Of a DNA stretch of 62,788 bases, positions 1 through 62,788 are shown one piece after another. The stretch lies in assembly GCA_017431035.1 (NCBI GenBank), contig JAFRLW010000032.1, positions 1-62,788 of the forward strand, in the 5' to 3' direction. The DNA is from Clostridia bacterium. GTDB lineage: Bacteria > Bacillota > Clostridia > Oscillospirales > Acutalibacteraceae. The notes below the pieces were generated by a model. The model saw only the letters and a list, made by a program, of their open reading frames with translations, did not search any database and was not told the origin of the DNA. Both the position numbers and the translations under genes were made by a program. The first letter of the stretch is position 1; each line of letters opens with the position of its first letter.

Positions 1-2
1 GT

Positions 3-368
3 CAGACTAAGGATGACGGTCAGAAGTTTATACGCTTCTTCGCTCTTGTTGACGGCGAGATTGAAAACTACAAAGTTGCCGGCTTTACTGTAAACTATCA
101 GGGTGAAAATGTTGACCTTGCAACACATGATGTTTATAATACAAACTATGTTGCAGGCGCAGAACTCCCGATAGCTGATTACAGTCTTGAAAGCGACTAC
201 TATTTCCGTAACGAAATGACTATTGATGATTCAATGATAGAGGCAGGCGCTACATTTACCGTAACTGCTTATCTTGAAGACAATGAAGGTCACGTTATCA
301 CCGGCCCCACCGCAACCGTAGATCTTTCTAAGATCACTTTCTACAAGGCTACTGCAAATGAAGGTTAA
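3..368 (+). CDS. C-terminal end of a probably secreted protein (partial)
   Basis: An open frame enters from the left edge (first full codon at 3) and ends at TAA 366-368, giving 121 residues. The residues alternate short hydrophobic and polar stretches (KVAGFTVNY, ATFTVTAYLEDNEGHVITG) and end TFYKATANEG, which looks like an Ig-like or fibronectin-like beta-sandwich at the end of a larger extracellular protein. No catalytic motif is visible. It is followed 20 bases later by a small peptide gene with its own ribosome binding site, so the two are probably co-transcribed. The fold is inferred from residue pattern only and the family is not identified. Confidence 0.7.
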   Translation, partial: QTKDDGQKFIRFFALVDGEIENYKVAGFTVNYQGENVDLATHDVYNTNYVAGAELPIADYSLESDYYFRNEMTIDDSMIEAGATFTVTAYLEDNEGHVITGPTATVDLSKITFYKATANEG

Positions 369-388
369 AGAAAAGGAGGATGATTACA

Positions 389-532
389 ATGAAAAAGTTT
401 TTCTCTGATCCCACTGTGGATATATATAATCTCAATGCAAATGATGTAATTACTGCCTCCGATGGCTTAACCTCCAGCACTGCAAGCGATGACGGCTACG
501 GCGAGATTATTGACTTTGATTTAGGTCTTTAA
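389..532 (+). CDS. 47-residue acidic peptide of unknown function
   Basis: ATG at 389 is preceded by a strong ribosome binding site (AAGGAGGA, 374-381). The product begins MKKFFSDPTVDIYNLNANDV, continues with ITASDGLTSSTASDDG, and ends IDFDLGL. It has no signal peptide or cysteine. From general knowledge of Clostridia, peptides of this size with an MKK(Y/F)..P.(M/V)(E/D)I......DVI(T/A)(T/A)S pattern often lie beside surface-protein genes and have no assigned role. The gene sits between the end of one secreted protein and a dockerin-like secreted protein. A secreted signal or ribosomal-peptide precursor is possible but unsupported. The strong ribosome binding site and tight spacing argue that it is translated. 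Confidence 0.7.
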   Translation: MKKFFSDPTVDIYNLNANDVITASDGLTSSTASDDGYGEIIDFDLGL

Positions 533-540
533 TTCAATGA

Positions 541-574
541 AAAACGGGGGTTGACTTTTGCCAACCCCCGTTTT
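541..574 (+). terminator. Hairpin terminator or attenuator after the peptide gene
   Basis: A 13-bp perfect stem (541-553 with 562-574, AAAACGGGGGTTG arm) closes an 8-base loop. The 3' arm ends in TTTT but then runs into GAAAAAGG, so the U-tract is short. It lies 8 bases after the 47-codon peptide and 18 bases before the next gene. That gene has no obvious separate promoter, so partial read-through is plausible. Confidence 0.75.
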
Positions 575-592
575 GAAAAAGGAAAGATATAA

Positions 593-1534
593 ATGAAAAA
601 AGTATTAAGTATTCTTATATCTCTTTGCATTCTTTTCACCCTTGCTATTCCGGCTTTTGCCGATTTAGTACCCGCAGGTGAAAAACATATTTTGCGCTAT
701 AGTGTAAGCGGTGCTATTCAACATCTTGTAACCTATACTGATATTGAAACTGCGCTTAGTGACGCAAAAAGCGGAGATATTATCGAGTTCTTTGACGACG
801 TTACTTTTGATAAACAGGTTACTATTCCGGCAGGTCTGGACCTCACCTTTGTCAGCGGTACAAAAACTGAGGCCTATACAGGTGAACACGGATATATCAC
901 TATAGGTAATACTGCAAAGTTCGGCTCAGGCTCTTTTGTATCTTATGATGAAAATGCCGAGACACGCACCATAACCTCAACCTATAAAGAAGGCTCTGCC
1001 ATTGTTTTAGGCGAGGGCGCAACTCTTAATCTTAAAAATATCGCTATAGTAGGCGCTGCGGATAATACCGCTACTAAAGGCGGTATAGTGTATGTTGGCG
1101 GAGGCGCCGCACTTAACACCTCAAACGGCGTTGTACTTAGCGGTGGCGCTCTTGGCAACGAGGGCACAAAAGGCGGCGCTATTTATGCGGCAGAAACTGC
1201 AAAACTAAATATTGCCGATACAACCTTTAGCGGAAACAACGCCGCAGAGGGTAAAGATATCTATGCCGTAACCGAGAGTTATACAAAAATTGCAGACGGT
1301 GTAGAGGCTGACGTTGCTTATGGCGAGGGACAAGGCGTTCTTCGTGGTGACGCAGACGGCAACGGTGTAATCAACGACCAGGATGCTATATACACACTGT
1401 TTAGTTTCTTCTATTCAGACCAGTATCCGAGCAATCAAAACTATGATTTTGACGGAAACGGAAGTTTTAACGACCAAGACGCAATTTACCTCTTGTTCTT
1501 CTACTTCTATCCGGATAAATATCCGCTTAAATAA
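593..1534 (+). CDS. Secreted beta-helix protein with C-terminal dockerin-like module
   Basis: This is a 313-residue exported protein. Residues 1-23 form a typical signal peptide (KK, hydrophobic core ILISLCILFTLAI, cleavage after AFA). The middle (about 90-235) has short Gly-rich repeats with GGIVYVGGGAALN and GGAIYAAETAKLNI, the rung pattern of a right-handed beta-helix. Residues from about 253 carry two calcium-loop repeats (GDADGNGVINDQDAIY and YDFDGNGSFNDQDAIY), each followed by an aromatic LF.FFY segment. This is the two-repeat layout of type I dockerins, in a variant common in gut Clostridia. It would tether the protein to a cohesin-bearing partner. No cohesin partner is adjacent, though a cohesin-like domain appears at 62128. 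No catalytic residues of a polysaccharide lyase could be assigned. Confidence 0.85.
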   Translation: MKKVLSILISLCILFTLAIPAFADLVPAGEKHILRYSVSGAIQHLVTYTDIETALSDAKSGDIIEFFDDVTFDKQVTIPAGLDLTFVSGTKTEAYTGEHGYITIGNTAKFGSGSFVSYDENAETRTITSTYKEGSAIVLGEGATLNLKNIAIVGAADNTATKGGIVYVGGGAALNTSNGVVLSGGALGNEGTKGGAIYAAETAKLNIADTTFSGNNAAEGKDIYAVTESYTKIADGVEADVAYGEGQGVLRGDADGNGVINDQDAIYTLFSFFYSDQYPSNQNYDFDGNGSFNDQDAIYLLFFYFYPDKYPLK

Positions 1535-1541
1535 TAAAAAT

Positions 1542-1569
1542 AAAAAACCTCCCAAAAGGGAGGTTTTTT
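1542..1569 (+). terminator. Rho-independent terminator after the dockerin gene
   Basis: A 12-bp stem (AAAAAACCTCCC 1542-1553, GGGAGGTTTTTT 1558-1569) with an AAAA loop and a T-rich 3' arm begins 8 bases after the stop codon. Confidence 0.9.
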
Positions 1570-1616
1570 TATTTATCATTTTTAGTTAAAAAAATAACAA
1601 AAATTGCAAAACCTGC

Positions 1617-1645
1617 TTTACTTTTATTTCCTTATAAGGTATAAT
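1617..1645 (+). promoter_or_regulatory. Sigma-A promoter for the glycosidase gene
   Basis: A -35 TTTACT (1617-1622) is separated by 17 bases from a perfect -10 TATAAT (1640-1645). Transcription should start near 1652, about 45 bases before the coding start, just upstream of a 12-bp palindrome. Confidence 0.65.
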
Positions 1646-1658
1646 AATTAGAATAAAA

Positions 1659-1670
1659 GGTGTATACACC
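1659..1670. promoter_or_regulatory. Palindromic operator candidate
   Basis: GGTGTATACACC is a perfect 12-bp palindrome about 7 bases downstream of the predicted transcription start and 12 bases before the ribosome binding site. Repressors of the LacI and GntR families bind palindromes of this kind in this position. The regulator is not identified. The nearby AraC protein would be expected to use direct repeats, so it is not the obvious ligand. Confidence 0.4.
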
Positions 1671-1696
1671 AAATATTTTTTCAGGAGATGTGTTAT

Positions 1697-3721
1697 ATGT
1701 CACGTTATATTCCGGAGCCTTCCTACCCGGATATGATGCCGGTTGATATTTCCTTTGTTTTTGAAGATGAAAAACCGGCAGGAAAACACGGCTTTATAAA
1801 AGCCGACGGAGATGATTTGCGTTTTGAGGACGGAACTCTTGCTCGCTTTTGGGGTGTAAACTTCAACGGCGGCGCTTGTTTCCCTGAGCATGATTATTCC
1901 CCTAAGGTTGCAAAACGTCTTGCCGAAGCAGGATGCAACATTGTTCGTTTCCACCAGCTTGACGCCGAGTTTGATACCCCTAACATTTATGCCTATACAA
2001 AGGGTAAAAGGGTAAGCACAACAAGAGTACTTGACGAAACTTCGCTTGACCACCTTGATTATCTTATATATTGTCTTAAAGAGCAGGGAATATACTGCTA
2101 TCTTGATATGTCCACCTATCGCAAGTTCAAAGAGGGTGACGGCGTACCGGATTATGAAAAACTGCCCGATAATGCACGTCCGTGGGGAATATCAAGTCCG
2201 TGCCTTATTGAACTTCAAAAAGAGTTTGTAGAGCAAATCTGGAACCATTATAACCCATATACAAAACTTAAATACAACGAGGACCCCGTATTCGTTCTTA
2301 CGGAAATTGTAAACGAGTCAGACCTCTTCACCAATTCTTCGGGCGCCAAATCGGACTATGTCCACGCGACATATTATGAAAACGAATTCAGAGAAATGTT
2401 CCGTGACTGGCTGAAAGAAAACGGCAAGGAATATGACTGGGAAAATTGCGATCTTTTCGTCAAAGACCCCGAAATGATAGAATTTAAAATCCACATCACC
2501 AAGAAATATTTCAAAGAGATGCATGACGCTATGCGCAAAGCGGGTTGTAAAATACCGATTACAGGTTCAAACTGGACCCACGATTCCGCACACGTTAAAG
2601 CCCACGAGGATATGGACTTTACCGATACTCACCACTATTTCTACACGTGGAAATGGGGCAACACCGAGCGTGTTTGCGAACACAGACCGATTACCGGCGT
2701 ATCAAGCGTATTTGCTGCGGCGGCTAAAATGAAATTGCCGGAGAAACCGCTCTTTATTTCCGAGTGGGACGTTCCGTGGCCTAACTCATACCGTGCCGAA
2801 GGTCCTATATATTATGCGGCAGTCGGCGCTTTGCAAGGCTGGGCGGGATTTGCCATACATACCTATTCCTACGGCACAAGACTTGAACTGATGAACGTGC
2901 TTGGCCGTGAGCAATCAAGTCCTGTCGGCGGCGTACCATATAGAGAGGGTATTTTCTCGGTTTGGAACGACCCGGCTAAGTTCGGTCTTTTCTACCACTG
3001 CGCTCTTATGTTAAGACGTGGTGACGTTAGCCGTGCAAAGAAGAAAGTTGCCGTACAGACCGATAAACTTGAGGCAAGGGTATCCACCGCATTTAAGGGA
3101 CTTCTTGAACGCAGTGCTTGTTCTACTATATTTGATAACAAGTTGCCTGAGGGCTATGACGAAATGGTAAACGAGGCGGATACTATCCCCACCGAAGATC
3201 CAAATATCATTATGTCTGACACGGGCGAACTTTGGCGTGACCTTAAAAAGAAGTTTGGCGTTGTTGACACACCACGCACCAAGATAGTTTACGGTACACT
3301 TGCCCGTGGCGGTGCGGCGTCTTCTACAAGAAAGAATACCGATACAGGTATCAGTATTAACGGAATGACCGTCAACGCCTACACCGATTTTGGCGTTATA
3401 GCGCTTTCCTCACTTACCGATGATCCTATTGAAAAGTCAAACAATATTCTTATTTCCGCTATCGGCAGAGCACGTAACACAGGCGCTCAGTTTGACGGCG
3501 ACAAGATGCTTGAATTAGGTACTGCGCCTATTCTTGCGGAGGTTGTTTCGGCGGATATTCACCTTAAAATCGAAAACGGCGACAAGATAAAAGTTTGGGG
3601 CGTTAATGCTGAGGGCTTCTATGCGGGCAAATGTCCCACCACCTATGAAGACGGCATACTCTCCTTCAGAATAGGCGATGAGTTAAATCCCGCTTGTCAC
3701 TATCTTATAGTAGCCGACTAA
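1697..3721 (+). CDS. Cytoplasmic glycoside hydrolase of clan GH-A (GH5-like)
   Basis: The frame opens at ATG 1688, but AGGAG (1683-1687) touches that codon. The ATG at 1697 has 9-base spacing and is the better start (674 aa, MSRYIPEPSY). The N-terminal half has the cellulase-superfamily pattern RFWGVNFNGG...VAKRLAEAGCNIVRFHQLD, then an Asn-Glu pair in TEIVNES (codons 2312-2317), the expected beta-4 acid/base. A second Glu lies in FISEWDVPWP (codon 2762), placed like the beta-7 nucleophile. The C-terminal ~250 residues look like an extra beta domain. There is no signal peptide, so it should act on imported oligosaccharides. The substrate cannot be read from sequence. It has its own promoter and terminator, so it is probably monocistronic. 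Confidence 0.75.
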   Translation: MSRYIPEPSYPDMMPVDISFVFEDEKPAGKHGFIKADGDDLRFEDGTLARFWGVNFNGGACFPEHDYSPKVAKRLAEAGCNIVRFHQLDAEFDTPNIYAYTKGKRVSTTRVLDETSLDHLDYLIYCLKEQGIYCYLDMSTYRKFKEGDGVPDYEKLPDNARPWGISSPCLIELQKEFVEQIWNHYNPYTKLKYNEDPVFVLTEIVNESDLFTNSSGAKSDYVHATYYENEFREMFRDWLKENGKEYDWENCDLFVKDPEMIEFKIHITKKYFKEMHDAMRKAGCKIPITGSNWTHDSAHVKAHEDMDFTDTHHYFYTWKWGNTERVCEHRPITGVSSVFAAAAKMKLPEKPLFISEWDVPWPNSYRAEGPIYYAAVGALQGWAGFAIHTYSYGTRLELMNVLGREQSSPVGGVPYREGIFSVWNDPAKFGLFYHCALMLRRGDVSRAKKKVAVQTDKLEARVSTAFKGLLERSACSTIFDNKLPEGYDEMVNEADTIPTEDPNIIMSDTGELWRDLKKKFGVVDTPRTKIVYGTLARGGAASSTRKNTDTGISINGMTVNAYTDFGVIALSSLTDDPIEKSNNILISAIGRARNTGAQFDGDKMLELGTAPILAEVVSADIHLKIENGDKIKVWGVNAEGFYAGKCPTTYEDGILSFRIGDELNPACHYLIVAD

Positions 3722-3728
3722 AAAACAA

Positions 3729-3755
3729 ACCACGGTAAGCAAAACTTACCGTGGT
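3729..3755. terminator. Bidirectional terminator between convergent genes
   Basis: An 11-bp stem (ACCACGGTAAG 3729-3739, CTTACCGTGGT 3745-3755) with loop CAAAA has A-rich sequence before it and TATTTT after it, so it can serve the glycosidase (+) and the AraC gene (-). Confidence 0.85.
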
Positions 3756-3766
3756 ATTTTCTATAT

Positions 3767-4630
3767 TCAGATTTTTGATTTATTATGCCGTTTTTGATAC
3801 TCGCTCGGCGTCATACCGTTTAGTTTTGTAAAGTGGTTCCAAAATGTGACATAGTTTGAAAAACCGCACTTTTCGGCAATTTTCGTCAGACTATCCTCAT
3901 CGTTTGAAATCATAATGAGCGCCATTCTGATACGGTATTTATTAAGCAGCGAGAAGAAACTCTCGTGCATAATATCTTTAAGCAGGCGTTCAATTTGCCG
4001 TTCGGAGAAGTTGAACTTTTCGGCTATATCCGAAAGGGTCAAATTGCTTTGAGCATTTTGCTCCATATAGTCAATAATTTCCTGAACGATAATCTCTTTA
4101 TGAAGACTGCTCTTTTTGCCGGGTGTAATATTCTTTGTTTCGGGGTATTTAACCGATAGTGTATTGAATACACGTATTAGTATTTGTCCTACGTGGGAAT
4201 AAACCATAAATCCGAGTTCTTCGTTTGATTTTTCATACCGCCTGACGTATTCTACAGTGGGGAATTGGATTATAATAATCTCAGGAGCGGTTATTTTCCC
4301 GAGTATTTGAGAATACTTATGGAAAGAATTGCCGTTACCGGACATAGAAAGCGAGAACTCAAAAGAATACTTAATTGTGTCCTGCGACATAAACTCGATT
4401 TTGTGATAAAACTTAGGCGGAATAAGAACAATGGCAGGGCCGGTGATACGCTTAACGGTATCTTCAAAAGTGACCGTCATAGTGCCACGCTCAATACAGT
4501 AAACCTCATAAGTTGGATGACAGTGCAAACGGGGACTAAGAGAACTTAGCGTATTATAAAACCCCATTCTTATAAGCACCTCAAAACAGGCGTTTCCTAT
4601 ATTGACCTTCATAGTGTCGAGAATTGCCAC
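3767..4630 (-). CDS. AraC-family transcriptional regulator
   Basis: The product has an N-terminal cupin-like sensor (HCHPTYEVYCIERGTMTVTF followed by a PPKFYHKI segment) and a C-terminal AraC DNA-binding domain with two helix-turn-helix motifs (LSDIAEKFNFSERQIERLLK and LTKIAEKCGFSNYVTFWNHF, ending MTPSEYQKRH). The longest frame begins with TTG at 4645, but GGAGG lies just inside that frame. The GTG at 4630 has proper spacing, giving 287 residues; ATG 4612 is an alternative. The gene is divergent from the Ldh_2-type dehydrogenase and convergent with the glycosidase, so it probably activates the dehydrogenase, the glycosidase or both in response to a sugar-like ligand. Its promoter shares -35 bases with that of the dehydrogenase. 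Confidence 0.88.
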   Translation of the reverse strand: MAILDTMKVNIGNACFEVLIRMGFYNTLSSLSPRLHCHPTYEVYCIERGTMTVTFEDTVKRITGPAIVLIPPKFYHKIEFMSQDTIKYSFEFSLSMSGNGNSFHKYSQILGKITAPEIIIIQFPTVEYVRRYEKSNEELGFMVYSHVGQILIRVFNTLSVKYPETKNITPGKKSSLHKEIIVQEIIDYMEQNAQSNLTLSDIAEKFNFSERQIERLLKDIMHESFFSLLNKYRIRMALIMISNDEDSLTKIAEKCGFSNYVTFWNHFTKLNGMTPSEYQKRHNKSKI

Positions 4631-4673
4631 CGGGCTCACCTCCAAGATTATTAAGATTTAGGAAATATCTTAT

Positions 4674-4724
4674 AAAATAATGTCGTGATATTTTAATGAC
4701 AAACCACCGTTTTATCGCTATAAT
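4674..4724. promoter_or_regulatory. Divergent promoters with overlapping -35 boxes
   Basis: The + promoter is ATGACA (4696-4701), a 17-base spacer and TATAAT (4719-4724), reading toward the dehydrogenase at 4821. On the - strand TTGTCA (4702-4697), a 17-base spacer and TATTTT (4679-4674) read toward the AraC gene. The two -35 hexamers share five bases (4697-4701), so two RNA polymerases could not occupy both at once. Confidence 0.6.
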
Positions 4725-4820
4725 ATAAGTGTTAAACGGGTTTTTCATCTAATATATAATACATTAGCACATTATTAAAAAAATTGCAATAAAAAAATAA
4801 AGGAAAGAGATTTTATTATT

Positions 4821-5912
4821 ATGGCAGATTTCAGAGTTCCGGCTAAACAAGCCTATGATTTTTGTAAAACCGCATTTGTAAAAATGGGTTTTAGTGAAGT
4901 GGATTCCGAGAAAATAGCAAAGGTATTAAACCTTGCTGACGTATACGGAATTGAGTCACACGGTATTCAACGTATGTGGCGTTATTATACACAAACAAAA
5001 AACGGAAGTATTCATATAGATGCAAAACCCGAAATAGTGTTTGAAACACCCGTTTCCGCCGTTATTGACGGACATGACGGTATGGGTCAGCTGATTTCCT
5101 ATAATGCAATTGAACTTGCTATGGAAAAGGCTAAAAAAAGCGGTATGGCTATTGTTACAATTCGTGAGTCCAACCACTACGGTATAGCAGGTTACTATAC
5201 AAAACTTGCGGCGGATAACGGACTTATCGCCCTTTCTATGACCAATACTGAGGCTATGATGGTTCATACCAATTCAAAAAAACCGGTGCTCGGCACCAAC
5301 CCGATAGCTATGGCTGTTCCTGCCGATCCGCATCCGTTTTGGTTCGATGCGGCTACCACCGTTGTAACACGTGGCAAACTTGAACTTTATGCAAAAAAGG
5401 AAAAAGAAATGCCTAACGGTTGGGCGGTAGATGAAAACGGTCAACCCTGCACCGACTCAAAACGTGTGCTTGACAATATTATTGCCAAACGTGGCGGCGG
5501 AATACTCCCCACAGGAGGCAGCGAGGAGGAAACCGGCAGTCACAAGGGCTATGGCTTTGGTATGATGTGCGAGATCTTTACCGCTATTTTGTCGGGCGGT
5601 TCCACCTCTAACCACCATATTCGTGTTGAGGGCAAGGGCGCAGGCTCATGCCATGCGTTTATAGTTATAAATCCGGCGGCATTTGGCGACCCGGCTGAGA
5701 TTAAGGCGCATATGTCCACCCTTATGCAAGAACTGCGTGACACCGCCAAGGCTGACGGAAAAGACGTTATCTACGTTCACGGCGATAAAGAGGCTGAGGC
5801 TGAAAAACTTTCCGCTACACAAGGTATAAATATGAAGGAAAAGACCTTAGACGAACTTAAAAAGATAGCAGACGATTTAGGCTTTGAGTGTAAGTTCGAT
5901 ATTATAGGATAA
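4821..5912 (+). CDS. Ldh_2/MDH-type NAD(P)-dependent 2-hydroxyacid dehydrogenase
   Basis: A 363-residue protein of the malate/L-lactate dehydrogenase (Ldh_2) family, which includes malate, ureidoglycolate, sulfolactate and 2,3-diketogulonate dehydrogenases. These use a fold unrelated to classical lactate dehydrogenase. Family marks are the N-terminal MADFRVPAKQAYDFCKTAF, then YGIESHGIQRMWRYY, the catalytic-region RESNHYGIAGYYTKLA, LGTNPIAMAVPA with WFDAATTVVTRGKLELY, and the late SHKGYGFGMMCEIFTAILSGG. Length matches the family. The substrate is not readable. Neighbouring sugar-acid genes make a keto-sugar-acid substrate a reasonable guess. AGGAAAGAG (4801-4809) is the ribosome binding site. 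The last ~35 residues (KEAEAEKLSATQGI...) are the usual family tail. Confidence 0.85.
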   Translation: MADFRVPAKQAYDFCKTAFVKMGFSEVDSEKIAKVLNLADVYGIESHGIQRMWRYYTQTKNGSIHIDAKPEIVFETPVSAVIDGHDGMGQLISYNAIELAMEKAKKSGMAIVTIRESNHYGIAGYYTKLAADNGLIALSMTNTEAMMVHTNSKKPVLGTNPIAMAVPADPHPFWFDAATTVVTRGKLELYAKKEKEMPNGWAVDENGQPCTDSKRVLDNIIAKRGGGILPTGGSEEETGSHKGYGFGMMCEIFTAILSGGSTSNHHIRVEGKGAGSCHAFIVINPAAFGDPAEIKAHMSTLMQELRDTAKADGKDVIYVHGDKEAEAEKLSATQGINMKEKTLDELKKIADDLGFECKFDIIG

Positions 5913-5971
5913 AAAACGATTATAAAATATCATAACTTGATATTTTGTAATAAATCTCTTTTCAAAACGGG

Positions 5972-5995
5972 GCAGGCGTCGATTTCGGCGCCTGC
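5972..5995 (+). terminator. Terminator after the Ldh_2-type gene
   Basis: A GC-rich stem (GCAGGCGTCG 5972-5981 with CGGCGCCTGC 5986-5995, one G-T pair) closes an ATTT loop and is followed by TTCGTTTATATTTTT. A shorter AT-only inverted repeat at 5924-5946 precedes it. Confidence 0.7.
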
Positions 5996-6020
5996 TTCGT
6001 TTATATTTTTGAAATAACGG

Positions 6021-6049
6021 TTTACATATAATAATTTTTGATATATAAT
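6021..6049 (+). promoter_or_regulatory. Sigma-A promoter for the cytoplasmic ceramidase-like gene
   Basis: TTTACA (6021-6026), a 17-base spacer and TATAAT (6044-6049) lie 33 bases before the ATG at 6082, so the leader is short. Confidence 0.7.
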
Positions 6050-6081
6050 AATTATAGATTTTTTGAAAAGAGGTCTTTTTT

Positions 6082-7425
6082 ATGTCAGAGTTTAAGGTGG
6101 GTTTTTCGAAAGTCAATATCACCCCTGATATTCCGTTGCCGCTTGGCGGTTACGGGTCGGAGAAAAACCGTGTTTTTGATAGGGTGCTGAACGAAATATA
6201 CTTTACCGCAATAGCCATTACAGGTGAAAACGGCAAAACATTACTTCTTTGTACCTATGATATGTCGCTTGTTCGTGATATTCTATATGATGAGTTTGCA
6301 AAAAGGATAAAAGAGGAACTCGGCATTGAAAAAGAGTATTTCCATTTGAGCAGTACTCACACCCATTCTTCCGTTGCGCTTTGGTATGATGACGAAAAAG
6401 TGGAAAAATACCGCAAGGATTTGATAGAGAAGGGAATTAAAGCCTGCAAACTTGCCATAGCCGATCAAAAAAGGGCGGAGATATATGTTGCCGAAACTAA
6501 AACCGACAGGCTAACCTTTGTCCGCCATTATATGCGTGAGGACGGCAACGTCACTACCGATAATTATAACCCCGGCGGAACAACGGCGACTATAGTAAAG
6601 CACTTGACCGAGCCTGATGAAACTATGCGTCTTATAAAGTTCAAAAGGTTCAACACAGATGACAGTGAGGCGAAAGACGTTCTCATAATCAATTATCAGG
6701 TACATAATCATATGACAGGGGGAGGCAAGAAAAAAGATCTTGCAGCCGATATTCCGGGCTCAATAAGAGATTATGTCGAGTCAAGTCATAATTGCCTTGC
6801 CGCATATTTCCAGGGGTGCGCCGGAAACCTTAATGAGAAAAGTCGAATACCATCAGAAAACAGGACGACAAATTATCTTGAATACGGCAGACTTTTTGCG
6901 GAATACATAAATGATGTTTATGATAATATGACAAAAATGCCGACGGGTGATATTATAGTCAAAAGGGAAATGTTCCCTATAACCATTAACCGTGCGGAAG
7001 AGGATAGGCTTGAGGATGCAAAGCGTGTTGTTGCATACAGAACAGAACACGGTGTTGACGACGAGTGTAAAAAACTTGCAATAGAGTGCGGATTTCACAG
7101 TCCCTATCACGCAACTGCCGTTGTTATTCGCAGTGCAATAAAAGAGAAAGAGTATTCAGTTCCGCTAAACGTCTACCGTATAGGCGATATAGGCTGGACT
7201 ACGGCGCCTTTTGAAGTCTTTGACCAAACGGGTGTCGAGATAAGAAAAGCCTCTCCGTTCCCGTTTACCGTAACGCAGGGCTATACCGACGGCGGATATA
7301 GTTATTTGCCGACCGAAATAGCCTTTGAATACGGGTGCTATGAGGCGGATATAACCAAAAACGCCAAAGGCTCCGCCGAAAGAGTAGGGGAAAAGTTGGT
7401 AGAAATGCTCAACAAGATAAAATAA
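6082..7425 (+). CDS. Neutral-ceramidase-like hydrolase, cytoplasmic paralogue
   Basis: A 447-residue protein related to the N-terminal catalytic domain of neutral/alkaline ceramidases, which are Zn-dependent amidases. It opens VGFSKVNITPDIPLPLGGYG, has HLSSTHTHSS (a Zn-ligand-type THTH motif near residue 93), then VHNHMTGG and FQGCAGNLNEKS, and ends YEYGCYEADITKNAKGSAE. It lacks the C-terminal Ig-like domain of true ceramidases (~650 aa). There is no signal peptide or lipobox, unlike its two paralogues at 7485 and 15225, so it should act inside the cell. Ceramide is not the necessary substrate, since short members of this family in Firmicutes have no proven activity. It has its own promoter and a terminator shared with the convergent lipoprotein gene. 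Confidence 0.7.
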   Translation: MSEFKVGFSKVNITPDIPLPLGGYGSEKNRVFDRVLNEIYFTAIAITGENGKTLLLCTYDMSLVRDILYDEFAKRIKEELGIEKEYFHLSSTHTHSSVALWYDDEKVEKYRKDLIEKGIKACKLAIADQKRAEIYVAETKTDRLTFVRHYMREDGNVTTDNYNPGGTTATIVKHLTEPDETMRLIKFKRFNTDDSEAKDVLIINYQVHNHMTGGGKKKDLAADIPGSIRDYVESSHNCLAAYFQGCAGNLNEKSRIPSENRTTNYLEYGRLFAEYINDVYDNMTKMPTGDIIVKREMFPITINRAEEDRLEDAKRVVAYRTEHGVDDECKKLAIECGFHSPYHATAVVIRSAIKEKEYSVPLNVYRIGDIGWTTAPFEVFDQTGVEIRKASPFPFTVTQGYTDGGYSYLPTEIAFEYGCYEADITKNAKGSAERVGEKLVEMLNKIK

Positions 7426-7440
7426 TAACGCAGAAATAAA

Positions 7441-7468
7441 AAAGACCTTCACAATCGTGAAGGTCTTT
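7441..7468. terminator. Bidirectional terminator between two ceramidase-like genes
   Basis: A 12-bp perfect stem (AAAGACCTTCAC 7441-7452, GTGAAGGTCTTT 7457-7468) with loop AATC is flanked by A-runs on the left and T-runs on the right. It serves both convergent genes. Confidence 0.9.
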
Positions 7469-7484
7469 TTTTATCTAAAATCAA

Positions 7485-8981
7485 TTACTTGTGTAATTCT
7501 TTCAGCATATCGATAAGTTGCGCCGTGCAAAGTTCGGCTCCGCCTTTTGCGTAGTTTGTGATGCACACTTCGTAACATCCCGCGTCATAATATTGAGAGG
7601 TGGGGAGGTAGGAGTGATGATCGTCGGTGTAAGATAAGGTGATGGTGAATTTAAAGGGCGATTTCTCACGTATTTCCATACCCGACTGACAGAACATTTC
7701 GCAGGAGGCGGTTGTAAAACCTATATCTCCGATACAGAACGCGCTGACAGGCATTGTGTATGTCGGACCAAATCCTGCGCACCTGATGATTGCTCTAACC
7801 TGGTAAATACTGTGGATTTGGTATTTTTGAAGCAGACCTTGTATCAGCAGTTGGCTGTGAGTTTTGTTGTACTCGTTGTATATCTCTTTAGCGCCTGCCA
7901 AAAGATGGTCCTGGTCGTGGTTTGAAGCGGCGGTAAAGTTTTTTGTAACCGCTTTTATTTTGCCCGCTTCCATCTTGTCAAGTTTGTTGTACGCCGCCGT
8001 TACAAATGAGGCGAGTTTCTCACCGTATGCCCTGTATCCTTTTGAGTAATTGTCTTCTTCGCTGCTGAGCAACGATTTCTCATTCATGTTTCCGGCGCAG
8101 CCCTGATAGTAAGCCATATAACAATCGTTGTCTTTTTCAACAGTTGTTGTAAGAGGACCTATAACGTCGGAGGAAGCGTCTGTAAGCTGTGCGCCTCCGC
8201 TTAAATGCGGGTGACATTGCCAGTTGACAAGCAGAATGTCTTTGGCTTTGCTTCCGTCGCTCTTCTTCCTCGTAAATTTTATAAGACGCATTGTTTCATC
8301 AGGGGAGTCAATATGCCTTTCAAGAGGAGCCTGACTGAATATACCGTAGTTATCGCTCATCGCCGTACCGTCTGTACGCCAGTAATGACGGTCATAGTTC
8401 ATACCTTTTGTCTTTGTTTCTCCGGTATATATCTCGGCGGCTTTTCTGTCCGCCATAGCGATATCTATTGCCTCATGTATTCTTCTGAAGAGTTTGGCTT
8501 TATAGTTTAATACCGATCTTGTGTCCTGAGAAATACTCGGCGAAGAGTGGGTGTGAGTTGATGTCAGATGAACAAACTCAGGTTCAATGCCATATGTTTC
8601 TTTAGCGTATTTTCTCGCGTTCTCGGTGACGAATTCTTTAGTGGTAACAAGATCTTCTTCAAGCAATAACAGAGTCTGGTCGTCCTCGTCGGTTATGGCG
8701 ATACAGGAAACATACAACTCGTCAAGATATCCTGTTGACATACGGGTCAAACTGTCGCCGTATCCTTCAAGCGGAACGGAGTCTTCAGGTATTATTTCGG
8801 TTCTGCCGAAACCTACACGGAAGCCGGAGGAGGGAACCTTATCCCCGTCCGGCTTTGTTTCGCCGGTAATAAAGGTTCTTGAAACGGTTACCACCTTTTC
8901 ACTGCCGCAACCTGCAACGGATAGCAACATAGCAAGACAAATCAGAAGTGAAAAGATTTTTATTATATTTTTTGTTCTCAT
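7485..8981 (-). CDS. Neutral-ceramidase-like lipoprotein (cassette B)
   Basis: A 498-residue exported lipoprotein. The signal is MRTKNIIKIFSLLICLAMLL followed by the lipobox SVAGC, so it should be lipid-anchored on the outer face of the membrane. After a short linker the ceramidase-like domain begins at FRVGFGRTEIIPEDSVPLEG and contains HLTSTHTHSSPSIS, WQCHPHLSGG, YQGCAGNMNEKS and YDAGCYEV, matching the paralogues at 6082 and 15225. The His pairs are candidate Zn ligands. It starts 2 bases after the upstream giant repeat protein stops, and its ribosome binding site (GGAGAC) is inside the end of that gene, so the two are translationally linked. It is the last gene of the second cassette. The substrate is unknown. 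Confidence 0.75.
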   Translation of the reverse strand: MRTKNIIKIFSLLICLAMLLSVAGCGSEKVVTVSRTFITGETKPDGDKVPSSGFRVGFGRTEIIPEDSVPLEGYGDSLTRMSTGYLDELYVSCIAITDEDDQTLLLLEEDLVTTKEFVTENARKYAKETYGIEPEFVHLTSTHTHSSPSISQDTRSVLNYKAKLFRRIHEAIDIAMADRKAAEIYTGETKTKGMNYDRHYWRTDGTAMSDNYGIFSQAPLERHIDSPDETMRLIKFTRKKSDGSKAKDILLVNWQCHPHLSGGAQLTDASSDVIGPLTTTVEKDNDCYMAYYQGCAGNMNEKSLLSSEEDNYSKGYRAYGEKLASFVTAAYNKLDKMEAGKIKAVTKNFTAASNHDQDHLLAGAKEIYNEYNKTHSQLLIQGLLQKYQIHSIYQVRAIIRCAGFGPTYTMPVSAFCIGDIGFTTASCEMFCQSGMEIREKSPFKFTITLSYTDDHHSYLPTSQYYDAGCYEVCITNYAKGGAELCTAQLIDMLKELHK

Positions 8982-8983
8982 AT

Positions 8984-11900
8984 TTATTTTGTCTCCTTTA
9001 ACAGGTTGAGTGCAGGACTTAAAATTGAAAGATTAGCGTTCTTTTGTTCGTTGGCGGTTTTGATACTCATCATTTTACCCTTTGAACTTTCAAGGTAAAT
9101 CGCACCGTCTTTATAAACAACGCTGAAACCTGTCTTGGCGCTCTTTATATAACTCTCCGCGCCTTCTGCATAGTTGTCGGATACTTTACCGTCAGCGTCC
9201 GCGGTATCAACATTGAATTCGCTGCCTTCTGTCAGAACATCGGCAAAGTGGATATATGTTCCGTTAAGGTAAATATGCGTAGCGTCTCCGGTAATCTTTA
9301 TATTGCCCGACACTTCAATAATCGCGTTCTTGGCGCAGTAAATTCCGTCAGTGCCTTTGTCGGATTTTCCGGCAACTATTTCGGTATCGCAAAGGGTTAA
9401 CTTTCCTCCGCCGATAACGGTTATCGCGCCGCCGTTTCCGCCGATCTCACCGCCTACGATTTTAGCGCCGGAAATATTTGTTGTACCTCCGTTGCTTATG
9501 CTGATTACTCCTCCGTAAACATTGGCTGATTTATATGTAGGCGCTTTTAATGTTACATCGTAAACATTAAGCGTAGCGGTTTTGCTTACAAGTATTATCC
9601 GTCCGTTATCATTGCTTGTATAGTTATCTCCTTTGGCGGTGTTGTTGATTATACCGCCGCCTGCACAGTCGCAAAGAGTTAATACGGAGTTTTCGCCTGT
9701 TACACCAAAAGGTCTCCTTGCGGTACAGGAAATATTGTGTCCGTTAAGACAAATTGTAACATCCTGGTCTTTGCCTATACTTGTTTGAGCATTAGTAACA
9801 ACATCTTCAGTCAGATAGTAGTGACCGGAAGTCTTGGGCAGGGAAGTGGTCTCGGTCCATTCTGTGAATGTAACATCGCTGCCGCATTGTTTGCACAGAT
9901 GCGTATGACCTGTCACGACGGGCTCACCCGAATCTTCCTCAAGATAGAGCGCGCCGTCTTTAGCGTTTACCACATATCCCGATTTTCCGGACTGTATGTA
10001 GTTCTCTGCGCCCGATACATAGTTATCGGATACTTTGCCGTCGGCGCTTGATGTGTTGACAAGCATTCCGCTTCCGTCTGTAAGAGCGCCGTCAAAGTGG
10101 ATAAGCGCACCGTTGAGGTAAACCTGATTGGTCTCATTGTCAATCTTAACCTTTCCACTTACATTTACCTTCGCGCCGGAACCAGCGTATATCGCGTCGC
10201 CGTTGACATCAGCCTTGCCCGATACAATATTGACATTTTTAAGGTTCAAGGTTGCGCTTGTGCTTACGAATATCGCGCCGCCCTTACCGCCGTCATTTGA
10301 CTCGGTGTTATGGCCGATAGGTCCGCCGATAACCGTTGCATCCTCAATATTGCAGGTGCCGTTTTTGTTTATACCTATCGTTCCGCCGTTTACGCCCGAC
10401 TTAAACTCGGGTGATTTAACGGTGATATCAAATATATTAAGTGTTGTGTTCGCGCTTACAAGGATAATTCTGCCGTGACCGTCCTTGGCGTAAACATCGG
10501 TTTTAACGCTGTTTGATACAGTGCCGGACTCTTTGCAGTCCATAAGCGTAAGTTTGGCTCCGGTGCCGTTAAGCAGATATACACGCCTTGCGGTGGATGT
10601 AATGTCGTGTCCGTTAAGGCAGATAACAACATCCTTGCCGGCGCCCACGGTCTTCTGACCGTTTACTGTTACATCGTCAGTTAAATAGTAGTGACCCGAA
10701 TCTGTCGGCAGAGTCTCGGTTGAAGTCCATGCCGTCCAGGTAACGCTCTCGCCGCACTCCTTGCAGGTGTGCGCCTCGTGAGCGGGAGTCGGGGGAGGAG
10801 CGGACTCGTCTATAAGATAGAGTGCGCCGCTATTAACCTTAACTGTAAGATTTTCATCCGCGCTTTTGATAATGTTTTCAGCGCCCGCAACATAGTTCTC
10901 GGAAATCTGTCCTTCAATATGTGTAGTGGTAACGGTAAATCCGTTTCCTGCAAGCTCGCCGTCAAACTTCATAAGCGAGCCGTCAAGGTAAACCTGAGAT
11001 TTTCCGTCTTCTATGTTCACATTGCCCGAAAGGGTAATCTTGGCGCTTCCTGAGGCGTAAATGGCGTCGCCCTTGTCTGCTGTACCTGATACGATATCAA
11101 CATCGCAAAGCGACAGTTTGGCGTTGGGTCCCAAGTAGATTGCGCCACCGTTCTTTCCGACTTTGTCGCCCTTAATGTAGCAGTCTTTCAGGTTGATGGT
11201 ACCGTTACTGCTTACGGACAATACGCCGCCGTTTATATCGGAGGAGTATTTGGGCGATATAATCTGAACATTGTAAGCGTTGAGCGTTCCGCCCGAACCG
11301 ACAAGGATAATTCTTCCCTGACCGTCAGTACCGTAGGTGTTTGTTGTGGTGCTGTTATAAATCTTGCCGCCGCCTACACAGTCGCAAAGGGTCAGTCTCG
11401 CGTCCGCGCCGTTTACGAGGTAAACTCGTCTTGCGGTGGACTTGATTTTGTGACCGTTGAGGCAGAGGACAACATCTTCGCCCGCGGCTACGGTTTTCTG
11501 ACCGCTTACGGTTACATCGTAGCACAGATAATAGTGACCCGATGTTGTCGGAACGGAAGAGGAGTCAAGCCAGGGCTGCCATTCAACGCTGTTTCCGCAG
11601 TCAACACAAGCATGGTTTTCATTGTGTGCAGGAGCGGCAACCTTGAAGCATACGGCGTCTCCCTGTTTAACAATCTTGCCGTTATCTCTCTGGTTCTCAA
11701 AGTACTTCTCGGCGTCTGTATAGTAGTTTGAAGTTATCTTGACTATATTGTCGCCGCAGGCGATACCGATATGGCTGCCTGAAGTGAGAGGACCGCCGAG
11801 AGTTATCTGTCCGTCTTTGTTGATATAAACCTGTTTGCTTCCTCCGGTTATGTTAACTTTGCCTTCAATCGTGAAGGTTGCGTCAGAGCCGATATAAAGC

Positions 11901-13432
11901 GCGTCTCCGTTGCCGTCCGCTTTTCCGGAAGTTATGTTTGTGTTTTTCAGCGAGAGTGAACCGTAAGCGTTGACAGCGCCGCCGTTTTTACCTACCGGTC
12001 CGCCGATTATCGTACTGTCTTCAATATTCGCGGTACCGCCTTTGTTAACATTGATAGCGCCGCCGCTGATAAGAGGTGACTTGTATGACGGCGACTCAAT
12101 AGTAACACCAAAGAGGTTGAGCGTTGCATTTGCGCCTACAACGATTATTCTGCCGTTGTAACTGTCGCTGTTGTAAACATCTTTAGTAGTAGAGTTAAAG
12201 AGTTTACCTTTGTTCTTGCAGTCCATAACGGTGAGTTTTGAATTAGCGCCTGAAACTGCATATATTCTTCTCGCGGTTGATTTTATGTTGTGACCGTTAA
12301 GGCAGATTACGATATCTTTATCCGCCGCAATTGTTATCTGAGCGTTTACGGATATATCGCCGCAGAGATAGTAGTGTCCGCTTTCCGTGGGTAATTCGTT
12401 CGGGTTGGTAAGCGGAGTCCAGGTAACGCCTTCGTCGCACTCTTTGCAGGTGTGGCTGTCATGCGCTTCGGTCGGATTTATCTTTGACATAAATATCGCG
12501 CCCGAAACGGTTACAACACGGTCGGGAGTATCGCTTGTAAAGTATTTTTCACAACCGCTGCCGTTGATATAGTTTGTGGTAACTTTACCTGTGGCGGATA
12601 TGGTCGTTACGCCTATATGGCTTCCTTCGGTAAGCGGCTCTTTTTCATCAAGCGTAACCGAAGATGAGGAGAGATAGAGGTTGTTGTTTGAACCGTCTAT
12701 TACTACTTTACCGCCAATGGTGAGTTTTGACTTGGAGGTCAGATAAATCGCGTCACCCTTGCCGCCGCCGGCTTTGCCCGATTTAACAGTGGAGTCGTAA
12801 ATGCTTACAATACCGTTAGAGGAGAATATCGCGCCGCCGTTCTTTCCGACATTTCCGCCGATTATTTTGGCGTTTCTTACAGAGAGCTTCAAATTATCGG
12901 CAACATATATTACGCCGCCGTTGCCGGGTATTTCCTGCTCGGGCGCTTCGTATGTACCACCGTTAATACTGATATTTCCTCTGCGGGCGTAGAGTATTCC
13001 GCCGAATATGCCGTCCAGGTTGCCCTGGTATTTGGAGTACATTTTACCTGTGCCTACGCAGTCGTGGATATGGAGGCTTGAGCCGTCATAGAAGGTTGAA
13101 TACAACCTTGTGCCTGCCGCACGTACGGAGTAGCCGTTGAGGCAGAGTACAACATTTTGATTTTCACCGACATTTGCCTGAGGAGCAACAACGTTTCCGC
13201 ATAGGTAATAATGACCTGATTTAGTCGGCAGGGAAGTGGCACTGGTCCACGGTTGCCAGTTTATATTGCTGCCGCAGTCGGAGCAGTTGTGAGTTCCTCT
13301 GTGTGCGGTGACTGCATTGCTGTAGTTTCTGCTTATTACATATATATATTTAGCATTACCTTTATAATCCGCCCAGCACTGTATTACATCGCCTACGCGA
13401 AGCGAGGTTTCTTCGCCCCAGGTGGTCTTCAT
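8984..13432 (-). CDS. C-terminal portion of giant repeat protein B (after frameshift)
   Basis: This frame encodes 1482 residues made of five tandem ~280-residue units. Each unit opens with an H.C..C(G/D) motif (HNCSDCG, HTCKECD, HACVDCG, HTCKECG, HLCKQCG) and W..W, then GHYYL, LCLNG, a CDC- or HDC-type Cys pair, and beta-helix rungs such as GGAI and DAIY. It closes with a stretch like DGKVSDNY..GAE. The nominal ATG at 13432 has no ribosome binding site. Its first residues (GEETSLRVGDVIQ) align with the middle of giant A (GEETTLRVGDRIQ), so this is the downstream part of a longer gene and is not independent. It ends with a tail LSILSPALNLLKETK similar in pattern to that of giant A. The location is probably extracellular, if made as one protein with 13362-14966. 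Confidence 0.8.
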   Translation of the reverse strand: MKTTWGEETSLRVGDVIQCWADYKGNAKYIYVISRNYSNAVTAHRGTHNCSDCGSNINWQPWTSATSLPTKSGHYYLCGNVVAPQANVGENQNVVLCLNGYSVRAAGTRLYSTFYDGSSLHIHDCVGTGKMYSKYQGNLDGIFGGILYARRGNISINGGTYEAPEQEIPGNGGVIYVADNLKLSVRNAKIIGGNVGKNGGAIFSSNGIVSIYDSTVKSGKAGGGKGDAIYLTSKSKLTIGGKVVIDGSNNNLYLSSSSVTLDEKEPLTEGSHIGVTTISATGKVTTNYINGSGCEKYFTSDTPDRVVTVSGAIFMSKINPTEAHDSHTCKECDEGVTWTPLTNPNELPTESGHYYLCGDISVNAQITIAADKDIVICLNGHNIKSTARRIYAVSGANSKLTVMDCKNKGKLFNSTTKDVYNSDSYNGRIIVVGANATLNLFGVTIESPSYKSPLISGGAINVNKGGTANIEDSTIIGGPVGKNGGAVNAYGSLSLKNTNITSGKADGNGDALYIGSDATFTIEGKVNITGGSKQVYINKDGQITLGGPLTSGSHIGIACGDNIVKITSNYYTDAEKYFENQRDNGKIVKQGDAVCFKVAAPAHNENHACVDCGNSVEWQPWLDSSSVPTTSGHYYLCYDVTVSGQKTVAAGEDVVLCLNGHKIKSTARRVYLVNGADARLTLCDCVGGGKIYNSTTTNTYGTDGQGRIILVGSGGTLNAYNVQIISPKYSSDINGGVLSVSSNGTINLKDCYIKGDKVGKNGGAIYLGPNAKLSLCDVDIVSGTADKGDAIYASGSAKITLSGNVNIEDGKSQVYLDGSLMKFDGELAGNGFTVTTTHIEGQISENYVAGAENIIKSADENLTVKVNSGALYLIDESAPPPTPAHEAHTCKECGESVTWTAWTSTETLPTDSGHYYLTDDVTVNGQKTVGAGKDVVICLNGHDITSTARRVYLLNGTGAKLTLMDCKESGTVSNSVKTDVYAKDGHGRIILVSANTTLNIFDITVKSPEFKSGVNGGTIGINKNGTCNIEDATVIGGPIGHNTESNDGGKGGAIFVSTSATLNLKNVNIVSGKADVNGDAIYAGSGAKVNVSGKVKIDNETNQVYLNGALIHFDGALTDGSGMLVNTSSADGKVSDNYVSGAENYIQSGKSGYVVNAKDGALYLEEDSGEPVVTGHTHLCKQCGSDVTFTEWTETTSLPKTSGHYYLTEDVVTNAQTSIGKDQDVTICLNGHNISCTARRPFGVTGENSVLTLCDCAGGGIINNTAKGDNYTSNDNGRIILVSKTATLNVYDVTLKAPTYKSANVYGGVISISNGGTTNISGAKIVGGEIGGNGGAITVIGGGKLTLCDTEIVAGKSDKGTDGIYCAKNAIIEVSGNIKITGDATHIYLNGTYIHFADVLTEGSEFNVDTADADGKVSDNYAEGAESYIKSAKTGFSVVYKDGAIYLESSKGKMMSIKTANEQKNANLSILSPALNLLKETK
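9030..13300 (-). repeat. Five tandem ~840-bp coding repeats (CxxC beta-helix units)
   Basis: The H.C..C motifs are encoded near 13290, 12455, 11613, 10773 and 9903, so the period is about 835-870 bp (about 280 residues). The units are clearly homologous but diverged at DNA level, more so than the last three units of giant A. Confidence 0.85.
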
Positions 13433-14966
13433 ACATTTCGCTTACATTATATATCTTGCAATCATCGGCAAGAGTAACATCGGATTCGCTTCCCGCGTAG
13501 GAGCCGCTTGTCTTTAATGCGTGGAATGTATTGGGACCTGTCAGACTTGTGATAGTGTACCAGCTGGCTACCGAGCGGTAGTTAATGCCCGAAGCGCTTT
13601 CACAGCCGACTATAAAGTCACCGTTTATTACAAGGGTCATAGTTCTAGCGGGAACAGAGTCTATTTTATCGGCAAGTTCTTTGCTTGCAACTTTATAATC
13701 GTAAACCTTGCCGTCTTTCGCCATTATGAAGTGGTAATAACCGTCAGCCTTGCGCTTGCGGTTGCTTTGAAGCGTAACCGTATTCCAGGAGCGGTATACG
13801 TTCCACCATATCTCGCCGCCTTTGTAGCGGTTAACAACATAAAGGAGTATGGCTTTTGATGTGGAATCACTGTAAGCCTGAATGGTGTCGCCTACCTGAA
13901 CCTCGTCTGCTTCGCCCTGAAGAACTTTGTAGTTCTTACTTACATTATATATTTCGCAGTCGGCAGAAAGAGAAATTTCTCTGTCCTGGTTACTGTCATT
14001 GGCGCCTTGTACATATTTGTGCAAAGAAAGATTGCTTTCATTGATTTCGTCAACAGAGAACCAACTCGCAATACTTTTTCCGCCCGTGCATTTTGATACG
14101 GAAATGTGCTCAATAGCGTATCCGTCATCATCAAAGTCAAATCCGCAGCAAAGGGTTGAGTCGATTTTGTTTACAACCGACTTATCTTTGCATTTTATTT
14201 CTACCTGTTCTCCGCCGCAAGCGGTCAGAATATGATAAACGCCGTCGGCATCGGGTGTGCGCTTTGTAACGCCGTAGGCTTTATCATACTGTCTTTCGAG
14301 GTTCCAATAAACTTTGAGGTTTGCGCTTCGTTTAGTTATGTAAAGACCGTATACTTCGTCGCCTTTCATAATAACGGAAACCTGGTCTTTTTCTTCGATA
14401 GATTCAAACTTAACAGGCATACCTGCATCAAGCATAGCCTGAGTGGAAACGTCGATAACAGGCGTTGTAGATTTAATCTTAATTTTAACGTCTTTACCAC
14501 CGAGAGTAGCGGAGGAATTGGCTACTATCTCAAACTTTTTGGTATCAATGCTTTTAACGTATACACGTCTATATAGGAAATATGCGCCCATTTCTTCAAG
14601 CGGGATAATGTCGGTTATGCTGCGTGTCTTTTCGTCAATAACAAGACCCATAGCGTCATTATCATCAATTTTGTTTACAACAGTCGCTTTTTTTGTTCTA
14701 CGCTCGGTAGGTCTGCCGTCAACGCTGAACAGTATGTGATAAAAACCGTCCTCAAGATTTATCTGACGGGAAGAAACGCCACCCTCTCCCTGATCGAAAT
14801 AGTTTAGACGATTTATATTCCAATAAATCTTGTCGCTCCTTTCAAGAGCAGAGGTGTCCTCGGTTTCACGAGTTACAAAAAACACTGTGAGCCCGACTGC
14901 CGCAACAAGAACAACAGCCACTGCGGCTATTATAATTGTCAGCAATTTTTTAGATAATTTTTTCAT
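13362..14966 (-). CDS. N-terminal portion of giant repeat protein B, membrane-anchored
   Basis: This 534-residue frame starts at ATG 14966 behind a strong site (GGAGGAAC). Residues about 8-32 form a single hydrophobic anchor (LLTIIIAAVAVVLVAAVGLTVFF) without a cleavage motif, so the rest should be outside the cell. Three repeats of ~150-170 residues follow, each opening (I/V)(Y/W)WN (IYWNINRLN, VYWNLERQY, IWWNVYRSW) and holding a DG.YH.... segment, then NKID or ..KIDS, then (A)D/SCEIYNVS. The last ~17 residues (RRNLASRRRCNTVLGGL) are out-of-frame product. The domain resembles nothing I can name. It is the first gene after the terminator at 15171-15200 and is followed by the C-terminal frame and the lipoprotein at 7485. 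Confidence 0.8.
   Translation of the reverse strand: MKKLSKKLLTIIIAAVAVVLVAAVGLTVFFVTRETEDTSALERSDKIYWNINRLNYFDQGEGGVSSRQINLEDGFYHILFSVDGRPTERRTKKATVVNKIDDNDAMGLVIDEKTRSITDIIPLEEMGAYFLYRRVYVKSIDTKKFEIVANSSATLGGKDVKIKIKSTTPVIDVSTQAMLDAGMPVKFESIEEKDQVSVIMKGDEVYGLYITKRSANLKVYWNLERQYDKAYGVTKRTPDADGVYHILTACGGEQVEIKCKDKSVVNKIDSTLCCGFDFDDDGYAIEHISVSKCTGGKSIASWFSVDEINESNLSLHKYVQGANDSNQDREISLSADCEIYNVSKNYKVLQGEADEVQVGDTIQAYSDSTSKAILLYVVNRYKGGEIWWNVYRSWNTVTLQSNRKRKADGYYHFIMAKDGKVYDYKVASKELADKIDSVPARTMTLVINGDFIVGCESASGINYRSVASWYTITSLTGPNTFHALKTSGSYAGSESDVTLADDCKIYNVSEMYEDHLGRRNLASRRRCNTVLGGL
13416..13419 (-). other. Single-base frameshift site (run of four G)
   Basis: On the - strand the sequence reads CACCTGGGGCGAAGAAACC. 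One G fewer restores a frame that aligns with the paralogue. The upstream frame otherwise continues only about 17 codons before stopping at 13362. Confidence 0.8.
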
Positions 14967-15170
14967 ACAAAGTTCCTCCGTTTGAAGTAAAAAGACGTAT
15001 ATATTAAGTGCAACGTTGAAATTGCAAAAAATAACGTAAATATATCAAAATATCATTTATACCTATATCTTACAACATTTTATTAAAAAAATCAACACAA
15101 ATATTTCGAAATCTTATCGCTTTTTTAATAAATCTTAACATTTACTCCAAAGATCGGAAAAAATGTAAAA
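14967..15170 (-). promoter_or_regulatory. Promoter region of cassette B
   Basis: This AT-rich, gene-free stretch lies between the cassette A terminator and the start of giant B. Two weak - strand sigma-A candidates were seen: TTGTAA with TATTTT at 17-base spacing, and TTGCAA with an AT-rich -10 nearer the gene. The terminator upstream implies that a promoter must be here, but I cannot choose between them. Confidence 0.4.
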
Positions 15171-15200
15171 AAACGGACAAATCAAACGATTTGTCCGTTT
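15171..15200 (-). terminator. Terminator ending the dgoD-giant A operon
   Basis: A 13-bp perfect stem (AAACGGACAAATC 15171-15183, GATTTGTCCGTTT 15188-15200) with a 4-base loop. Read on the - strand it is followed by TTTTACATTTTTTC, 25 bases after the lipoprotein stop. Confidence 0.88.
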
Positions 15201-15224
15201 TTGTTGTCTGTTAAGGCCTATAAA

Positions 15225-16742
15225 TCATTTAGAAGATTTAAGCTCCTTAAGCATTTCTATAAGGAAGTCGGCGCATTGTTCGCCTACGCCTTTATTGAAC
15301 GGAGAGTTGCATACTTCGTAGCAACCGTAATCATAGGCGTCGGCATACGGTAAATAGCCCTGTGTGCTTTGGTCGGTATATCCTTGAGTAAAGGTGAGTT
15401 TATAGGGTGATCCTTTTCTTATTCTCTCACCAAGCACATCAAAGAACTCTACACCTGCCGAAGTCCAACCGATTTCACCTATTTGATAAGCATTTACAAG
15501 GAACTTCTTGGTTTTATCGGTTGTGTAATATTTGATTATACAACTTGCCTGTGCATTACAGCCGGGCATATTATACTGACGGCAAAGATCAAGTATAGCG
15601 CTTCTTTGCTTGCCTGAATTGTTATACTCCTGCATAACTTCAACTGCTTTATCATACATTCCGTCAAAGGTGTGGTTTACTTCACCCTCAAACTCTTTGG
15701 TTTCACTCTTAATTCCGGCTTCGGTGCTGTATTTTTCAAGTTTGTCATATATTTTAAGCGCCGTATCGGCAAGAAGTTTTCCGTATTCACGGTAATCTTC
15801 CGTTTTGTTGTTTTCGGGGAAATAAGTATCCTTTTCGTTGAGGTTTCCGGCACAACCTTGGAAGAAGGTCATATAACAATCTCTTTCTTTTTCAAGAGAG
15901 GTTCTAAACGCACCGGAAAAGTCAGCCGCAAGATCGGTTTTGTCCGATCCGCCGGTCATATGGTTATGCGCTTGCCAGTTAACAAGAACAACGTCTTTAA
16001 CCTTTTCGCCGTCGCTGTTTTTACGGGTGAACTTTATGATACGCATTGTTTCATCAGGGTCTTTAACGTGACTGACAACAGGAGAGGAGTAAATATATCC
16101 CCAGTTATCTCCGGCGGTTGTTCCGTCGGCACGATAATAGTTACGAACAAAGTTCAGTCCGTCGGTCTTGGTTTCTCCTGCGTACATCTCGGCGGCTTTT
16201 CTGTCCGCCATAGCCATATCTATAGCTTCGTGCGCACGTTGATAAACTTTAACAGAGTGGTCTTGTACCGATTTTACCGAACTTGCAAGACCTAAGTCAC
16301 CGGAAGAGTGGGTGTGAGTTCCGCTAAGGTGAACGTAGTTTTCATCAATGCCGTATTTATTCTTGGCATACTGCCTGAATTCTTTGAGGTAATCGTCTTT
16401 ACATTGAGTAAAGTCCCAACTCATAAGAAGCATTGTTTTGTCGCTATCGTCGGTTATTGCTATACAAGAGAAAAATATCTTGTTGAGATAACCTGTGGAG
16501 AAACGCTGCATAGCGTTACCGTAACTTCCGAGCGGAATAGAATCATCAGGCATTATGTCTGTTCTTCCGTAACCTACACGGAAACCGGAAGAGGGGACGT
16601 CGTCCCCGTCAATTTCCGATTCTCCTTCTAATAGTTTTCTTGTCGGCGTTGATATAGCATCATTGCTGCCGCATCCGGCAACGGCTAAAAGCATAGCAAC
16701 GCAAAGAATTAAGGCAAATATTCTTTTAATACTCTTGTTCAT
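15225..16742 (-). CDS. Neutral-ceramidase-like lipoprotein (cassette A)
   Basis: A 505-residue lipoprotein. The N-terminus has a hydrophobic signal (IFALILCVAMLLAVAGC) with the lipobox Cys near residue 24. The catalytic-type domain carries HLSGTHTHSSGDLG, VNWQAHNHMTGG, FQGCAGNLNEKD and YDYGCYEV, in the same order as the paralogues at 7485 and 6082. The THTH and HNH histidines are candidate Zn ligands, by analogy with neutral ceramidase. Its ATG overlaps the stop codon of giant A by one base (TAATG), a sign of coupled translation. It is about 150 residues shorter than true neutral ceramidases. It may cleave an N-acyl or related bond in an extracellular lipid or glycan, but no substrate can be assigned. 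Confidence 0.75.
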   Translation of the reverse strand: MNKSIKRIFALILCVAMLLAVAGCGSNDAISTPTRKLLEGESEIDGDDVPSSGFRVGYGRTDIMPDDSIPLGSYGNAMQRFSTGYLNKIFFSCIAITDDSDKTMLLMSWDFTQCKDDYLKEFRQYAKNKYGIDENYVHLSGTHTHSSGDLGLASSVKSVQDHSVKVYQRAHEAIDMAMADRKAAEMYAGETKTDGLNFVRNYYRADGTTAGDNWGYIYSSPVVSHVKDPDETMRIIKFTRKNSDGEKVKDVVLVNWQAHNHMTGGSDKTDLAADFSGAFRTSLEKERDCYMTFFQGCAGNLNEKDTYFPENNKTEDYREYGKLLADTALKIYDKLEKYSTEAGIKSETKEFEGEVNHTFDGMYDKAVEVMQEYNNSGKQRSAILDLCRQYNMPGCNAQASCIIKYYTTDKTKKFLVNAYQIGEIGWTSAGVEFFDVLGERIRKGSPYKLTFTQGYTDQSTQGYLPYADAYDYGCYEVCNSPFNKGVGEQCADFLIEMLKELKSSK

Positions 16743-19700
16743 TATTTTGTACCTGCCTTTCTGAGTAAGCCGTAAACATTACTGTAGACGTTTAAGTTTT
16801 TGGAAAGAGTGTTATTCAAAGCGGTGCCTAAGAAAATGTACTCGCCGTTTTGAGAGATGACAAATCCTTCTTTTTGGCTCTCAAAGTAGGTTTCAGCACC
16901 TTCTATATAATTAGAGGTTATCTTTCCGTCAGCCTTGTCGGTATTAACTCCGATATGACTGCCGTCTGTTAGTCCGTTTTCAATTTTAATCAAAGCACCG
17001 TCGCTAAGATAAACCTGTTCATCTCCGCCGGTGATTGCTACTTTACCCGATACGGTAAGAGTGGCGTTCTTGCCCATATAGATAGCGTCGCCGTTGACGG
17101 TAGCGGTGCCTGCCGTAATTTCAACGTCGGTGAGAGAGAGTTTCGCATTTGTGTTTACGAATATAGCACCGCCGCTTTTTGCAGTTGTGCCGCCTATAAT
17201 AGTGGCTTTTTTAATATTTATTGTATTGCCTGAACCGTCGTCGCAAATTGCAGCGCCGTGACCGGGAACGGTTGATTTTGCTGCCTCATAAGTACCGCCA
17301 AATAGGTTTAGCGTACCTTTTCTTACCCAAATTACGCTTCCTTGTGTTGTACCTGTGATTGTCGCTTTACCGTTATATATTTTACCTGTTTTCTCACAGT
17401 CACAAACGGTAAGTTCGGCGCCGGTTGCATTAAGTGCGTAAACACGGTTTGTAGTACCCTTAATGGTATGTCCGTTGAGGCAAAGAACAACATTTGCATT
17501 TTCGGTGTTTATAGTGTGTTGTCCTGCTTCAACATCTGTTGCTAAATAGTAGTGGCCGGTTGTATTCGGGAGGGAAGCGGCATCTGTCCATGCAGTCCAC
17601 TCTACGTCTTCTCCGCATTCTTCACATTTGTGATCTATATGCGGCGGTTTAATAAGCCAAATAGCGTTATTTTCAACCTTTATAGATGCCTTTTCTCTAT
17701 TGCTCTCGAAGTAGTTTTCCGCACCGTCTAAATAGTTAGAGGTTATCTTTCCGTCAGCCTTGTCGGTATTAACTCCGATATGACTGCCGTCTGTTAACCC
17801 GTTTTCAATTTTAATCAAAGCGCCGTCGCCAAGATAAACCTGTTCCTTTCCGCCGGTGATTGCTACTTTACCCGATACGGTAAGAGTGGCGTTCTTGCCC
17901 AAACTGATAGCGTCGCCGTTGTCGGTTGCGGTGCCTGCCGTTATTTCTACGTCAGTTAGAGAGAGCTTCGCATTTGTATTTACGAATATAGCACCGCCGC
18001 TTTTTGCAGTTGTGCCGCCGATAATTTTGGCGTTTTTAATGTTTATGGTATTGCCTGAACCGTCGTCGCAAATCGTAGCGCCGTGACCGGGAACGGTTGA
18101 TTTTGCCGCCACGTAAGTACCGCCAAATAGGTTTAGCGTACCTTTTCTTACCCAGAATACGCTACCTTGTGTAGTTCCGGTAATAGTTTCTTTGCTGTTA
18201 TATACTTTACCTGTTTTCTCACAGTCACAAACGGTGAGTTTTGCGTTTTCGGCATTAACAGCATATACACGGTTGCCGGTACCTTTAACGGTGTGACCGT
18301 TAAGGCAAAGAACAACGTTTGTGCCTTCGGTATTTATTGAGTTTTGGTCAGTTTCAACGTCTGCTGCTAAATAGTAGTGACCGGTTGTGGTCGGGAGGGA
18401 AGTGGCGCTCTCCCAAGCAATCCACTCAACGTCCTCTCCGCACTCGTCACACTTGTGGGTGTTCTTATGCTCTTCGGCGGTGCTTGAGCCGTCGTCAAGA
18501 TAGATAGCACCCGATTTAACCGCTATACTATAGCCCTCTTTTTCACTTGCAAAGAAGTTTTCAGAGCCTGATAGGTAGTTGGTGGTGATTTTGCCCTCTG
18601 CATCAGCGGTATTAACACCGATATGGCTGTCGTCAGCGACGTCACCTGCTAATGTGATATAAGAGCCTTCACCAAGATAAACCTGACTATCTCCGCCGCT
18701 GATCTTAACAAGACCTGAAACAGAAACGCCGACACTTTTAGCAACATAAATAGCGTCGCCATTTTCTGTGGCTTTGCCTGATGTTATATTGACGTTTTCT
18801 AAAACAAGTTTTCCGCCGGTTCCTTTGTATATCGCACCGCCGCTTTTTGCAGTTGTGCCGCCGATAATTTTGGCGTTTTTAATGCTTATGGTGTTGCCTG
18901 AACCGTCGTCGCAAATCGCCGCACCGTGACCGGGAACGGTTGATTTTGCCGCCTCGTAAGTACCGCCAAATAGGTTTAGCGTACCTTTTCTTACCCAGAA
19001 TACGCTACCTTGTGTAGTTCCGGTAATAGTTTCTTTACCGTTATATACTTTACCTGTTTTCTCACAGTCACAAACGGTGAGTTTTGCGTTTTCGGCATTA
19101 ACAGCATATACACGGTTGCTGGTACCTTTAACGGTGTGTCCGTTAAGGCAAAGAACTACGTTTTGGTTATCTGTGTTTATACTCTTTTGCTCTGTTTCAA
19201 CGTCAACAGCCAAGTAGTAGTGACCGGTTGTAGTCGGGAGAGAAGTTTCGTCATCCCATGCTTCCCAAGTAACGTCTTCTCCGCACTCGTCGCACTTGTG
19301 TTCGTTCTTGTGCGCCTCAACAACTTTATTCTCGTCATAGAGGTAGAGCGCACCTGACTTGTTTACTACAATGTGGTTTTCTTTTTGACTTTCGAAATAG
19401 GTTTCAATGCCGTCATAATAGTTTGTTGAAATCTTTCCGTTCGGGGTATCGGTGGTAACGCCTATATGGCTTCCGCTTGTGAGCGCACCGCCGAGTTTAA
19501 TGAGCGCGCCGTCAGCGAGATAAACCTGGGCATCGTCTCCGCCCGAGATTTCAACTCTGCCTGAAAGGGTGAGGGTTGTGCCTTTTTCCATATAAATGGC
19601 GTCGCCCTTCTTATCCGCTATACCATCTTTCAGAACAACATTTGTGAGGCTTACATCAGCGCTTTTGACAGCGATAATACCGCCGTTCTGGTCGGTAAAT

Positions 19701-22700
19701 CCGCCTTTGAGCGTAGCGTCCTTGATGTTTATGGCGTTTCCACTTGATCCGTCTTCGCAGATAATACCGCCTGATCCGGGTAACATTGCCGTGGTTCCCT
19801 CATAGGTACCGCCTGAAAGATTGAGTGTACCTTTGCGTACCCAGAACACACCGCCCTGTGTGGTTCCGAAGTTTCCGGAAGTCTTTCCGTTATACATTTT
19901 GCCGCTGTCTGTGCAGTCGCAAACGGTGAGTTTTGCATTTGTACCGTTTACGGCGTATACACGGTTAGATGTACCTTTAACGGTGTGACCGTTGAGACAG
20001 AGGACAACATTCTGATTGTCGCCTATCGTCTTTTGAACCGTGGAAACATCTGTTGCGAGGTAGTAGTGACCTGTCTCGGTCGGGAGGGAACTGTCGTCTT
20101 CCCAAGCCTCCCAGGTGACACTCTCACCGCATTCCGCACATTTGTGGTTAGACTTGTGTTCGTCGGGTTTAACCGAGCCGTTATCTAGGAAGAGACAACC
20201 GTTCTTGCGTTTGATTGTGTATCCCGATTTCTGGCTCTCAAAGTAATCTATCGCGCCGTCAACATAGTTGGTCGTGAATTTTCCTGAAAGGGTTGCGGTT
20301 GTTACGCCTATATGGCTTCCGCTTGTGAGCGCACCGCCCAACTTGATATATGCGCCGTCAGCGAGGTAAACCTGCGCTTTGGAACCGCCTGTAATGTTAA
20401 CATTGCCTGAAACTGTAAGGGTTGTGCCTTTATCCATATAAACGGCGTCGCCCTTGCCCGCGGCTTTTCCTGCCTTAATTGTGACATCTTTAAGTGATGT
20501 AGCCGCACTCTTGATGTACATTACGCCGCCGTCCTTATCGGTGGGACCGCCTATAAGGGTTGCGCCGGAAATGTTAATTGTGTTAGCGCTTCCGTCCTCG
20601 CAGATTAAGGAACCGAGTCCTGGCAGAGTGGCTGTTGTCGCCTGATATGTTCCGCCGAAGATGTTGAGTTCGCCGTTGCGTACCCAGAAGACGCTGCCCT
20701 GGGTGGTGCCGAAGCTTCCGGAGGTCTTTCCGTTGTAAATCTTACCGTTGCCTGCGCAGTCGCAAACTGTGAGCTTAGCGTCTGTGCCGTTTACGGCATA
20801 TACGCGGTTGCCGGAGCCTTTTACGGTATATCCGTTGAGGCAGAGAACAACATCCTGATTGTCGGTTATATTCTGCTGCGGCGTTTCAACATTACTGCAA
20901 AGGTAATAGTGACCGCTCTCGGTAGGCAGGGAGTTTGTGCTTATCCACGGTGTCCAGGTAACCTCTCCGCCGCAATGGTCACAGAGGTGAGTTGTCTTGT
21001 GCGGGGTCGCAGTCGTGTTCTTACTGAGGAAGAGGTAAGTCGCCGCTTTTGATACCGTGTAAGCCGGGTCGGAACTTACAAAGTATTTCTCGGCGCCGCT
21101 TGTGTAGTTGCTTGTAAATCTTCCGCCCGCGGTAGCGGATTCAAGAACAAACCGGCTTCCGTCGGTCAGCGGGTTTTTACTGTCAAGGTAGACATAAGCG
21201 CCGCTTTCAAGGTATAGGTCGCTCTTTCCTGAACTTCCTATATTTACCTTTCCGGAAACATACAGTTTTGAACTGTACTTCATATATACTGCGTTGCCTT
21301 TTCCGGTATCGGTTTGACCTGAAATAACGGTTGTGTTTTCAAGTCTTAAAATTGTATTTGCGCCGGCGCCCATATAAATTGCGCCGCCGTTCTTACTGGT
21401 CCTGCCGCCTTTAATGGTAGCGTTTTTAATGGTTACTTCAACATTACTGTTCGTGGCAATTACGGGTCCGACATTGTCTGCCTTTCCGGTAGGCGCCTCG
21501 TAGGTGCCGCCGAAAAGCTTAATTGATCCGTAGCGTCCCCAGATTATAGCGCCCTGCGTTGTGCCGAGATTTCCGGCATAGGTTGAGTACATCTTACCTG
21601 TGCCGACACAGTCGTGAATGGTAAGAGATGCGCCTTGCTCAAATAAAGCGTAGATACGTTTTCCTGCCGCGCGAACTTTGTGACCGTTGAGGCAGAGAAC
21701 AACGTTCTGATTTGCGAGAATGCTCGCCTGCGTCGGGAATACATCTCCGCAGAGGTAGTAGTGACCCGTAGTCTTCGGGAGTGAAGAACCGTTGGTCCAG
21801 GGTATCCAGTTTACATTAGCGCCGCAGTCTCCGCAGGTGTGGTTGCTGTTGTGCGGAGTTACGGGGTTTGTAAACTTGCGTCCTACTACATATATATATT
21901 TAGCCTTGCCTGTGTGGTCAACCCACGCTTGAATACGGTCGCCGACTCTGAGCGTAGTTTCTTCACCGATATGATCATTGTAGGTTTCGGTAACATTATA
22001 TATCTTGCAGTCTTCGGCAAGGTCAATATCGTATTCTTTGCCGTAGTCTTTGGCTGTGACAGAGTTTTTCTTAACATGTATAACATCGTTACTTACAAAT
22101 TTTTCTACATCGTACCAGCTTCCCTGAGAAGTGTAGATTTTACCGGGTGTTACAAGTTCCGTAACAACATTACCCGAGAAACGAAGTCCCATTGTGCGAG
22201 ACGCGATTTCGTCCATCTTGTTTGCTATATCGGCGTTCGCGACAAGTATTTCCTCCGTTTTACCGTCATGACACATAATAAAGTGGAAATAGCCGTCGGC
22301 TTCGCGTTTTCTCGTGCTGACCTTCTTGGTACTGTCCCACATACGGTATGCGTTCCAATAGATATCGCATTTTTCACGGCGAACTACTACAAATACTACT
22401 ACAACCCTACCGGTCGCGTCGGTAAAGCCCTGTATTCTGTCGGTGGTCTGGAGTTCTGTAACCTCGCCGATAAATTCCTTGTGGTTTTCACTTACATTGT
22501 ATACTTCGCAGTCGGGGTCAAGAACAAGGTTGAATTGTTTTCCGTTGTCGTATGCCGTCTTGCTGTGTTTTTCCGCCATAAACTGAAGACCGTCCATAGA
22601 CATAACATCAGCCCAGGATGCAACAGATTTACCGCCGGTGCATTTTGTAGGAGAAACGTATTCTATTGCATATCCGTCGTCATCAAAATTAAGACCGCAA

Positions 22701-23524
22701 CAACGGCTTCCTACGCTGTCAATTTTGCTTGCAAGTTGTCTGTCTTTGACTTTAACATCAACCTGCTGACCGCGAACAGCCATATTGAAATGATATACGC
22801 CGTCGGCGTCCGGCTCGCGGGTAGTCGCCTTATACTTGGAGTCGTATTTTCTCTCAATATTCCAATAAATAGGTGTAATTTTCGCGCGTTTTACTATGTA
22901 AACGGCATAAATACTTTCGTCTTTATTAAGAATGACTGAAATTTGGTCTTTCTTTTCAATAGATTCAAGTTTAACCGGTAAACCGGCGCTGTCACCGGCT
23001 TGAAGTGAAACGTCGAGAATAGGCGTGGTGGTTTTAACCTTTATGGTTTTTTCATCACCCATAAACGTAGCAGAGGAGTTGACGGTGATTTCCGTACCTT
23101 TTACCTCTTCAACGTACATTTTTCTGAAAAGGAAACCGCCGCTTATCTCGTCTATTGGTACAATATCGGTTATGTTTCTTGTCTTTTCGTCTATAACAAG
23201 ACCCATAGCGTCGTTGTTATCAATTTTGTTTACAACGGTAAGCGAACGAATTTTACGTTCGGACGGTCTTCCGTCAACACAGAAAAGAACGTGATAATAA
23301 CCGTCTTCAGTACTGAGTTCTCTGCCGGAAGCTCCGCCCTGACCTTGACCGTAGTAAACCAGACGGTCAATATTCCAATAAATCTTATTGGCGGAAGCGT
23401 CAGTATCGGTATTGTCGGCAGTGAGGTTGACGATTAGTATAGTTGCGGCAACAGCCACAGCAATAACCGCCAAAACTATTCCGGCAATAATCCATAATTT
23501 TTTGTTTTTTAAGTTAATTTTCAT
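16742..23524 (-). CDS. Giant membrane-anchored repeat protein A (2260 residues)
   Basis: ATG 23524 follows GGAGGA and overlaps the upstream stop (ATGA). Residues about 8-34 are one hydrophobic segment (LWIIAGIVLAVIAVAVAATI), an uncleaved signal anchor. Three ~170-residue repeats follow (about 45-215, 216-385, 386-555), opening IYWNIDRL, IYWNIERK and IYWNAYRM. Six ~280-residue units then start near residues 560, 845, 1125, 1407, 1687 and 1964. Each has H.C..CG, W..W, TGHYYL, VVLCLNGHTVKG, (V)CDC or HDC, rungs like GGTYEA and GGAI, QVYL and GSHIGV. The Gly-rich rungs indicate a right-handed beta-helix, and the clustered Cys/His suggest metal sites or disulfides. A short tail (YGLLRKAGTK) replaces any LPXTG signal. 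The likely role is a surface adhesin, scaffold or glycan-binding stalk for the lipoprotein encoded next. No enzyme motif is evident. Confidence 0.88.
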   Translation of the reverse strand: MKINLKNKKLWIIAGIVLAVIAVAVAATILIVNLTADNTDTDASANKIYWNIDRLVYYGQGQGGASGRELSTEDGYYHVLFCVDGRPSERKIRSLTVVNKIDNNDAMGLVIDEKTRNITDIVPIDEISGGFLFRKMYVEEVKGTEITVNSSATFMGDEKTIKVKTTTPILDVSLQAGDSAGLPVKLESIEKKDQISVILNKDESIYAVYIVKRAKITPIYWNIERKYDSKYKATTREPDADGVYHFNMAVRGQQVDVKVKDRQLASKIDSVGSRCCGLNFDDDGYAIEYVSPTKCTGGKSVASWADVMSMDGLQFMAEKHSKTAYDNGKQFNLVLDPDCEVYNVSENHKEFIGEVTELQTTDRIQGFTDATGRVVVVFVVVRREKCDIYWNAYRMWDSTKKVSTRKREADGYFHFIMCHDGKTEEILVANADIANKMDEIASRTMGLRFSGNVVTELVTPGKIYTSQGSWYDVEKFVSNDVIHVKKNSVTAKDYGKEYDIDLAEDCKIYNVTETYNDHIGEETTLRVGDRIQAWVDHTGKAKYIYVVGRKFTNPVTPHNSNHTCGDCGANVNWIPWTNGSSLPKTTGHYYLCGDVFPTQASILANQNVVLCLNGHKVRAAGKRIYALFEQGASLTIHDCVGTGKMYSTYAGNLGTTQGAIIWGRYGSIKLFGGTYEAPTGKADNVGPVIATNSNVEVTIKNATIKGGRTSKNGGAIYMGAGANTILRLENTTVISGQTDTGKGNAVYMKYSSKLYVSGKVNIGSSGKSDLYLESGAYVYLDSKNPLTDGSRFVLESATAGGRFTSNYTSGAEKYFVSSDPAYTVSKAATYLFLSKNTTATPHKTTHLCDHCGGEVTWTPWISTNSLPTESGHYYLCSNVETPQQNITDNQDVVLCLNGYTVKGSGNRVYAVNGTDAKLTVCDCAGNGKIYNGKTSGSFGTTQGSVFWVRNGELNIFGGTYQATTATLPGLGSLICEDGSANTINISGATLIGGPTDKDGGVMYIKSAATSLKDVTIKAGKAAGKGDAVYMDKGTTLTVSGNVNITGGSKAQVYLADGAYIKLGGALTSGSHIGVTTATLSGKFTTNYVDGAIDYFESQKSGYTIKRKNGCLFLDNGSVKPDEHKSNHKCAECGESVTWEAWEDDSSLPTETGHYYLATDVSTVQKTIGDNQNVVLCLNGHTVKGTSNRVYAVNGTNAKLTVCDCTDSGKMYNGKTSGNFGTTQGGVFWVRKGTLNLSGGTYEGTTAMLPGSGGIICEDGSSGNAINIKDATLKGGFTDQNGGIIAVKSADVSLTNVVLKDGIADKKGDAIYMEKGTTLTLSGRVEISGGDDAQVYLADGALIKLGGALTSGSHIGVTTDTPNGKISTNYYDGIETYFESQKENHIVVNKSGALYLYDENKVVEAHKNEHKCDECGEDVTWEAWDDETSLPTTTGHYYLAVDVETEQKSINTDNQNVVLCLNGHTVKGTSNRVYAVNAENAKLTVCDCEKTGKVYNGKETITGTTQGSVFWVRKGTLNLFGGTYEAAKSTVPGHGAAICDDGSGNTISIKNAKIIGGTTAKSGGAIYKGTGGKLVLENVNITSGKATENGDAIYVAKSVGVSVSGLVKISGGDSQVYLGEGSYITLAGDVADDSHIGVNTADAEGKITTNYLSGSENFFASEKEGYSIAVKSGAIYLDDGSSTAEEHKNTHKCDECGEDVEWIAWESATSLPTTTGHYYLAADVETDQNSINTEGTNVVLCLNGHTVKGTGNRVYAVNAENAKLTVCDCEKTGKVYNSKETITGTTQGSVFWVRKGTLNLFGGTYVAAKSTVPGHGATICDDGSGNTINIKNAKIIGGTTAKSGGAIFVNTNAKLSLTDVEITAGTATDNGDAISLGKNATLTVSGKVAITGGKEQVYLGDGALIKIENGLTDGSHIGVNTDKADGKITSNYLDGAENYFESNREKASIKVENNAIWLIKPPHIDHKCEECGEDVEWTAWTDAASLPNTTGHYYLATDVEAGQHTINTENANVVLCLNGHTIKGTTNRVYALNATGAELTVCDCEKTGKIYNGKATITGTTQGSVIWVRKGTLNLFGGTYEAAKSTVPGHGAAICDDGSGNTINIKKATIIGGTTAKSGGAIFVNTNAKLSLTDVEITAGTATVNGDAIYMGKNATLTVSGKVAITGGDEQVYLSDGALIKIENGLTDGSHIGVNTDKADGKITSNYIEGAETYFESQKEGFVISQNGEYIFLGTALNNTLSKNLNVYSNVYGLLRKAGTK
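16830..21850 (-). repeat. Six tandem ~840-bp coding repeats, last three nearly identical
   Basis: The H.C..CG motifs lie near 21840, 20990, 20150, 19300, 18460 and 17630. Units 4-6 (19.3-16.8 kb) share long DNA blocks with few differences, for example around 18100-18250 versus 18940-19090, and 16910-17020 versus 17730-17850. Units 1-3 are more diverged. This points to recent duplication or gene conversion at the C-terminal end. Confidence 0.88.
21870..23390 (-). repeat. Three ~510-bp coding repeats (YWN domain) of giant A
   Basis: YWN-type openings are encoded near 23386, 22873 and 22363, a period of about 510 bp. Two copies end with a (D)CE/KIYNV motif, followed by a (R)IQ(A/G)(W/F) segment. 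The same three-copy block occurs in giant B. Confidence 0.75.
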
Positions 23525-24426
23525 ATGGTATCCTCCGATTTGTCACAGTCGGTAAGAAAAGCGTCGCTGGTCATGTATTCAAACATTTCTTTAGCATATC
23601 GCATTTTCATATTTCTGATTTCAATAGGAACAAAATCGCGTTCGCCGGGAACTTCATAGTTATAAAGTCCGTCATATCCGCTGTTTTTAAGCGCTTTGAT
23701 AAAATCTACCCAGTCAACACGGTGTCCCTCTTTGCCGGAGTAGGGGAATAGATGCTGGTCTTCGTTTCCGGCATTGCCGTTGACATGAAGCGCTTTTATT
23801 CTGCCTTCGGCATTTTTGAAGAACTCCTCAAAGGTTTGTTCTACGTGGCCTAGTCCTACACTGCGGTTCAGGTGTCCTGTATCGAGGCAAATACCAAGAT
23901 GAGGCGAGTCATCACAGTCGTGAATATAGCGCATTATATAGTCGCTTTTTTCGGTGTTCGGGTTTTGAACAATGTTTTCAAGGCAAAGAACAATATCTCT
24001 GTCGCCTATATACTCAAGCAATTCTTTAAGGCGGGCAAGTTGTTTAGCATAAATCTTTTTAAGACCTTTTGTGCGTTTTTTGCCCTTAAAGTTGCCCGAA
24101 ATGTGTATAACCATATGTTTTACACCGACAGCTTCAAGAAAATCAATGTTCTTCTTTAGCAGTTCAAGCGGCTCGTCGCCAAGATACGGGTGATGGAATA
24201 AAAGATGTCCCTGGCTGATTTCAAAATCACGCTCTTTTGCGTAATCGTGTATTTTCTTAGCCTCAGCCATATATTCTTCACGGGGAAGGTTTATGTATGG
24301 AGTGGTGAAAACGTCGGGGTATTCCATAGCGTGATAACCCATTTCAATAAAACGGTCTATCGCGCCGTATATACCGAGTTCCTTGTAAATGCCTCCCCAA
24401 ATTGAAAGTATGAATTTGTTTTCCAT
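23521..24426 (-). CDS. Sugar-phosphate isomerase/epimerase-type TIM-barrel protein
   Basis: A 301-residue protein of the xylose-isomerase-like TIM-barrel (AP endonuclease 2) superfamily. Visible marks are the start LSIWGGIYKELGIYGAIDRFIEMGYHAMEYP, VLCLENIVQNP (a metal-ligand Glu), HLGICLDTGHLNRS (Asp/His ligands), KALHVNGNAG (His) and a late GLYNYEVPGERDF (Glu). Members isomerise or epimerise sugars and cyclitols, or oxidise them with partners. No signal peptide is present, so it is cytoplasmic. It lies 27 bases after dgoD, and its stop overlaps the start of giant A by four bases, placing it inside this operon. A role in supplying or processing a sugar acid for DgoD is an inference from position only. 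Confidence 0.75.
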   Translation of the reverse strand: MENKFILSIWGGIYKELGIYGAIDRFIEMGYHAMEYPDVFTTPYINLPREEYMAEAKKIHDYAKERDFEISQGHLLFHHPYLGDEPLELLKKNIDFLEAVGVKHMVIHISGNFKGKKRTKGLKKIYAKQLARLKELLEYIGDRDIVLCLENIVQNPNTEKSDYIMRYIHDCDDSPHLGICLDTGHLNRSVGLGHVEQTFEEFFKNAEGRIKALHVNGNAGNEDQHLFPYSGKEGHRVDWVDFIKALKNSGYDGLYNYEVPGERDFVPIEIRNMKMRYAKEMFEYMTSDAFLTDCDKSEDTI

Positions 24427-24453
24427 AAATAACGCTCCTTAAAGACAGGGAAA

Positions 24454-25629
24454 TTACCACTCGGCAACCGTTCCGTCAAAGTTTCTCCAAATCGGGTTTT
24501 TCCAGGTTTCGTTGTATTCCTCGGCAACCTGTTTTACAAACTCTTCGTTTATCTCAATGCCGAGTCCCGGCTTGTCGTTTATATCAATGAAACCGTTGTT
24601 GTATTTGAAAACGGTCGGGTCAACAAGATAGTCGGCAAGAGGATTGCTGACATCCGTTCCGTCAATTCCGGCTTTGTTGTAGTGGATACCGAGGCTCTGT
24701 TCTTGAATAAATGCATTAGGTGTGCAGCAGTCAAGTTGAACACAAGCGCTGAGCGCAATAGGTCCAAGCGGACAATGCGGTGCAACCGCAACGTCATATG
24801 CCTCAGCCATAGCGGCGATCTTTTTACACTCCGAGATACCGCCTGCGTGAGAAAGGTCGGGTTGAATAACGTCAACATAGCCTTCTTGTAAAAGGGTTTT
24901 GAAGTCCCAGCGTGAGAACATACGCTCACCCGTGGCAATAGGTGTAGAGGTGTATTTTGCAATCTCACGGAAAGCCTCTTTGTTTTCAATAAGTACCGGC
25001 TCTTCAATGAACATAAGATGATACTTATCAAGTTCTTTTGCAAGAACTTTAGCCATAGATTTATGAACTCTGCCGTGGAAGTCAACGGCGATATCGAGTT
25101 TCATACCGAGTGCGTCACGTATAGCGGCAACACGTTCAACCGTTGCGTCTATCTTATCAAAAGTGTCTATGTAGTGAACTTCCTCAGTGGCGTTCATTTT
25201 AATAGCGGGGTAACCTTCGTTATATGCCTCAATGGCAGAGTTTTTAATATCGGAGGGACGGTCGCCGCCTATCCACCTGTAAACCTTTAGTTTATCTCTG
25301 CAAAGTCCGCCGAGAAGATTGTAAACAGGAGTATTAAGCGCCTTGCCCTTAATATCCCAAAGCGCTTGGTCAATACCTGCGATAGCGCTCATCACTTCAG
25401 GTCCGCCACGATAAAATCCCGTGCGGTACATAACCTGCCAATGATCTTCTATCTTCATCGGGTCTTTGCCGATTAGGTAATTTCTAAACTCTTCTACCGC
25501 TGTTCTGACGGTGTCGGCACGACCCTCAACAACAGGCTCACCCCAACCGCTTATACCCTCATCGGTTTCTATTTTTAAGAATAACCAACGGGGTGGAAGT
25601 TTATAAAGTTTCATGTCTGTGATCTTCAT
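24454..25629 (-). CDS. dgoD: D-galactonate dehydratase-like enzyme (enolase superfamily)
   Basis: The frame is open from 25671, but the ATG at 25629 (MKITDMKLYKLPPRW) has an AGAGGA site in front and matches the known enzyme's start, giving 391 residues. Similarity to DgoD runs end to end: LKIETDEGISGWGEPV, HWQVMYRTGFYRGGP, SAIAGIDQALWDIKGKALN, VDFHGR, FIEEPV, GERMFSRWDFK, QPDLSHAGGISECKK, APHCPLGPIALSA, QEQSLGIHYNK and the end NFDGTVAEW. The acidic metal ligands (D in DFHGR, E in IEEPV, E in GERMFS) and the His of APHCPLG are present. The reaction is D-galactonate to 2-keto-3-deoxygalactonate. The downstream kinase and aldolase are about 21 kb away (46564-48246). This gene heads the operon that includes giant A. 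Confidence 0.88.
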   Translation of the reverse strand: MKITDMKLYKLPPRWLFLKIETDEGISGWGEPVVEGRADTVRTAVEEFRNYLIGKDPMKIEDHWQVMYRTGFYRGGPEVMSAIAGIDQALWDIKGKALNTPVYNLLGGLCRDKLKVYRWIGGDRPSDIKNSAIEAYNEGYPAIKMNATEEVHYIDTFDKIDATVERVAAIRDALGMKLDIAVDFHGRVHKSMAKVLAKELDKYHLMFIEEPVLIENKEAFREIAKYTSTPIATGERMFSRWDFKTLLQEGYVDVIQPDLSHAGGISECKKIAAMAEAYDVAVAPHCPLGPIALSACVQLDCCTPNAFIQEQSLGIHYNKAGIDGTDVSNPLADYLVDPTVFKYNNGFIDINDKPGLGIEINEEFVKQVAEEYNETWKNPIWRNFDGTVAEW

Positions 25630-25675
25630 AAAAATGTCCTCTTTTATAAATGAAAAATAATTCTTTTGCATAGTA

Positions 25676-25705
25676 ATTATAATATAATATACAAGACTCT
25701 TTCAA
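25676..25705 (-). promoter_or_regulatory. Sigma-A promoter of the dgoD operon
   Basis: On the - strand TTGAAA (25705-25700), an 18-base spacer and TATAAT (25681-25676) precede the dgoD start by about 47 bases. The operon it would drive extends to the terminator at 15200, about 10.5 kb. Confidence 0.6.
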
Positions 25706-26027
25706 TTATTCTTGTAGACATAAAAAGAGGTTTTTTGTCGCCGATTTTAATATTTGGTAATAATAAGTAGATTTAAAATATCGTTGTAATATTAAAAAAG
25801 TGATATTAATTTTAAGGACATAATCTTTTGCCTATATATCTGAAATGTTTAACCCAAATGAGCGCCGACAAATATCAAAAACGGTTTTAAACTCATAAAA
25901 AGTATTTAGAAAAGGAAAAATTTTTTTAAAATATATGTTGATTTTTTTAATAAAAAATAGTAACATAAATACAATGTATGATATCTTGAATATTATGCGT
26001 TAAAAATTGTTTTAAAGGTGTGTTTTT
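25706..26027. other. AT-rich intergenic region between dgoD and the glucosidase
   Basis: No gene, tRNA or strong hairpin was found. The right half holds the best promoter candidate for the glucosidase: TTGATT (25938-25943), 17 bases, TAACAT (25961-25966), followed about 45 bases later by AAAGGTG as ribosome binding site. The left half has only poly-A/T runs and no operator-like palindrome I could support. Confidence 0.45.
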
Positions 26028-27716
26028 ATGGAAAAAAGATGGTGGCAGGAAGCTGTTGTTTATCAGATTTACTGCAAAAGTTTCTGCGACTCAAACGGTG
26101 ACGGAATAGGTGATATTCGCGGTGTTATCAGCAAACTGCCGATGATAAAAGATTTAGGCGTGGACTGTATCTGGTTCAACCCGCTTTATAAGAGCCCTAT
26201 GGTGGATAACGGCTATGATATTTCCGATTATGAGGATATTGAGCCGGCGTACGGCACTATGGACGACTTCAAAGAACTTCTTGACAAGGCGCATTCTATG
26301 GGTATCCGCGTAATTATGGACCTTGTTTTAAATCATACTTCGGACGAGCATAAATGGTTTAAAGAGTCAAGAAAATCAAAGGATAACCCTTACCGTAATT
26401 TCTATTACTGGCGCCCTGCGAAACCTGACGGTAAAGAGCCTAACAACTGGGGCAACTACTTCTATGAGGGACGCGGTTCCGCCTGGGAGTTTGACGAACA
26501 GACAGGGGAGTATTATTTACATAACTATTCCTACAGAATGCCTGATTTGAACTGGGAATACGAGCCGCTGCGAGAGGCTATGTATAAAATGATGCGTTTC
26601 TGGCTTGATATGGGAATTGACGGTTTCCGTCTTGACGCTGTCAACCGCCTTAAAAAGCCCGAGGGACTGCCCGATTCTCAAAAACCGCCCACACCGCCCG
26701 TCGGTATCCACGGTTATGTTGTTGACCGTACCATTTGCGCCAATGTTCCCGGAATTCACGAGTTGCTTCGCGAGATTGCCAGGAACACCTGGGATAACTA
26801 CGATGTTATGACGGTAGGCGAAACGGGACAGGTAACGGCGGATATGGCACCCGATTTTGTGGGAGCCGATAATCACGAGCTTAATATGATTTTCCATTTT
26901 GAACTCGGCAAAAACGCAAAAATCATCACACCTAAAATATATAAAGAAACTCAGAAACGCTGGTTCACCGTTACGGAGCATAACGGCTGGGAGGCACAGT
27001 TCCTCTCAAACCACGACACTCCCCGTCAGGTTTCCCGTTTCGGAAATGACGGAGAATACCGTGTAGAGTCGGCAAAACTGCTTGCCACGCTTACTCATAC
27101 ATTCCCCGGTACGCCTTTTGTTTATCAGGGAGAAGAAATAGGTATGACCAATGTTTATTTTGACTCTATTGACGATTATGACGAGCGTTATACCGTAGGT
27201 AAGTACTATACCGCCGTTGAGGCGGGCGCCGACCCCGAGGAAACCCTTAAAATGCTTCAGCCGCTTAGCCGCGACAATGTCCGCACTCCTTATCAGTGGA
27301 ACGACAGCGAGAACGCAGGTTTCACAACGGGTAAACCGTGGATAAAGGTCAACCCCCGCTACAAAGAGATTAACCTTGAGGCAGACCTTAAATCAAAGGA
27401 CAGCATATTTGAATATTATAAAAAGATTATCAAAATGCGTAAAAACTGTCCCGCAATGGTTGACGGTAAACTTGATTTCTATATGTTTGACCACGAGAGT
27501 ATGCTGGTTTACACCCGTTCCTGCGCGAGACAGACATTACTGATAATCGCCAACTATTCGGATAACCCCGTTAAAATAGAAATACCCGAAGAACTCAAGT
27601 CCAAGAATTTCACCCGCATTCTTTCAAACAGGGAAGAGACCTCTCCCTCGCTTCTCAAAGAGCGTGAAGAGTGGCTTCCGTGGGAAACCGAAATTTACGA
27701 ACTCACAACGAATTAA
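26028..27716 (+). CDS. GH13 alpha-glucosidase (oligo-1,6-glucosidase type)
   Basis: A 562-residue cytoplasmic GH13 enzyme of the oligo-1,6-glucosidase/alpha-glucosidase group. It starts WWQEAVVYQIYCKSFCDSNG and has the GH13 regions in order: DLVLNHTSDEH, GFRLDAVN with nucleophile D203, VGETG with acid/base E265, and FLSNHDTPR with D330. The TPF(V)YQGEEIGMTN segment follows, and a C-terminal beta domain ends the protein (WLPWETEIYEL). Length fits the family. It hydrolyses alpha-1,4 or alpha-1,6 glucosyl ends of short imported maltodextrins or isomalto-oligosaccharides. No transporter or regulator is adjacent, and a strong terminator follows, so it is likely monocistronic. Confidence 0.92.
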   Translation: MEKRWWQEAVVYQIYCKSFCDSNGDGIGDIRGVISKLPMIKDLGVDCIWFNPLYKSPMVDNGYDISDYEDIEPAYGTMDDFKELLDKAHSMGIRVIMDLVLNHTSDEHKWFKESRKSKDNPYRNFYYWRPAKPDGKEPNNWGNYFYEGRGSAWEFDEQTGEYYLHNYSYRMPDLNWEYEPLREAMYKMMRFWLDMGIDGFRLDAVNRLKKPEGLPDSQKPPTPPVGIHGYVVDRTICANVPGIHELLREIARNTWDNYDVMTVGETGQVTADMAPDFVGADNHELNMIFHFELGKNAKIITPKIYKETQKRWFTVTEHNGWEAQFLSNHDTPRQVSRFGNDGEYRVESAKLLATLTHTFPGTPFVYQGEEIGMTNVYFDSIDDYDERYTVGKYYTAVEAGADPEETLKMLQPLSRDNVRTPYQWNDSENAGFTTGKPWIKVNPRYKEINLEADLKSKDSIFEYYKKIIKMRKNCPAMVDGKLDFYMFDHESMLVYTRSCARQTLLIIANYSDNPVKIEIPEELKSKNFTRILSNREETSPSLLKEREEWLPWETEIYELTTN

Positions 27717-27725
27717 GTGCAAAAA

Positions 27726-27745
27726 ACCGCCGAGAAATCGGCGGT
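27726..27745. terminator. Bidirectional terminator after the glucosidase
   Basis: An 8-bp GC-rich stem (ACCGCCGA 27726-27733, TCGGCGGT 27738-27745) with a GAAA tetraloop has flanking A-run and T-run, so it works for both convergent genes. Confidence 0.9.
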
Positions 27746-27755
27746 TTTTCATCTT

Positions 27756-28508
27756 TTATGAAATTTTTATCTGTTTACCCGTATTGTCAATTTCATAGTT
27801 TTTATCGTAGATTAGTTCGCTTATAAACACAAACTCATAGCCTTTATCTTTTAGTGTTTTAAGTATTGTAGGTAGGGCTTCTGGTGTGTGGTCGGCGTCA
27901 TTATGACAAAGAATAATACTGCCGGGGCAAACTTTGCTGATAACTCGGTTTGCTATACTTTCGGCGGTTGCTGTTTCTTTCCAGTCGAGAGAGTCAACGT
28001 TCCATTGTATCGCCTTCATATCAAGGGTGTTTACGGTGTTTATTACCGCTGAGTTATAATCGCCGTACGGCACACGAATTAGGGTGGGTGTTATACCCGT
28101 TATGCTCTCTATTTTTTCATTACAGGATAGTATTTCATCCTTGACTTTATCAACCGATATTTTTGTGAAATACGGGTGTGTATCAGAGTGGTTTTGCACC
28201 TGGTGACCGGCTTCATGTAAAGCCTTTACCGACTCAGGATATTTATCTACCCAGTTGCCGACCACAAAAAAGGTTGCGGGTACGTCATATTCCTTTAGTA
28301 TTTTTATAAGCGTTTCGGTGTCGTCGTTGCCCCAGGCGGCGTCAAAACTAATGGCTATTTTTTTGTCCGTTCTGTCGACGCAGTATATAGGCAAACTCTT
28401 TTCGCTGACGGCAAGTATTCTCACCGCACCCACAATTCCGAGCACAACGCCAAGCACGGCGCAAAGTACGCTTATTATTTGTTTTTTTGTAATAATAAGA
28501 TATTTCAT
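27756..28508 (-). CDS. Membrane-anchored polysaccharide deacetylase
   Basis: The ATG at 28508 (MKYLIITKKQIISVL) has GAAGG upstream and is preferred to the ATG at 28538, giving 250 residues. A single N-terminal hydrophobic segment (IISVLCAVLGVVLGIVGAV) anchors it, with the NodB-type deacetylase domain outside. Motif 1 is ISFDAAWGND, with Ala in place of the second Asp of the usual TFDDG; this is seen in the PdaB/YlxY-like sporulation branch. Motif 2 is HSDTHPYF with the zinc histidines. VPYGDYN and a late LCHNDADHTPEAL correspond to the R-P-Y/F-G and LLH regions. It would remove N-acetyl groups from peptidoglycan or another wall glycan. It is convergent with the glucosidase and divergent from the ABC exporter. 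Confidence 0.85.
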   Translation of the reverse strand: MKYLIITKKQIISVLCAVLGVVLGIVGAVRILAVSEKSLPIYCVDRTDKKIAISFDAAWGNDDTETLIKILKEYDVPATFFVVGNWVDKYPESVKALHEAGHQVQNHSDTHPYFTKISVDKVKDEILSCNEKIESITGITPTLIRVPYGDYNSAVINTVNTLDMKAIQWNVDSLDWKETATAESIANRVISKVCPGSIILCHNDADHTPEALPTILKTLKDKGYEFVFISELIYDKNYEIDNTGKQIKIS

Positions 28509-28573
28509 ATATAACCCTTCTTTTATTAGAGTTTTCACTTTCTAAATAATATGAAAAACAATACTCGTTTATG

Positions 28574-28602
28574 TTGAAAAAGAGTGCGTCTTGGTATATA
28601 AT
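28574..28602 (+). promoter_or_regulatory. Sigma-A promoter of the ABC exporter operon
   Basis: TTGAAA (28574-28579), a 17-base spacer and TATAAT (28597-28602) lie directly before AAGGAGGGG (28610-28618) and the ATG at 28625, so the leader is very short. Confidence 0.65.
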
Positions 28603-28624
28603 CAAAAAAAGGAGGGGAAGATAA

Positions 28625-29326
28625 ATGCTTAAAATAAACAACCTGACAAAACTTTACCAAAACGGAAAGGGTATAAAAGATTTGTCAATTCATATAAAAC
28701 CCGGTGAAATATACGGTTTTATAGGACATAACGGAGCCGGAAAAACAACCACGCTTAAATCGGTTGCCGGTATAACTCCTTTTGATAGCGGAGAGGTCTT
28801 AATAGACGGAATATCCATAAAAGACGAGCCGCTTCGTGCAAAAAAGATAATGGCTTATATACCCGATAACCCCGATATATATGACTTTATGAAGGGTATC
28901 GCTTATCTTGATTTTATCGCCGATATTTACGGTGTTAAAGAAGAAAGAAAAGAACTGATAGATAAGTATGCCACGCTTTTTGAAATAAAGGATAGCCTTA
29001 GTGAGCCTGTTTCTTCCTATTCTCACGGTATGAAACAAAAACTTGTAATCATTTCGGCGCTGATACACAGTCCTAAACTATTGCTTATGGATGAGCCTTT
29101 TGTAGGTCTTGACCCGAAAGCCACGCACATTTTCAAAGAGATTATGAAAGATATTTGTAAAAATGGCGGAAGCGTTTTCTTCTCGACCCACGTGCTTGAC
29201 GTTGCGGAAAAACTTTGCGACGAGGTTGCCATAGTAAAGGACAGCGTGCTTATAAAATCAGGCACTATGGAAGAGGTCAAGGGTGATGACTCGCTCGAAG
29301 ACGTATTTCTTGAACTGGAGGGCTGA
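28625..29326 (+). CDS. ABC transporter ATP-binding protein
   Basis: A 233-residue ATPase with Walker A GHNGAGKTTT (about residues 38-47), the signature region SSYSHGMKQKL, Walker B LLLMDEPFVGLDP and the H-loop STHVLD. It is typical of the DRI/ABC-2 export group (CcmA/NatA-like). It pairs with the permease that starts 3 bases after its stop. There are no substrate clues. The short C-terminus without extra domains is normal for this group. Confidence 0.93.
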   Translation: MLKINNLTKLYQNGKGIKDLSIHIKPGEIYGFIGHNGAGKTTTLKSVAGITPFDSGEVLIDGISIKDEPLRAKKIMAYIPDNPDIYDFMKGIAYLDFIADIYGVKEERKELIDKYATLFEIKDSLSEPVSSYSHGMKQKLVIISALIHSPKLLLMDEPFVGLDPKATHIFKEIMKDICKNGGSVFFSTHVLDVAEKLCDEVAIVKDSVLIKSGTMEEVKGDDSLEDVFLELEG

Positions 29327-29329
29327 TAT

Positions 29330-30952
29330 ATGCTGAAAGCCCTTTATAAAAAGCAATTTATGGAGATGTATTGCGGTCTTTTCAAAAATCGCAAAACGGG
29401 AAAACCTTTCAAAACAGGCGGAATTATCGCCCTTGGTTTATTGCTGCTTTTTAGTTATTTATCGCTTGGATTATTCTTTTTTATGTTAGCCGATAGTATG
29501 ACGGCGCAGTTTTCGGGAAGCAGTATAGAATACTTGCCCTTTACGGTTATGGGAATAGCGGCGTTCTCGGTGTGTCTTTACGTTATAGGTATTTATTCAA
29601 ATACTATGCTTTACGGCGCAAAGGATAATGAACTGCTTTTATCCCTGCCCATACCGCCCTCTAAAATACTGCTTGTCAGGATAAGTGTTTTGTATATAAG
29701 TTGCCTTTTCCTTTCAAGTCTTGTGCTGGTGCCAACTTTTATAGCTTTTCTTATTGAAGTAAAGGTGACCGCCGCCATTATAGCAGGCGGAGTGTTTGGA
29801 ATACTGCTTTTTTCACTCCTTGCAACTACTTTCTCGGCGGTACTCGGTTTTATTATCGCCTATATAACCTCAAAGGTTAAACGCAAAAATATGGTTAGCG
29901 TTTTCTTGACCCTTTCATTTTTAGCGCTTTACTATTATTTTTACTTTAAGAGTCGTTCTATAATAAGTTCAATTGTAGCAAACGGCGAGAAAACTTCTAA
30001 AGCGATAAAAAAATGGGGATATATTTTCTACCTTTTTGGAAAGGCGAGCAGCGGAAAAATCCTCTATTTATTTATCTTTGCAATTATCTCGGCGGTTCTT
30101 TTTTGTCTTCTAATTTTTGTGTTGTCAAAAACCTTTTATAAAGTAACCGGCGGTGTAGCCAAAAAAGGTAAGACCCGAAAAACTAAAACCGTTTCAAAGA
30201 TTAACAACGTTAATAAAGCAATGCTGAAAAGAGAGTTTTCACGCTTTTTCTCAAGCACTGTTTATCTGATAAATGTGGGACTCGGCTCTATTATTATGCT
30301 TTTGGGTGCAGTTGCCGTTATAATATTCGGGCGTGATATAAACAAAGCGATTGCCCTGATGTTAAATGCGGCGCCGCATTTTATAGTACAGAATATCGAG
30401 TACCTTAAAAATCTTGCTATAATCGTTATTTCCGCATTTGCAGGCTCTATGGTTTACTATACCGCACCTTCAATTTCAATGGAGGGCAAAAGTTTTTGGA
30501 TAATCCGCACGGCGCCTATAAAAGCCAAAAGTGTACTAAACGCTAAAATTAAAGCCCATTTGATACTGGCGGGAATACCGGGAGTAATACTTACTTTGAC
30601 CGCTTCGATAGTGTTAAGGGTAGGGATAATATGTACCGTTACAAACTCTTTGTTTACCCTCTCTTTTATACTGTTTATCGGTGCTTTAGGGCTTGGATTA
30701 AACCTTAAAATGCCTAATCTCGACTGGAACGATGAGTCGGTACCTGTAAAACAAAGTATGCCTGTAACAATAACCTTCTTTGTAGGATTTATAGCTGTTA
30801 TTCTTTTAGCCTTTATAGGTTTTGTTTCTAAATTGTTTTTGATAAAAGAAACGCTTGGACTTTTCCTCTCTGTGCCTTTAGTTTTAGCGTCCTTTATAAT
30901 GCTTTACCGCATAAATAAAAACGCCGAAAAGACGCTTTTAAGTATCGGATAA
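29330..30952 (+). CDS. ABC exporter permease, large multi-span type
   Basis: A 540-residue integral membrane protein with about a dozen hydrophobic stretches (for example IALGLLLLFSYLSLGLFFFM, LLFSLLATTFSAVLGFIIAY, VTITFFVGFIAVILLAFIGF). Its layout resembles the clostridial putative ABC exporters of about 530-560 residues that accompany a lone CcmA-type ATPase. The ribosome binding site GGAGGG lies inside the end of the ATPase gene, showing coupled expression. The cargo is unknown; peptides, antibiotics or lipids are all possible in this group. Confidence 0.85.
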   Translation: MLKALYKKQFMEMYCGLFKNRKTGKPFKTGGIIALGLLLLFSYLSLGLFFFMLADSMTAQFSGSSIEYLPFTVMGIAAFSVCLYVIGIYSNTMLYGAKDNELLLSLPIPPSKILLVRISVLYISCLFLSSLVLVPTFIAFLIEVKVTAAIIAGGVFGILLFSLLATTFSAVLGFIIAYITSKVKRKNMVSVFLTLSFLALYYYFYFKSRSIISSIVANGEKTSKAIKKWGYIFYLFGKASSGKILYLFIFAIISAVLFCLLIFVLSKTFYKVTGGVAKKGKTRKTKTVSKINNVNKAMLKREFSRFFSSTVYLINVGLGSIIMLLGAVAVIIFGRDINKAIALMLNAAPHFIVQNIEYLKNLAIIVISAFAGSMVYYTAPSISMEGKSFWIIRTAPIKAKSVLNAKIKAHLILAGIPGVILTLTASIVLRVGIICTVTNSLFTLSFILFIGALGLGLNLKMPNLDWNDESVPVKQSMPVTITFFVGFIAVILLAFIGFVSKLFLIKETLGLFLSVPLVLASFIMLYRINKNAEKTLLSIG

Positions 30953-30967
30953 AGAAAAGAACAAAAT

Positions 30968-30998
30968 AAAAACGCTTTCCAAAACGGAAAGCGTTTTT
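30968..30998. terminator. Terminator after the ABC exporter operon
   Basis: A 13-bp stem (30968-30980 with 30986-30998; core CGCTTTCC/GGAAAGCG) with A- and T-rich arms. It serves the exporter on + and the amidohydrolase, which ends at 31004, on -. Confidence 0.9.
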
Positions 30999-31003
30999 TG
31001 TGT

Positions 31004-31807
31004 TTATATACCGTAAACCTTTTTTGCGTTAAGGTATGAGATTTTTTCTCTCTCGTCGTTATCAAGCGGTAAATCCTCAAAAATCTTTACCTCGTTAGAT
31101 AGGTTATGAAGAGGATAATCGGTGCCGAAAAGAACACGGTCAGCGCCGTAAGTCCTTATAACCTCCATAGCCTTTTCCTTTCCTATGTAGCACAAGGCGG
31201 AAGAGGTGTCGACATATAGATTTTCAAAATCATATAGATACCGCACCGCAGTTTCCCAAAGCGACCAGCCGCCCAGGTGTGCACCGATTACAATAAGACC
31301 GGGACGGCGTTTCAACAGGGGAGATAGGCGGTTTGGATTTGAAAAATCATACCTTTTATCGCCCGTATGCATAAGAACGGGGAGTCCTAATTCTTCACAG
31401 ATATCATACGCCTCTTCAAACCCTTTGCAGTCAACGGCAAAATGTTGAATATCGGGGTGTATTTTAATGCCGTGCAGTCCGAGATTTTTAAGGTGCATAA
31501 TATCGGCTCTCATATCCTCGCTTTCGGGATGTATTGTGCCAAGACCGATTAGTTTATCGCTTCTTTTATCTACCTCATCTGCAATAAACTCATTAATGCT
31601 TTTGACCTGGTGAGGCGTTGTGGCAACCGACTGAACGATAAAACGGTCAATTCCGGCTTTTTCGCCGTCGCTTATCAGTTGTTCAACCGTTCCGTCGTGA
31701 TATGGTTTTTCAAGGTAAAAATCACCGGTAGCAAGTACGGCGCGTGGTAGTATTTTATGGGGATAAATATGACAATGTGCGTCATATAGGGGGAAGTTCT
31801 TTATCAT
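31004..31807 (-). CDS. Amidohydrolase-family metal-dependent hydrolase
   Basis: A 267-residue TIM-barrel protein of the amidohydrolase-2 family. It starts YDAHCHIYPHKILP (HxH-type metal ligands), then has GLGTIHPE, LHGIKIHPDIQHF (His), LPVLMHTGD (His), VIGAHLGGW and the closing VLFGTDYPLHN (catalytic Asp). Members include decarboxylases and lactonases; the substrate is not readable here. The gene lies 9 bases after the alpha/beta hydrolase, in the ychF-alr-glpK run. Confidence 0.85.
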   Translation of the reverse strand: MIKNFPLYDAHCHIYPHKILPRAVLATGDFYLEKPYHDGTVEQLISDGEKAGIDRFIVQSVATTPHQVKSINEFIADEVDKRSDKLIGLGTIHPESEDMRADIMHLKNLGLHGIKIHPDIQHFAVDCKGFEEAYDICEELGLPVLMHTGDKRYDFSNPNRLSPLLKRRPGLIVIGAHLGGWSLWETAVRYLYDFENLYVDTSSALCYIGKEKAMEVIRTYGADRVLFGTDYPLHNLSNEVKIFEDLPLDNDEREKISYLNAKKVYGI

Positions 31808-31816
31808 TGGTATTCC

Positions 31817-32731
31817 TTATTTCATAAACTCGAGCAAATCTTCTATCATTTCATCTTTGCAGGTATCGTTGTGTATTTCGTGACGGCAGTTTTCGTAAAT
31901 CTTCATTTTCACGTCTTTGCCGTATTTTTTGTAGTTTACATAAACCTTGTTTACGCCTTTGCCTTTGTCGCCTACGGGGTCATCCGAACCGCTGACTAAA
32001 AAGATAGGCATATCGTCTCTTAGTTTCTTTATATATTTCGGCTTATTGGTCAGATAATTCAGTTTTACAAGGTCATGCATAGCGCTGATGCTGAAATTAA
32101 AATGGCAGTATTTGTCATCTTTGTGCTTTTCTATTATATCCTGGTCTTTTGTAAGCCACTCATAATCATGCCTGCCCTCAAAACCGTCGTTGTATTTTCC
32201 AAATGCCATATTATCAAGCAGGGGAGAAAAAGCCTTTTTACCTTTGAAAAGTGCTAAAATATCGGCTAAAAGCAGTCCTATGGGTGCCATTGGATTAGGT
32301 CCGCCGGTTCCGCAAATTATAAGTTTATCAATGCCTTCGGGGTGTAGCGCCGCCGCAAGACGAACGATAAACGACCCCATACTGTGCCCCATAAGGATAA
32401 AGGGGAGACCTTTGTTGTTTTTTCTAAGTTTCTCACCAAAAAGATAAACATCTTCGGCAAGTAGTTTATAGCCTTTCTTTTTGGCTATAAAGCCGAGTTC
32501 CGAGTCGTTGTTTACAGAGTGTCCGTGACCTAAATTGTCATACCCCGCAACGATATATCCGTTTTGCGCTAAGGTTGACATAAACCAGTCATATCTGCCT
32601 ATGTGTTCGGTCATTCCGTGTACCAAATGGAAAACTCCTTTATGCGTTCCGTTCGGTAAATAGATAACTCCTTTTAAGGTGTGGATTTTGTCGGATGAGG
32701 GCATTTTTATGGTGGTTTTTGTAAAGTCCAT
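31817..32731 (-). CDS. Alpha/beta hydrolase, monoacylglycerol-lipase-like
   Basis: A 304-residue serine hydrolase of the hydrolase_4/lysophospholipase group. It has an oxyanion-region HLVHGMTEHIGRYDWF, GYDNLGHGHS, the nucleophile elbow LMGHSMGSFI, the acid in VSGSDDPVGDKGKG and the His in ENCRHEIHND. No signal peptide is present. Its location 13 bases downstream of glycerol kinase supports release of glycerol from monoacylglycerol-like lipids for phosphorylation, though this link is inferred. Confidence 0.88.
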   Translation of the reverse strand: MDFTKTTIKMPSSDKIHTLKGVIYLPNGTHKGVFHLVHGMTEHIGRYDWFMSTLAQNGYIVAGYDNLGHGHSVNNDSELGFIAKKKGYKLLAEDVYLFGEKLRKNNKGLPFILMGHSMGSFIVRLAAALHPEGIDKLIICGTGGPNPMAPIGLLLADILALFKGKKAFSPLLDNMAFGKYNDGFEGRHDYEWLTKDQDIIEKHKDDKYCHFNFSISAMHDLVKLNYLTNKPKYIKKLRDDMPIFLVSGSDDPVGDKGKGVNKVYVNYKKYGKDVKMKIYENCRHEIHNDTCKDEMIEDLLEFMK

Positions 32732-32744
32732 ATTAGTCTCTCCT

Positions 32745-34229
32745 TTAGTTTGAAAATTGTTTTACTGCGTTTACAGCTTTACTCCAGCCGTTTTTAAGGA
32801 TAAAGCGTTCGGTGTTTTCCATTTTCGGCGTATAGGTTTTTACGAGATCATCTTTCGGTAAATCTTCTTTGCCGTTCCATAGTTTTACGGTTATTCCCGC
32901 AATATACGCCGCACCCATTGCGGTAGCTTCAGCGTTATCGGGACAATGAACAACAGCGTCTGAAATATCAGACTGAAACTGCATAAGCAGTCCGTTTTTA
33001 GAGGCTCCGCCGTCGGCTTTAAGGGTGGTGACTTTTAATCCCGAGTCGGCGCTCATAGCGTTTATGAGGTCATCGGTTTGGTATGCTATTGCTTCAAGTG
33101 CCGCACGGGCAATATGATTTCGGTTAGAGCCTCTTGTAAGCCCTAAAATTGCACCTCTCGCTTTCATATCCCAATGCGGTGCGCCAAGTCCCGTGAAGGC
33201 GGGAACAATATATACTCCGCCCGTGTTTTCAACCTTTTTTGCACAGGTTTCACTATCGGGGGCGTCTTTGATGATTTTCAATTCGTCACGCAGCCACTGT
33301 ATAACCGCACCGCCTATAAATACGCTTCCCTCAAGGGCATATTGCGGTTTTTCGCCGTCAAATGTGGCTATAAGCGTTGTAAGTGTGCCGTTTTTTCCGC
33401 TTTTTGCGTCATTTCCCGTGTTCATAAGCAGGAAACATCCCGTGCCGTAGGTGTTTTTGACGTCGCCGGGATAAAAACATTTTTGACCGAAAAGCGCCGA
33501 CTGTTGATCGCCTACAAGCGCACCTACTGGGATAGTATGTCCCAAAATATTTACATTTCCGTAGTTGTGTCCGCTCGGGTAAACTTGCGGCAGCATACTT
33601 TCGGGTATATCAAAAAGGTTTAACAGTTTTTTGTCATAGCATAGATTATGAATATCAAAAAGCATTGTTCGACAGGCGTTTGTGTAATCGGTGGCGTGTA
33701 TCTCTCCGCCTGATAATATCCACAAAAGCCAGGTGTCTATTGTGCCGAAAAGCAGGTCGCCCTGTTTTGCCTTTTCTCTTGCGCCCTCTACATTATCAAG
33801 TATCCATTTTATCTTTGTGGCGCTGAAATAGGCGTCTATTTTAAGACCTGTAACATCCCTTATATAATCCTCATATCCGTCGGCTATAAGTTGCTCACAG
33901 TATTCGGCAGTCCTGCGACATTGCCAAACTATAGCGTTATATATCGGCTTTCCGGTCTTTTTATCCCAAACAACCGTTGTTTCCCTTTGATTAGTTATGC
34001 CTATTCCGGCAATCTCGATAGGGTCAATATTTGCTTTATCTACCGCCTCTTTTATTGCATTATATTGTGCGGTAAAAATCTCTTCCGGGTCATGCTCTAC
34101 AAAAGAGGGGTTTGGATAAATCTGAGTAAACTCGTTTTGCGCTACGGAGATTATACTGCCGCTTTTGTCGGTGATAATCGCTCTTGCACTTGTTGTGCCT
34201 TCATCAAGGGTTAAAATGTATTTTTTCAT
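32745..34229 (-). CDS. glpK: Glycerol kinase
   Basis: A 494-residue FGGY kinase with typical glycerol kinase marks: [93 protein letters not shown] and [15 protein letters not shown]. It makes sn-glycerol-3-phosphate from glycerol and ATP in the cytoplasm. Its start overlaps the stop of alr by four bases (ATGA), so expression is coupled. No glpF or glpD is adjacent. Confidence 0.95.
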
Positions 34230-35350
34230 TTTTTATTCACCACTATTCTCGGTACTCTTTTTCCTACACCGCATATTATTTCATAACTTATCGTATTCGC
34301 CATATCTGCAAGAATATTTGGCGATAAGTCCTTGCCGAAAAGTATTACCTCGTCGCCAGGATTTGTATCAATACCCGTTACGTCAATAAGCATTTGATCC
34401 ATACAAACCCTGCCTAACACCTTTGCTTTTTTACCGTTTATAAGTACATAGGCTTTGTTTGAAAGGGCTCTCGGATAACCGTCGGCATAACCTACGGCTA
34501 CAGTCGCAACCGTCATTTTCTTTTCCGCTTTGAAAGTTCTGCCGTAACTTAACGTTTCGCCCGTGTTGATATCTTTTACAAAGGTAACAACCGATTTCAG
34601 CGTCATAACGGGTGTGAGTTCCGGCATAGAGAGTTTGCTGTCCGGCTCTAAACCGTAGAGAATGATTCCCGGTCGGCAAACGGTATCTTTTGTAAGATTT
34701 GTATGATCCATTATAGCAGCGGAATTGCAACAAGAGGGGATAAGGTTTACGCCCTCTGCTTTAAGTTTTTCTATAAGGGTGACAAAGCGTTTGTATTGAA
34801 TATCGGTAAACCCGTCGTCGCAGTTTTCTTCTTTGTCCGCATCGGCAAAATGGGTGAAAATACCGATAAAATCGAGATTCTTGATGTTAAGCGTACTTAT
34901 AAGTTCTAAGTATCCGTCACCGTTCTCCCTGAAATTGAAACCGAGTCTGCCCATACCGGTATCAACCTTCAGGTAGCATTTTAGTCTTTTGTCAAAACCG
35001 GCGCAACTTTTTGCTAAAGATAATCCGTAATCATAAGAATAAACACACTGAATAATGTCGTTTTCTATCAACTCTTTTGCATTTTCCGGCGGTGTATAGC
35101 CTAATATAAGAATAGGTTCTTTTACCGATAATTCACGAAGTTCGATAGCCTCGCAAAGATTTGATACGGCAAAACCGTACACCCCTGCTTCACGCAGTGC
35201 CGGTACAACGTTTTTAACGCCGTGACCATAGGCGTCCGCTTTAACCACCGCCATAATTTTGTTATCTTTACAGTGCGATTTCACAACCTCTAAATTGTGC
35301 TTTAGAGCGTCAATATCAATTTCTGCCCAAACACGCCTTAAATAGTTCAT
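34226..35350 (-). CDS. alr: Alanine racemase
   Basis: The frame can start with TTG at 35368, but ATG 35350 ([16 protein letters not shown]) matches the usual N-terminus, giving 374 residues. The PLP lysine is in [11 protein letters not shown], the catalytic Tyr in [11 protein letters not shown], and [12 protein letters not shown] is the C-terminal family signature. It makes D-alanine for peptidoglycan. It lies 18 bases after ychF and overlaps glpK. Confidence 0.95.
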
Positions 35351-35368
35351 ACTACTACCGTCTTTCAA

Positions 35369-36472
35369 TTAAACATTAAAGCGGAAAAGAACAATATCTC
35401 CGTCGTGCATAACGTACTCTTTTCCCTCGCTTCTTATAAGACCTAACTCTTTTGCTTTTACCATATTTCCGTCGCATTTGTTTATGAAATCGTCAAATGC
35501 GATAACCTCCGCACGAATAAATCCACGCTCAAAATCGCTGTGTATTTTTCCGGCGGCCTGCGGCGCCTTTGTGCCTTTTTTAATGGTCCAGGCTCTGACT
35601 TCGGGCTTTCCTGCCGTGAGGTAGGAGATAAGGCCCAAAAGGGAATAGCAGGACTTTATCATCCTGTCAAGTCCCGAACGCTCAAGTCCCAAGTCCTCAA
35701 GAAACATCATTTTTTCTTCCTGCGGCATATCGGCAAGTTGTTCTTCAAGGGCGGCGCAAATGGGTAAAATCTCCGCTTTTTCACGTGCGGCAAGTTCTTT
35801 AACTTTTTGGTAGTTTGCGCAGTTGTCAATTCCGCCTTTGAAATCTTCTTCGCTCAAATTACAGGCGTATATAATCGGCTTTGCTGAGAGAAGAGAGGTC
35901 GTATCTATTACCATTTGTTCGGTATCGTTTGTTATTTCAATACTTCTTGCAGGTTGTCCTTCGTCAAGGTGAGCAATAAGCCTTTTCAGGAAATCAACCT
36001 CAGTTTGCATTGATTTATCGCCTTTCAGCGCTTTGCTCGCTTTGTCAAGACGTCTGGTGGCAATTTCAATATCGGAAAAAATAAGTTCAAGGTTTATGGT
36101 TTCGATATCTCTTATCGGGTCTACCGAGCCTTCAACGTGTATTATATCGTTGCTCTCAAAACAACGTACAACGTGAACAACTGCGTCAACCTCACGTATA
36201 TTGCTTAAAAACTTATTACCGAGTCCTTCTCCCTTTGAGGCGCCCTTTACAAGACCTGCAATATCAACAAACTCTATTGTAGCGGGGGTAAACTTGTCGG
36301 GGTTATATATCTCGGCTAATTTTTCAAGCCTTTCATCGGGAACACTCACCATACCCACGTTTGGCTCTATAGTACAAAAGGGGTAGTTGGCGGCGCCTGC
36401 ACCCGCATTGGTTATGGCGTTAAATAAAGTAGATTTGCCGACGTTCGGCAGTCCTACAAATCCAAGTTTCAC
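35369..36472 (-). CDS. ychF: Obg-like redox-responsive ATPase YchF
   Basis: A 367-residue TRAFAC GTPase-class ATPase (OLA1/YchF). G1 is [12 protein letters not shown]2/G3 are in [13 protein letters not shown] and [16 protein letters not shown], and the NKxE-equivalent is NLSEED, which is why the family prefers ATP. A coiled helical insert is followed by a TGS-like C-terminal domain ending [16 protein letters not shown]. The start is GTG 36472 with AAAGG upstream. It binds ribosomes and affects stress responses. It is the first gene of the run to 31004. Confidence 0.95.
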
Positions 36473-36507
36473 AAATAATCAACCTTTCCGGATAACATTA
36501 CATACTA

Positions 36508-36536
36508 ATTATATAAAAAATTATAGATTTTTACAA
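36508..36536 (-). promoter_or_regulatory. Sigma-A promoter for ychF-alr-glpK run
   Basis: On the - strand TTGTAA (36536-36531), a 17-base spacer and TATAAT (36513-36508) sit about 36 bases before the ychF start. Confidence 0.6.
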
Positions 36537-36544
36537 GAAAAATG

Positions 36545-36573
36545 TTTCAAAATCCTAATGTTTATAGTATAAT
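36545..36573 (+). promoter_or_regulatory. Sigma-A promoter for hprK-murB-rapZ-whiA
   Basis: TTTCAA (36545-36550), a 17-base spacer and TATAAT (36568-36573) lie 33 bases before the hprK ATG, back-to-back with the ychF promoter. Confidence 0.55.
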
Positions 36574-36606
36574 ATTATAAAATAATAAAGTTAGGGAAGA
36601 AAAAAT

Positions 36607-37578
36607 ATGAAAACTAATTTTGAAATACCACTCGCTTCCATAATAAAAGAATACACACTTGAAACGATTTACACCCCGACAAATCCTGAAAAATTATTTA
36701 TCAAAAAGTCGGATATCAACAGGCCGGGACTTGTGCTTTCGGGCTTCTTTGACCACTTTGATAACGAACGCATACAGATTATGGGTATCGCCGAAGTGAG
36801 TTATCTGAAAAATCTTGATAAAAAAACGGCAAGAGAGAGGCTTTTTAACTTTTTTGAGAAAAGACCGCCTGCCGTTATAGTTGCAAGGGATTTAGAGATA
36901 GAGGACTTTTACACCGAAGCGGCAGAGAAGTATGCCGTACCTCTTTTCAGAACAAAAGAGACCACCTCAAACTTCTCCTCTTCTTTGATATCTTATCTTA
37001 ACTTACATTTGGCGCCCCGTACCACTCAACACGGAGTTCTTGTAGAGGTTTACGGTGAAGGTATTTTACTCCTTGGCGAAAGCGGCGTAGGTAAAAGCGA
37101 AACGGCGATAGAACTTGTAAAAAGAGGACACCGTCTTATAGCCGATGATGCGGTTGAAATCAGGCGTGTTTCCGATAAATCGCTTGTCGGTACCGCACCC
37201 GAGAACATACGTCACTTTATAGAACTAAGAGGTATCGGTATAATAAACGTCAGTCGTATATTCGGTGCAGGCGCAGTAAAACTAACCGAAAAAATCGACC
37301 TTGTAATAAATATTGAACAATGGGATACAAATAAGGTTTACGACCGTATGGGTATTGATGAGGAAACCACCGAAATACTCGGCAACAAAGTTCCCGCCCT
37401 TACTATCCCGGTAAAACCCGGTCGAAATCTTGCTATTATAATAGAGGTTGCGGCTATGAACAGCCGTCAAAAGAAAATGGGTTATAACGCCGCCGAAGAC
37501 CTGCTTAAAAGGCTCGGTATGGGTGATGATTTTAATGAGGTTATCGAGAACAACGAAAAACCCATTGAACCTTTTTAA
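36607..37578 (+). CDS. hprK: HPr kinase/phosphorylase
   Basis: A 323-residue bifunctional enzyme that phosphorylates and dephosphorylates Ser46 of HPr, the master switch for carbon catabolite control in Firmicutes. The N-terminal domain is typical. The P-loop is LLGESGVGKSETAIELVKRG (about residues 156-175), followed by LIADDAVEI and the HprK signature ELRGIGIINVSRIFGAGAV. Its presence implies CcpA-type regulation of the sugar genes in this genome, though I found no convincing cre site in the window. It leads a run with murB, rapZ and whiA. Confidence 0.95.
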   Translation: MKTNFEIPLASIIKEYTLETIYTPTNPEKLFIKKSDINRPGLVLSGFFDHFDNERIQIMGIAEVSYLKNLDKKTARERLFNFFEKRPPAVIVARDLEIEDFYTEAAEKYAVPLFRTKETTSNFSSSLISYLNLHLAPRTTQHGVLVEVYGEGILLLGESGVGKSETAIELVKRGHRLIADDAVEIRRVSDKSLVGTAPENIRHFIELRGIGIINVSRIFGAGAVKLTEKIDLVINIEQWDTNKVYDRMGIDEETTEILGNKVPALTIPVKPGRNLAIIIEVAAMNSRQKKMGYNAAEDLLKRLGMGDDFNEVIENNEKPIEPF

Positions 37579-37592
37579 CAGTTGGTGAAAAT

Positions 37593-38495
37593 ATGCAACT
37601 TGATTTATTCAAAAAAAGTCTTAATAATAACGGCGTTCCCTTTAGCGAAAAGGAAGTTATGAAAAACCACACCACCTTCAAAATAGGCGGAAAAGCGGAT
37701 ATATTCGTTTCCCCAAAAGATGAAGAACAGTTGATTTTTACCCTTAAATCCGCTAAGGAGACATCAGTTCCCGCCTTTATTTTAGGCAACGGCTCAAACC
37801 TGCTTGTATCAGATGAGGGAATAGCCGGTGCGGTGATTGATATGACCTCGCTTTGCGGTATAAAGGTTATATCAAACGAGATTATATCGGGCGCCGGAGA
37901 AAGCCTTCGAAAACTTTGCCTTGCGGCAAGGGATAATTCTCTTTCGGGGCTTGAGTTTGCCTATGGAATACCGGGAACGGTCGGCGGCGCTATGTATATG
38001 AACGCCGGCGCCTACGGCGGAGAAATGGCGGATGTGACCGTCAGCGCCGTTTGCCTTGATAAAGATTATAACCGCTTTGAAATACCGATTGAAAAAATGG
38101 AACTATCCTATAGAAACAGCGTTTTCAAAACGGCGGGATATATCGTTTTATCGGTCAGGTTTAGGCTGAAAAAAGGCGATAAAGACGAAATAAACGAAGT
38201 TATGAAAGATATTTTCAAAAGGCGTACAGATAAGCAACCGCTTGATTTCCCGAGTGCGGGAAGCACTTTTAAGCGCCCCGTTGGCAACTATGCCGGCACA
38301 CTTATAGAAAAGGCAGGGCTAAAGGGAAAATCGGTCGGCGGCGCTATGGTCAGCGAAAAACACGCCGGATTTATCATAAACTATGATAACGCCACGGCAA
38401 AAGATGTTAAAAGCCTTATAAAAAAGGTTAAAGATACTGTTTACGAGCAAAGCGGCATAAACCTCGCTGAAGAGGTAATTTTTGTAGGAAGGTAA
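37593..38495 (+). CDS. murB: UDP-N-acetylenolpyruvoylglucosamine reductase
   Basis: A 300-residue FAD enzyme making UDP-MurNAc for peptidoglycan. Motifs are HTTFKIGGKADIFV, LGNGSNLLVSDEGI, YGIPGTVGGAMYMNAGAYGG, LSYRNSVF (Ser/Arg region), PSAGSTFKRP and VSEKHAGFIIN. It lacks the extra loop of the E. coli enzyme, so it is a type II MurB, as in other Firmicutes. It lies 14 bases after hprK. Confidence 0.95.
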   Translation: MQLDLFKKSLNNNGVPFSEKEVMKNHTTFKIGGKADIFVSPKDEEQLIFTLKSAKETSVPAFILGNGSNLLVSDEGIAGAVIDMTSLCGIKVISNEIISGAGESLRKLCLAARDNSLSGLEFAYGIPGTVGGAMYMNAGAYGGEMADVTVSAVCLDKDYNRFEIPIEKMELSYRNSVFKTAGYIVLSVRFRLKKGDKDEINEVMKDIFKRRTDKQPLDFPSAGSTFKRPVGNYAGTLIEKAGLKGKSVGGAMVSEKHAGFIINYDNATAKDVKSLIKKVKDTVYEQSGINLAEEVIFVGR

Positions 38496-38501
38496 CGTGT
38501 A

Positions 38502-39362
38502 ATGGAACTTTTAATTGTAACGGGAATGTCCGGCGCCGGAAAATCTCAGGCGGCAAACTTTTTAGAGGATATGGGGTATTATTGCGTTGATAATATACCG
38601 CCCGCTATAATACCGTCGTTTGTGGATTTTTCAATGCACGGTTCGGAAGATATGATGCGTCTTGCCATTGTCACGGATATAAGAGGCGGCGAGATGTTCA
38701 ACGATATGCCTAAAATACTTGAATCGCTTAAAAACAACAATGTCGATTTCAAAATCCTTTTCCTTGACGCACCCGACGATATACTTGTCAGAAGATTTAA
38801 GGAAAACAGGCGTAAACACCCACTTTGCGAGAGAAGCGATATTTCCATAACCGAGGCGGTTGAGGTTGAAAGAGGAAGACTTGTTGATATAAGAAAAGCC
38901 GCCGATTACGTTGTTGATACCGGCTCACTTTCAACAGCAGACCTCAAGAATCATTTGACAGCCTTGTTCTTATCTGAGGGAAAAAAGGGTATGAGCGTTA
39001 TTTGCCGTTCTTTCGGATTTAAGTACGGCATAGATGCCGACGCCGATATAGTTATCGACGTCAGGTGCCTGAGAAACCCTTTTTATGTTTCGTCGCTTAA
39101 GAATAAAACCGGCGTTGATACTGAGGTTTCCGATTACGTAATGGATAGCAAAGAGAGTAAAGAGTTTGCAAAAAGACTTTTTGATTTTATCGATTATTCT
39201 CTAAATCTTTACGTTAATGAGGGCAAAAGTCAACTTGTTGTTTCTTTCGGTTGCACCGGCGGAAAACACCGTTCGGTAACCTTTGCCGAAATGCTTTATA
39301 AACATATTACCGAAAAAGGTTTTAAGGGAACAGTAATACACAGAGATATGAATAAAAAATAA
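38502..39362 (+). CDS. rapZ: RNase adapter/nucleotide-binding protein RapZ
   Basis: A 286-residue RapZ (YvcJ) protein with an N-terminal P-loop (GMSGAGKSQAANFLED), FLDAPDDILVRRFKENRRKHPL, and a C-terminal domain with SFGFKYGIDADADIVIDVR, NPFYV and SFGCTGGKHRSVTFAEML. In Firmicutes it hydrolyses nucleotides and is linked to competence and cell-wall amino-sugar control. It is followed 9 bases later by whiA. The yvcK gene normally found between these two is absent here. Confidence 0.95.
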   Translation: MELLIVTGMSGAGKSQAANFLEDMGYYCVDNIPPAIIPSFVDFSMHGSEDMMRLAIVTDIRGGEMFNDMPKILESLKNNNVDFKILFLDAPDDILVRRFKENRRKHPLCERSDISITEAVEVERGRLVDIRKAADYVVDTGSLSTADLKNHLTALFLSEGKKGMSVICRSFGFKYGIDADADIVIDVRCLRNPFYVSSLKNKTGVDTEVSDYVMDSKESKEFAKRLFDFIDYSLNLYVNEGKSQLVVSFGCTGGKHRSVTFAEMLYKHITEKGFKGTVIHRDMNKK

Positions 39363-39371
39363 GGGAAAAAT

Positions 39372-40271
39372 ATGTCTTTTTGTTATGATATCAAAAATGA
39401 AATAGGCTCTATAAAGCCAAACCCTTGTTGCAAATTGCCGCTGACCTACGGCTTTTTGCTTTTTAGTCGTGCCTTTTCGTCTGAAAAGATATCAATGCAA
39501 ACCGAAAATGAGACCGCTGCCAAACTTTATGCAAAACTGCTTAAAGAGTGTTATAATGCCGAAACAAAAATAGAAGTCGGCGGCAAAAAAAAGCCAACCT
39601 ATCGTGCTTTTGTGCCTGATTTTTCGGACAGGCTTAAAATACTTGCTTCGGTGGATTTTGGCATAGCTAAGGGAAAAATCAACTATGACTGCTTTGAAAG
39701 AGAGTGCTGCGAGGCTTGTTTTATAAGGGGCGCTTTTTTGGCTTGCGGACAAATTGTCGACCCCGAAAAAGGGTATAGAGCGGATTTTTCGGTCAGGGAT
39801 AAATCTCTTGCCGAAGAATTGCAGGCTTTTCTTGATAAGAACTTTGTCAAAGCCAACGTTGCCAAGAGAGGAAACGGCTTTACGGTTTACATAAAACAGC
39901 GTGAAATGATTATAAATCTATTAACCCTTATGGGCGCCTCGTCAAGAAGTCTTGACCTTATCGAAACAACTATGATGAGGGATGTTAAAAACAACACCAA
40001 CCGTGCAAGAAACTGCGACAGTGCGAATATCAGAAAAGCAGTCAGCGCTTCGGTAAGGCAGAGAAAAGCAATAGAATATCTTATAAAAAAAGACGTTTTT
40101 TATTCTTTGCCGAAAGAACTTGTTTCGGCAGGGGAGTTAAGGCTTAAATACCCTATAGAGCCGTTAAGCGAACTTTGTAAAAACACCGATGAAGATATAT
40201 CCGTTTCGGGACTAAACCATAGGTTCAAACGTATAGAGGATATTTATTTGAAACTTTCAAAAGGAAAATAA
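39372..40271 (+). CDS. whiA: WhiA-family DNA-binding protein
   Basis: A 299-residue protein with the WhiA layout: N-terminal SFCYDIKNEIGSI, a LAGLIDADG-like central part (CCEACFIRGAFLACGQIVDPEKGYRADF) and a C-terminal helix-turn-helix region (RARNCDSANIRKAVSASVRQRKAIEYL, then SELCKNTDEDISVSGLNHRFKRI). In Gram-positives it affects cell division and chromosome segregation. The start follows AAGGGAAA. Confidence 0.93.
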   Translation: MSFCYDIKNEIGSIKPNPCCKLPLTYGFLLFSRAFSSEKISMQTENETAAKLYAKLLKECYNAETKIEVGGKKKPTYRAFVPDFSDRLKILASVDFGIAKGKINYDCFERECCEACFIRGAFLACGQIVDPEKGYRADFSVRDKSLAEELQAFLDKNFVKANVAKRGNGFTVYIKQREMIINLLTLMGASSRSLDLIETTMMRDVKNNTNRARNCDSANIRKAVSASVRQRKAIEYLIKKDVFYSLPKELVSAGELRLKYPIEPLSELCKNTDEDISVSGLNHRFKRIEDIYLKLSKGK

Positions 40272-40311
40272 AATCAAAAGAAATATATATATATATAAAG
40301 AGGTGATTAGT

Positions 40312-43300
40312 TTGAGTTTTGCACATTTGCATTTGCATACCCAGTATAGTTTGCTTGACGGGTGCTGTCGTATTGATCCGCTAATGGAAGCGGTCAAAAA
40401 AAGCGGACAAACGGCAGTAGCCATAACCGACCACGGCGTAATGTACGGCGCTATCGATTTTTATAAATCGGCGCTAAATCACGGAATAAAACCTATTATC
40501 GGGTGCGAGGTTTATGTTGCGCCGAGAAGCCGTTTTGAAAAAGAAAAGGCGCTTGACTCAAACTATAGTCACTTAATACTGCTTTGCGAGAATAACAAAG
40601 GCTATCAAAACCTTATAAAACTTGTGTCTTTAGGCTTTACCGAAGGCTTTTATTCTAAACCCCGTGTAGATAGGGAAATACTAGAAAAATACAGTGAGGG
40701 GCTTATTGCCCTTTCCGCCTGCCTTGCCGGTGAAATACCGAAAGCGCTGACCTTGGGTGACTATGAGTCGGCTAAAGAAACGGCGCTTTGGTACAAAAAC
40801 CTATTCGGCAAAGATAACTATTTTATAGAACTTCAAAACCACGGTATAGCCGAACAGCAAAAAATATTGCCGCTATTAAATAAACTCGCAAAAGAACTTG
40901 ACCTTAAAACCGTGGCGACAAATGACGTACACTATATAGAAAAAAGCGACTCTTTTATGCATAAGGTGCTTCTTTGCGTACAAACGGGTACAAAGATAAA
41001 TGAAGATAATCCTATGGAGTTCAAAACAGAGGAGTTTTACCTGAAAAGTGAAGAGGAGATGCGAAAGGCTTTTCCCGAATATTCGGAAGCGATAGAGAAT
41101 ACCGCTTTAATTGCCGATAGGTGCAATGTTACTATAGAGTTCGGTAAAACAAAACTGCCTTATTTTGATACCGGCGGCGTAGACCACTATGAATATTTCA
41201 GAAATAAATGTTATGAGGGCATATACCGAATATACGGCGAAAACCCCGACCAAAAGATAATTGACCGACTCGAATATGAACTGACAGTTATCAACAAAAT
41301 GGGATACGTTGATTATTATCTTATCGTATGGGATTTTGTAAACTACGCCAAAACCCACAATATACCGGTAGGTCCGGGCAGAGGCTCGGGGGCAGGAAGC
41401 CTTGCCGCCTATACTATAGGTATAACGGGTATTGACCCGCTAAAATATGACCTCTTTTTTGAGCGTTTTCTAAATCCTGAGCGTGTTTCTATGCCCGACT
41501 TTGATATTGACTTTTGCTATGTAAACAGGCAAAAGGTAATTGACTATGTTATAGAAAAATACAAAAGTGACCACGTGGCTCAAATAGTGACCTTCGGTAC
41601 TATGAAAGCGAGAGGCGCCGTGCGTGACGTGGGCAGGGCTATGGATATACCGTATGGCGTTTGTGATAAGGTTGCAAAACTTATACCTCAAACCCTTGAT
41701 ATGACCATAGAAACCGCCCTTAATACCTCGGTTGAACTGAAAAATCTATATGATACTGACCCTGCTATAAAAGACCTGCTTGATATGGCGATAAAGGTTG
41801 AAGGTATGCCGAGACACGCCTCCACCCATGCGGCAGGCGTTGTGATTTCCGACCGCCCCGTCAGCGATTATGTACCTCTTGCAACAAACGACGATGCCAT
41901 AGTCACCCAGTATACCATGACAACCATTGAGCAGTTAGGACTACTCAAAATGGACTTTTTGGGACTAAGGACGCTCACGGTAATAAAAGATACCGAAGAA
42001 ATGGTGAAAAGGGAAAATCCTGATTTTTTTGCCGATAATATACCGATAGATGATAAAGAAACCTATGAGATGATGTCAGAAGGCGCAACTGAGGGCGTGT
42101 TCCAGTTCGAATCTGAGGGTATGAAAAATGTTTTAAGACGGCTTAAACCCGAAAAGTTAGAGGACCTTATCGCCGTTATTTCCCTCTATCGTCCCGGTCC
42201 TATGGAGTCTATTGATACTTATATCGAAAACAGGCACAATCCTCAAAACATAAAGTACGCCACACCGCTTTTAGAGCCTATCTTAAAGGTTACTTACGGG
42301 TGTATTGTATATCAAGAGCAGGTTATGCAGATATGCCGCTCGGTTGCGGGATATTCGCTCGGCCGTGCGGATATTGTGCGCCGTGCTATGTCAAAAAAGA
42401 AACACGACGTAATGAAAAAAGAACGCTCCGCCTTTATTTATGGTGAAAAGGATGAAAACGGCAATGTTATTTGTGACGGCGCTATAGCAAGGGGAGTAGA
42501 CGAAAAAACGGCAAGTGACCTTTTTGACCGCTTGACCGCTTTCAGTTCTTACGCTTTCAATAAATCTCACGCCGCCGCATACGCCCTTGTGTCATACAGA
42601 ACAGCGTATCTTAAACGCCACTATAAATCGGAGTTTTTTGCGGCTATGCTGACAAGCGTTCTCGACTCGGCTACCCAAATATCAAAATATACGGCGGAGT
42701 GCAGAAAACTCGGTATAAACATTTTGCCGCCCGATATAAATGAGTCAAATGAAAACTTTACCGCTACAAAGGACGGTATCAGATTTGGACTGCTCGGCAT
42801 TAAAAATCTCGGCAGAAATACTATAAACAGTATTATAGAAAACCGAAAATCCGGCGGAAAATACACCACCCTTTATGATTTTTGCAAACGTAACTGGGGC
42901 AGAGATTTTAACCGCCGTGCCTTTGAAGGTCTTGCAAAAAGCGGCGCTATGGACAGCCTTGCCGATAATCGCCGGCAAATGCTCTTTGCTATGGAGGGGT
43001 TGTTTAACGCCGTTGAAAGAGAAAAACGCATAACGGGAGAGGGGCAACTCGGTCTTTTCGGCGACGTATCGGAAGAGTACGAACTGCCAAAAGCCCCCGA
43101 TATGCCCGAACTCTTAAAACTTTCTATGGAAAAAGAAGCAACAGGAATGTACCTATCGGGTCATCCGCTTAAAGTATACGAAGGGTATATCAAAAACGGC
43201 GGGTTTACCGATATTATAGATATTTTAAGCGGCAAGCGTCGTGACGGCGACCGTGTGCGTGTTTGCGCCGTTATAGAGTCTGTTAAGGTCAGACAATTAA

Positions 43301-43761
43301 AGAATAAATCGGTTATGGTAAACCTTGTTGTTGAAGATACTACCGGTAAAATAGGCGTCACCGTTTTTGCTTCAGCATACGCTCTTTATCGTGATTTTAT
43401 GACCGAAGATACGGTTATATCACTTTTAGCCAGGGTAAGCGAAAGGGAAGAAAGAGAGACCGAACTTGTACTTGATAAGTGTGAAAAAGTAGGCGAGGAA
43501 GCGGTTAACATAAAACCGAATACAAGGCAAAAAATAAATCCCGGTTTATATATCAGGGTATCTTCGCTTCAAGGGGAAGATTTCAAAGCGGTCTCAAGCG
43601 TTTTAGAGAGCAATAGGGGCGATACGCCCGTCTTTATAAGAACCCTTGATAACGGAAAGATGTTAAAAGCGCCGGAACGCCTTTTTGTATCAGATGATGA
43701 GCAAGTTATAGGCAAAATAACGGAAATTATAGGTATAAATAATGCAAAAATCGTAAAATAA
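40312..43761 (+). CDS. dnaE: DNA polymerase III alpha subunit (DnaE type)
   Basis: A GTG at 40303 overlaps the AGAGGTG site itself. The TTG at 40312 (MSFAHLHLHTQYSLLDG) has correct spacing and gives 1149 residues. The N-terminal PHP domain (HLHLHTQYSLLDGCCRI) is followed by the C-family polymerase core with PDFDIDFCYVNRQ carrying catalytic aspartates near residue 400. Then come GRGSGAGSLAAYTIGITGIDP upstream of that site and RHASTHAAGVVIS after it, HhH repeats, and an OB-fold region (VKVRQLKNKSVMVNLVVED). It lacks the 3'-5' exonuclease insertion of PolC. In Firmicutes DnaE extends lagging-strand primers. The start sits 32-41 bases after whiA, across an (AT)n tract. Confidence 0.95.
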   Translation: MSFAHLHLHTQYSLLDGCCRIDPLMEAVKKSGQTAVAITDHGVMYGAIDFYKSALNHGIKPIIGCEVYVAPRSRFEKEKALDSNYSHLILLCENNKGYQNLIKLVSLGFTEGFYSKPRVDREILEKYSEGLIALSACLAGEIPKALTLGDYESAKETALWYKNLFGKDNYFIELQNHGIAEQQKILPLLNKLAKELDLKTVATNDVHYIEKSDSFMHKVLLCVQTGTKINEDNPMEFKTEEFYLKSEEEMRKAFPEYSEAIENTALIADRCNVTIEFGKTKLPYFDTGGVDHYEYFRNKCYEGIYRIYGENPDQKIIDRLEYELTVINKMGYVDYYLIVWDFVNYAKTHNIPVGPGRGSGAGSLAAYTIGITGIDPLKYDLFFERFLNPERVSMPDFDIDFCYVNRQKVIDYVIEKYKSDHVAQIVTFGTMKARGAVRDVGRAMDIPYGVCDKVAKLIPQTLDMTIETALNTSVELKNLYDTDPAIKDLLDMAIKVEGMPRHASTHAAGVVISDRPVSDYVPLATNDDAIVTQYTMTTIEQLGLLKMDFLGLRTLTVIKDTEEMVKRENPDFFADNIPIDDKETYEMMSEGATEGVFQFESEGMKNVLRRLKPEKLEDLIAVISLYRPGPMESIDTYIENRHNPQNIKYATPLLEPILKVTYGCIVYQEQVMQICRSVAGYSLGRADIVRRAMSKKKHDVMKKERSAFIYGEKDENGNVICDGAIARGVDEKTASDLFDRLTAFSSYAFNKSHAAAYALVSYRTAYLKRHYKSEFFAAMLTSVLDSATQISKYTAECRKLGINILPPDINESNENFTATKDGIRFGLLGIKNLGRNTINSIIENRKSGGKYTTLYDFCKRNWGRDFNRRAFEGLAKSGAMDSLADNRRQMLFAMEGLFNAVEREKRITGEGQLGLFGDVSEEYELPKAPDMPELLKLSMEKEATGMYLSGHPLKVYEGYIKNGGFTDIIDILSGKRRDGDRVRVCAVIESVKVRQLKNKSVMVNLVVEDTTGKIGVTVFASAYALYRDFMTEDTVISLLARVSEREERETELVLDKCEKVGEEAVNIKPNTRQKINPGLYIRVSSLQGEDFKAVSSVLESNRGDTPVFIRTLDNGKMLKAPERLFVSDDEQVIGKITEIIGINNAKIVK

Positions 43762-43767
43762 GCACAG

Positions 43768-43796
43768 TTTACAATGATTTTTGAAAGTATTATAAT
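43768..43796 (+). promoter_or_regulatory. Sigma-A promoter for pfkA
   Basis: TTTACA (43768-43773), a 17-base spacer and a perfect TATAAT (43791-43796) precede the pfkA start by about 38 bases. Confidence 0.7.
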
Positions 43797-43834
43797 ATAA
43801 ATATGCTATTATAGAGTTATGGAGTTGATTAAAA

Positions 43835-44794
43835 GTGAAAACAATAGCTGTACTTACAAGCGGCGGAGATGCGCCGGGTATGAATGCGGCAATTCGTGCC
43901 GTTGTTCGAACTGCAGTTTCTTTAGGTCTTAAAGTTAAAGGAATAAAACACGGATACGACGGTCTTTTGAAAGAGGAGATTATCGACCTCAACGCCCGTT
44001 CCGTATCCGATATCATAAGCCGTGGCGGTACTGTACTTTATACCTCTCGCAGTAAAGAGTTCAAAACCGATGAGGGTGTTAAAAAGGCTGCCGAAATATG
44101 CAAAAAACACGGCATTGAGGGTATTGTTACCATAGGCGGCGACGGTACTTTTATGGGTGCTAAATGCCTATCAGAGCAGGGAATACCCTGCGTTGGCGTT
44201 CCCGCCACCATTGATAACGATATTGCTTCTACCGAGTATACTATAGGTTTTGATACCGCCCTTAATACTGCGGCTGAAATGATTGATAAAATCCGTGACA
44301 CCTCTCAGTCGCACGATCGCTGTTCGGTTGTTGAGGTTATGGGTCACAAAGCCGGTTATATGGCGCTTCAAATCGCTATCGCCGTTGGTGCGGTTGATGT
44401 TTTGGTTCCCGAACTGCCGGTTGACTTGAAAGCTATTATTGAGCATATCAAAACTGTTCGCAAATCAGGAAAAAGCCATTTTATCGTTGTTGTTGCAGAG
44501 GGTGTCGGTGATAGTCACGAAATAGCCCGTATAATTGAACTTGAAACCGGACTTGAGTCAAGGGCAACGGTGCTCGGTCACGTTCAGCGTGGCGGCAGTC
44601 CGACAGTCAGAGACAGAGTCAGAGCCACCCAAATGGGCAGCGCCGCCGTTCATCTTCTTAATAAAGATATCGGCAATAGAGTTATTTCCTATAAGCAAGG
44701 CAAAATCGTTGATTTTGACATTTTTGAAGCGCACGAAATGACCAAAACCTTTGATGACGGTATGGTTGAACTTGCAAAAGAAACCGCTATATAA
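43835..44794 (+). CDS. pfkA: ATP-dependent 6-phosphofructokinase
   Basis: A 319-residue glycolytic enzyme with GTG start and GGAG (43821-43824). Family marks are TSGGDAPGMNAAIRAVVR, IGGDGTFMGA (ATP site), PATIDNDIASTEYTIGFDTA with the catalytic Asp, EVMGHKAGY, and GHVQRGGSPTVRDRV near the allosteric site. The Gly in the ATP loop (GGDGT) indicates ATP, not PPi, use. It is flanked by its own promoter and terminator. Confidence 0.96.
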   Translation: MKTIAVLTSGGDAPGMNAAIRAVVRTAVSLGLKVKGIKHGYDGLLKEEIIDLNARSVSDIISRGGTVLYTSRSKEFKTDEGVKKAAEICKKHGIEGIVTIGGDGTFMGAKCLSEQGIPCVGVPATIDNDIASTEYTIGFDTALNTAAEMIDKIRDTSQSHDRCSVVEVMGHKAGYMALQIAIAVGAVDVLVPELPVDLKAIIEHIKTVRKSGKSHFIVVVAEGVGDSHEIARIIELETGLESRATVLGHVQRGGSPTVRDRVRATQMGSAAVHLLNKDIGNRVISYKQGKIVDFDIFEAHEMTKTFDDGMVELAKETAI

Positions 44795-44807
44795 AAATGT
44801 TAATAAT

Positions 44808-44837
44808 AAAAAGGTACTTCAAACGAAGTACCTTTTT
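44808..44837. terminator. Bidirectional terminator after pfkA
   Basis: A 13-bp perfect stem (AAAAAGGTACTTC 44808-44820, GAAGTACCTTTTT 44825-44837) with loop AAAC lies between convergent pfkA and the D,D-carboxypeptidase. Confidence 0.92.
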
Positions 44838-44840
44838 TCT

Positions 44841-46166
44841 TTACTCATCATCTTTGTCAAATGGGATGTATTTTACTTTTCTTTTCTTTATTCGGTTTTT
44901 GTTGAGTCTTATTATTTGAATTAGGAAAATAAGCGCTATTACCGCTATTACAACGTAAACCACAATCATATAAGAAGAACCGAAAAACGCTTTCAGTTTA
45001 TCAAGAACAACAAGGAAAAAGTTCGCCTTTATACTATCGTGGGAAATAAGATTTACGGTACCTATAACCTTTTCGGCATAGATAATATCCGCCGTTGCTA
45101 TCTTTTGTCCTTTTTTAACCGGTGCCGAAACAGCAAAGTCTTCTTTGATGTGCGGCTTTATGATAACGGTTGACATATCGGCGTCGTCAGGCATAACCGA
45201 GATAAACCCGTCCTCAACGTAAAGGGGGAGATAATCGGTGTCGGAAGCAAGTTTAAGCGGCACCTCGCAAACGGGATTTTTTGTATCGGCAATTTCTTTG
45301 TAACTGAAATTGTTGAACGCCCAGCGGTAAAGATTACGGCTGTCTATAAACTCATACCTCTTGTAGTCGGAAACAGTGCATCCGAACAGAACGCACATAT
45401 AATTATATCCCTCAAGAGTTGCCGTGCTGACAAGACATCTTCCGGCCTCGTCGGTGTACCCTGTTTTAACGCCGTGGGCATATTGATAAAAATAATCGGT
45501 AGTGTTGTCGTGCAGGAAGTTTGTAGTCGAGAGTATGCGTTCGCCCGACATATTTGTCGCCGGTACGGTATATCTTGTAGACTCGCATATTTTCTTAAAG
45601 GTTTCGTTTTTTAGGGCGTATTTTGTAAGTTCAGCCGTGTCTCTTGCGGTGGTGTAGGTTTGCTCATCGTGAAGACCGACGGGGTTGCCGTAGTGGGTGC
45701 CTTTAAGCCCTAATTTTTGAGCCTTATCGTTCATCATTTTGACAAAGTTTTCAACCGTTCCGCCATAGGTCAGCGCCGCAAGATAGGCGCAGTCACCTGC
45801 GCTTGACATAAGCACAAAATAACAAAGGTCGATTTGCCTTATTTGTTCACCGACCTGAATATTCGAAACCGAACTGTCAGTTCCGGTGATATAGGGGTCT
45901 ACGTCCTCGGTCATAGTTATAAGCCCGTTTTCATTATACTTTTTATTTTCAAGCATAAGTATAACGGTCATTATCTTTGTGATAGATGCAGGGTAGACCT
46001 TTTGGTCGGCGTTCTTTTCATACAAAACCTCGTTTGTGTCCATAGAGATTAAAAGCGCCGATTTTGCGTCAACCTCAAAACCGGTAGGCGTATAAGCCAC
46101 CGCCGAAAATGAAGTGAGAGCAACTATTAAGATTGCAAAAAAAACAGAGATTATTTTCTTTGTCAA
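44841..46166 (-). CDS. D-alanyl-D-alanine carboxypeptidase (S11, DacF-like)
   Basis: The frame opens with two GTG codons (46178, 46175) that lie inside the probable ribosome binding site GGTGGTGA. The TTG at 46166 (MTKKIISVFFAILIVAL) has proper spacing and a clean signal peptide, giving 441 residues. SITKIM is the SxxK motif with the acylated Ser, and VKTGYT is the KTG motif. The SxN motif reads SSAGDC, with Gly at the usual Asn. After the catalytic domain comes a beta domain and then a C-terminal membrane span (MIVVYVVIAVIALIFLIQII) with a basic tail. It trims pentapeptides in peptidoglycan at the outer membrane face. In spore-formers DacF works in cortex control; that role is not shown here. 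Confidence 0.88.
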   Translation of the reverse strand: MTKKIISVFFAILIVALTSFSAVAYTPTGFEVDAKSALLISMDTNEVLYEKNADQKVYPASITKIMTVILMLENKKYNENGLITMTEDVDPYITGTDSSVSNIQVGEQIRQIDLCYFVLMSSAGDCAYLAALTYGGTVENFVKMMNDKAQKLGLKGTHYGNPVGLHDEQTYTTARDTAELTKYALKNETFKKICESTRYTVPATNMSGERILSTTNFLHDNTTDYFYQYAHGVKTGYTDEAGRCLVSTATLEGYNYMCVLFGCTVSDYKRYEFIDSRNLYRWAFNNFSYKEIADTKNPVCEVPLKLASDTDYLPLYVEDGFISVMPDDADMSTVIIKPHIKEDFAVSAPVKKGQKIATADIIYAEKVIGTVNLISHDSIKANFFLVVLDKLKAFFGSSYMIVVYVVIAVIALIFLIQIIRLNKNRIKKRKVKYIPFDKDDE

Positions 46167-46258
46167 ATGTTTCACCACCGAAATAATATATGTATATTAT
46201 ATATCATCATAATAAAAAAATAAAGTATCAAATATAATAAAAAACAAAAAGGCCTTAA

Positions 46259-46535
46259 GGGCGTCTTCAGATAGGGAGTAATAGGTTTTGGACCGCAAAA
46301 CATTCGCACTCACTTGTGAAAAAGCCTTGTAATACGACAGTATTACTTCATTTTTTCACTGCGCTCTGCAGTAAGTTTTGCAGGTACAAAACTGCCTTGC
46401 ATCCAAAAACTGCAGATAGGGATGCAAGAACAATAAATAAAATAACCGGCATACTGACGTATGTCGGTTATTTTTGAAGCAGTAATTCGCCAAAATGTGC
46501 GTTTTTGGACTGTTAATCCCTATCTGAAGACGCCC
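46259..46535. mobile_element. MITE-like 277-bp element with 19-bp terminal inverted repeats
   Basis: Perfect 19-bp inverted repeats (46259-46277 GGGCGTCTTCAGATAGGGA, and 46517-46535) bound a gene-free segment. Inside are a nested hairpin (GTGAAAAA 46316-46323 with TTTTTCAC 46352-46359, enclosing GTAATAC/GTATTAC at 46329-46346), a TTGCATCC/GGATGCAA stem (46397-46427) and a 14-bp terminator-like hairpin (46441-46472). No open frame of note exists, so it could only move with a transposase supplied elsewhere. No clear target-site duplication is visible. It may alternatively be a structured RNA or an old palindromic repeat. Confidence 0.55.
46441..46472. terminator. Strong hairpin inside the MITE-like element
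   Basis: A 14-bp stem with one G-T pair (AATAACCGGCATAC, 46441-46454, pairing with 46459-46472) and loop TGAC, followed by TTTTGAAGC on + and by TTATTTATTG on -. It has terminator shape in both directions and may end transcription of the aldolase operon before the carboxypeptidase gene. Confidence 0.55.
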
Positions 46536-46563
46536 AAAGTTAAGACCCTTTTTTTATAAATTA

Positions 46564-47211
46564 TTATTGCATATTCTTTATAAACTCGGCGGCAAGAGCG
46601 GTGATTTTATCAAACTCTCCGTTCTTTATCCACTCTTTATTAACAAGGTTTCCGCCAACGCCTGCACCTACTGCGCCTGCGTCCATAAACTCTTTAATGT
46701 TTTTCTCGCTTACACCGCCTACTGCCATAAACGGAATATGGCACAGTGGCGCACGTACTGCCTTTAAGTAGGCAACGCCGAGGTTTGAAATCGGGAATAG
46801 TTTTACGTAATCCGCACCCCATTTATAAGCGTTTACCGCCTCGCTCGGAGTGAGGGCGCCCGGTATGGAAACAAGACCGTATTCGTTGGTCTTTTTAATG
46901 ATTTCCTCATCGGTGTTAGGTGAGATAATATACTCAGCGCCGGCGTCTTTAGCCATTTTAAGTGTTTCAAGAGAAATTACAGTTCCGGCACCAACCATCA
47001 TTTTACCTTCCATTTCCTCTTTAACGGCTTTAATAGCCTCAGCAGTACGGTTGAACTCGTCGGGTTTGCTCTGGTCAAAGGTGATTTCCATCATCTTTAT
47101 ACCGCCCTCATAAAGAGCGTGAGCAAGTTTTACACAGTCTTCACCGAAAACACCTCTTACAATAACAATAATTTTGTTTTCGTTAATTTTTTTGATTACA
47201 TCCTGTTTCAT
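46564..47211 (-). CDS. 2-keto-3-deoxy-6-phospho-sugar-acid aldolase (KDPG/KDPGal type)
   Basis: A 215-residue class I aldolase of the KDPG/KHG family. The Schiff-base Lys is in DYVKLFPISNLG, the catalytic Glu in MMEITFDQ, and VGAGTVISLETLKMAKDAGAEYIISPNTD and FMAVGGVSEKNIKEFMDAGAVGAGVGG are family blocks. It cleaves KDPG or KDPGal to pyruvate and glyceraldehyde-3-phosphate. It is 15 bases after the kinase. With DgoD at 24454 and that kinase it could complete a galactonate route, but the stereochemistry (gluco or galacto) is not readable from sequence. Confidence 0.92.
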   Translation of the reverse strand: MKQDVIKKINENKIIVIVRGVFGEDCVKLAHALYEGGIKMMEITFDQSKPDEFNRTAEAIKAVKEEMEGKMMVGAGTVISLETLKMAKDAGAEYIISPNTDEEIIKKTNEYGLVSIPGALTPSEAVNAYKWGADYVKLFPISNLGVAYLKAVRAPLCHIPFMAVGGVSEKNIKEFMDAGAVGAGVGGNLVNKEWIKNGEFDKITALAAEFIKNMQ

Positions 47212-47226
47212 TATAATAATCTCCTT

Positions 47227-48246
47227 TTATCTTTGAACTCGGCCGGAACCGTCTCCGCCCATTAGTTTTTCAACTTCCGATTTGCTAACCCTGTTAAAGT
47301 CGCCCTCAATAGATTGTTTAAGAGCAGAAGCTGCAACGGCGTATTCAATAACGGTTTGCGGGTCGGTGTAATTTCTGAGCGCATAAATAAGTCCGCCTCC
47401 AAAGGAGTCGCCACCGCCTACACGGTCAACAAGACGGAGTTTGTAATTCTTTGAGAAATAGTAATCTTTTCCGTCAAAGAGCATAGCCGCCCAGTCGTTT
47501 TCCGAAGCGGAAATAGAGCCACGAAGCGTAATGGCAACCTTTTCAAATCCAAACTTATCGGTTAATTGTTTGGCAACCGATTTATAACCCTCGTGGTTTA
47601 ATTTACCGCCGTAGATATCGGTGTTTTCAGCCTCAATGCCGAAAACGTCCTTTGCGTCCTCTTCGTTTGCAATAAGAACGTCAACATATTTGCAAAGTTC
47701 GGTCATAACCTCTTTTGCTTTATCCCTTGTCCAAAGTTTTCCACGATAGTTAAGGTCGCAGGAAATCTTTACACCCATTTCTTTAGCGGCAATACAAGCC
47801 TCTTTACAAGCCTTAACCATATTGTCGCTCAGCGCCGGGGTGATACCGGTAAAGTGGAACCAGTCAGCGTCGGCAAAAATCTCTTTCCAGTTGAATTCGG
47901 CAGGGTCAGCGTCGGCAATAGAAGAATGTTTGCGGTCATAAATACAAACCGAACCACGCTGTGAGGCGCCCTTTTCCATATAATAAACGCCAATTCTGTC
48001 TCCACCGATAACAATATCATCGGTGTTAACGCCGAAATAGTGCATTTGACCTATAAAAGCATCGGTTATGGGGTTGTTAGGCAATTTTGTAACGTAGGAT
48101 ACGTCTTCACCGTAGTTTGCAAGGCTTACGGCAACGTTTGCTTCACCGCCGCCGAATGTTGCAAGAAACTTATCGCTTTGCATAATGCGATAATAACCTT
48201 CAGGTGATAATCTTAACATTACTTCACCAAATGTAACAACTTTCAT
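47227..48246 (-). CDS. kdgK: PfkB-family 2-keto-3-deoxygluconate (or -galactonate) kinase
   Basis: A 339-residue ribokinase-like sugar kinase. It starts VVTFGEVMLRLSPEG, has TFGGGEANVAVSLANYG for sugar binding, HFTGITPALSDN, SCDLNYRGKLW, IANEEDAKDVFG, and the catalytic anion-hole/base motif DRVGGGDSFGGGLIYAL. The order and spacing match KdgK proteins of Clostridia. It phosphorylates a 2-keto-3-deoxy sugar acid ahead of the adjacent aldolase. The symbol is by family; D-galacto specificity (DgoK-like in function) is possible given dgoD. Confidence 0.88.
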   Translation of the reverse strand: MKVVTFGEVMLRLSPEGYYRIMQSDKFLATFGGGEANVAVSLANYGEDVSYVTKLPNNPITDAFIGQMHYFGVNTDDIVIGGDRIGVYYMEKGASQRGSVCIYDRKHSSIADADPAEFNWKEIFADADWFHFTGITPALSDNMVKACKEACIAAKEMGVKISCDLNYRGKLWTRDKAKEVMTELCKYVDVLIANEEDAKDVFGIEAENTDIYGGKLNHEGYKSVAKQLTDKFGFEKVAITLRGSISASENDWAAMLFDGKDYYFSKNYKLRLVDRVGGGDSFGGGLIYALRNYTDPQTVIEYAVAASALKQSIEGDFNRVSKSEVEKLMGGDGSGRVQR

Positions 48247-48280
48247 ATATTAAAACCTCCAAAGTTTTATTTAGCATATT

Positions 48281-49579
48281 TTATACAAAAGAGCCGTATT
48301 TACGTACAATCTCTACAAGTTCATCGGTGTTTATATCGGTTACGCAAACACCCTGTCTTTTCGCAAGCCCTGCGGCTATACCTGCGGCTTGACCCATTTC
48401 CATACAAGGCGCCTGAACACGAATAGCGGCAAAAGCCTCGCTATCGGCAGAAGCGGCACGACCGGCTACGAGCAGGTTTTTATACTCGTTTGTGATAAGA
48501 CTGCGATAGGGGATATAACCGGCGTCTTTCGGGAAGGTGAGTTTTTGTCCCTCGTCACCGGGAAGGTGAATATCAACCGGATGACAGGCACGTGCGATAG
48601 AGTCGGGGAACTTGACAGTGTTTACATATTCCTCACCGGTGAGTACGTGTACACCCTTAATTCTTCTTGTTTCTCTGACGCCTGCCATAGGTGCGGTAGA
48701 GGCTATTTTTGCATTTTTGAACTCGGGAACGTGTTTGCAGATAAGTTCAACAAGACGGAAAATATCTTCACGCATTTTGCATTCCGCTTCGCAGTATTCT
48801 TCCGCATTTGTAGCGTCAACTGCCGAACGTGTCATATTAACTGTGATACAACCGTCCTCAAGAGTGGTAGCAAGCCAAGGTCCGCCAAACTGCGGAACAT
48901 ACTCGCCCTCTTCACGAAGTTTGAAAAGAGTATCACGGATAAACACCGCCTGATGATTAAAACGGTGGTTTTTTTGATGTATTATGTGCATACGCTCAGT
49001 CGTGGTATCAACGCCTGAGAGGATAAAACAAAATGAACCGGGTTGCATACGTTCACTAAGCGGCAACATAGGAACGCCGGCAAAGTTGGCAAGGTCACCG
49101 TCGCCCGTTGCATCAACAAATGTTTCAGCCTCAATAGCCGAAATGCCCGATTTGTTTGTGACAAATATTCTTTTGATTTTTTTGTCGTCACACTCGGCTC
49201 CTATTAAAAATGTGTTCATCATAAGTTTGACACCGGCGCCCAAAAGCATTCTTTGCGCAACAAGTTTATATATTTCGGGGTTGAACGAAACGTTGCAGCG
49301 TGGCTCCTCAACAATACCGCCGCCTGCCTTTACAAGTTCGTTTGCAAACTCCCAGGGAATACCGCCGGTAACAAGCGAGCCGTTATATGCAAACTCGCTC
49401 ATAGGGTCAACGTATCCGGCTGTTGCCATTCCGCCGAAGAAACCGAAACGCTCAATTATAAGAGTTTTGCATCCCTCTCTTGCAGCGGCAAGAGAGGCAC
49501 CGATACCTGCAGGACCGCCTCCGCAAACAACAACGTCATATTTTCCTGACACGGGAACCTCTCTTTTGAATTCTACCAT
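48281..49579 (-). CDS. FAD-dependent oxidoreductase
   Basis: A 432-residue flavoprotein of the FAD_oxidored (PF12831-type) group. The N-terminal dinucleotide motif is DVVVCGGGPAGIGASLAAARE, then IIERFGFFGGMATAGYV, a second conserved VDATGDGDLANFAGVP, and a late LLVAGRAASADSEAFAAIRVQAPCMEMGQAAG. Members are common in clostridial sugar-acid and uronate loci but few have defined substrates. It is the first gene of an operon with kdgK and the aldolase, so oxidation or reduction of a sugar acid feeding that kinase is a fair inference. No signal peptide is present. Confidence 0.82.
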   Translation of the reverse strand: MVEFKREVPVSGKYDVVVCGGGPAGIGASLAAAREGCKTLIIERFGFFGGMATAGYVDPMSEFAYNGSLVTGGIPWEFANELVKAGGGIVEEPRCNVSFNPEIYKLVAQRMLLGAGVKLMMNTFLIGAECDDKKIKRIFVTNKSGISAIEAETFVDATGDGDLANFAGVPMLPLSERMQPGSFCFILSGVDTTTERMHIIHQKNHRFNHQAVFIRDTLFKLREEGEYVPQFGGPWLATTLEDGCITVNMTRSAVDATNAEEYCEAECKMREDIFRLVELICKHVPEFKNAKIASTAPMAGVRETRRIKGVHVLTGEEYVNTVKFPDSIARACHPVDIHLPGDEGQKLTFPKDAGYIPYRSLITNEYKNLLVAGRAASADSEAFAAIRVQAPCMEMGQAAGIAAGLAKRQGVCVTDINTDELVEIVRKYGSFV

Positions 49580-49626
49580 ATATAGTCCTTCTTTGCTTTT
49601 ATATGTATCGTATTTTTACTATACAA

Positions 49627-49655
49627 ATTATAAAACTTTTGAAAAATATTTTCAA
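49627..49655 (-). promoter_or_regulatory. Sigma-A promoter for the oxidoreductase-kdgK-aldolase operon
   Basis: On the - strand TTGAAA (49655-49650), 17 bases and TATAAT (49632-49627) lie about 48 bases before the oxidoreductase start. Confidence 0.65.
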
Positions 49656-49786
49656 CAAATTTGCCGAGATTTTTACCGTTTTTAGATAAAAAAATCAAAT
49701 AATTTTTTAGATTATTTAATTTATGTCTAAATAGTTTTTGGTTGAAGACCTAAATCTTAATATGCATTTTTATAAACATATAAGTA

Positions 49787-49815
49787 TTGACAAAAATCAC
49801 CTGTTAAAATAAAAT
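49787..49815 (+). promoter_or_regulatory. Sigma-A promoter for the metallophosphoesterase
   Basis: Consensus TTGACA (49787-49792), 17 bases and TAAAAT (49810-49815) precede the GTG at 49840. The spacing leaves a very short leader with GCAGGTGA as the ribosome binding site. Confidence 0.65.
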
Positions 49816-49839
49816 TATAATATCGGCAGGTGATAAAAA

Positions 49840-50517
49840 GTGATATACGTTACCGGAGATATGCACGGCGACCTTGAAAGACTGTATGATAAAGAGTTCC
49901 GCAAATTAAAAAAAGGGGATACTTTGATAGTTTGCGGTGATTTCGGTTATATCTTTGACGGGTCACCGATAGAAAAAAAGGTAATAGACTTTTTGTCCAC
50001 CCGTCGTTTTTACGTCACTTTTGTTGAGGGAACTCACGATAATCTCAACAGAATAAACGCCTGCCGTGAAACCGTTTGGCGAGGCGGTAGGGTCAACCGT
50101 ATAAAAGGTAACCTTTTGCACCTAAAAAGAGGACAGGTTTTCAAAATAGAGGGCAAAACCTTTTTCACTTTCGGCGGCGGCGAGAGCGTTGATAAAGATA
50201 TGCGTGTTTCGTCGGGACTTTGGTGGAGAGATGAAGAGCCTTCCCCTGATGAAATGGCGCAGGGTGTTTCCGCTCTTAATGAAGTAAACCGCAAGGTTGA
50301 TTATATTATCACCCACGAGCCGCCCTCTCTTGTAAAAAGCGCTGTTTTGCTCAGAAGAGGTCATAACGACAGGGTGAATAAACTCAACGGCTACCTTGAA
50401 GAGATAGGCAGGTCTTGCGATTTTAAGCACTGGTATTTCGGTTCCTTGCATGAGGATAAAGTTATAACCGAATATCATACTTGCGTTTTCAGAAAACTTG
50501 TAAAAATAGAAGATTAG
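49840..50517 (+). CDS. Metallophosphoesterase
   Basis: A 225-residue calcineurin-like phosphoesterase with GTG start. The metal-site motifs are YVTGDMHGDLERL (D-x-H), VCGDFGYIFDG (GD), FVEGTHDNLNR (GTHD, replacing the usual GNHD), YIITHEPPS (GH-like) and YFGSLHEDK (GxxH-like). The GTHD change keeps His and Asp and loses only the Asn. It likely hydrolyses a phosphoester in the cytoplasm; the substrate is unknown. The pseudokinase starts 25 bases downstream, so they may be an operon. Confidence 0.85.
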   Translation: MIYVTGDMHGDLERLYDKEFRKLKKGDTLIVCGDFGYIFDGSPIEKKVIDFLSTRRFYVTFVEGTHDNLNRINACRETVWRGGRVNRIKGNLLHLKRGQVFKIEGKTFFTFGGGESVDKDMRVSSGLWWRDEEPSPDEMAQGVSALNEVNRKVDYIITHEPPSLVKSAVLLRRGHNDRVNKLNGYLEEIGRSCDFKHWYFGSLHEDKVITEYHTCVFRKLVKIED

Positions 50518-50541
50518 CAAATGTAATGGAGGTCTTTGTTT

Positions 50542-52200
50542 GTGGATATAAATAATCTTTGTCCCGGTTGTATGAATGAAATAGTAAAAGGGGAAAAATG
50601 CCCGTTTTGCGGTTATCAAAACGAGCCTAACGAGGAATACGCCCTGCCGATAAAATCAATTTTGGCAGGAAGATATATGATAGGAAAATTGCTTTTTTCT
50701 TCGTGCGAGAGTCTAGTTTATATGGCTTATGACGTAAACGAGGAAAAAGCGGTCAATATAAAAGAGTATTTTCCTGAGGATATAGCCGAACGTGCCGAAG
50801 ACGGCGAAGTTTTTTGCAGAGAAGAGAGTATAGATGCCTTCAACGCCGGCGCAAAAGAATTTTTTGAACTCAATAAAAAACTCACTACACTTGACCTTCC
50901 CGCCCTCTCGAAAACACACTCGGTATTTGAGGAAAACGGCACGGTTTATTCGGTTTATACGGCAATTGTCGGCGTGACCCTTAAAGATTTTCTTATAAAA
51001 AACGACGGACGACTCAAATGGGAGCAGGCAAGACCTCTTTTGTTACCGCTTATCGATACTGTTATAGGTCTTAATAAAGCAGGTATTATTCATGGCGGAA
51101 TATCGCCTGAGAGCATACTTGTCAGCCGTGACGGCAGAGTCAGACTCGGTGAAATACTGATTAACAGCGTCAGAGAATATAATGACAAATTGACATCCCA
51201 GATATACGGCGGTTATGCGGCTATTGAACAGTACGATAAAGAGCGTTTCAATATGGGCGAGTTTACCGATGTTTATGCCGTCAGCGCCACTTTTTACAGA
51301 GTGCTGATGGGCGTTGTTCCGGCTGAGGCGGTCGACCGTATTAAAAACGATACACTTTCCGTTCCGTCCGAGATAGCAGGTGAACTGCCGAGACAGGTGC
51401 TTGTTGCTATTGCAAACGGACTTCAGGTAATGCCCGAAAACCGAACCGAAAATATGGAAATATTCAAAGATGAATTGGTATACGGCGAGACCTTTGAAGT
51501 TGAAACTGAAACAAAGGTTAAGAAAAAAGATAAAAAGGAAAAAAATAAACCCGCAAAAGAGGAGAAAAAAGAGAGAAAAAGCGGAGTTAAGGTCGGTCTT
51601 ATAACTGCCCTTGTTACAGTGCTTATTTTGGGCATTTGTGCCGCAGTTCTCGTTTTCGGACCCTTTAAGGATAAGGTCTTCGGCTCTAAAGATGATATTG
51701 ATATGAACAGCGACGAAATGCCGAGCACCGCTTCTATCGGCGATTATGACTCTTCGGCGGTAAACGCCGCACCGAAATATGCCGTTCCGAATTTGCTTGG
51801 TCAGACTTTTGCCGAAATCAAGGCAAATGACGAATACTCTCGCTTTAATATCGAGTTTGATAAAAAAGTTTATTCAAACATACATAGAAAAGGCACCGTT
51901 TGCGAACAGTCGGTAAACCCCGGAACAGAGGTTGAGGCAGGCAGTACCATTAAAATCACCATTAGTTTAGGACCTGAAGAGTTTCAGATGCCTGATGTCA
52001 GCGAACTTTCCGAACTCGGCGCAAAGGTTCAACTGCTCAGAGCCGGAATACTTTATGACAATATCGAGGTTGTGGCTAAAAACGACTCAGAGAAAAAATC
52101 AGGTGTTGTTATCGACCAGTCGCCCTCAAGCGGAGAGACCATTACCGAGGATACAACGGTAAGAATATATGTAAATACCTATACGGAAGAAAGCGAGTAA
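50542..52200 (+). CDS. Zinc-ribbon PASTA pseudokinase, membrane-anchored
   Basis: TTG 50536 is too close to GGAGG (50528-50532), so GTG 50542 is preferred (552 aa). The product begins with a zinc ribbon (LCPGC...CPFCGYQ), then a kinase-like fold. The ATP Lys is kept (NIKEYFPED, codon 50761), but the glycine loop reads FSSCESLVY. The HRD motif is HGG (codons 51091-51099; HGGISPESILV) and DFG is replaced by GEI. Three active-site features are therefore missing. A basic linker, one span (LITALVTVLILGICAAVLVF) and two PASTA domains (VPNLLGQTFAEIK; MPDVSELSELGAK) follow, so it should sense cell-wall fragments outside. Active clostridial relatives have HRDISP. Its output is unknown. Confidence 0.85.
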   Translation: MDINNLCPGCMNEIVKGEKCPFCGYQNEPNEEYALPIKSILAGRYMIGKLLFSSCESLVYMAYDVNEEKAVNIKEYFPEDIAERAEDGEVFCREESIDAFNAGAKEFFELNKKLTTLDLPALSKTHSVFEENGTVYSVYTAIVGVTLKDFLIKNDGRLKWEQARPLLLPLIDTVIGLNKAGIIHGGISPESILVSRDGRVRLGEILINSVREYNDKLTSQIYGGYAAIEQYDKERFNMGEFTDVYAVSATFYRVLMGVVPAEAVDRIKNDTLSVPSEIAGELPRQVLVAIANGLQVMPENRTENMEIFKDELVYGETFEVETETKVKKKDKKEKNKPAKEEKKERKSGVKVGLITALVTVLILGICAAVLVFGPFKDKVFGSKDDIDMNSDEMPSTASIGDYDSSAVNAAPKYAVPNLLGQTFAEIKANDEYSRFNIEFDKKVYSNIHRKGTVCEQSVNPGTEVEAGSTIKITISLGPEEFQMPDVSELSELGAKVQLLRAGILYDNIEVVAKNDSEKKSGVVIDQSPSSGETITEDTTVRIYVNTYTEESE

Positions 52201-52243
52201 TTATTTATTTTTGAAAAAAATATATAATTATTATAAAAAACAC

Positions 52244-52271
52244 TTGATTTTATATATTATTGTGTTATAAT
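52244..52271 (+). promoter_or_regulatory. Sigma-A promoter of the rimP-nusA-infB operon
   Basis: TTGATT (52244-52249), a 16-base spacer and TATAAT (52266-52271) lead to a start near 52278, just before a strong hairpin. Confidence 0.65.
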
Positions 52272-52288
52272 ACTATTAGATTTTTAAG

Positions 52289-52319
52289 AAAGGTGAGTGG
52301 GCGATACCCACTCACTTTT
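52289..52319 (+). terminator. Leader attenuator hairpin of the rimP-nusA operon
   Basis: A 13-bp stem (nine G-C/A-T pairs GTGAGTGGG 52293-52301 with CCCACTCAC 52307-52315, plus AAAG with TTTT) closes a 5-base loop and ends in TTTTGTTTTGGAGG. It begins about 11 bases after the predicted transcription start and ends 20 bases before the rimP start. Similar hairpins precede rimP in other Firmicutes, where the operon encodes the termination factor NusA. Feedback attenuation is inferred. Confidence 0.65.
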
Positions 52320-52339
52320 GTTTTGGAGGAGATGCGACT

Positions 52340-52795
52340 TTGGCAAATATTGCCTCAAAGGTTTTTGATCTTATAAAACCTTATGTTGAAAAAGAGGGCG
52401 TTACCCTTTGGGACGTTCGCTTCTTAAAAGAGGGTGCTTCTCATTATTTGAGGGTCTTTATCTATAAACCTGAGGGGATAGGTATTGATGACTGCACCGC
52501 TGTTTCCCACGCTATAGATCCCGTAATAGACGAGGCCGACCCGATAAGTGTTCCCTACTATTTAGAGGTTTGCTCAAGCGGGATAAACACCGAACTTACA
52601 AAAAAAGAACATTACGAGATCTTAAAAGGCAAAACCGCTACCGTAAAACTGTATAAAGAGCATAACGGTCAAAAAGAGTTTACCGGAGAGATAAAGGGAT
52701 ATGAAAACGGTCCTGTTTTGGCGTTGCCTGACGGCAGCACCGTCGTTTTCGAAAAAGAAGAAATAATAAACGCATTTCTTTCAGATACAAAGTAA
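52340..52795 (+). CDS. rimP: Ribosome maturation factor RimP
   Basis: A 151-residue protein with TTG start and GGAGGAG upstream. Marks are LWDVRFLKEGASHYLRVFIYK, GIDDCTAVSHAIDPVIDEADPI and YYLEVCSSGINTELTKKEHYE. It assists 30S subunit maturation. It is the first gene of the operon, 23 bases before nusA. Confidence 0.95.
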   Translation: MANIASKVFDLIKPYVEKEGVTLWDVRFLKEGASHYLRVFIYKPEGIGIDDCTAVSHAIDPVIDEADPISVPYYLEVCSSGINTELTKKEHYEILKGKTATVKLYKEHNGQKEFTGEIKGYENGPVLALPDGSTVVFEKEEIINAFLSDTK

Positions 52796-52818
52796 AGATA
52801 TTGGAGGAACATTAAAAA

Positions 52819-53904
52819 ATGGCTAAGAAGAAAAACACTCAAAACGATACTCTTGATAAAAAGGAGTTTTTTGCAGCGCTTTCCGCTATGGAAGCTGAAC
52901 GAGGAATACCTAAAGCATATATTGCCGAAAAAATTGCCGACGCCATAACCGTGGCGGCAAGAAAGGATTTCGGCGGTAATGATATTGTTACCTGCCTTAT
53001 AGACACAGAAAAGGAAACCTTTGATTGTTTTGCAAGAAAACAAATTGTAGACAAGGTTGAAAACCCCTATACAGAGATTTCAAAAGAAGACGCACAAAAG
53101 ATAGATGCAAAGTCGCTTAAAGTAGGATATGTTGATATTAAAATAGAGCCTAAAAAGTTTGGCCGTGTAGTTGCTCAAAACTCAAAGAACAATTTCCGCC
53201 AGGGCGTTCGTGATGCCGAAAAAGGTCAGATACTCGCCGAGTTCCAGAGCAGAAACCGTGAACTTGTTACTGCGCTTGTTGAGAGAGTTGACCCCAAAAC
53301 CGGCAACGCAATTATCAAAATAGGCAACAGCGAAGCGACATTGCCTAAAATTGAGCAGGTTCCCGATGAGGTGTTAAAAGAGGGCGACCATATAAAAGTT
53401 TATATAGTTGACGTAAAAGATACCGAAAAAGGTCCTCGCATTATGCTTTCCCGTACACATCCCGGACTTGTAAAACGCCTGTTTGAGTCGGAAGTTCCCG
53501 AGATATTCGACGGTACTATTGAGATAAAGGCGATTTCACGTCAAGCAGGTTCGAGAACAAAAATTGCCGTATATTCCGCCGATCCCGAGGTTGACGCGGT
53601 AGGCGCTTGTATCGGCGCAAAAAGTTCCCGTGTTAATGAAATAGTTGAGGAACTTGCCGGCGAGAAGATAGATATTGTTAAATACAGTGAGGATCCCACC
53701 GAGTTTATTACTGAGGCGCTCTCACCTGCAAAGGTTGTTGAGGTTGAGATTTTAAGCGAGGATCCGAAGTCGTGTAAGGTAAGCGTTCCCGAGTCACAGT
53801 TGTCACTCGCTATCGGCAACAAGGGACAAAATGTCCGTCTTGCCGCAAAACTTACCGGTTGGAAAATCGATATTCATCCCGAAAGCGGATACTTTGGGGA
53901 ATAA
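52819..53904 (+). CDS. nusA: Transcription termination/antitermination factor NusA
   Basis: A 361-residue NusA with N-terminal RNA-polymerase-binding domain (FFAALSAMEAERGIPKAYIAEKI), S1 domain (TALVERVDPKTGNAIIKIG), and two KH domains (CIGAKSSRVNEIVEELAGEK; LAIGNKGQNVRLAAKLTGWK). It ends soon after the second KH, without the acidic repeats of E. coli, as usual for Firmicutes. It regulates pausing and termination, and may control its own leader. Confidence 0.96.
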   Translation: MAKKKNTQNDTLDKKEFFAALSAMEAERGIPKAYIAEKIADAITVAARKDFGGNDIVTCLIDTEKETFDCFARKQIVDKVENPYTEISKEDAQKIDAKSLKVGYVDIKIEPKKFGRVVAQNSKNNFRQGVRDAEKGQILAEFQSRNRELVTALVERVDPKTGNAIIKIGNSEATLPKIEQVPDEVLKEGDHIKVYIVDVKDTEKGPRIMLSRTHPGLVKRLFESEVPEIFDGTIEIKAISRQAGSRTKIAVYSADPEVDAVGACIGAKSSRVNEIVEELAGEKIDIVKYSEDPTEFITEALSPAKVVEVEILSEDPKSCKVSVPESQLSLAIGNKGQNVRLAAKLTGWKIDIHPESGYFGE

Positions 53905-53922
53905 AAAGGAAGGTGCTTTTGT

Positions 53923-54189
53923 TTGACTAAACAGAAGAAAATACCCATGCGCACATGTATCGCCTGCAGAGAAATGAAACCAAAGGCGGAACTTATGAGA
54001 ATTGTGTATAACAAGCAGGGTGAAATCTTTTTTGATGATACCTCTAAACAAAACGGCAGGGGAGCATACATTTGCAAAAGCAAAGAGTGTATTCAAAAAG
54101 CCAAAAAGACTTCGGCGCTCTCCCGTGCGTTTGGTGCTGAGATAGAAGAAAGCGTTTTTGAAAGGCTTTTGGCGGAGGTAGAAGATTGA
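53923..54189 (+). CDS. ylxR: YlxR-family RNA-binding protein (RnpM type)
   Basis: An 88-residue basic protein with TTG start and AGGTG site. The family core RTCIACREMKPKAELMRIV and GRGAYICKSKECIQKA are present, including paired Cys. Members bind RNA, and the B. subtilis protein (renamed RnpM) modulates RNase P. It overlaps the next start by four bases. Confidence 0.9.
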   Translation: MTKQKKIPMRTCIACREMKPKAELMRIVYNKQGEIFFDDTSKQNGRGAYICKSKECIQKAKKTSALSRAFGAEIEESVFERLLAEVED

Positions 54190-54488
54190 CTCAAAAAATA
54201 CTGACACTTTTAGGCTTTGCTTCAAAGGCGGGTAAACTGTCTTTCGGAATGTTAGCAGCGACCGAGTCGGTAAAAAGGGGAAAATCAAAACTATTACTGA
54301 CCGCCCTTGACGTTTCGGCTAAAAGTAAAAAAGAAGTAATCTATTTAGCAAATAAAACGAAAGTACCTTATATGGCTTTAGACGTGGATATGAAAAGTTT
54401 ATCCCACGCCGTCGGAAAGTCGTGCGGAATTATTTCGGTAAACGATAATAATTTTGCAAACTCAATTTCAAACGAGGAGGAAATATAA
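54186..54488 (+). CDS. ylxQ: L7Ae-family ribosomal-like protein (YlxQ)
   Basis: A 100-residue protein with TTG start overlapping ylx[31 protein letters not shown], and [20 protein letters not shown] are the L7Ae/L30e kink-turn-binding blocks. It overlaps the start of infB by one base. The position is conserved in Firmicutes. Confidence 0.9.
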
Positions 54489-57055
54489 TGACCGATAAAA
54501 CCGTGAGAAAGTTTAAGATAAGTGATATAGCGAAAGACTTTTCCATGACCTCAAAGGAGATTATTTCGCTTGTAAAAGGTATAACAGGTGAGGAGAAAAA
54601 GTCGGGCGCAAGTATCGTAGGGGAAGAGTTTGCCCTTTTGTTTGATGCGCTTACCTTGTCACATAGTGTTAAAAGTTTTAAGGAATACTTTGCTACAGGT
54701 GAAGCGGCAAGAAAAGAAGCCGCAAAGAAAAGGCAGGATGAAAAGGATAAAAAACTTGCCGACCAGCTTGCCATACTTGAGCAATTAAAGGCTGCCGCCG
54801 AGGCGGAAAAGAAAGCCAAAGAAAAGGCTAAGGAGCCTAAAGCGGAAGAAAAGACAGTTGCTAAAACAGAGACTAAGCCAAAGGCCGAAAAGGTCAAGGC
54901 AGAGCCAAAAACCAAGACGGCGGAAGAAAAACCCGCCAAGACCGAAAAGCCTGAAAAGGATAAAAAGGCTGAGGTTAAACCTAAAAAGGCCGAGAAAAAG
55001 GTTGAAAAAGAAGTATACACAGGTCCGCTTGTTGCACCGCCCAAAAAGGAAAAAAGAGAGAGCGTTGCGCCAAACAGAGGTCCTGCTAAACTTATGCACG
55101 TTGACACAAGAACTTCTAACGTCAATATAGATAAGTACAACGAGAAGTATGAGAATATTGCGCCGGCAAACACTATGCGTGATAACTTCTACAAGAAACA
55201 AAAGATAAAACAAAAATCGCAGGATTATCGTCGTCCTCAGGGTTCTAAAAGAGAAACCGAAGCGGATAAACTTCGCCGTATGCAACTTGAACGCATCAAA
55301 AAGACGCCTATTACCGTAACAGTAGGTGAGGAAACAACCGTAGGCGAACTCGCCGCCGCTCTTAAAAAGACTGCTGCCGACGTTATAAAAGAACTTATGA
55401 AACTCGGTATGATGGCGACGGTTAATCAGGTTATCGACTATGATACCGCCGAAATTGTTGTTACCGAAATGGGCGCAAAAATTCAAAAACTCGTAACCGT
55501 TTCCATTGAGGAAAAGATTATGGATATTGAAGAGGATACCGCCGAAAACCTCAAACCCCGTGATCCGGTTGTTGTTGTTATGGGTCACGTTGACCACGGT
55601 AAAACCTCTTTGCTTGACGCTATAAGAAATACCGCCGTTACCGATACGGAAGCAGGCGGAATTACTCAGCATATAGGTGCATATAGGGTAAAATGTCAGG
55701 GACAAAACATTACCTTCCTTGATACGCCCGGTCACGCCGCATTTACCGCTATGCGTCAGCGCGGCGCTATGGCTACCGATATTGCAATACTTGTTGTTGC
55801 GGCGGATGACGGAATTATGCCCCAAACCATTGAGGCTATCAACCACGCAAAAGCGGCAAAGGTACAAATTATCGTAGCCATAAACAAAATGGATAAGCCG
55901 GACGCTAATCCCGATAGAATAATGCAACAACTCACCGAACATGAACTGGTACCGGAAGAGTGGGGCGGCGACGTTATTTGCGTAAAGGTTTCGGCTAAAA
56001 CCCATGAGGGTATTGATGAACTGCTTCAAAACGTATTGCTTGTTGCCGAAATGCAGGAACTTAAAGCCAACCCCAACCGCAAGGCTAAAGGTGTTGTTAT
56101 CGAGGCTCGTCTTGATAAAGGTAAAGGCCCGGTTGCTACTCTTCTTGTACAAAACGGAACTCTCAATTTCGGCGATATTATCGTTGCCGGTACTACAGTC
56201 GGCAGAATACGTATGATGACCGATGAAAACGGAAAACAGGTAAAATCTGCCGGACCGTCCGTTCCGGTCGAGATTACAGGTCTTACCGAAACCCCCTCTG
56301 CCGGCGACGGATTTGACGCCGTATCCGATGAAAGACTCGCCCGTGAACTTGTTGAACAGCGCAAGGAAAAGATAAAGAACGATTTGTTTAATCAAAAACA
56401 AAAGGTTACCCTTGATAACCTGTTTGAAAATCTTAATGAAGGCGAACTTAAAGAACTTGCCATTATCGTTAAAGCCGACGTTCAGGGTAGCGTAGAGGCG
56501 GTTAAAGACAGTCTTGTAAAACTTTCTAACGATGAGGTTAAGGTCAACGTTATTCACGGCGGTGTAGGCGCTATTAACGAATCAGACGTTATGCTTGCGG
56601 GAACTTCGGGCGCTATAATAGTAGGCTTTAACGTTCGTCCCGACGCCGTAGCAAAAGCAACCGCTGAAAAGGACGGCGTTGATATCCGCACTTACAGAGT
56701 TATCTATGACTGCATTGAGGAAATAGAAGCCGCTATGAAAGGTATGCTCGCACCGAAATACCGTGAGAACATTATCGGCAATGTTGAGGTCAGAAACACC
56801 TACAAGATTTCAAGTGTCGGAACTATCGCCGGTTGTTACGTTACAAGCGGTAAGGTTACACGTACTTGTCAGATAAGGGTAGTTCGTGACGGTATAGTTG
56901 TTGCTGAGGATAATATAGCTTCGCTTCGCCGCTTCAAAGATAACGTTAAAGAGGTTGAAAAAGGATTTGAGTGCGGTATCGGACTTGAAAAGTTTGCCGA
57001 TATTAAAGAGGGCGACCAGTTTGAAGCCTTTGTTATGGAGGAATATAGAGAATAA
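54488..57055 (+). CDS. infB: Translation initiation factor IF-2
   Basis: An 855-residue GTPase. The N-terminal IF2-N domain is [21 protein letters not shown], followed by about 170 residues of Lys/Ala/Glu/Pro-rich linker (54.7-55.0 kb). A second IF2-N-like part then precedes the G domain with [17 protein letters not shown] and NKMD, and domains II-IV at the C-terminus ([19 protein letters not shown]). It places initiator tRNA on the ribosome. Its stop overlaps the rbfA start by one base. Confidence 0.97.
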
Positions 57056-57399
57056 TGCCGGGATACAAAATAAATCGTGTAACTTCGGATATAAAACTTT
57101 GCCTCTCCGAATTGCTTCGTGAGGTGAAAGACCCCCGTATCAGCAAATTGCTGAGCATAGTAAAGGTCAACGTTTCGGGCGATATGTCTTATGCCGATAT
57201 ATATGTCAGCGCTATTGAGGGCAGTGAAAAAACCGCCGAGTCGGTAAAGGCGCTCAATAAAAGCGCCGCCGGATATATAAGGCGTGAACTCGGACAAAGA
57301 ATGAAACTTCGCAAAGTTCCGGAACTTAAGTTTATAGCCGATAATTCCATTGAAACCAGCGCTCATATTTCAAGGATAATTGAATCATTTAAGAAGTAA
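57055..57399 (+). CDS. rbfA: Ribosome-binding factor A
   Basis: A 114-residue KH-like protein: KINRVTSDIKLCLSELLREVKDPRI, VNVSGDMSYADIYVS, LRKVPELKFIADNSIE. It acts in 16S rRNA 5'-end maturation. Its start overlaps the stop of infB (TAATG). Confidence 0.95.
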   Translation: MPGYKINRVTSDIKLCLSELLREVKDPRISKLLSIVKVNVSGDMSYADIYVSAIEGSEKTAESVKALNKSAAGYIRRELGQRMKLRKVPELKFIADNSIETSAHISRIIESFKK

Positions 57400-57417
57400 A
57401 AACTCAGGAGGTCTGTT

Positions 57418-58422
57418 ATGACCGAAAACAATTTACAAACCTGCACTTGTTTGTCAATAAAACAAACGGCAAAACTGCTTAAACGCAATAACAATTTTAT
57501 AATTTTGACCCACTCGTCGCCCGACGGGGATACCTTGGGTTCGGGATTTGCACTTTTTTATGCGCTCAAAATGCTTAATAAAAAGGTTGCGGTTTTGTGT
57601 CCTGATACAATTCCCGAAAAGTATCGCTATTTTGTAAGCAATACCGATATGGTAAGTGAGAGCGGCGCATACGTTGTTGCCGTTGACGTTGCCGATAAGG
57701 CGTTACTCGGGTGCTATGAGGAAAAGTTCGGCGACAGGGTAGACCTTTGTATAGACCACCATATATCAAATACAAAGTATGCTAAAAACCTTTTGCTTGA
57801 CTCGGATGCATCGGCGGCGTGTGAGGTTATATACGAACTGCTCCTTTGTATGCACATAAAAATAAACGATATTATTGCCAAAGCGCTCTATACCGGTATA
57901 TCTACCGATACGGGTTGCTTTAAGTATCAAAATGTAACCGCAAAAACCCATAAAATTGCGGCGAAATTATATGAATATAATATCAAAGCCGATGAGATAA
58001 ACCGCATAATGTTTGATACTAAATCAAGACAGTTTCTTGAACTTGAAAGGCTGGTACTTGATACTGCGGAATATCACTTTAATGATAAATGTATGGTGCT
58101 TACCGTCACAAGTGAAATGCTTGAAAAAACGGGTTGTTCGGGAAATGAACTCGAAAAAATTGCCGTTATGTCCAGAAGCGTTGAGGGTGTAATATGCGGG
58201 GTTTCGATAAAACAAACCGACGCTGATACCTTTAAGGTTTCGCTTCGTACATATCCTCCGCTTAATGCTTCCGATATAGGTAGTAAACTCGGCGGCGGCG
58301 GTCACAAAGCGGCGGCAGGCGCCACGGTTAAAGGCGACCTTAACAGCGTAAAAGAAAAAATATTGCAGGTTATAAAAGAAGTTATGGAGCAGTCAAATGA
58401 CGGGACTACTGCTGATAAATAA
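57418..58422 (+). CDS. nrnA: Bifunctional oligoribonuclease/PAP phosphatase NrnA
   Basis: A 334-residue DHH-DHHA1 phosphoesterase: THSSPDGDTLGSG, VAVDVADK, CIDHHISN (DHH motif), YTGISTDTGCF and a C-terminal GGGGHKAAAGATV. It degrades nano-RNA and pAp. GGAGG (57408-57412) precedes the ATG. It overlaps truB by 26 bases. Confidence 0.93.
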   Translation: MTENNLQTCTCLSIKQTAKLLKRNNNFIILTHSSPDGDTLGSGFALFYALKMLNKKVAVLCPDTIPEKYRYFVSNTDMVSESGAYVVAVDVADKALLGCYEEKFGDRVDLCIDHHISNTKYAKNLLLDSDASAACEVIYELLLCMHIKINDIIAKALYTGISTDTGCFKYQNVTAKTHKIAAKLYEYNIKADEINRIMFDTKSRQFLELERLVLDTAEYHFNDKCMVLTVTSEMLEKTGCSGNELEKIAVMSRSVEGVICGVSIKQTDADTFKVSLRTYPPLNASDIGSKLGGGGHKAAAGATVKGDLNSVKEKILQVIKEVMEQSNDGTTADK

Positions 58423-59278
58423 GCCCGCAGGCATTTCCTCTTTCGGCGTTGTCGCAAAGGTGAAACGCCTATCGGGTGAAAAAAAGATAGGACATACGGG
58501 CACGCTTGACCCTATGGCAAGCGGTGTTTTACCGTTGCTTTGCGGAAAAGCCACGTCCCTTTCTTCCTATTTGCTTTCTGCCGATAAAACCTATTTTGCC
58601 ACTGCTAAACTCGGCACCGTGACCGATACCCTTGATATCACGGGTGAAGTGGTAAAAAAGGTAGAGGCTCATATAAAACCCGACGAGTTAGAGAGCGCCG
58701 TATTGAGTTTTTGCGGCGACTATATGCAAACGCCGCCTATCTTCAGTGCACTAAAAATTGACGGCGTAAGACTATATAAACTTGCGAGAGAGGGCAAAGA
58801 GGTTGAAATAAAACCTCGAAAAGTCACAATAAAAAGCATAAAACTTGTAGACTATAAAGAAGATATCGGTGAGTTTTCCTTTTTGACCACCGTATCAAAA
58901 GGGACATATATCAGAAGTCTTATTCGTGATATAGGAGAAAAACTGTCCGCAGGGGCGGTTATGACCGGTCTTAAAAGAACGGCGACCGCCGGCTTTACTA
59001 TCAAGCAATGCGTCGATTTGGATAGTTTTACGGCAGAAAATATAAATGAATATATTATCCCTGCCGATAAGGCGGTTGAACATCTTCGCAAACTTTTTGT
59101 CACCGAAAAACAGGCGGTGCGTTTTAAGAACGGCGGACAATTATCTCTTGATAGATTAAAGATAGATAATCCGCAAAGTAGTGAGGTTTTAAGGGTCTTT
59201 AATCCGGAAGGTGATTTTATAGGTCTTGGCGGAATAGACTCACAAAAAGAAATGCTTGTTATCAAGTGTGTTATGTAA
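58397..59278 (+). CDS. truB: tRNA pseudouridine-55 synthase
   Basis: A 293-residue TruB: GLLLINKPAGISSFGVV, GHTGTLDPMASGVLPL with the catalytic Asp, QTPPIFSALKIDGVRLYKLAREG, and GTYIRSLIRDIGEKL. The ATG at 58397 lies inside the end of nrnA, an overlap that suggests coupling. A PUA-like C-terminus is present. Confidence 0.95.
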   Translation: MTGLLLINKPAGISSFGVVAKVKRLSGEKKIGHTGTLDPMASGVLPLLCGKATSLSSYLLSADKTYFATAKLGTVTDTLDITGEVVKKVEAHIKPDELESAVLSFCGDYMQTPPIFSALKIDGVRLYKLAREGKEVEIKPRKVTIKSIKLVDYKEDIGEFSFLTTVSKGTYIRSLIRDIGEKLSAGAVMTGLKRTATAGFTIKQCVDLDSFTAENINEYIIPADKAVEHLRKLFVTEKQAVRFKNGGQLSLDRLKIDNPQSSEVLRVFNPEGDFIGLGGIDSQKEMLVIKCVM

Positions 59279-59326
59279 AATAAGGTTTATTGTCCTTAGT
59301 GATAATAAATCAAAGGCGGTGAAAAA

Positions 59327-60166
59327 ATGAAAACGGCTGTTGCGTTTGGAGTCTTTGACGGACTGCATAAAGGACACCGTGCGGTGCTTGAAAAAACGCA
59401 CGGATATAACAGTATTGCCGTTACATTCAAAAACCTGCCTAAACTCGGCGGACTTGATAATGAACTGCTTATGACCTATAATGATAGGGAAAAGGCATTA
59501 CTCTCGATTGGTATAAACAAAGTGGAGTTTTTAGACCTTATAAAAATAGGTGATATGTCGCCAAAAGAGTTTTTAGATTATATAACTTCAAAATATGATT
59601 TGAGCCTTATTGCCTGCGGTGAGAACTTTCGCTTTGGAAAGGGTGCTGCAGGGGATGTGGCTTTCCTGACAGATTATTGCAGAGAAGAGGGGATAGAACT
59701 CTCGGTCACGGCACCTGTAAAGACAAAAGAAACGGTCATATCTTCAAGTTTTTTAAGAGGTCTTATAAAAGAGGGAAAAATAGAGAGGGCAAATGAGTTT
59801 TTGTTTTTTCCGTTCTCTTTCACTTCACCTGTCAAAAAGGGTGACCAAAGAGGAAGATTACTCGGTTTTCCTACAATAAATCAGGAAATACCCGACACAC
59901 TCGTTATTCCAAAAAGCGGCGTATATAAAGCGGCAGTGGAAATAGAGGGCAAAGAGTACGGCGCTGTTTCCGATATAGGTACAAGACCTACTTTTCTTAT
60001 CGATCACATTGCGGCGGAAACCCATATTTTAGATTACAGCGGTGACCTTTACGGAAAAGATGTAAAGGTAACACTTCAAAAGTATTTAAGAGAGGAAATT
60101 AAGTTTTCTTCAAAAGATGATTTAATTAAAGCAATAAAAAAAGATATATCGGAGGTATCAAAATGA
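59327..60166 (+). CDS. ribF: Bifunctional riboflavin kinase/FAD synthetase
   Basis: A 279-residue enzyme. The N-terminal nucleotidyltransferase domain has AFGVFDGLHKGHRAVL and ACGENFRFGKGAAGD. The C-terminal kinase domain has KKGDQRGRLLGFPTINQEIP and VSDIGTRPTF. It makes FMN and FAD. The N-terminal domain is slightly shorter than in E. coli. Its stop overlaps the next start by four bases. Confidence 0.93.
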   Translation: MKTAVAFGVFDGLHKGHRAVLEKTHGYNSIAVTFKNLPKLGGLDNELLMTYNDREKALLSIGINKVEFLDLIKIGDMSPKEFLDYITSKYDLSLIACGENFRFGKGAAGDVAFLTDYCREEGIELSVTAPVKTKETVISSSFLRGLIKEGKIERANEFLFFPFSFTSPVKKGDQRGRLLGFPTINQEIPDTLVIPKSGVYKAAVEIEGKEYGAVSDIGTRPTFLIDHIAAETHILDYSGDLYGKDVKVTLQKYLREEIKFSSKDDLIKAIKKDISEVSK

Positions 60167-60885
60167 AAAACATCAGGCTTTTATCACTACTTTTAGCGGT
60201 TGTTATGCTCTTTTCTTTGTCTGCTTGCTCAAAGTTTGACAGCGACTACGGCAAGAGCGATAACGAGAGTGAAAACAAGTATGCAAATGTAAAAGTTCCC
60301 GATATCAAATCGGATGATGAGGTGATGCCGACCTTCTTTGATATAAGTTTATATGATGAGGAGAACTATTCTCAAATATATCTCGGTAAAAAATATGAAT
60401 ACAATTTCATTTACTCGGGTACCGAACTTGAACTCCCGATTAAACTTTCAAAACTTATCGACAACGGGTTTTCTTTTATCGAAGGTTCTAATTATAATGA
60501 AAGCACCAATATCAAAGCCGGAAAATCTCTGAAAGTGGAAATGACGGACAGTTTCGGAAAACATCTTGTTGTTCAGTTTTACAACCCGTCAAAATCATCG
60601 GTAGAACTTAGTGACGCTAAAATAGTCAAATATATCGTATCGGAAAACAACTATCTTGTTTCTGACTCACATTTCGGTCAGTTCTTTATTAACGGCGTCA
60701 GCAACGACTCCGCAATAACCGACGTTATTGAGTATTTGGGCGCTCCCTCGCATTTTTATGCGGTGAACGAGAACAGTTATTACCTTGACTATTTCCTGTT
60801 TTCAAGGGATAAAAGAAGCAAAATCAGAGTGTATATAGATATAGATAACGACTGCGTAACATCAGTAGAGATTTCAAAGTTCTAA
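60163..60885 (+). CDS. Lipoprotein of unknown function
   Basis: A 240-residue lipoprotein. The signal peptide LLSLLLAVVMLFSLSAC ends at the lipobox Cys near residue 22, followed by an acidic Ser/Asp/Glu linker. The rest is a mixed alpha/beta domain without known motifs (PTFFDISLYDEENYSQIYLG; a late YLDYFLFSRDKRSK). The C-terminal half, with DVIEYLGAPSHFYAV, resembles the small outside-facing repeats that check membrane or wall state, but I cannot name a family. It starts inside the end of ribF, so it is probably in the operon. Confidence 0.75.
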   Translation: MKNIRLLSLLLAVVMLFSLSACSKFDSDYGKSDNESENKYANVKVPDIKSDDEVMPTFFDISLYDEENYSQIYLGKKYEYNFIYSGTELELPIKLSKLIDNGFSFIEGSNYNESTNIKAGKSLKVEMTDSFGKHLVVQFYNPSKSSVELSDAKIVKYIVSENNYLVSDSHFGQFFINGVSNDSAITDVIEYLGAPSHFYAVNENSYYLDYFLFSRDKRSKIRVYIDIDNDCVTSVEISKF

Positions 60886-60896
60886 GGGGATTATTT

Positions 60897-62093
60897 ATGC
60901 AAAATATATTTTCACCGGCGGATATATTAGTTCCGAAGTGTGATTTGTCTAAATGGGCGGTTATTGCCTGTGACCAGTACACAAGCGAGCCGGAATATTG
61001 GGACAAGGTAAAAAAGACGGTGGGCGATAGCCCCTCTGCGCTTAACATTACATTGCCTGAAATATATCTTAAAGACGATAACTCCCTTAGTATAGACGCT
61101 ATAAACGGTGAGATGTCAAAACTTCTTAAAAACGATATTTTTGCCGAGTATAAAGATAGTTATATCTTTGTTGAACGGTTGCAAAGCGACAACCGCACAA
61201 GATATGAACTGATAGGCAAAGTTGACCTAGAAGCATATGACTATATGCCGAATACCACAGCGCCTATCAGAGCAAGCGAAAAAACGGTTGTTGAAAGAAT
61301 ACCGCCAAGGGTGAAAATACGTGAAAAAGCCCCCCTTGAAATGCCTCATATTTTACTTCTCGCCGAAGATAAAGATTTTTTGGTGATGAATATTATAAAT
61401 AACAATATGTCGTCTTTCAAAAAACTGTATGATTTTGATTTAATGCAAAACGGCGGTCATATAAAGGCTTGGCTTGTAGACGATAAAACAAAATATGAGA
61501 TAACAAAAGCCTTTGACACGCTTTATACACAAAGTGAAGGTATGCTCTTTTGTGTAGGAGACGGAAATCACTCTCTCGCAACGGCAAAAGAGTGTTATAA
61601 CAAAAATCCTAACGAAAAAAACAGATATGCTCTTGTCAGCGTTGTCAATATATTTGATACCGCTATCGACTTTGAGCCTATCTATAGGGTTGTTTTCGGA
61701 GCTTCGCCCGAAACCGTAATAAATGCGTTTTTATCATATACAAATGGTGAGTATGACGGCGCCGACGCCCAAAAGTTTACCTGTGTTTTCAAAAACGGTG
61801 CAAAAACTATTAGCGTAAAACCGCTTCATAAATTGCCGGTTGGCACACTGCAAATCTTTTTGGATGATTATCTAAAAGATAAAAAGGATATAGAAATAGA
61901 CTATATTCACGGGGAAAACTCACTTGAAAAAATATGTCAAAATGAAAATGCGGTAGGCTTTTTGTTTGACGGTATGAAAAAAGATGAACTCTTTTTTGCC
62001 GTCAGAAAAGAGGGGTCACTTCCTCGAAAGACCTTTTCTATGGGATATGCTGATGATAAGAGATTTTATATAGAAGCAAGAAAAATCAAATAA
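60897..62093 (+). CDS. DUF1015-family protein
   Basis: A 398-residue cytoplasmic protein of the DUF1015 group. It has a SPADILVPKCDLSKWAVIACDQYTSEPEYW start, FVERLQSDNRTRYELIGKVDLEAYDY and a central FCVGDGNHSLATAKECYN, where GDGNH is the best-conserved block. The biochemical role of the bacterial family is not established. It follows the lipoprotein by 11 bases. Confidence 0.82.
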   Translation: MQNIFSPADILVPKCDLSKWAVIACDQYTSEPEYWDKVKKTVGDSPSALNITLPEIYLKDDNSLSIDAINGEMSKLLKNDIFAEYKDSYIFVERLQSDNRTRYELIGKVDLEAYDYMPNTTAPIRASEKTVVERIPPRVKIREKAPLEMPHILLLAEDKDFLVMNIINNNMSSFKKLYDFDLMQNGGHIKAWLVDDKTKYEITKAFDTLYTQSEGMLFCVGDGNHSLATAKECYNKNPNEKNRYALVSVVNIFDTAIDFEPIYRVVFGASPETVINAFLSYTNGEYDGADAQKFTCVFKNGAKTISVKPLHKLPVGTLQIFLDDYLKDKKDIEIDYIHGENSLEKICQNENAVGFLFDGMKKDELFFAVRKEGSLPRKTFSMGYADDKRFYIEARKIK

Positions 62094-62127
62094 AAAACAC
62101 ATATTGATAACAAGGGGATAATATGTT

Positions 62128-62788
62128 ATGAAGTTTTTTGTGAGGTTCGTTTGTGCGGCTTTAATCATTGGTTTCTTTATATCTATATTTTCACCCGGAA
62201 GAGTCGTCTATGCCGACAATAATTTTTCGGTCAGCGTTTCATCAAATACAGTAAACGTCGACGATTTAGTATATGTATATTGCACTTGCAACTCAAGTGA
62301 TATTATTACCAACTTCTCAGGAGAATTGTCTTTTGACAACGAGGCTTTTAGCTATGTTTCCGGAGGGGTTGGTATTTCTAATGACGCAGTAAGACTTCAA
62401 TCAGAGGGCGGAACATACAGTTGCACTTTTACGGTCGCTTTTGTGGCTACTAAACCTGCTGTTTGTGAATTTGTGTTCAGCGGAAACGTTATAAAAAACG
62501 CAGACGCTAAATTCGACAGAGTTACAACTGAAGTCACAGTGAATAAAGCACCCAAGACCGAAAACAACTATTCATCAAGCGGTGGCAAACAATATCTTTC
62601 AAGCAATATCGCTTTGACTGACCTCAAAGTCAGCTGTGCAAATCTTGTACCGCTCTTTGATAAAAATGTTTTTAATTATACCGCTATAGTAAAATACGGC
62701 GTAAACAAAGTCACCATTACCGCCACCTCAAACGACGGAAAGATAACGGGTGACGGCACCTTTGATATCAAGGTAGGGGATAACAAAC
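62128..62788 (+). CDS. Secreted protein with cohesin-like and cadherin-like beta-sandwich domains (partial)
   Basis: ATG 62128 follows AAGGGG. Residues 1-29 are a signal peptide (RFVCAALIIGFFISIF, with cleavage after VYA). The next ~110 residues (FSVSVSSNTVNVDDLVYVY, ELSFDNEAFSYVSGG, TFTVAFVAT) have the pattern of cohesin-like domains. A Ser/Asn linker is followed by ALTDLKVSCANLVPLFDK...FNYTAIVKYGVNKVTITA, which matches cadherin-like beta-sandwich repeats. The gene is cut off by the window end after 220 codons. It may bind dockerin-bearing partners such as the product at 593. Confidence 0.7.
   Translation, partial: MKFFVRFVCAALIIGFFISIFSPGRVVYADNNFSVSVSSNTVNVDDLVYVYCTCNSSDIITNFSGELSFDNEAFSYVSGGVGISNDAVRLQSEGGTYSCTFTVAFVATKPAVCEFVFSGNVIKNADAKFDRVTTEVTVNKAPKTENNYSSSGGKQYLSSNIALTDLKVSCANLVPLFDKNVFNYTAIVKYGVNKVTITATSNDGKITGDGTFDIKVGDNK

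Follow-up and report, generated by a model that had tools for sequence, protein, structure and literature searches.

Several described systems approach one part or another of the locus reported here. Surface glycan-capture systems such as SusCD and cellulosomes combine a surface binding protein with a tethered hydrolase and are multiplied per genome. True neutral ceramidases carry a C-terminal ceramidase domain and have a length near 650 aa, serine-rich repeat proteins (SRRPs) are marked by serine-rich repeats and a C-terminal LPxTG anchor, and Rhombotarget A (9cdv), for which we know of no enzyme partner, is processed by rhombosortase.

In the stretch of Clostridia DNA analysed here (the window, 62,788 nucleotides), a giant repeat protein and a ceramidase-like lipoprotein are encoded side by side, twice in a row. 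This cassette is like SusCD and cellulosomes in its surface binding protein, its predicted tethered hydrolase and its multiplication per genome, whereas its folds and enzyme family are different, and the Pfam listings of the cassette proteins contained no dockerins, cohesins or TonB partners. No description of it was found in the open-access literature outside bioRxiv. With somewhat more confidence than doubt, we read the cassette as a membrane-anchored stalk with adhesin-like, beta-helix arms that would serve a tethered zinc hydrolase. The repeated pairing of a long surface protein with an enzyme on the same membrane points to an undescribed capture-and-cut process outside the cell.

Anatomy and age of the tandem cassette

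The two copies, A and B, comprise the following features.

16742-23524, minus strand: giant A, one 2260-aa ORF with an N-terminal hydrophobic anchor, 3 YWN repeats and 6 CxxC beta-helix units
22877-23389, 22370-22876 and 21869-22369, minus strand: YWN repeats 1, 2 and 3 of giant A (span 21869..23389)
20993-21841, 20150-20989 and 19304-20146, minus strand: CxxC units 1, 2 and 3 of giant A (units 1-6 span 16796..21841)
18461-19300, 17633-18457 and 16796-17632, minus strand: CxxC units 4, 5 and 6 of giant A
15225-16742, minus strand: lipoprotein A, ceramidase-like, 505 aa, lipobox VAGC, with H143, H145, H259, E432, Y463 and Y475 present
13362-14966, minus strand: N-terminal ORF of giant B, 534 aa, with the anchor and YWN repeats, ending past a frameshift
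8984-13432, minus strand: C-terminal ORF of giant B, 1482 aa, with the end of YWN repeat 3 and 5 CxxC units
7485-8981, minus strand: lipoprotein B, ceramidase-like, 498 aa, lipobox VAGC

The preliminary description had placed the two pairs at 23524-15225 and 14966-7485, and the tandem two-gene cassette is real, as are the junctions given for it (a 1-base overlap of lipoprotein A with giant A, a 2-base gap between lipoprotein B and giant B) and the presence in both giants of three YWN repeats and of CxxC units, six in A and five in B. The second giant, claimed as one intact ORF, proved to be read as two ORFs which share 71 bases. They are separated by a one-base frameshift at a point where the frame of copy A continues uninterrupted; the shift may be either a genuine mutation or an error of sequencing or assembly. 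Judged by sequence identity, the copies are true homologues (48% between the lipoproteins; 48% in the N-terminal part and 43% in the CxxC part of the giants). Lipoprotein A clusters with two enzymes from the genome of a congener, G008 (support 96/96), as giant B does with a giant from the same genome (support 97/98), the exact place of giant A not being settled, and the A/B split is therefore older than the split of the two species. A recent duplication was ruled out by this placement of A and B among G008 sequences. The "two independent retentions" of the pairing first proposed amount, in the window alone, to one old duplication; it is other genomes that bear them out.

A widespread occurrence of the giant was ruled out: counting its own genome, 2 of the 60 relatives have it, 2 of the 70 genomes of the genus and 1 of the 391 of the class. 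The enzyme family is commoner, with 49 of the 391 class genomes; for both class counts at most 3 candidates were scored per genome. A first pattern search of the own genome returned no matches.

YWN repeat 2 of giant A was modelled as two OB-like halves (mean pLDDT 97.8) and CxxC unit 2 as a parallel beta-helix (mean pLDDT 96.4), the fold of adhesins of the SRRP and Rhombotarget type, which by itself shows no binding function. Foldseek returned nothing at E <= 0.001 for either model, and the sequence of giant A retrieved only two chance-level antibody rows from the PDB. The likeness of the YWN repeats to CusF (2qcp) and to the Viridibacillus S-layer self-assembly domain (9fs9) is below the level that would demonstrate kinship and, in contrast to both, the YWN repeats consist of two OB-like halves and are set in arrays, mostly of 3-6 per giant (1-8 recognised). 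Inspected by eye, the giant A translation, which ends in LLRKAGTK, has neither serine-rich repeats nor a C-terminal LPxTG, and in this it differs from the SRRP binding region of Lactobacillus reuteri (5nxk, 5ny0). Its serial helix units on tandem OB-like repeats, N-terminal anchor and enzyme partner gene likewise set it apart from SRRPs.

Coupling of giant and enzyme across genomes

Matches merged by hand yielded 45 giants in six genomes, and neighbours were readable for 41; the four dropped were L192, which stands alone on its contig, L045 and L046, whose downstream sides are lost at contig ends, and G480:C45 (no YWN repeat in L184). A ceramidase-like gene is the immediate same-strand neighbour of 26 of these 41 giants, against about 1 expected from approximate enzyme counts per genome and an approximate density of one gene per 1.1 kb. 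The figure becomes 26/43 if L045 and L046 are counted as misses. Gene starts in the fetched loci are approximate, because they were called by a simple codon-score script. By pattern, the enzyme has the lipobox (exported) form in 25 of the 26 coupled runs; a giant or helix ORF adjoins 28 of 48 lipobox forms versus 8 of 57 without lipobox, and the helix module is fused to a ceramidase-like domain in 16 ORFs. Genome G482 is little coupled (2/6 giants, 3/18 lipobox enzymes).

The preliminary description had proposed counting such adjacencies, and outside G482 the outcome speaks against homologues scattered independently. Its suggestion of a joint extracellular function for giant and lipoprotein gains from the adjacency in distant genomes, the lipoboxes and the fusions; besides the intact second giant, what found no support was the fixed order of giant then lipoprotein, as the counted enzyme gene precedes the giant in 23 of 24 pairs once the window's cluster is set aside.

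Further genes lie around the cassette.

24454-25671, minus strand: galactonate-dehydratase-type gene of the enolase superfamily, upstream of giant A
23521-24426, minus strand: xylose-isomerase-like TIM-barrel gene, sharing 4 bases with the beginning of giant A, overlooked earlier
6082-7425, plus strand: third ceramidase-like gene, 447 aa, without signal peptide, convergent with lipoprotein B, also overlooked earlier
4821-5912, plus strand: gene of the malate/L-lactate dehydrogenase family (Ldh_2), a family which recurs near ceramidase-like enzymes
1688-3721, plus strand: gene of a 677-aa protein

It is conceivable, if rather unlikely, that the two proteins are co-transcribed and never meet, with both genes belonging to sugar-acid or glycoconjugate utilisation operons and being co-regulated, the giant acting as an adhesin or structural protein and the enzyme working independently. 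Such an account would fit the way in which giant A follows directly on the galactonate-dehydratase-type and TIM-barrel genes, probably sharing a transcript with the TIM-barrel gene, and the occurrence of UxaC, GH28, Ldh_2 and transporter genes among operon mates. Giant and enzyme distances moreover correlate weakly, so that tight co-evolution is hardly indicated: for 25 pairs (1 of the 26, L118, was left out for length) the Mantel r is 0.34, a value reached in 4/5000 free and 217/5000 within-genome permutations, and for the 20 pairs of the four distant MAGs it is 0.22, with 548/5000 permutations as high. The helix-enzyme fusions argue in the other direction, as does the giant's persistent adjacency to the enzyme while other neighbours vary between loci. 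KDPG-aldolase- and KDG-kinase-like genes, named by eye, also lie nearby and would suit co-regulation of this kind.

A protein-family scan covered 149 of 150 operon mates, one 1540-aa protein being left out for size. The 25 commonest families out of 101, and the 25 commonest out of 129, include between them M20 peptidases with 7 members, Ldh_2 with 3 and components of permeases with 6. Reading a substrate from this context was tried and rejected, as the context of these commonest families is mixed and no single pathway emerged.

The ceramidase-like enzymes and their substrate

By profile comparison, both window lipoproteins belong to the neutral-ceramidase superfamily with zinc and tyrosine residues kept. 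Their profile (A3) matches the human (4wgk, E 5e-16) and Pseudomonas (2zws, E 1.3e-11) neutral ceramidases, and PF04734 is matched at E <= 0.01 by 11 of the 13 profile members (best 1.2e-14). The catalytic region is homologous to that of neutral and alkaline ceramidases, with His-His-His-Glu and two Tyr common to both. These six residues are invariant in 13/13 sequences of A3; all of them align with 2zws and five with 4wgk, where the third His is one column off, the Glu/Tyr stretch being weak on its own in both alignments. HHHEYY is found in 106 of 124 ORFs and HHPEYY in 8, while 10 differ otherwise, through misalignment or real change. We take the three His, the Glu and a Tyr to have the same zinc-site roles in these enzymes, and since the site is complete, the lipoprotein probably hydrolyses amide bonds, or else related ester or lactone bonds. 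The lipobox is a pattern match, and lipidation is predicted from it.

The third ceramidase-like gene matches the lipoprotein profile at E 1.2e-126, and its convergent arrangement is also present in a congener (L044). No enzyme match outside genome G000 in the class scan begins before profile position 21, and the exported form was therefore not seen there, although signal peptides align poorly.

These matches and the aligned active sites, together with the gut origin given for two of the MAGs, would suit true sphingolipid foraging, in which the lipoproteins deacylate host or dietary ceramides and the giant adheres to mucosal membranes. We consider this improbable. Lipoprotein B matches PF04734 at E 1.9e-6 with 27.3 bits, under the curated cut-off of 32.1; lipoprotein A has no match to it in the Pfam scan and, taken alone, none in the PDB. 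No C-terminal ceramidase domain was matched in Pfam at E <= 0.1 in lipoproteins A and B or at E <= 0.01 in the 13 members, and the window proteins are shorter, at 505 and 498 aa, than the 4wgk and 2zws chains (646-688 aa). In contrast to known neutral ceramidases, this family is lipoprotein or unexported and has many paralogues: tens in some genomes, and no lipobox in 57 of 105 unfused proteins, which is odd for one extracellular lipid class. No sphingolipid-specific family appeared among the same commonest families of the operon mates. The label "ceramidase-like" stands for the family and the active-site residues, and nothing else in this analysis points to ceramide as substrate.

The system suggests that the ceramidase fold was taken up, and its genes multiplied, for a task that does not concern ceramide. 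A "ceramidase" label assigned automatically in a gut genome should therefore not be equated with sphingolipid breakdown without a test. In PMC9430895, SrfJ, a different kind of protein, is likened to glycosylceramidases.

A putative capture-and-cut device

In the reading we prefer, that of a stalk serving a tethered hydrolase, the N-terminal hydrophobic helix would hold the giant in the cell membrane and the tandem OB-like YWN repeats would carry it outward. It would end in several successive parallel beta-helix units, which resemble those known from surface adhesins and polysaccharide lyases. The lipoprotein partner, with its complete neutral-ceramidase-type zinc site, would sit on the same membrane face, and a glycan or glycoconjugate captured or presented by the giant would be cut by the tethered enzyme next to the cell. 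Different copies would have different enzymes, probably for different substrates.

Of the 15 giants without an adjacent ceramidase-like gene, 9 have no recognised partner, while five clearly and one possibly adjoin a different gene with a Cys/His motif. Cys and Gly-His columns are conserved in the alignment of these partners (A10). Two of them (L068, L179) had no Pfam match and a third (L178) only sub-cut-off DUF11/NPCBM_assoc; among five scanned, no NCBIfam match to an NlpC/P60 or papain-like family was obtained, and their profile had no match in the PDB. With such neighbours beside other giants, the enzyme partner looks exchangeable.

More tentatively, and with the balance of our judgement against it in its full extent, the cassette may represent a new surface capture-and-cut system, in which a constant OB-repeat/beta-helix scaffold is combined with exchangeable membrane-tethered hydrolases, either ceramidase-fold zinc enzymes or the unrelated Cys/His-motif family. 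With about ten scaffolds and enzymes numbering in the tens where a genome has multiplied it, the cassette would form a utilisation toolkit peculiar to uncultured gut Clostridia, its ceramidase-fold enzymes having moved to N-acylated or lactone-bearing glycoconjugates. A role in cell-envelope assembly, with wall- or surface-layer-like giants processed by the lipoproteins (zinc hydrolase or Cys/His-motif) or an envelope remodelled by them, seems very improbable.

If the capture-and-cut reading is true, it would unite in one testable system the unannotated giants of gut Clostridia and their "ceramidases", a name that may be mistaken. The giant's OB-like repeats and helix units offer defined handles for ligand finding, and the natural fusions are ready-made constructs.

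The 677-aa protein encoded at 1688-3721 belongs to a family of 7 members in 6/6 mapped genomes; it has no Pfam match passing a cut-off and no NCBIfam match, and glycosidase-like motifs were read in it by eye.

Organisation of the tandem cassette

The open reading frames of the window reproduce the coding blocks of the two-gene cassette, a giant surface-type protein and a ceramidase-like lipoprotein, where the preliminary description had placed them. Its view of giant B as one gene did not hold, as a one-base shift, located where giant A stays in frame, breaks it into a frame of 534 aa (anchor and YWN repeats) and another of 1482 aa (five CxxC units), overlapping by 71 bases (13362-13432); either a mutation or an assembly error accounts for the shift.

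16742-23524, minus strand: giant A, a single frame of 2260 aa
6082-7425, plus strand: third, ceramidase-like member of the enzyme family; it has no signal peptide and converges with lipoprotein B

The translation of giant A has a hydrophobic segment at the N-terminus, three YWN repeats and six CxxC units. Lipoprotein A starts on the last base of giant A, lipoprotein B begins two bases after giant B, and the proteins of the two cassettes are 43-48% identical.

Within giant A, the three final CxxC units (16796-19300) look, by eye, far more similar to each other than to the others, a sign of recent internal amplification. Every CxxC unit of both giants opens with an H-x-C-x-x-C knuckle, with a later C-x-C in many, and the units give weak zinc-ribbon matches below cut-off, which hint that a metal or disulfide cap may sit on each helix. 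The 313-aa product of 593-1534 (plus strand), whose N-terminus is signal-like, has a single weak CxxC-helix match (E 1.4e-7), and an in-frame TAG interrupts the counterpart of the third ceramidase-like gene in the congener G008 (L044:831-2180).

Coupling of giants and ceramidase-like enzymes

The coupling proposed from the window's tandem pairs recurs in other genomes and is well supported. Among 45 giants from six genomes, 41 had readable neighbours, and in 26 of these a ceramidase-like gene was the immediate same-strand neighbour (<310 bp), against about one expected by chance from approximate counts; the figure becomes 26/43 if two G008 giants at contig edges are taken as misses. Coupled giants were 3/3 in the window's genome, 2/2 in G008, and 9/13, 4/9, 6/8 and 2/6 in the distant MAGs G479, G480, G481 and G482. 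Outside the window's cluster the counted enzyme gene lies upstream of the giant in 23 of 24 pairs, with a gap below 45 bases in most; the giant-then-enzyme order is found in the window, at locus L128 and on two G008 contigs holding only a giant's end.

Seven of the 26 runs contain, next to the enzyme with a lipobox (the lipoprotein export signal), another that lacks it. When 19 fused or long ORFs were excluded, 28 of 48 lipobox enzymes were coupled (24 to YWN giants and 4 to helix-only ORFs), compared with 8 of 57 without lipobox; G482 departs from this, with 3/18 lipobox enzymes coupled. Moreover, 16 ORFs join a ceramidase-like domain and CxxC helix units on one chain (domain E up to 0.01). 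The fusion C9 of the window's genome (2265 aa) has the enzyme first and a Big_2 domain between, and in others the helix comes first; fusion in either order suggests an advantage in keeping helix and enzyme close. YWN repeats and enzyme were never seen on one chain in the mapped loci.

A different family, with a conserved Cys motif G[NLS][TSD]C and a Gly-His motif, adjoins five giants (L066, L068, L179, L180 and L181), and the lipoprotein next to a sixth (L178) aligns weakly with it. Its scanned members gave no match in Pfam above cut-off, NCBIfam or PDB; read by eye, the family looks papain-like or NlpC/P60-like, with export signs in some members only. The enzyme partner of the giants looks exchangeable. 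Of the 15 giants that lack a ceramidase-like gene next to them, the other nine have no recognisable partner among their neighbours; one of the nine is L183, preceded at a distance of 6 bases by an unidentified lipoprotein. At L180 (14046-16556, plus strand) the Cys/His-motif partner is encoded by a frame of 836 aa, which begins with a part that resembles, by eye, an SGNH/acetylesterase-type domain.

Identity of the enzyme

A profile built from 13 members of the enzyme family matches two solved neutral ceramidases, 4wgk from human (E 5e-16) and 2zws from Pseudomonas (E 1.3e-11). With 2zws, the His pair of THTHS and the third His are in register, as are the Glu and two Tyr; with 4wgk the third His is displaced by one column, and the Glu and Tyr stretch is weak on its own against both structures. 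These six positions, which we take to be the zinc ligands and catalytic Tyr of neutral ceramidase, are invariant in 13/13 profile members, rank among the most conserved columns and are kept as HHHEYY in 106/124 ORFs from six genomes, so that most copies look, from their residues, active and not relics. In length the window lipoproteins fall short of the solved ceramidases; the Pfam family PF04734 matches B below cut-off and A not at all, and no C-terminal ceramidase domain was matched by Pfam in either.

The best reading, proposed with slightly better than even confidence, is a tethered hydrolase served by a beta-helix stalk. The folds and single domains are already known; for their combination in a cassette and its multiplication, no description was found in searches of open-access papers outside bioRxiv.

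Distribution, history and genomic context

The giant has three copies in the window's genome and four in G008, and was found in no other genome among 60 relatives or 70 genus genomes; in a class sample of 391 genomes, scored for at most three candidates each, it was seen in its own genome only. A YWN profile scan of named genome contigs returned 16 loci, four in CAMPCO01 (by coordinates, the contigs of G008) and 12, with identity mostly of 30-35%, in four MAGs that carry Lachnospiraceae or Oscillospiraceae labels; the titles of two name water-buffalo gut. These MAGs (G479-G482) hold 7 to 13 giants each, merged by hand, and 15 to 65 ceramidase-like places in genomes of 2.3-2.5 Mb, some places being two pieces of one gene. 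Many members of this expansion have neither lipobox nor neighbouring giant.

Two G008 enzymes cluster with lipoprotein A, and a giant of G008 clusters with giant B, which places the A/B duplication before the species split. The C30 pair of the window's genome is matched in G008 by an orthologous pair (80% and 71% identical), and at least one pair has therefore been retained as such. Across 25 pairs, giant and enzyme distances are weakly correlated (r 0.34; 217/5000 within-genome permutations as high), and with the four distant MAGs alone (20 pairs) 548/5000 permutations were as high; given this weak correlation, partners may have swapped over time.

Two genes of the window, one of galactonate-dehydratase type and one for a TIM barrel, lead straight into giant A. 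A scan of 149 operon mates, made with no control set, listed the 25 commonest of 101 and the 25 commonest of 129 families, the commonest listed being M20 peptidases (7), permease components (6) and Ldh_2 (3), together with two GH28 and one each of UxaC, GH38 and L-fucose-isomerase. No sphingolipid-specific family was among those listed, and the context is, in a loose sense, one in which sugars or amides are taken up and broken down.

Two further families occur near ceramidase-like genes. The first, F1, includes a 677-aa protein of the window (1688-3721, plus strand) and has seven members in all six mapped genomes; it has no Pfam match above cut-off and no NCBIfam match, and is possibly an undescribed glycosidase family, its motifs being glycosidase-like by eye. 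The second, F19 (about 700 aa; L134, L143, L147 and L175), is found in three genomes, and its L134 member is a pyruvate-formate-lyase-like glycyl-radical enzyme.
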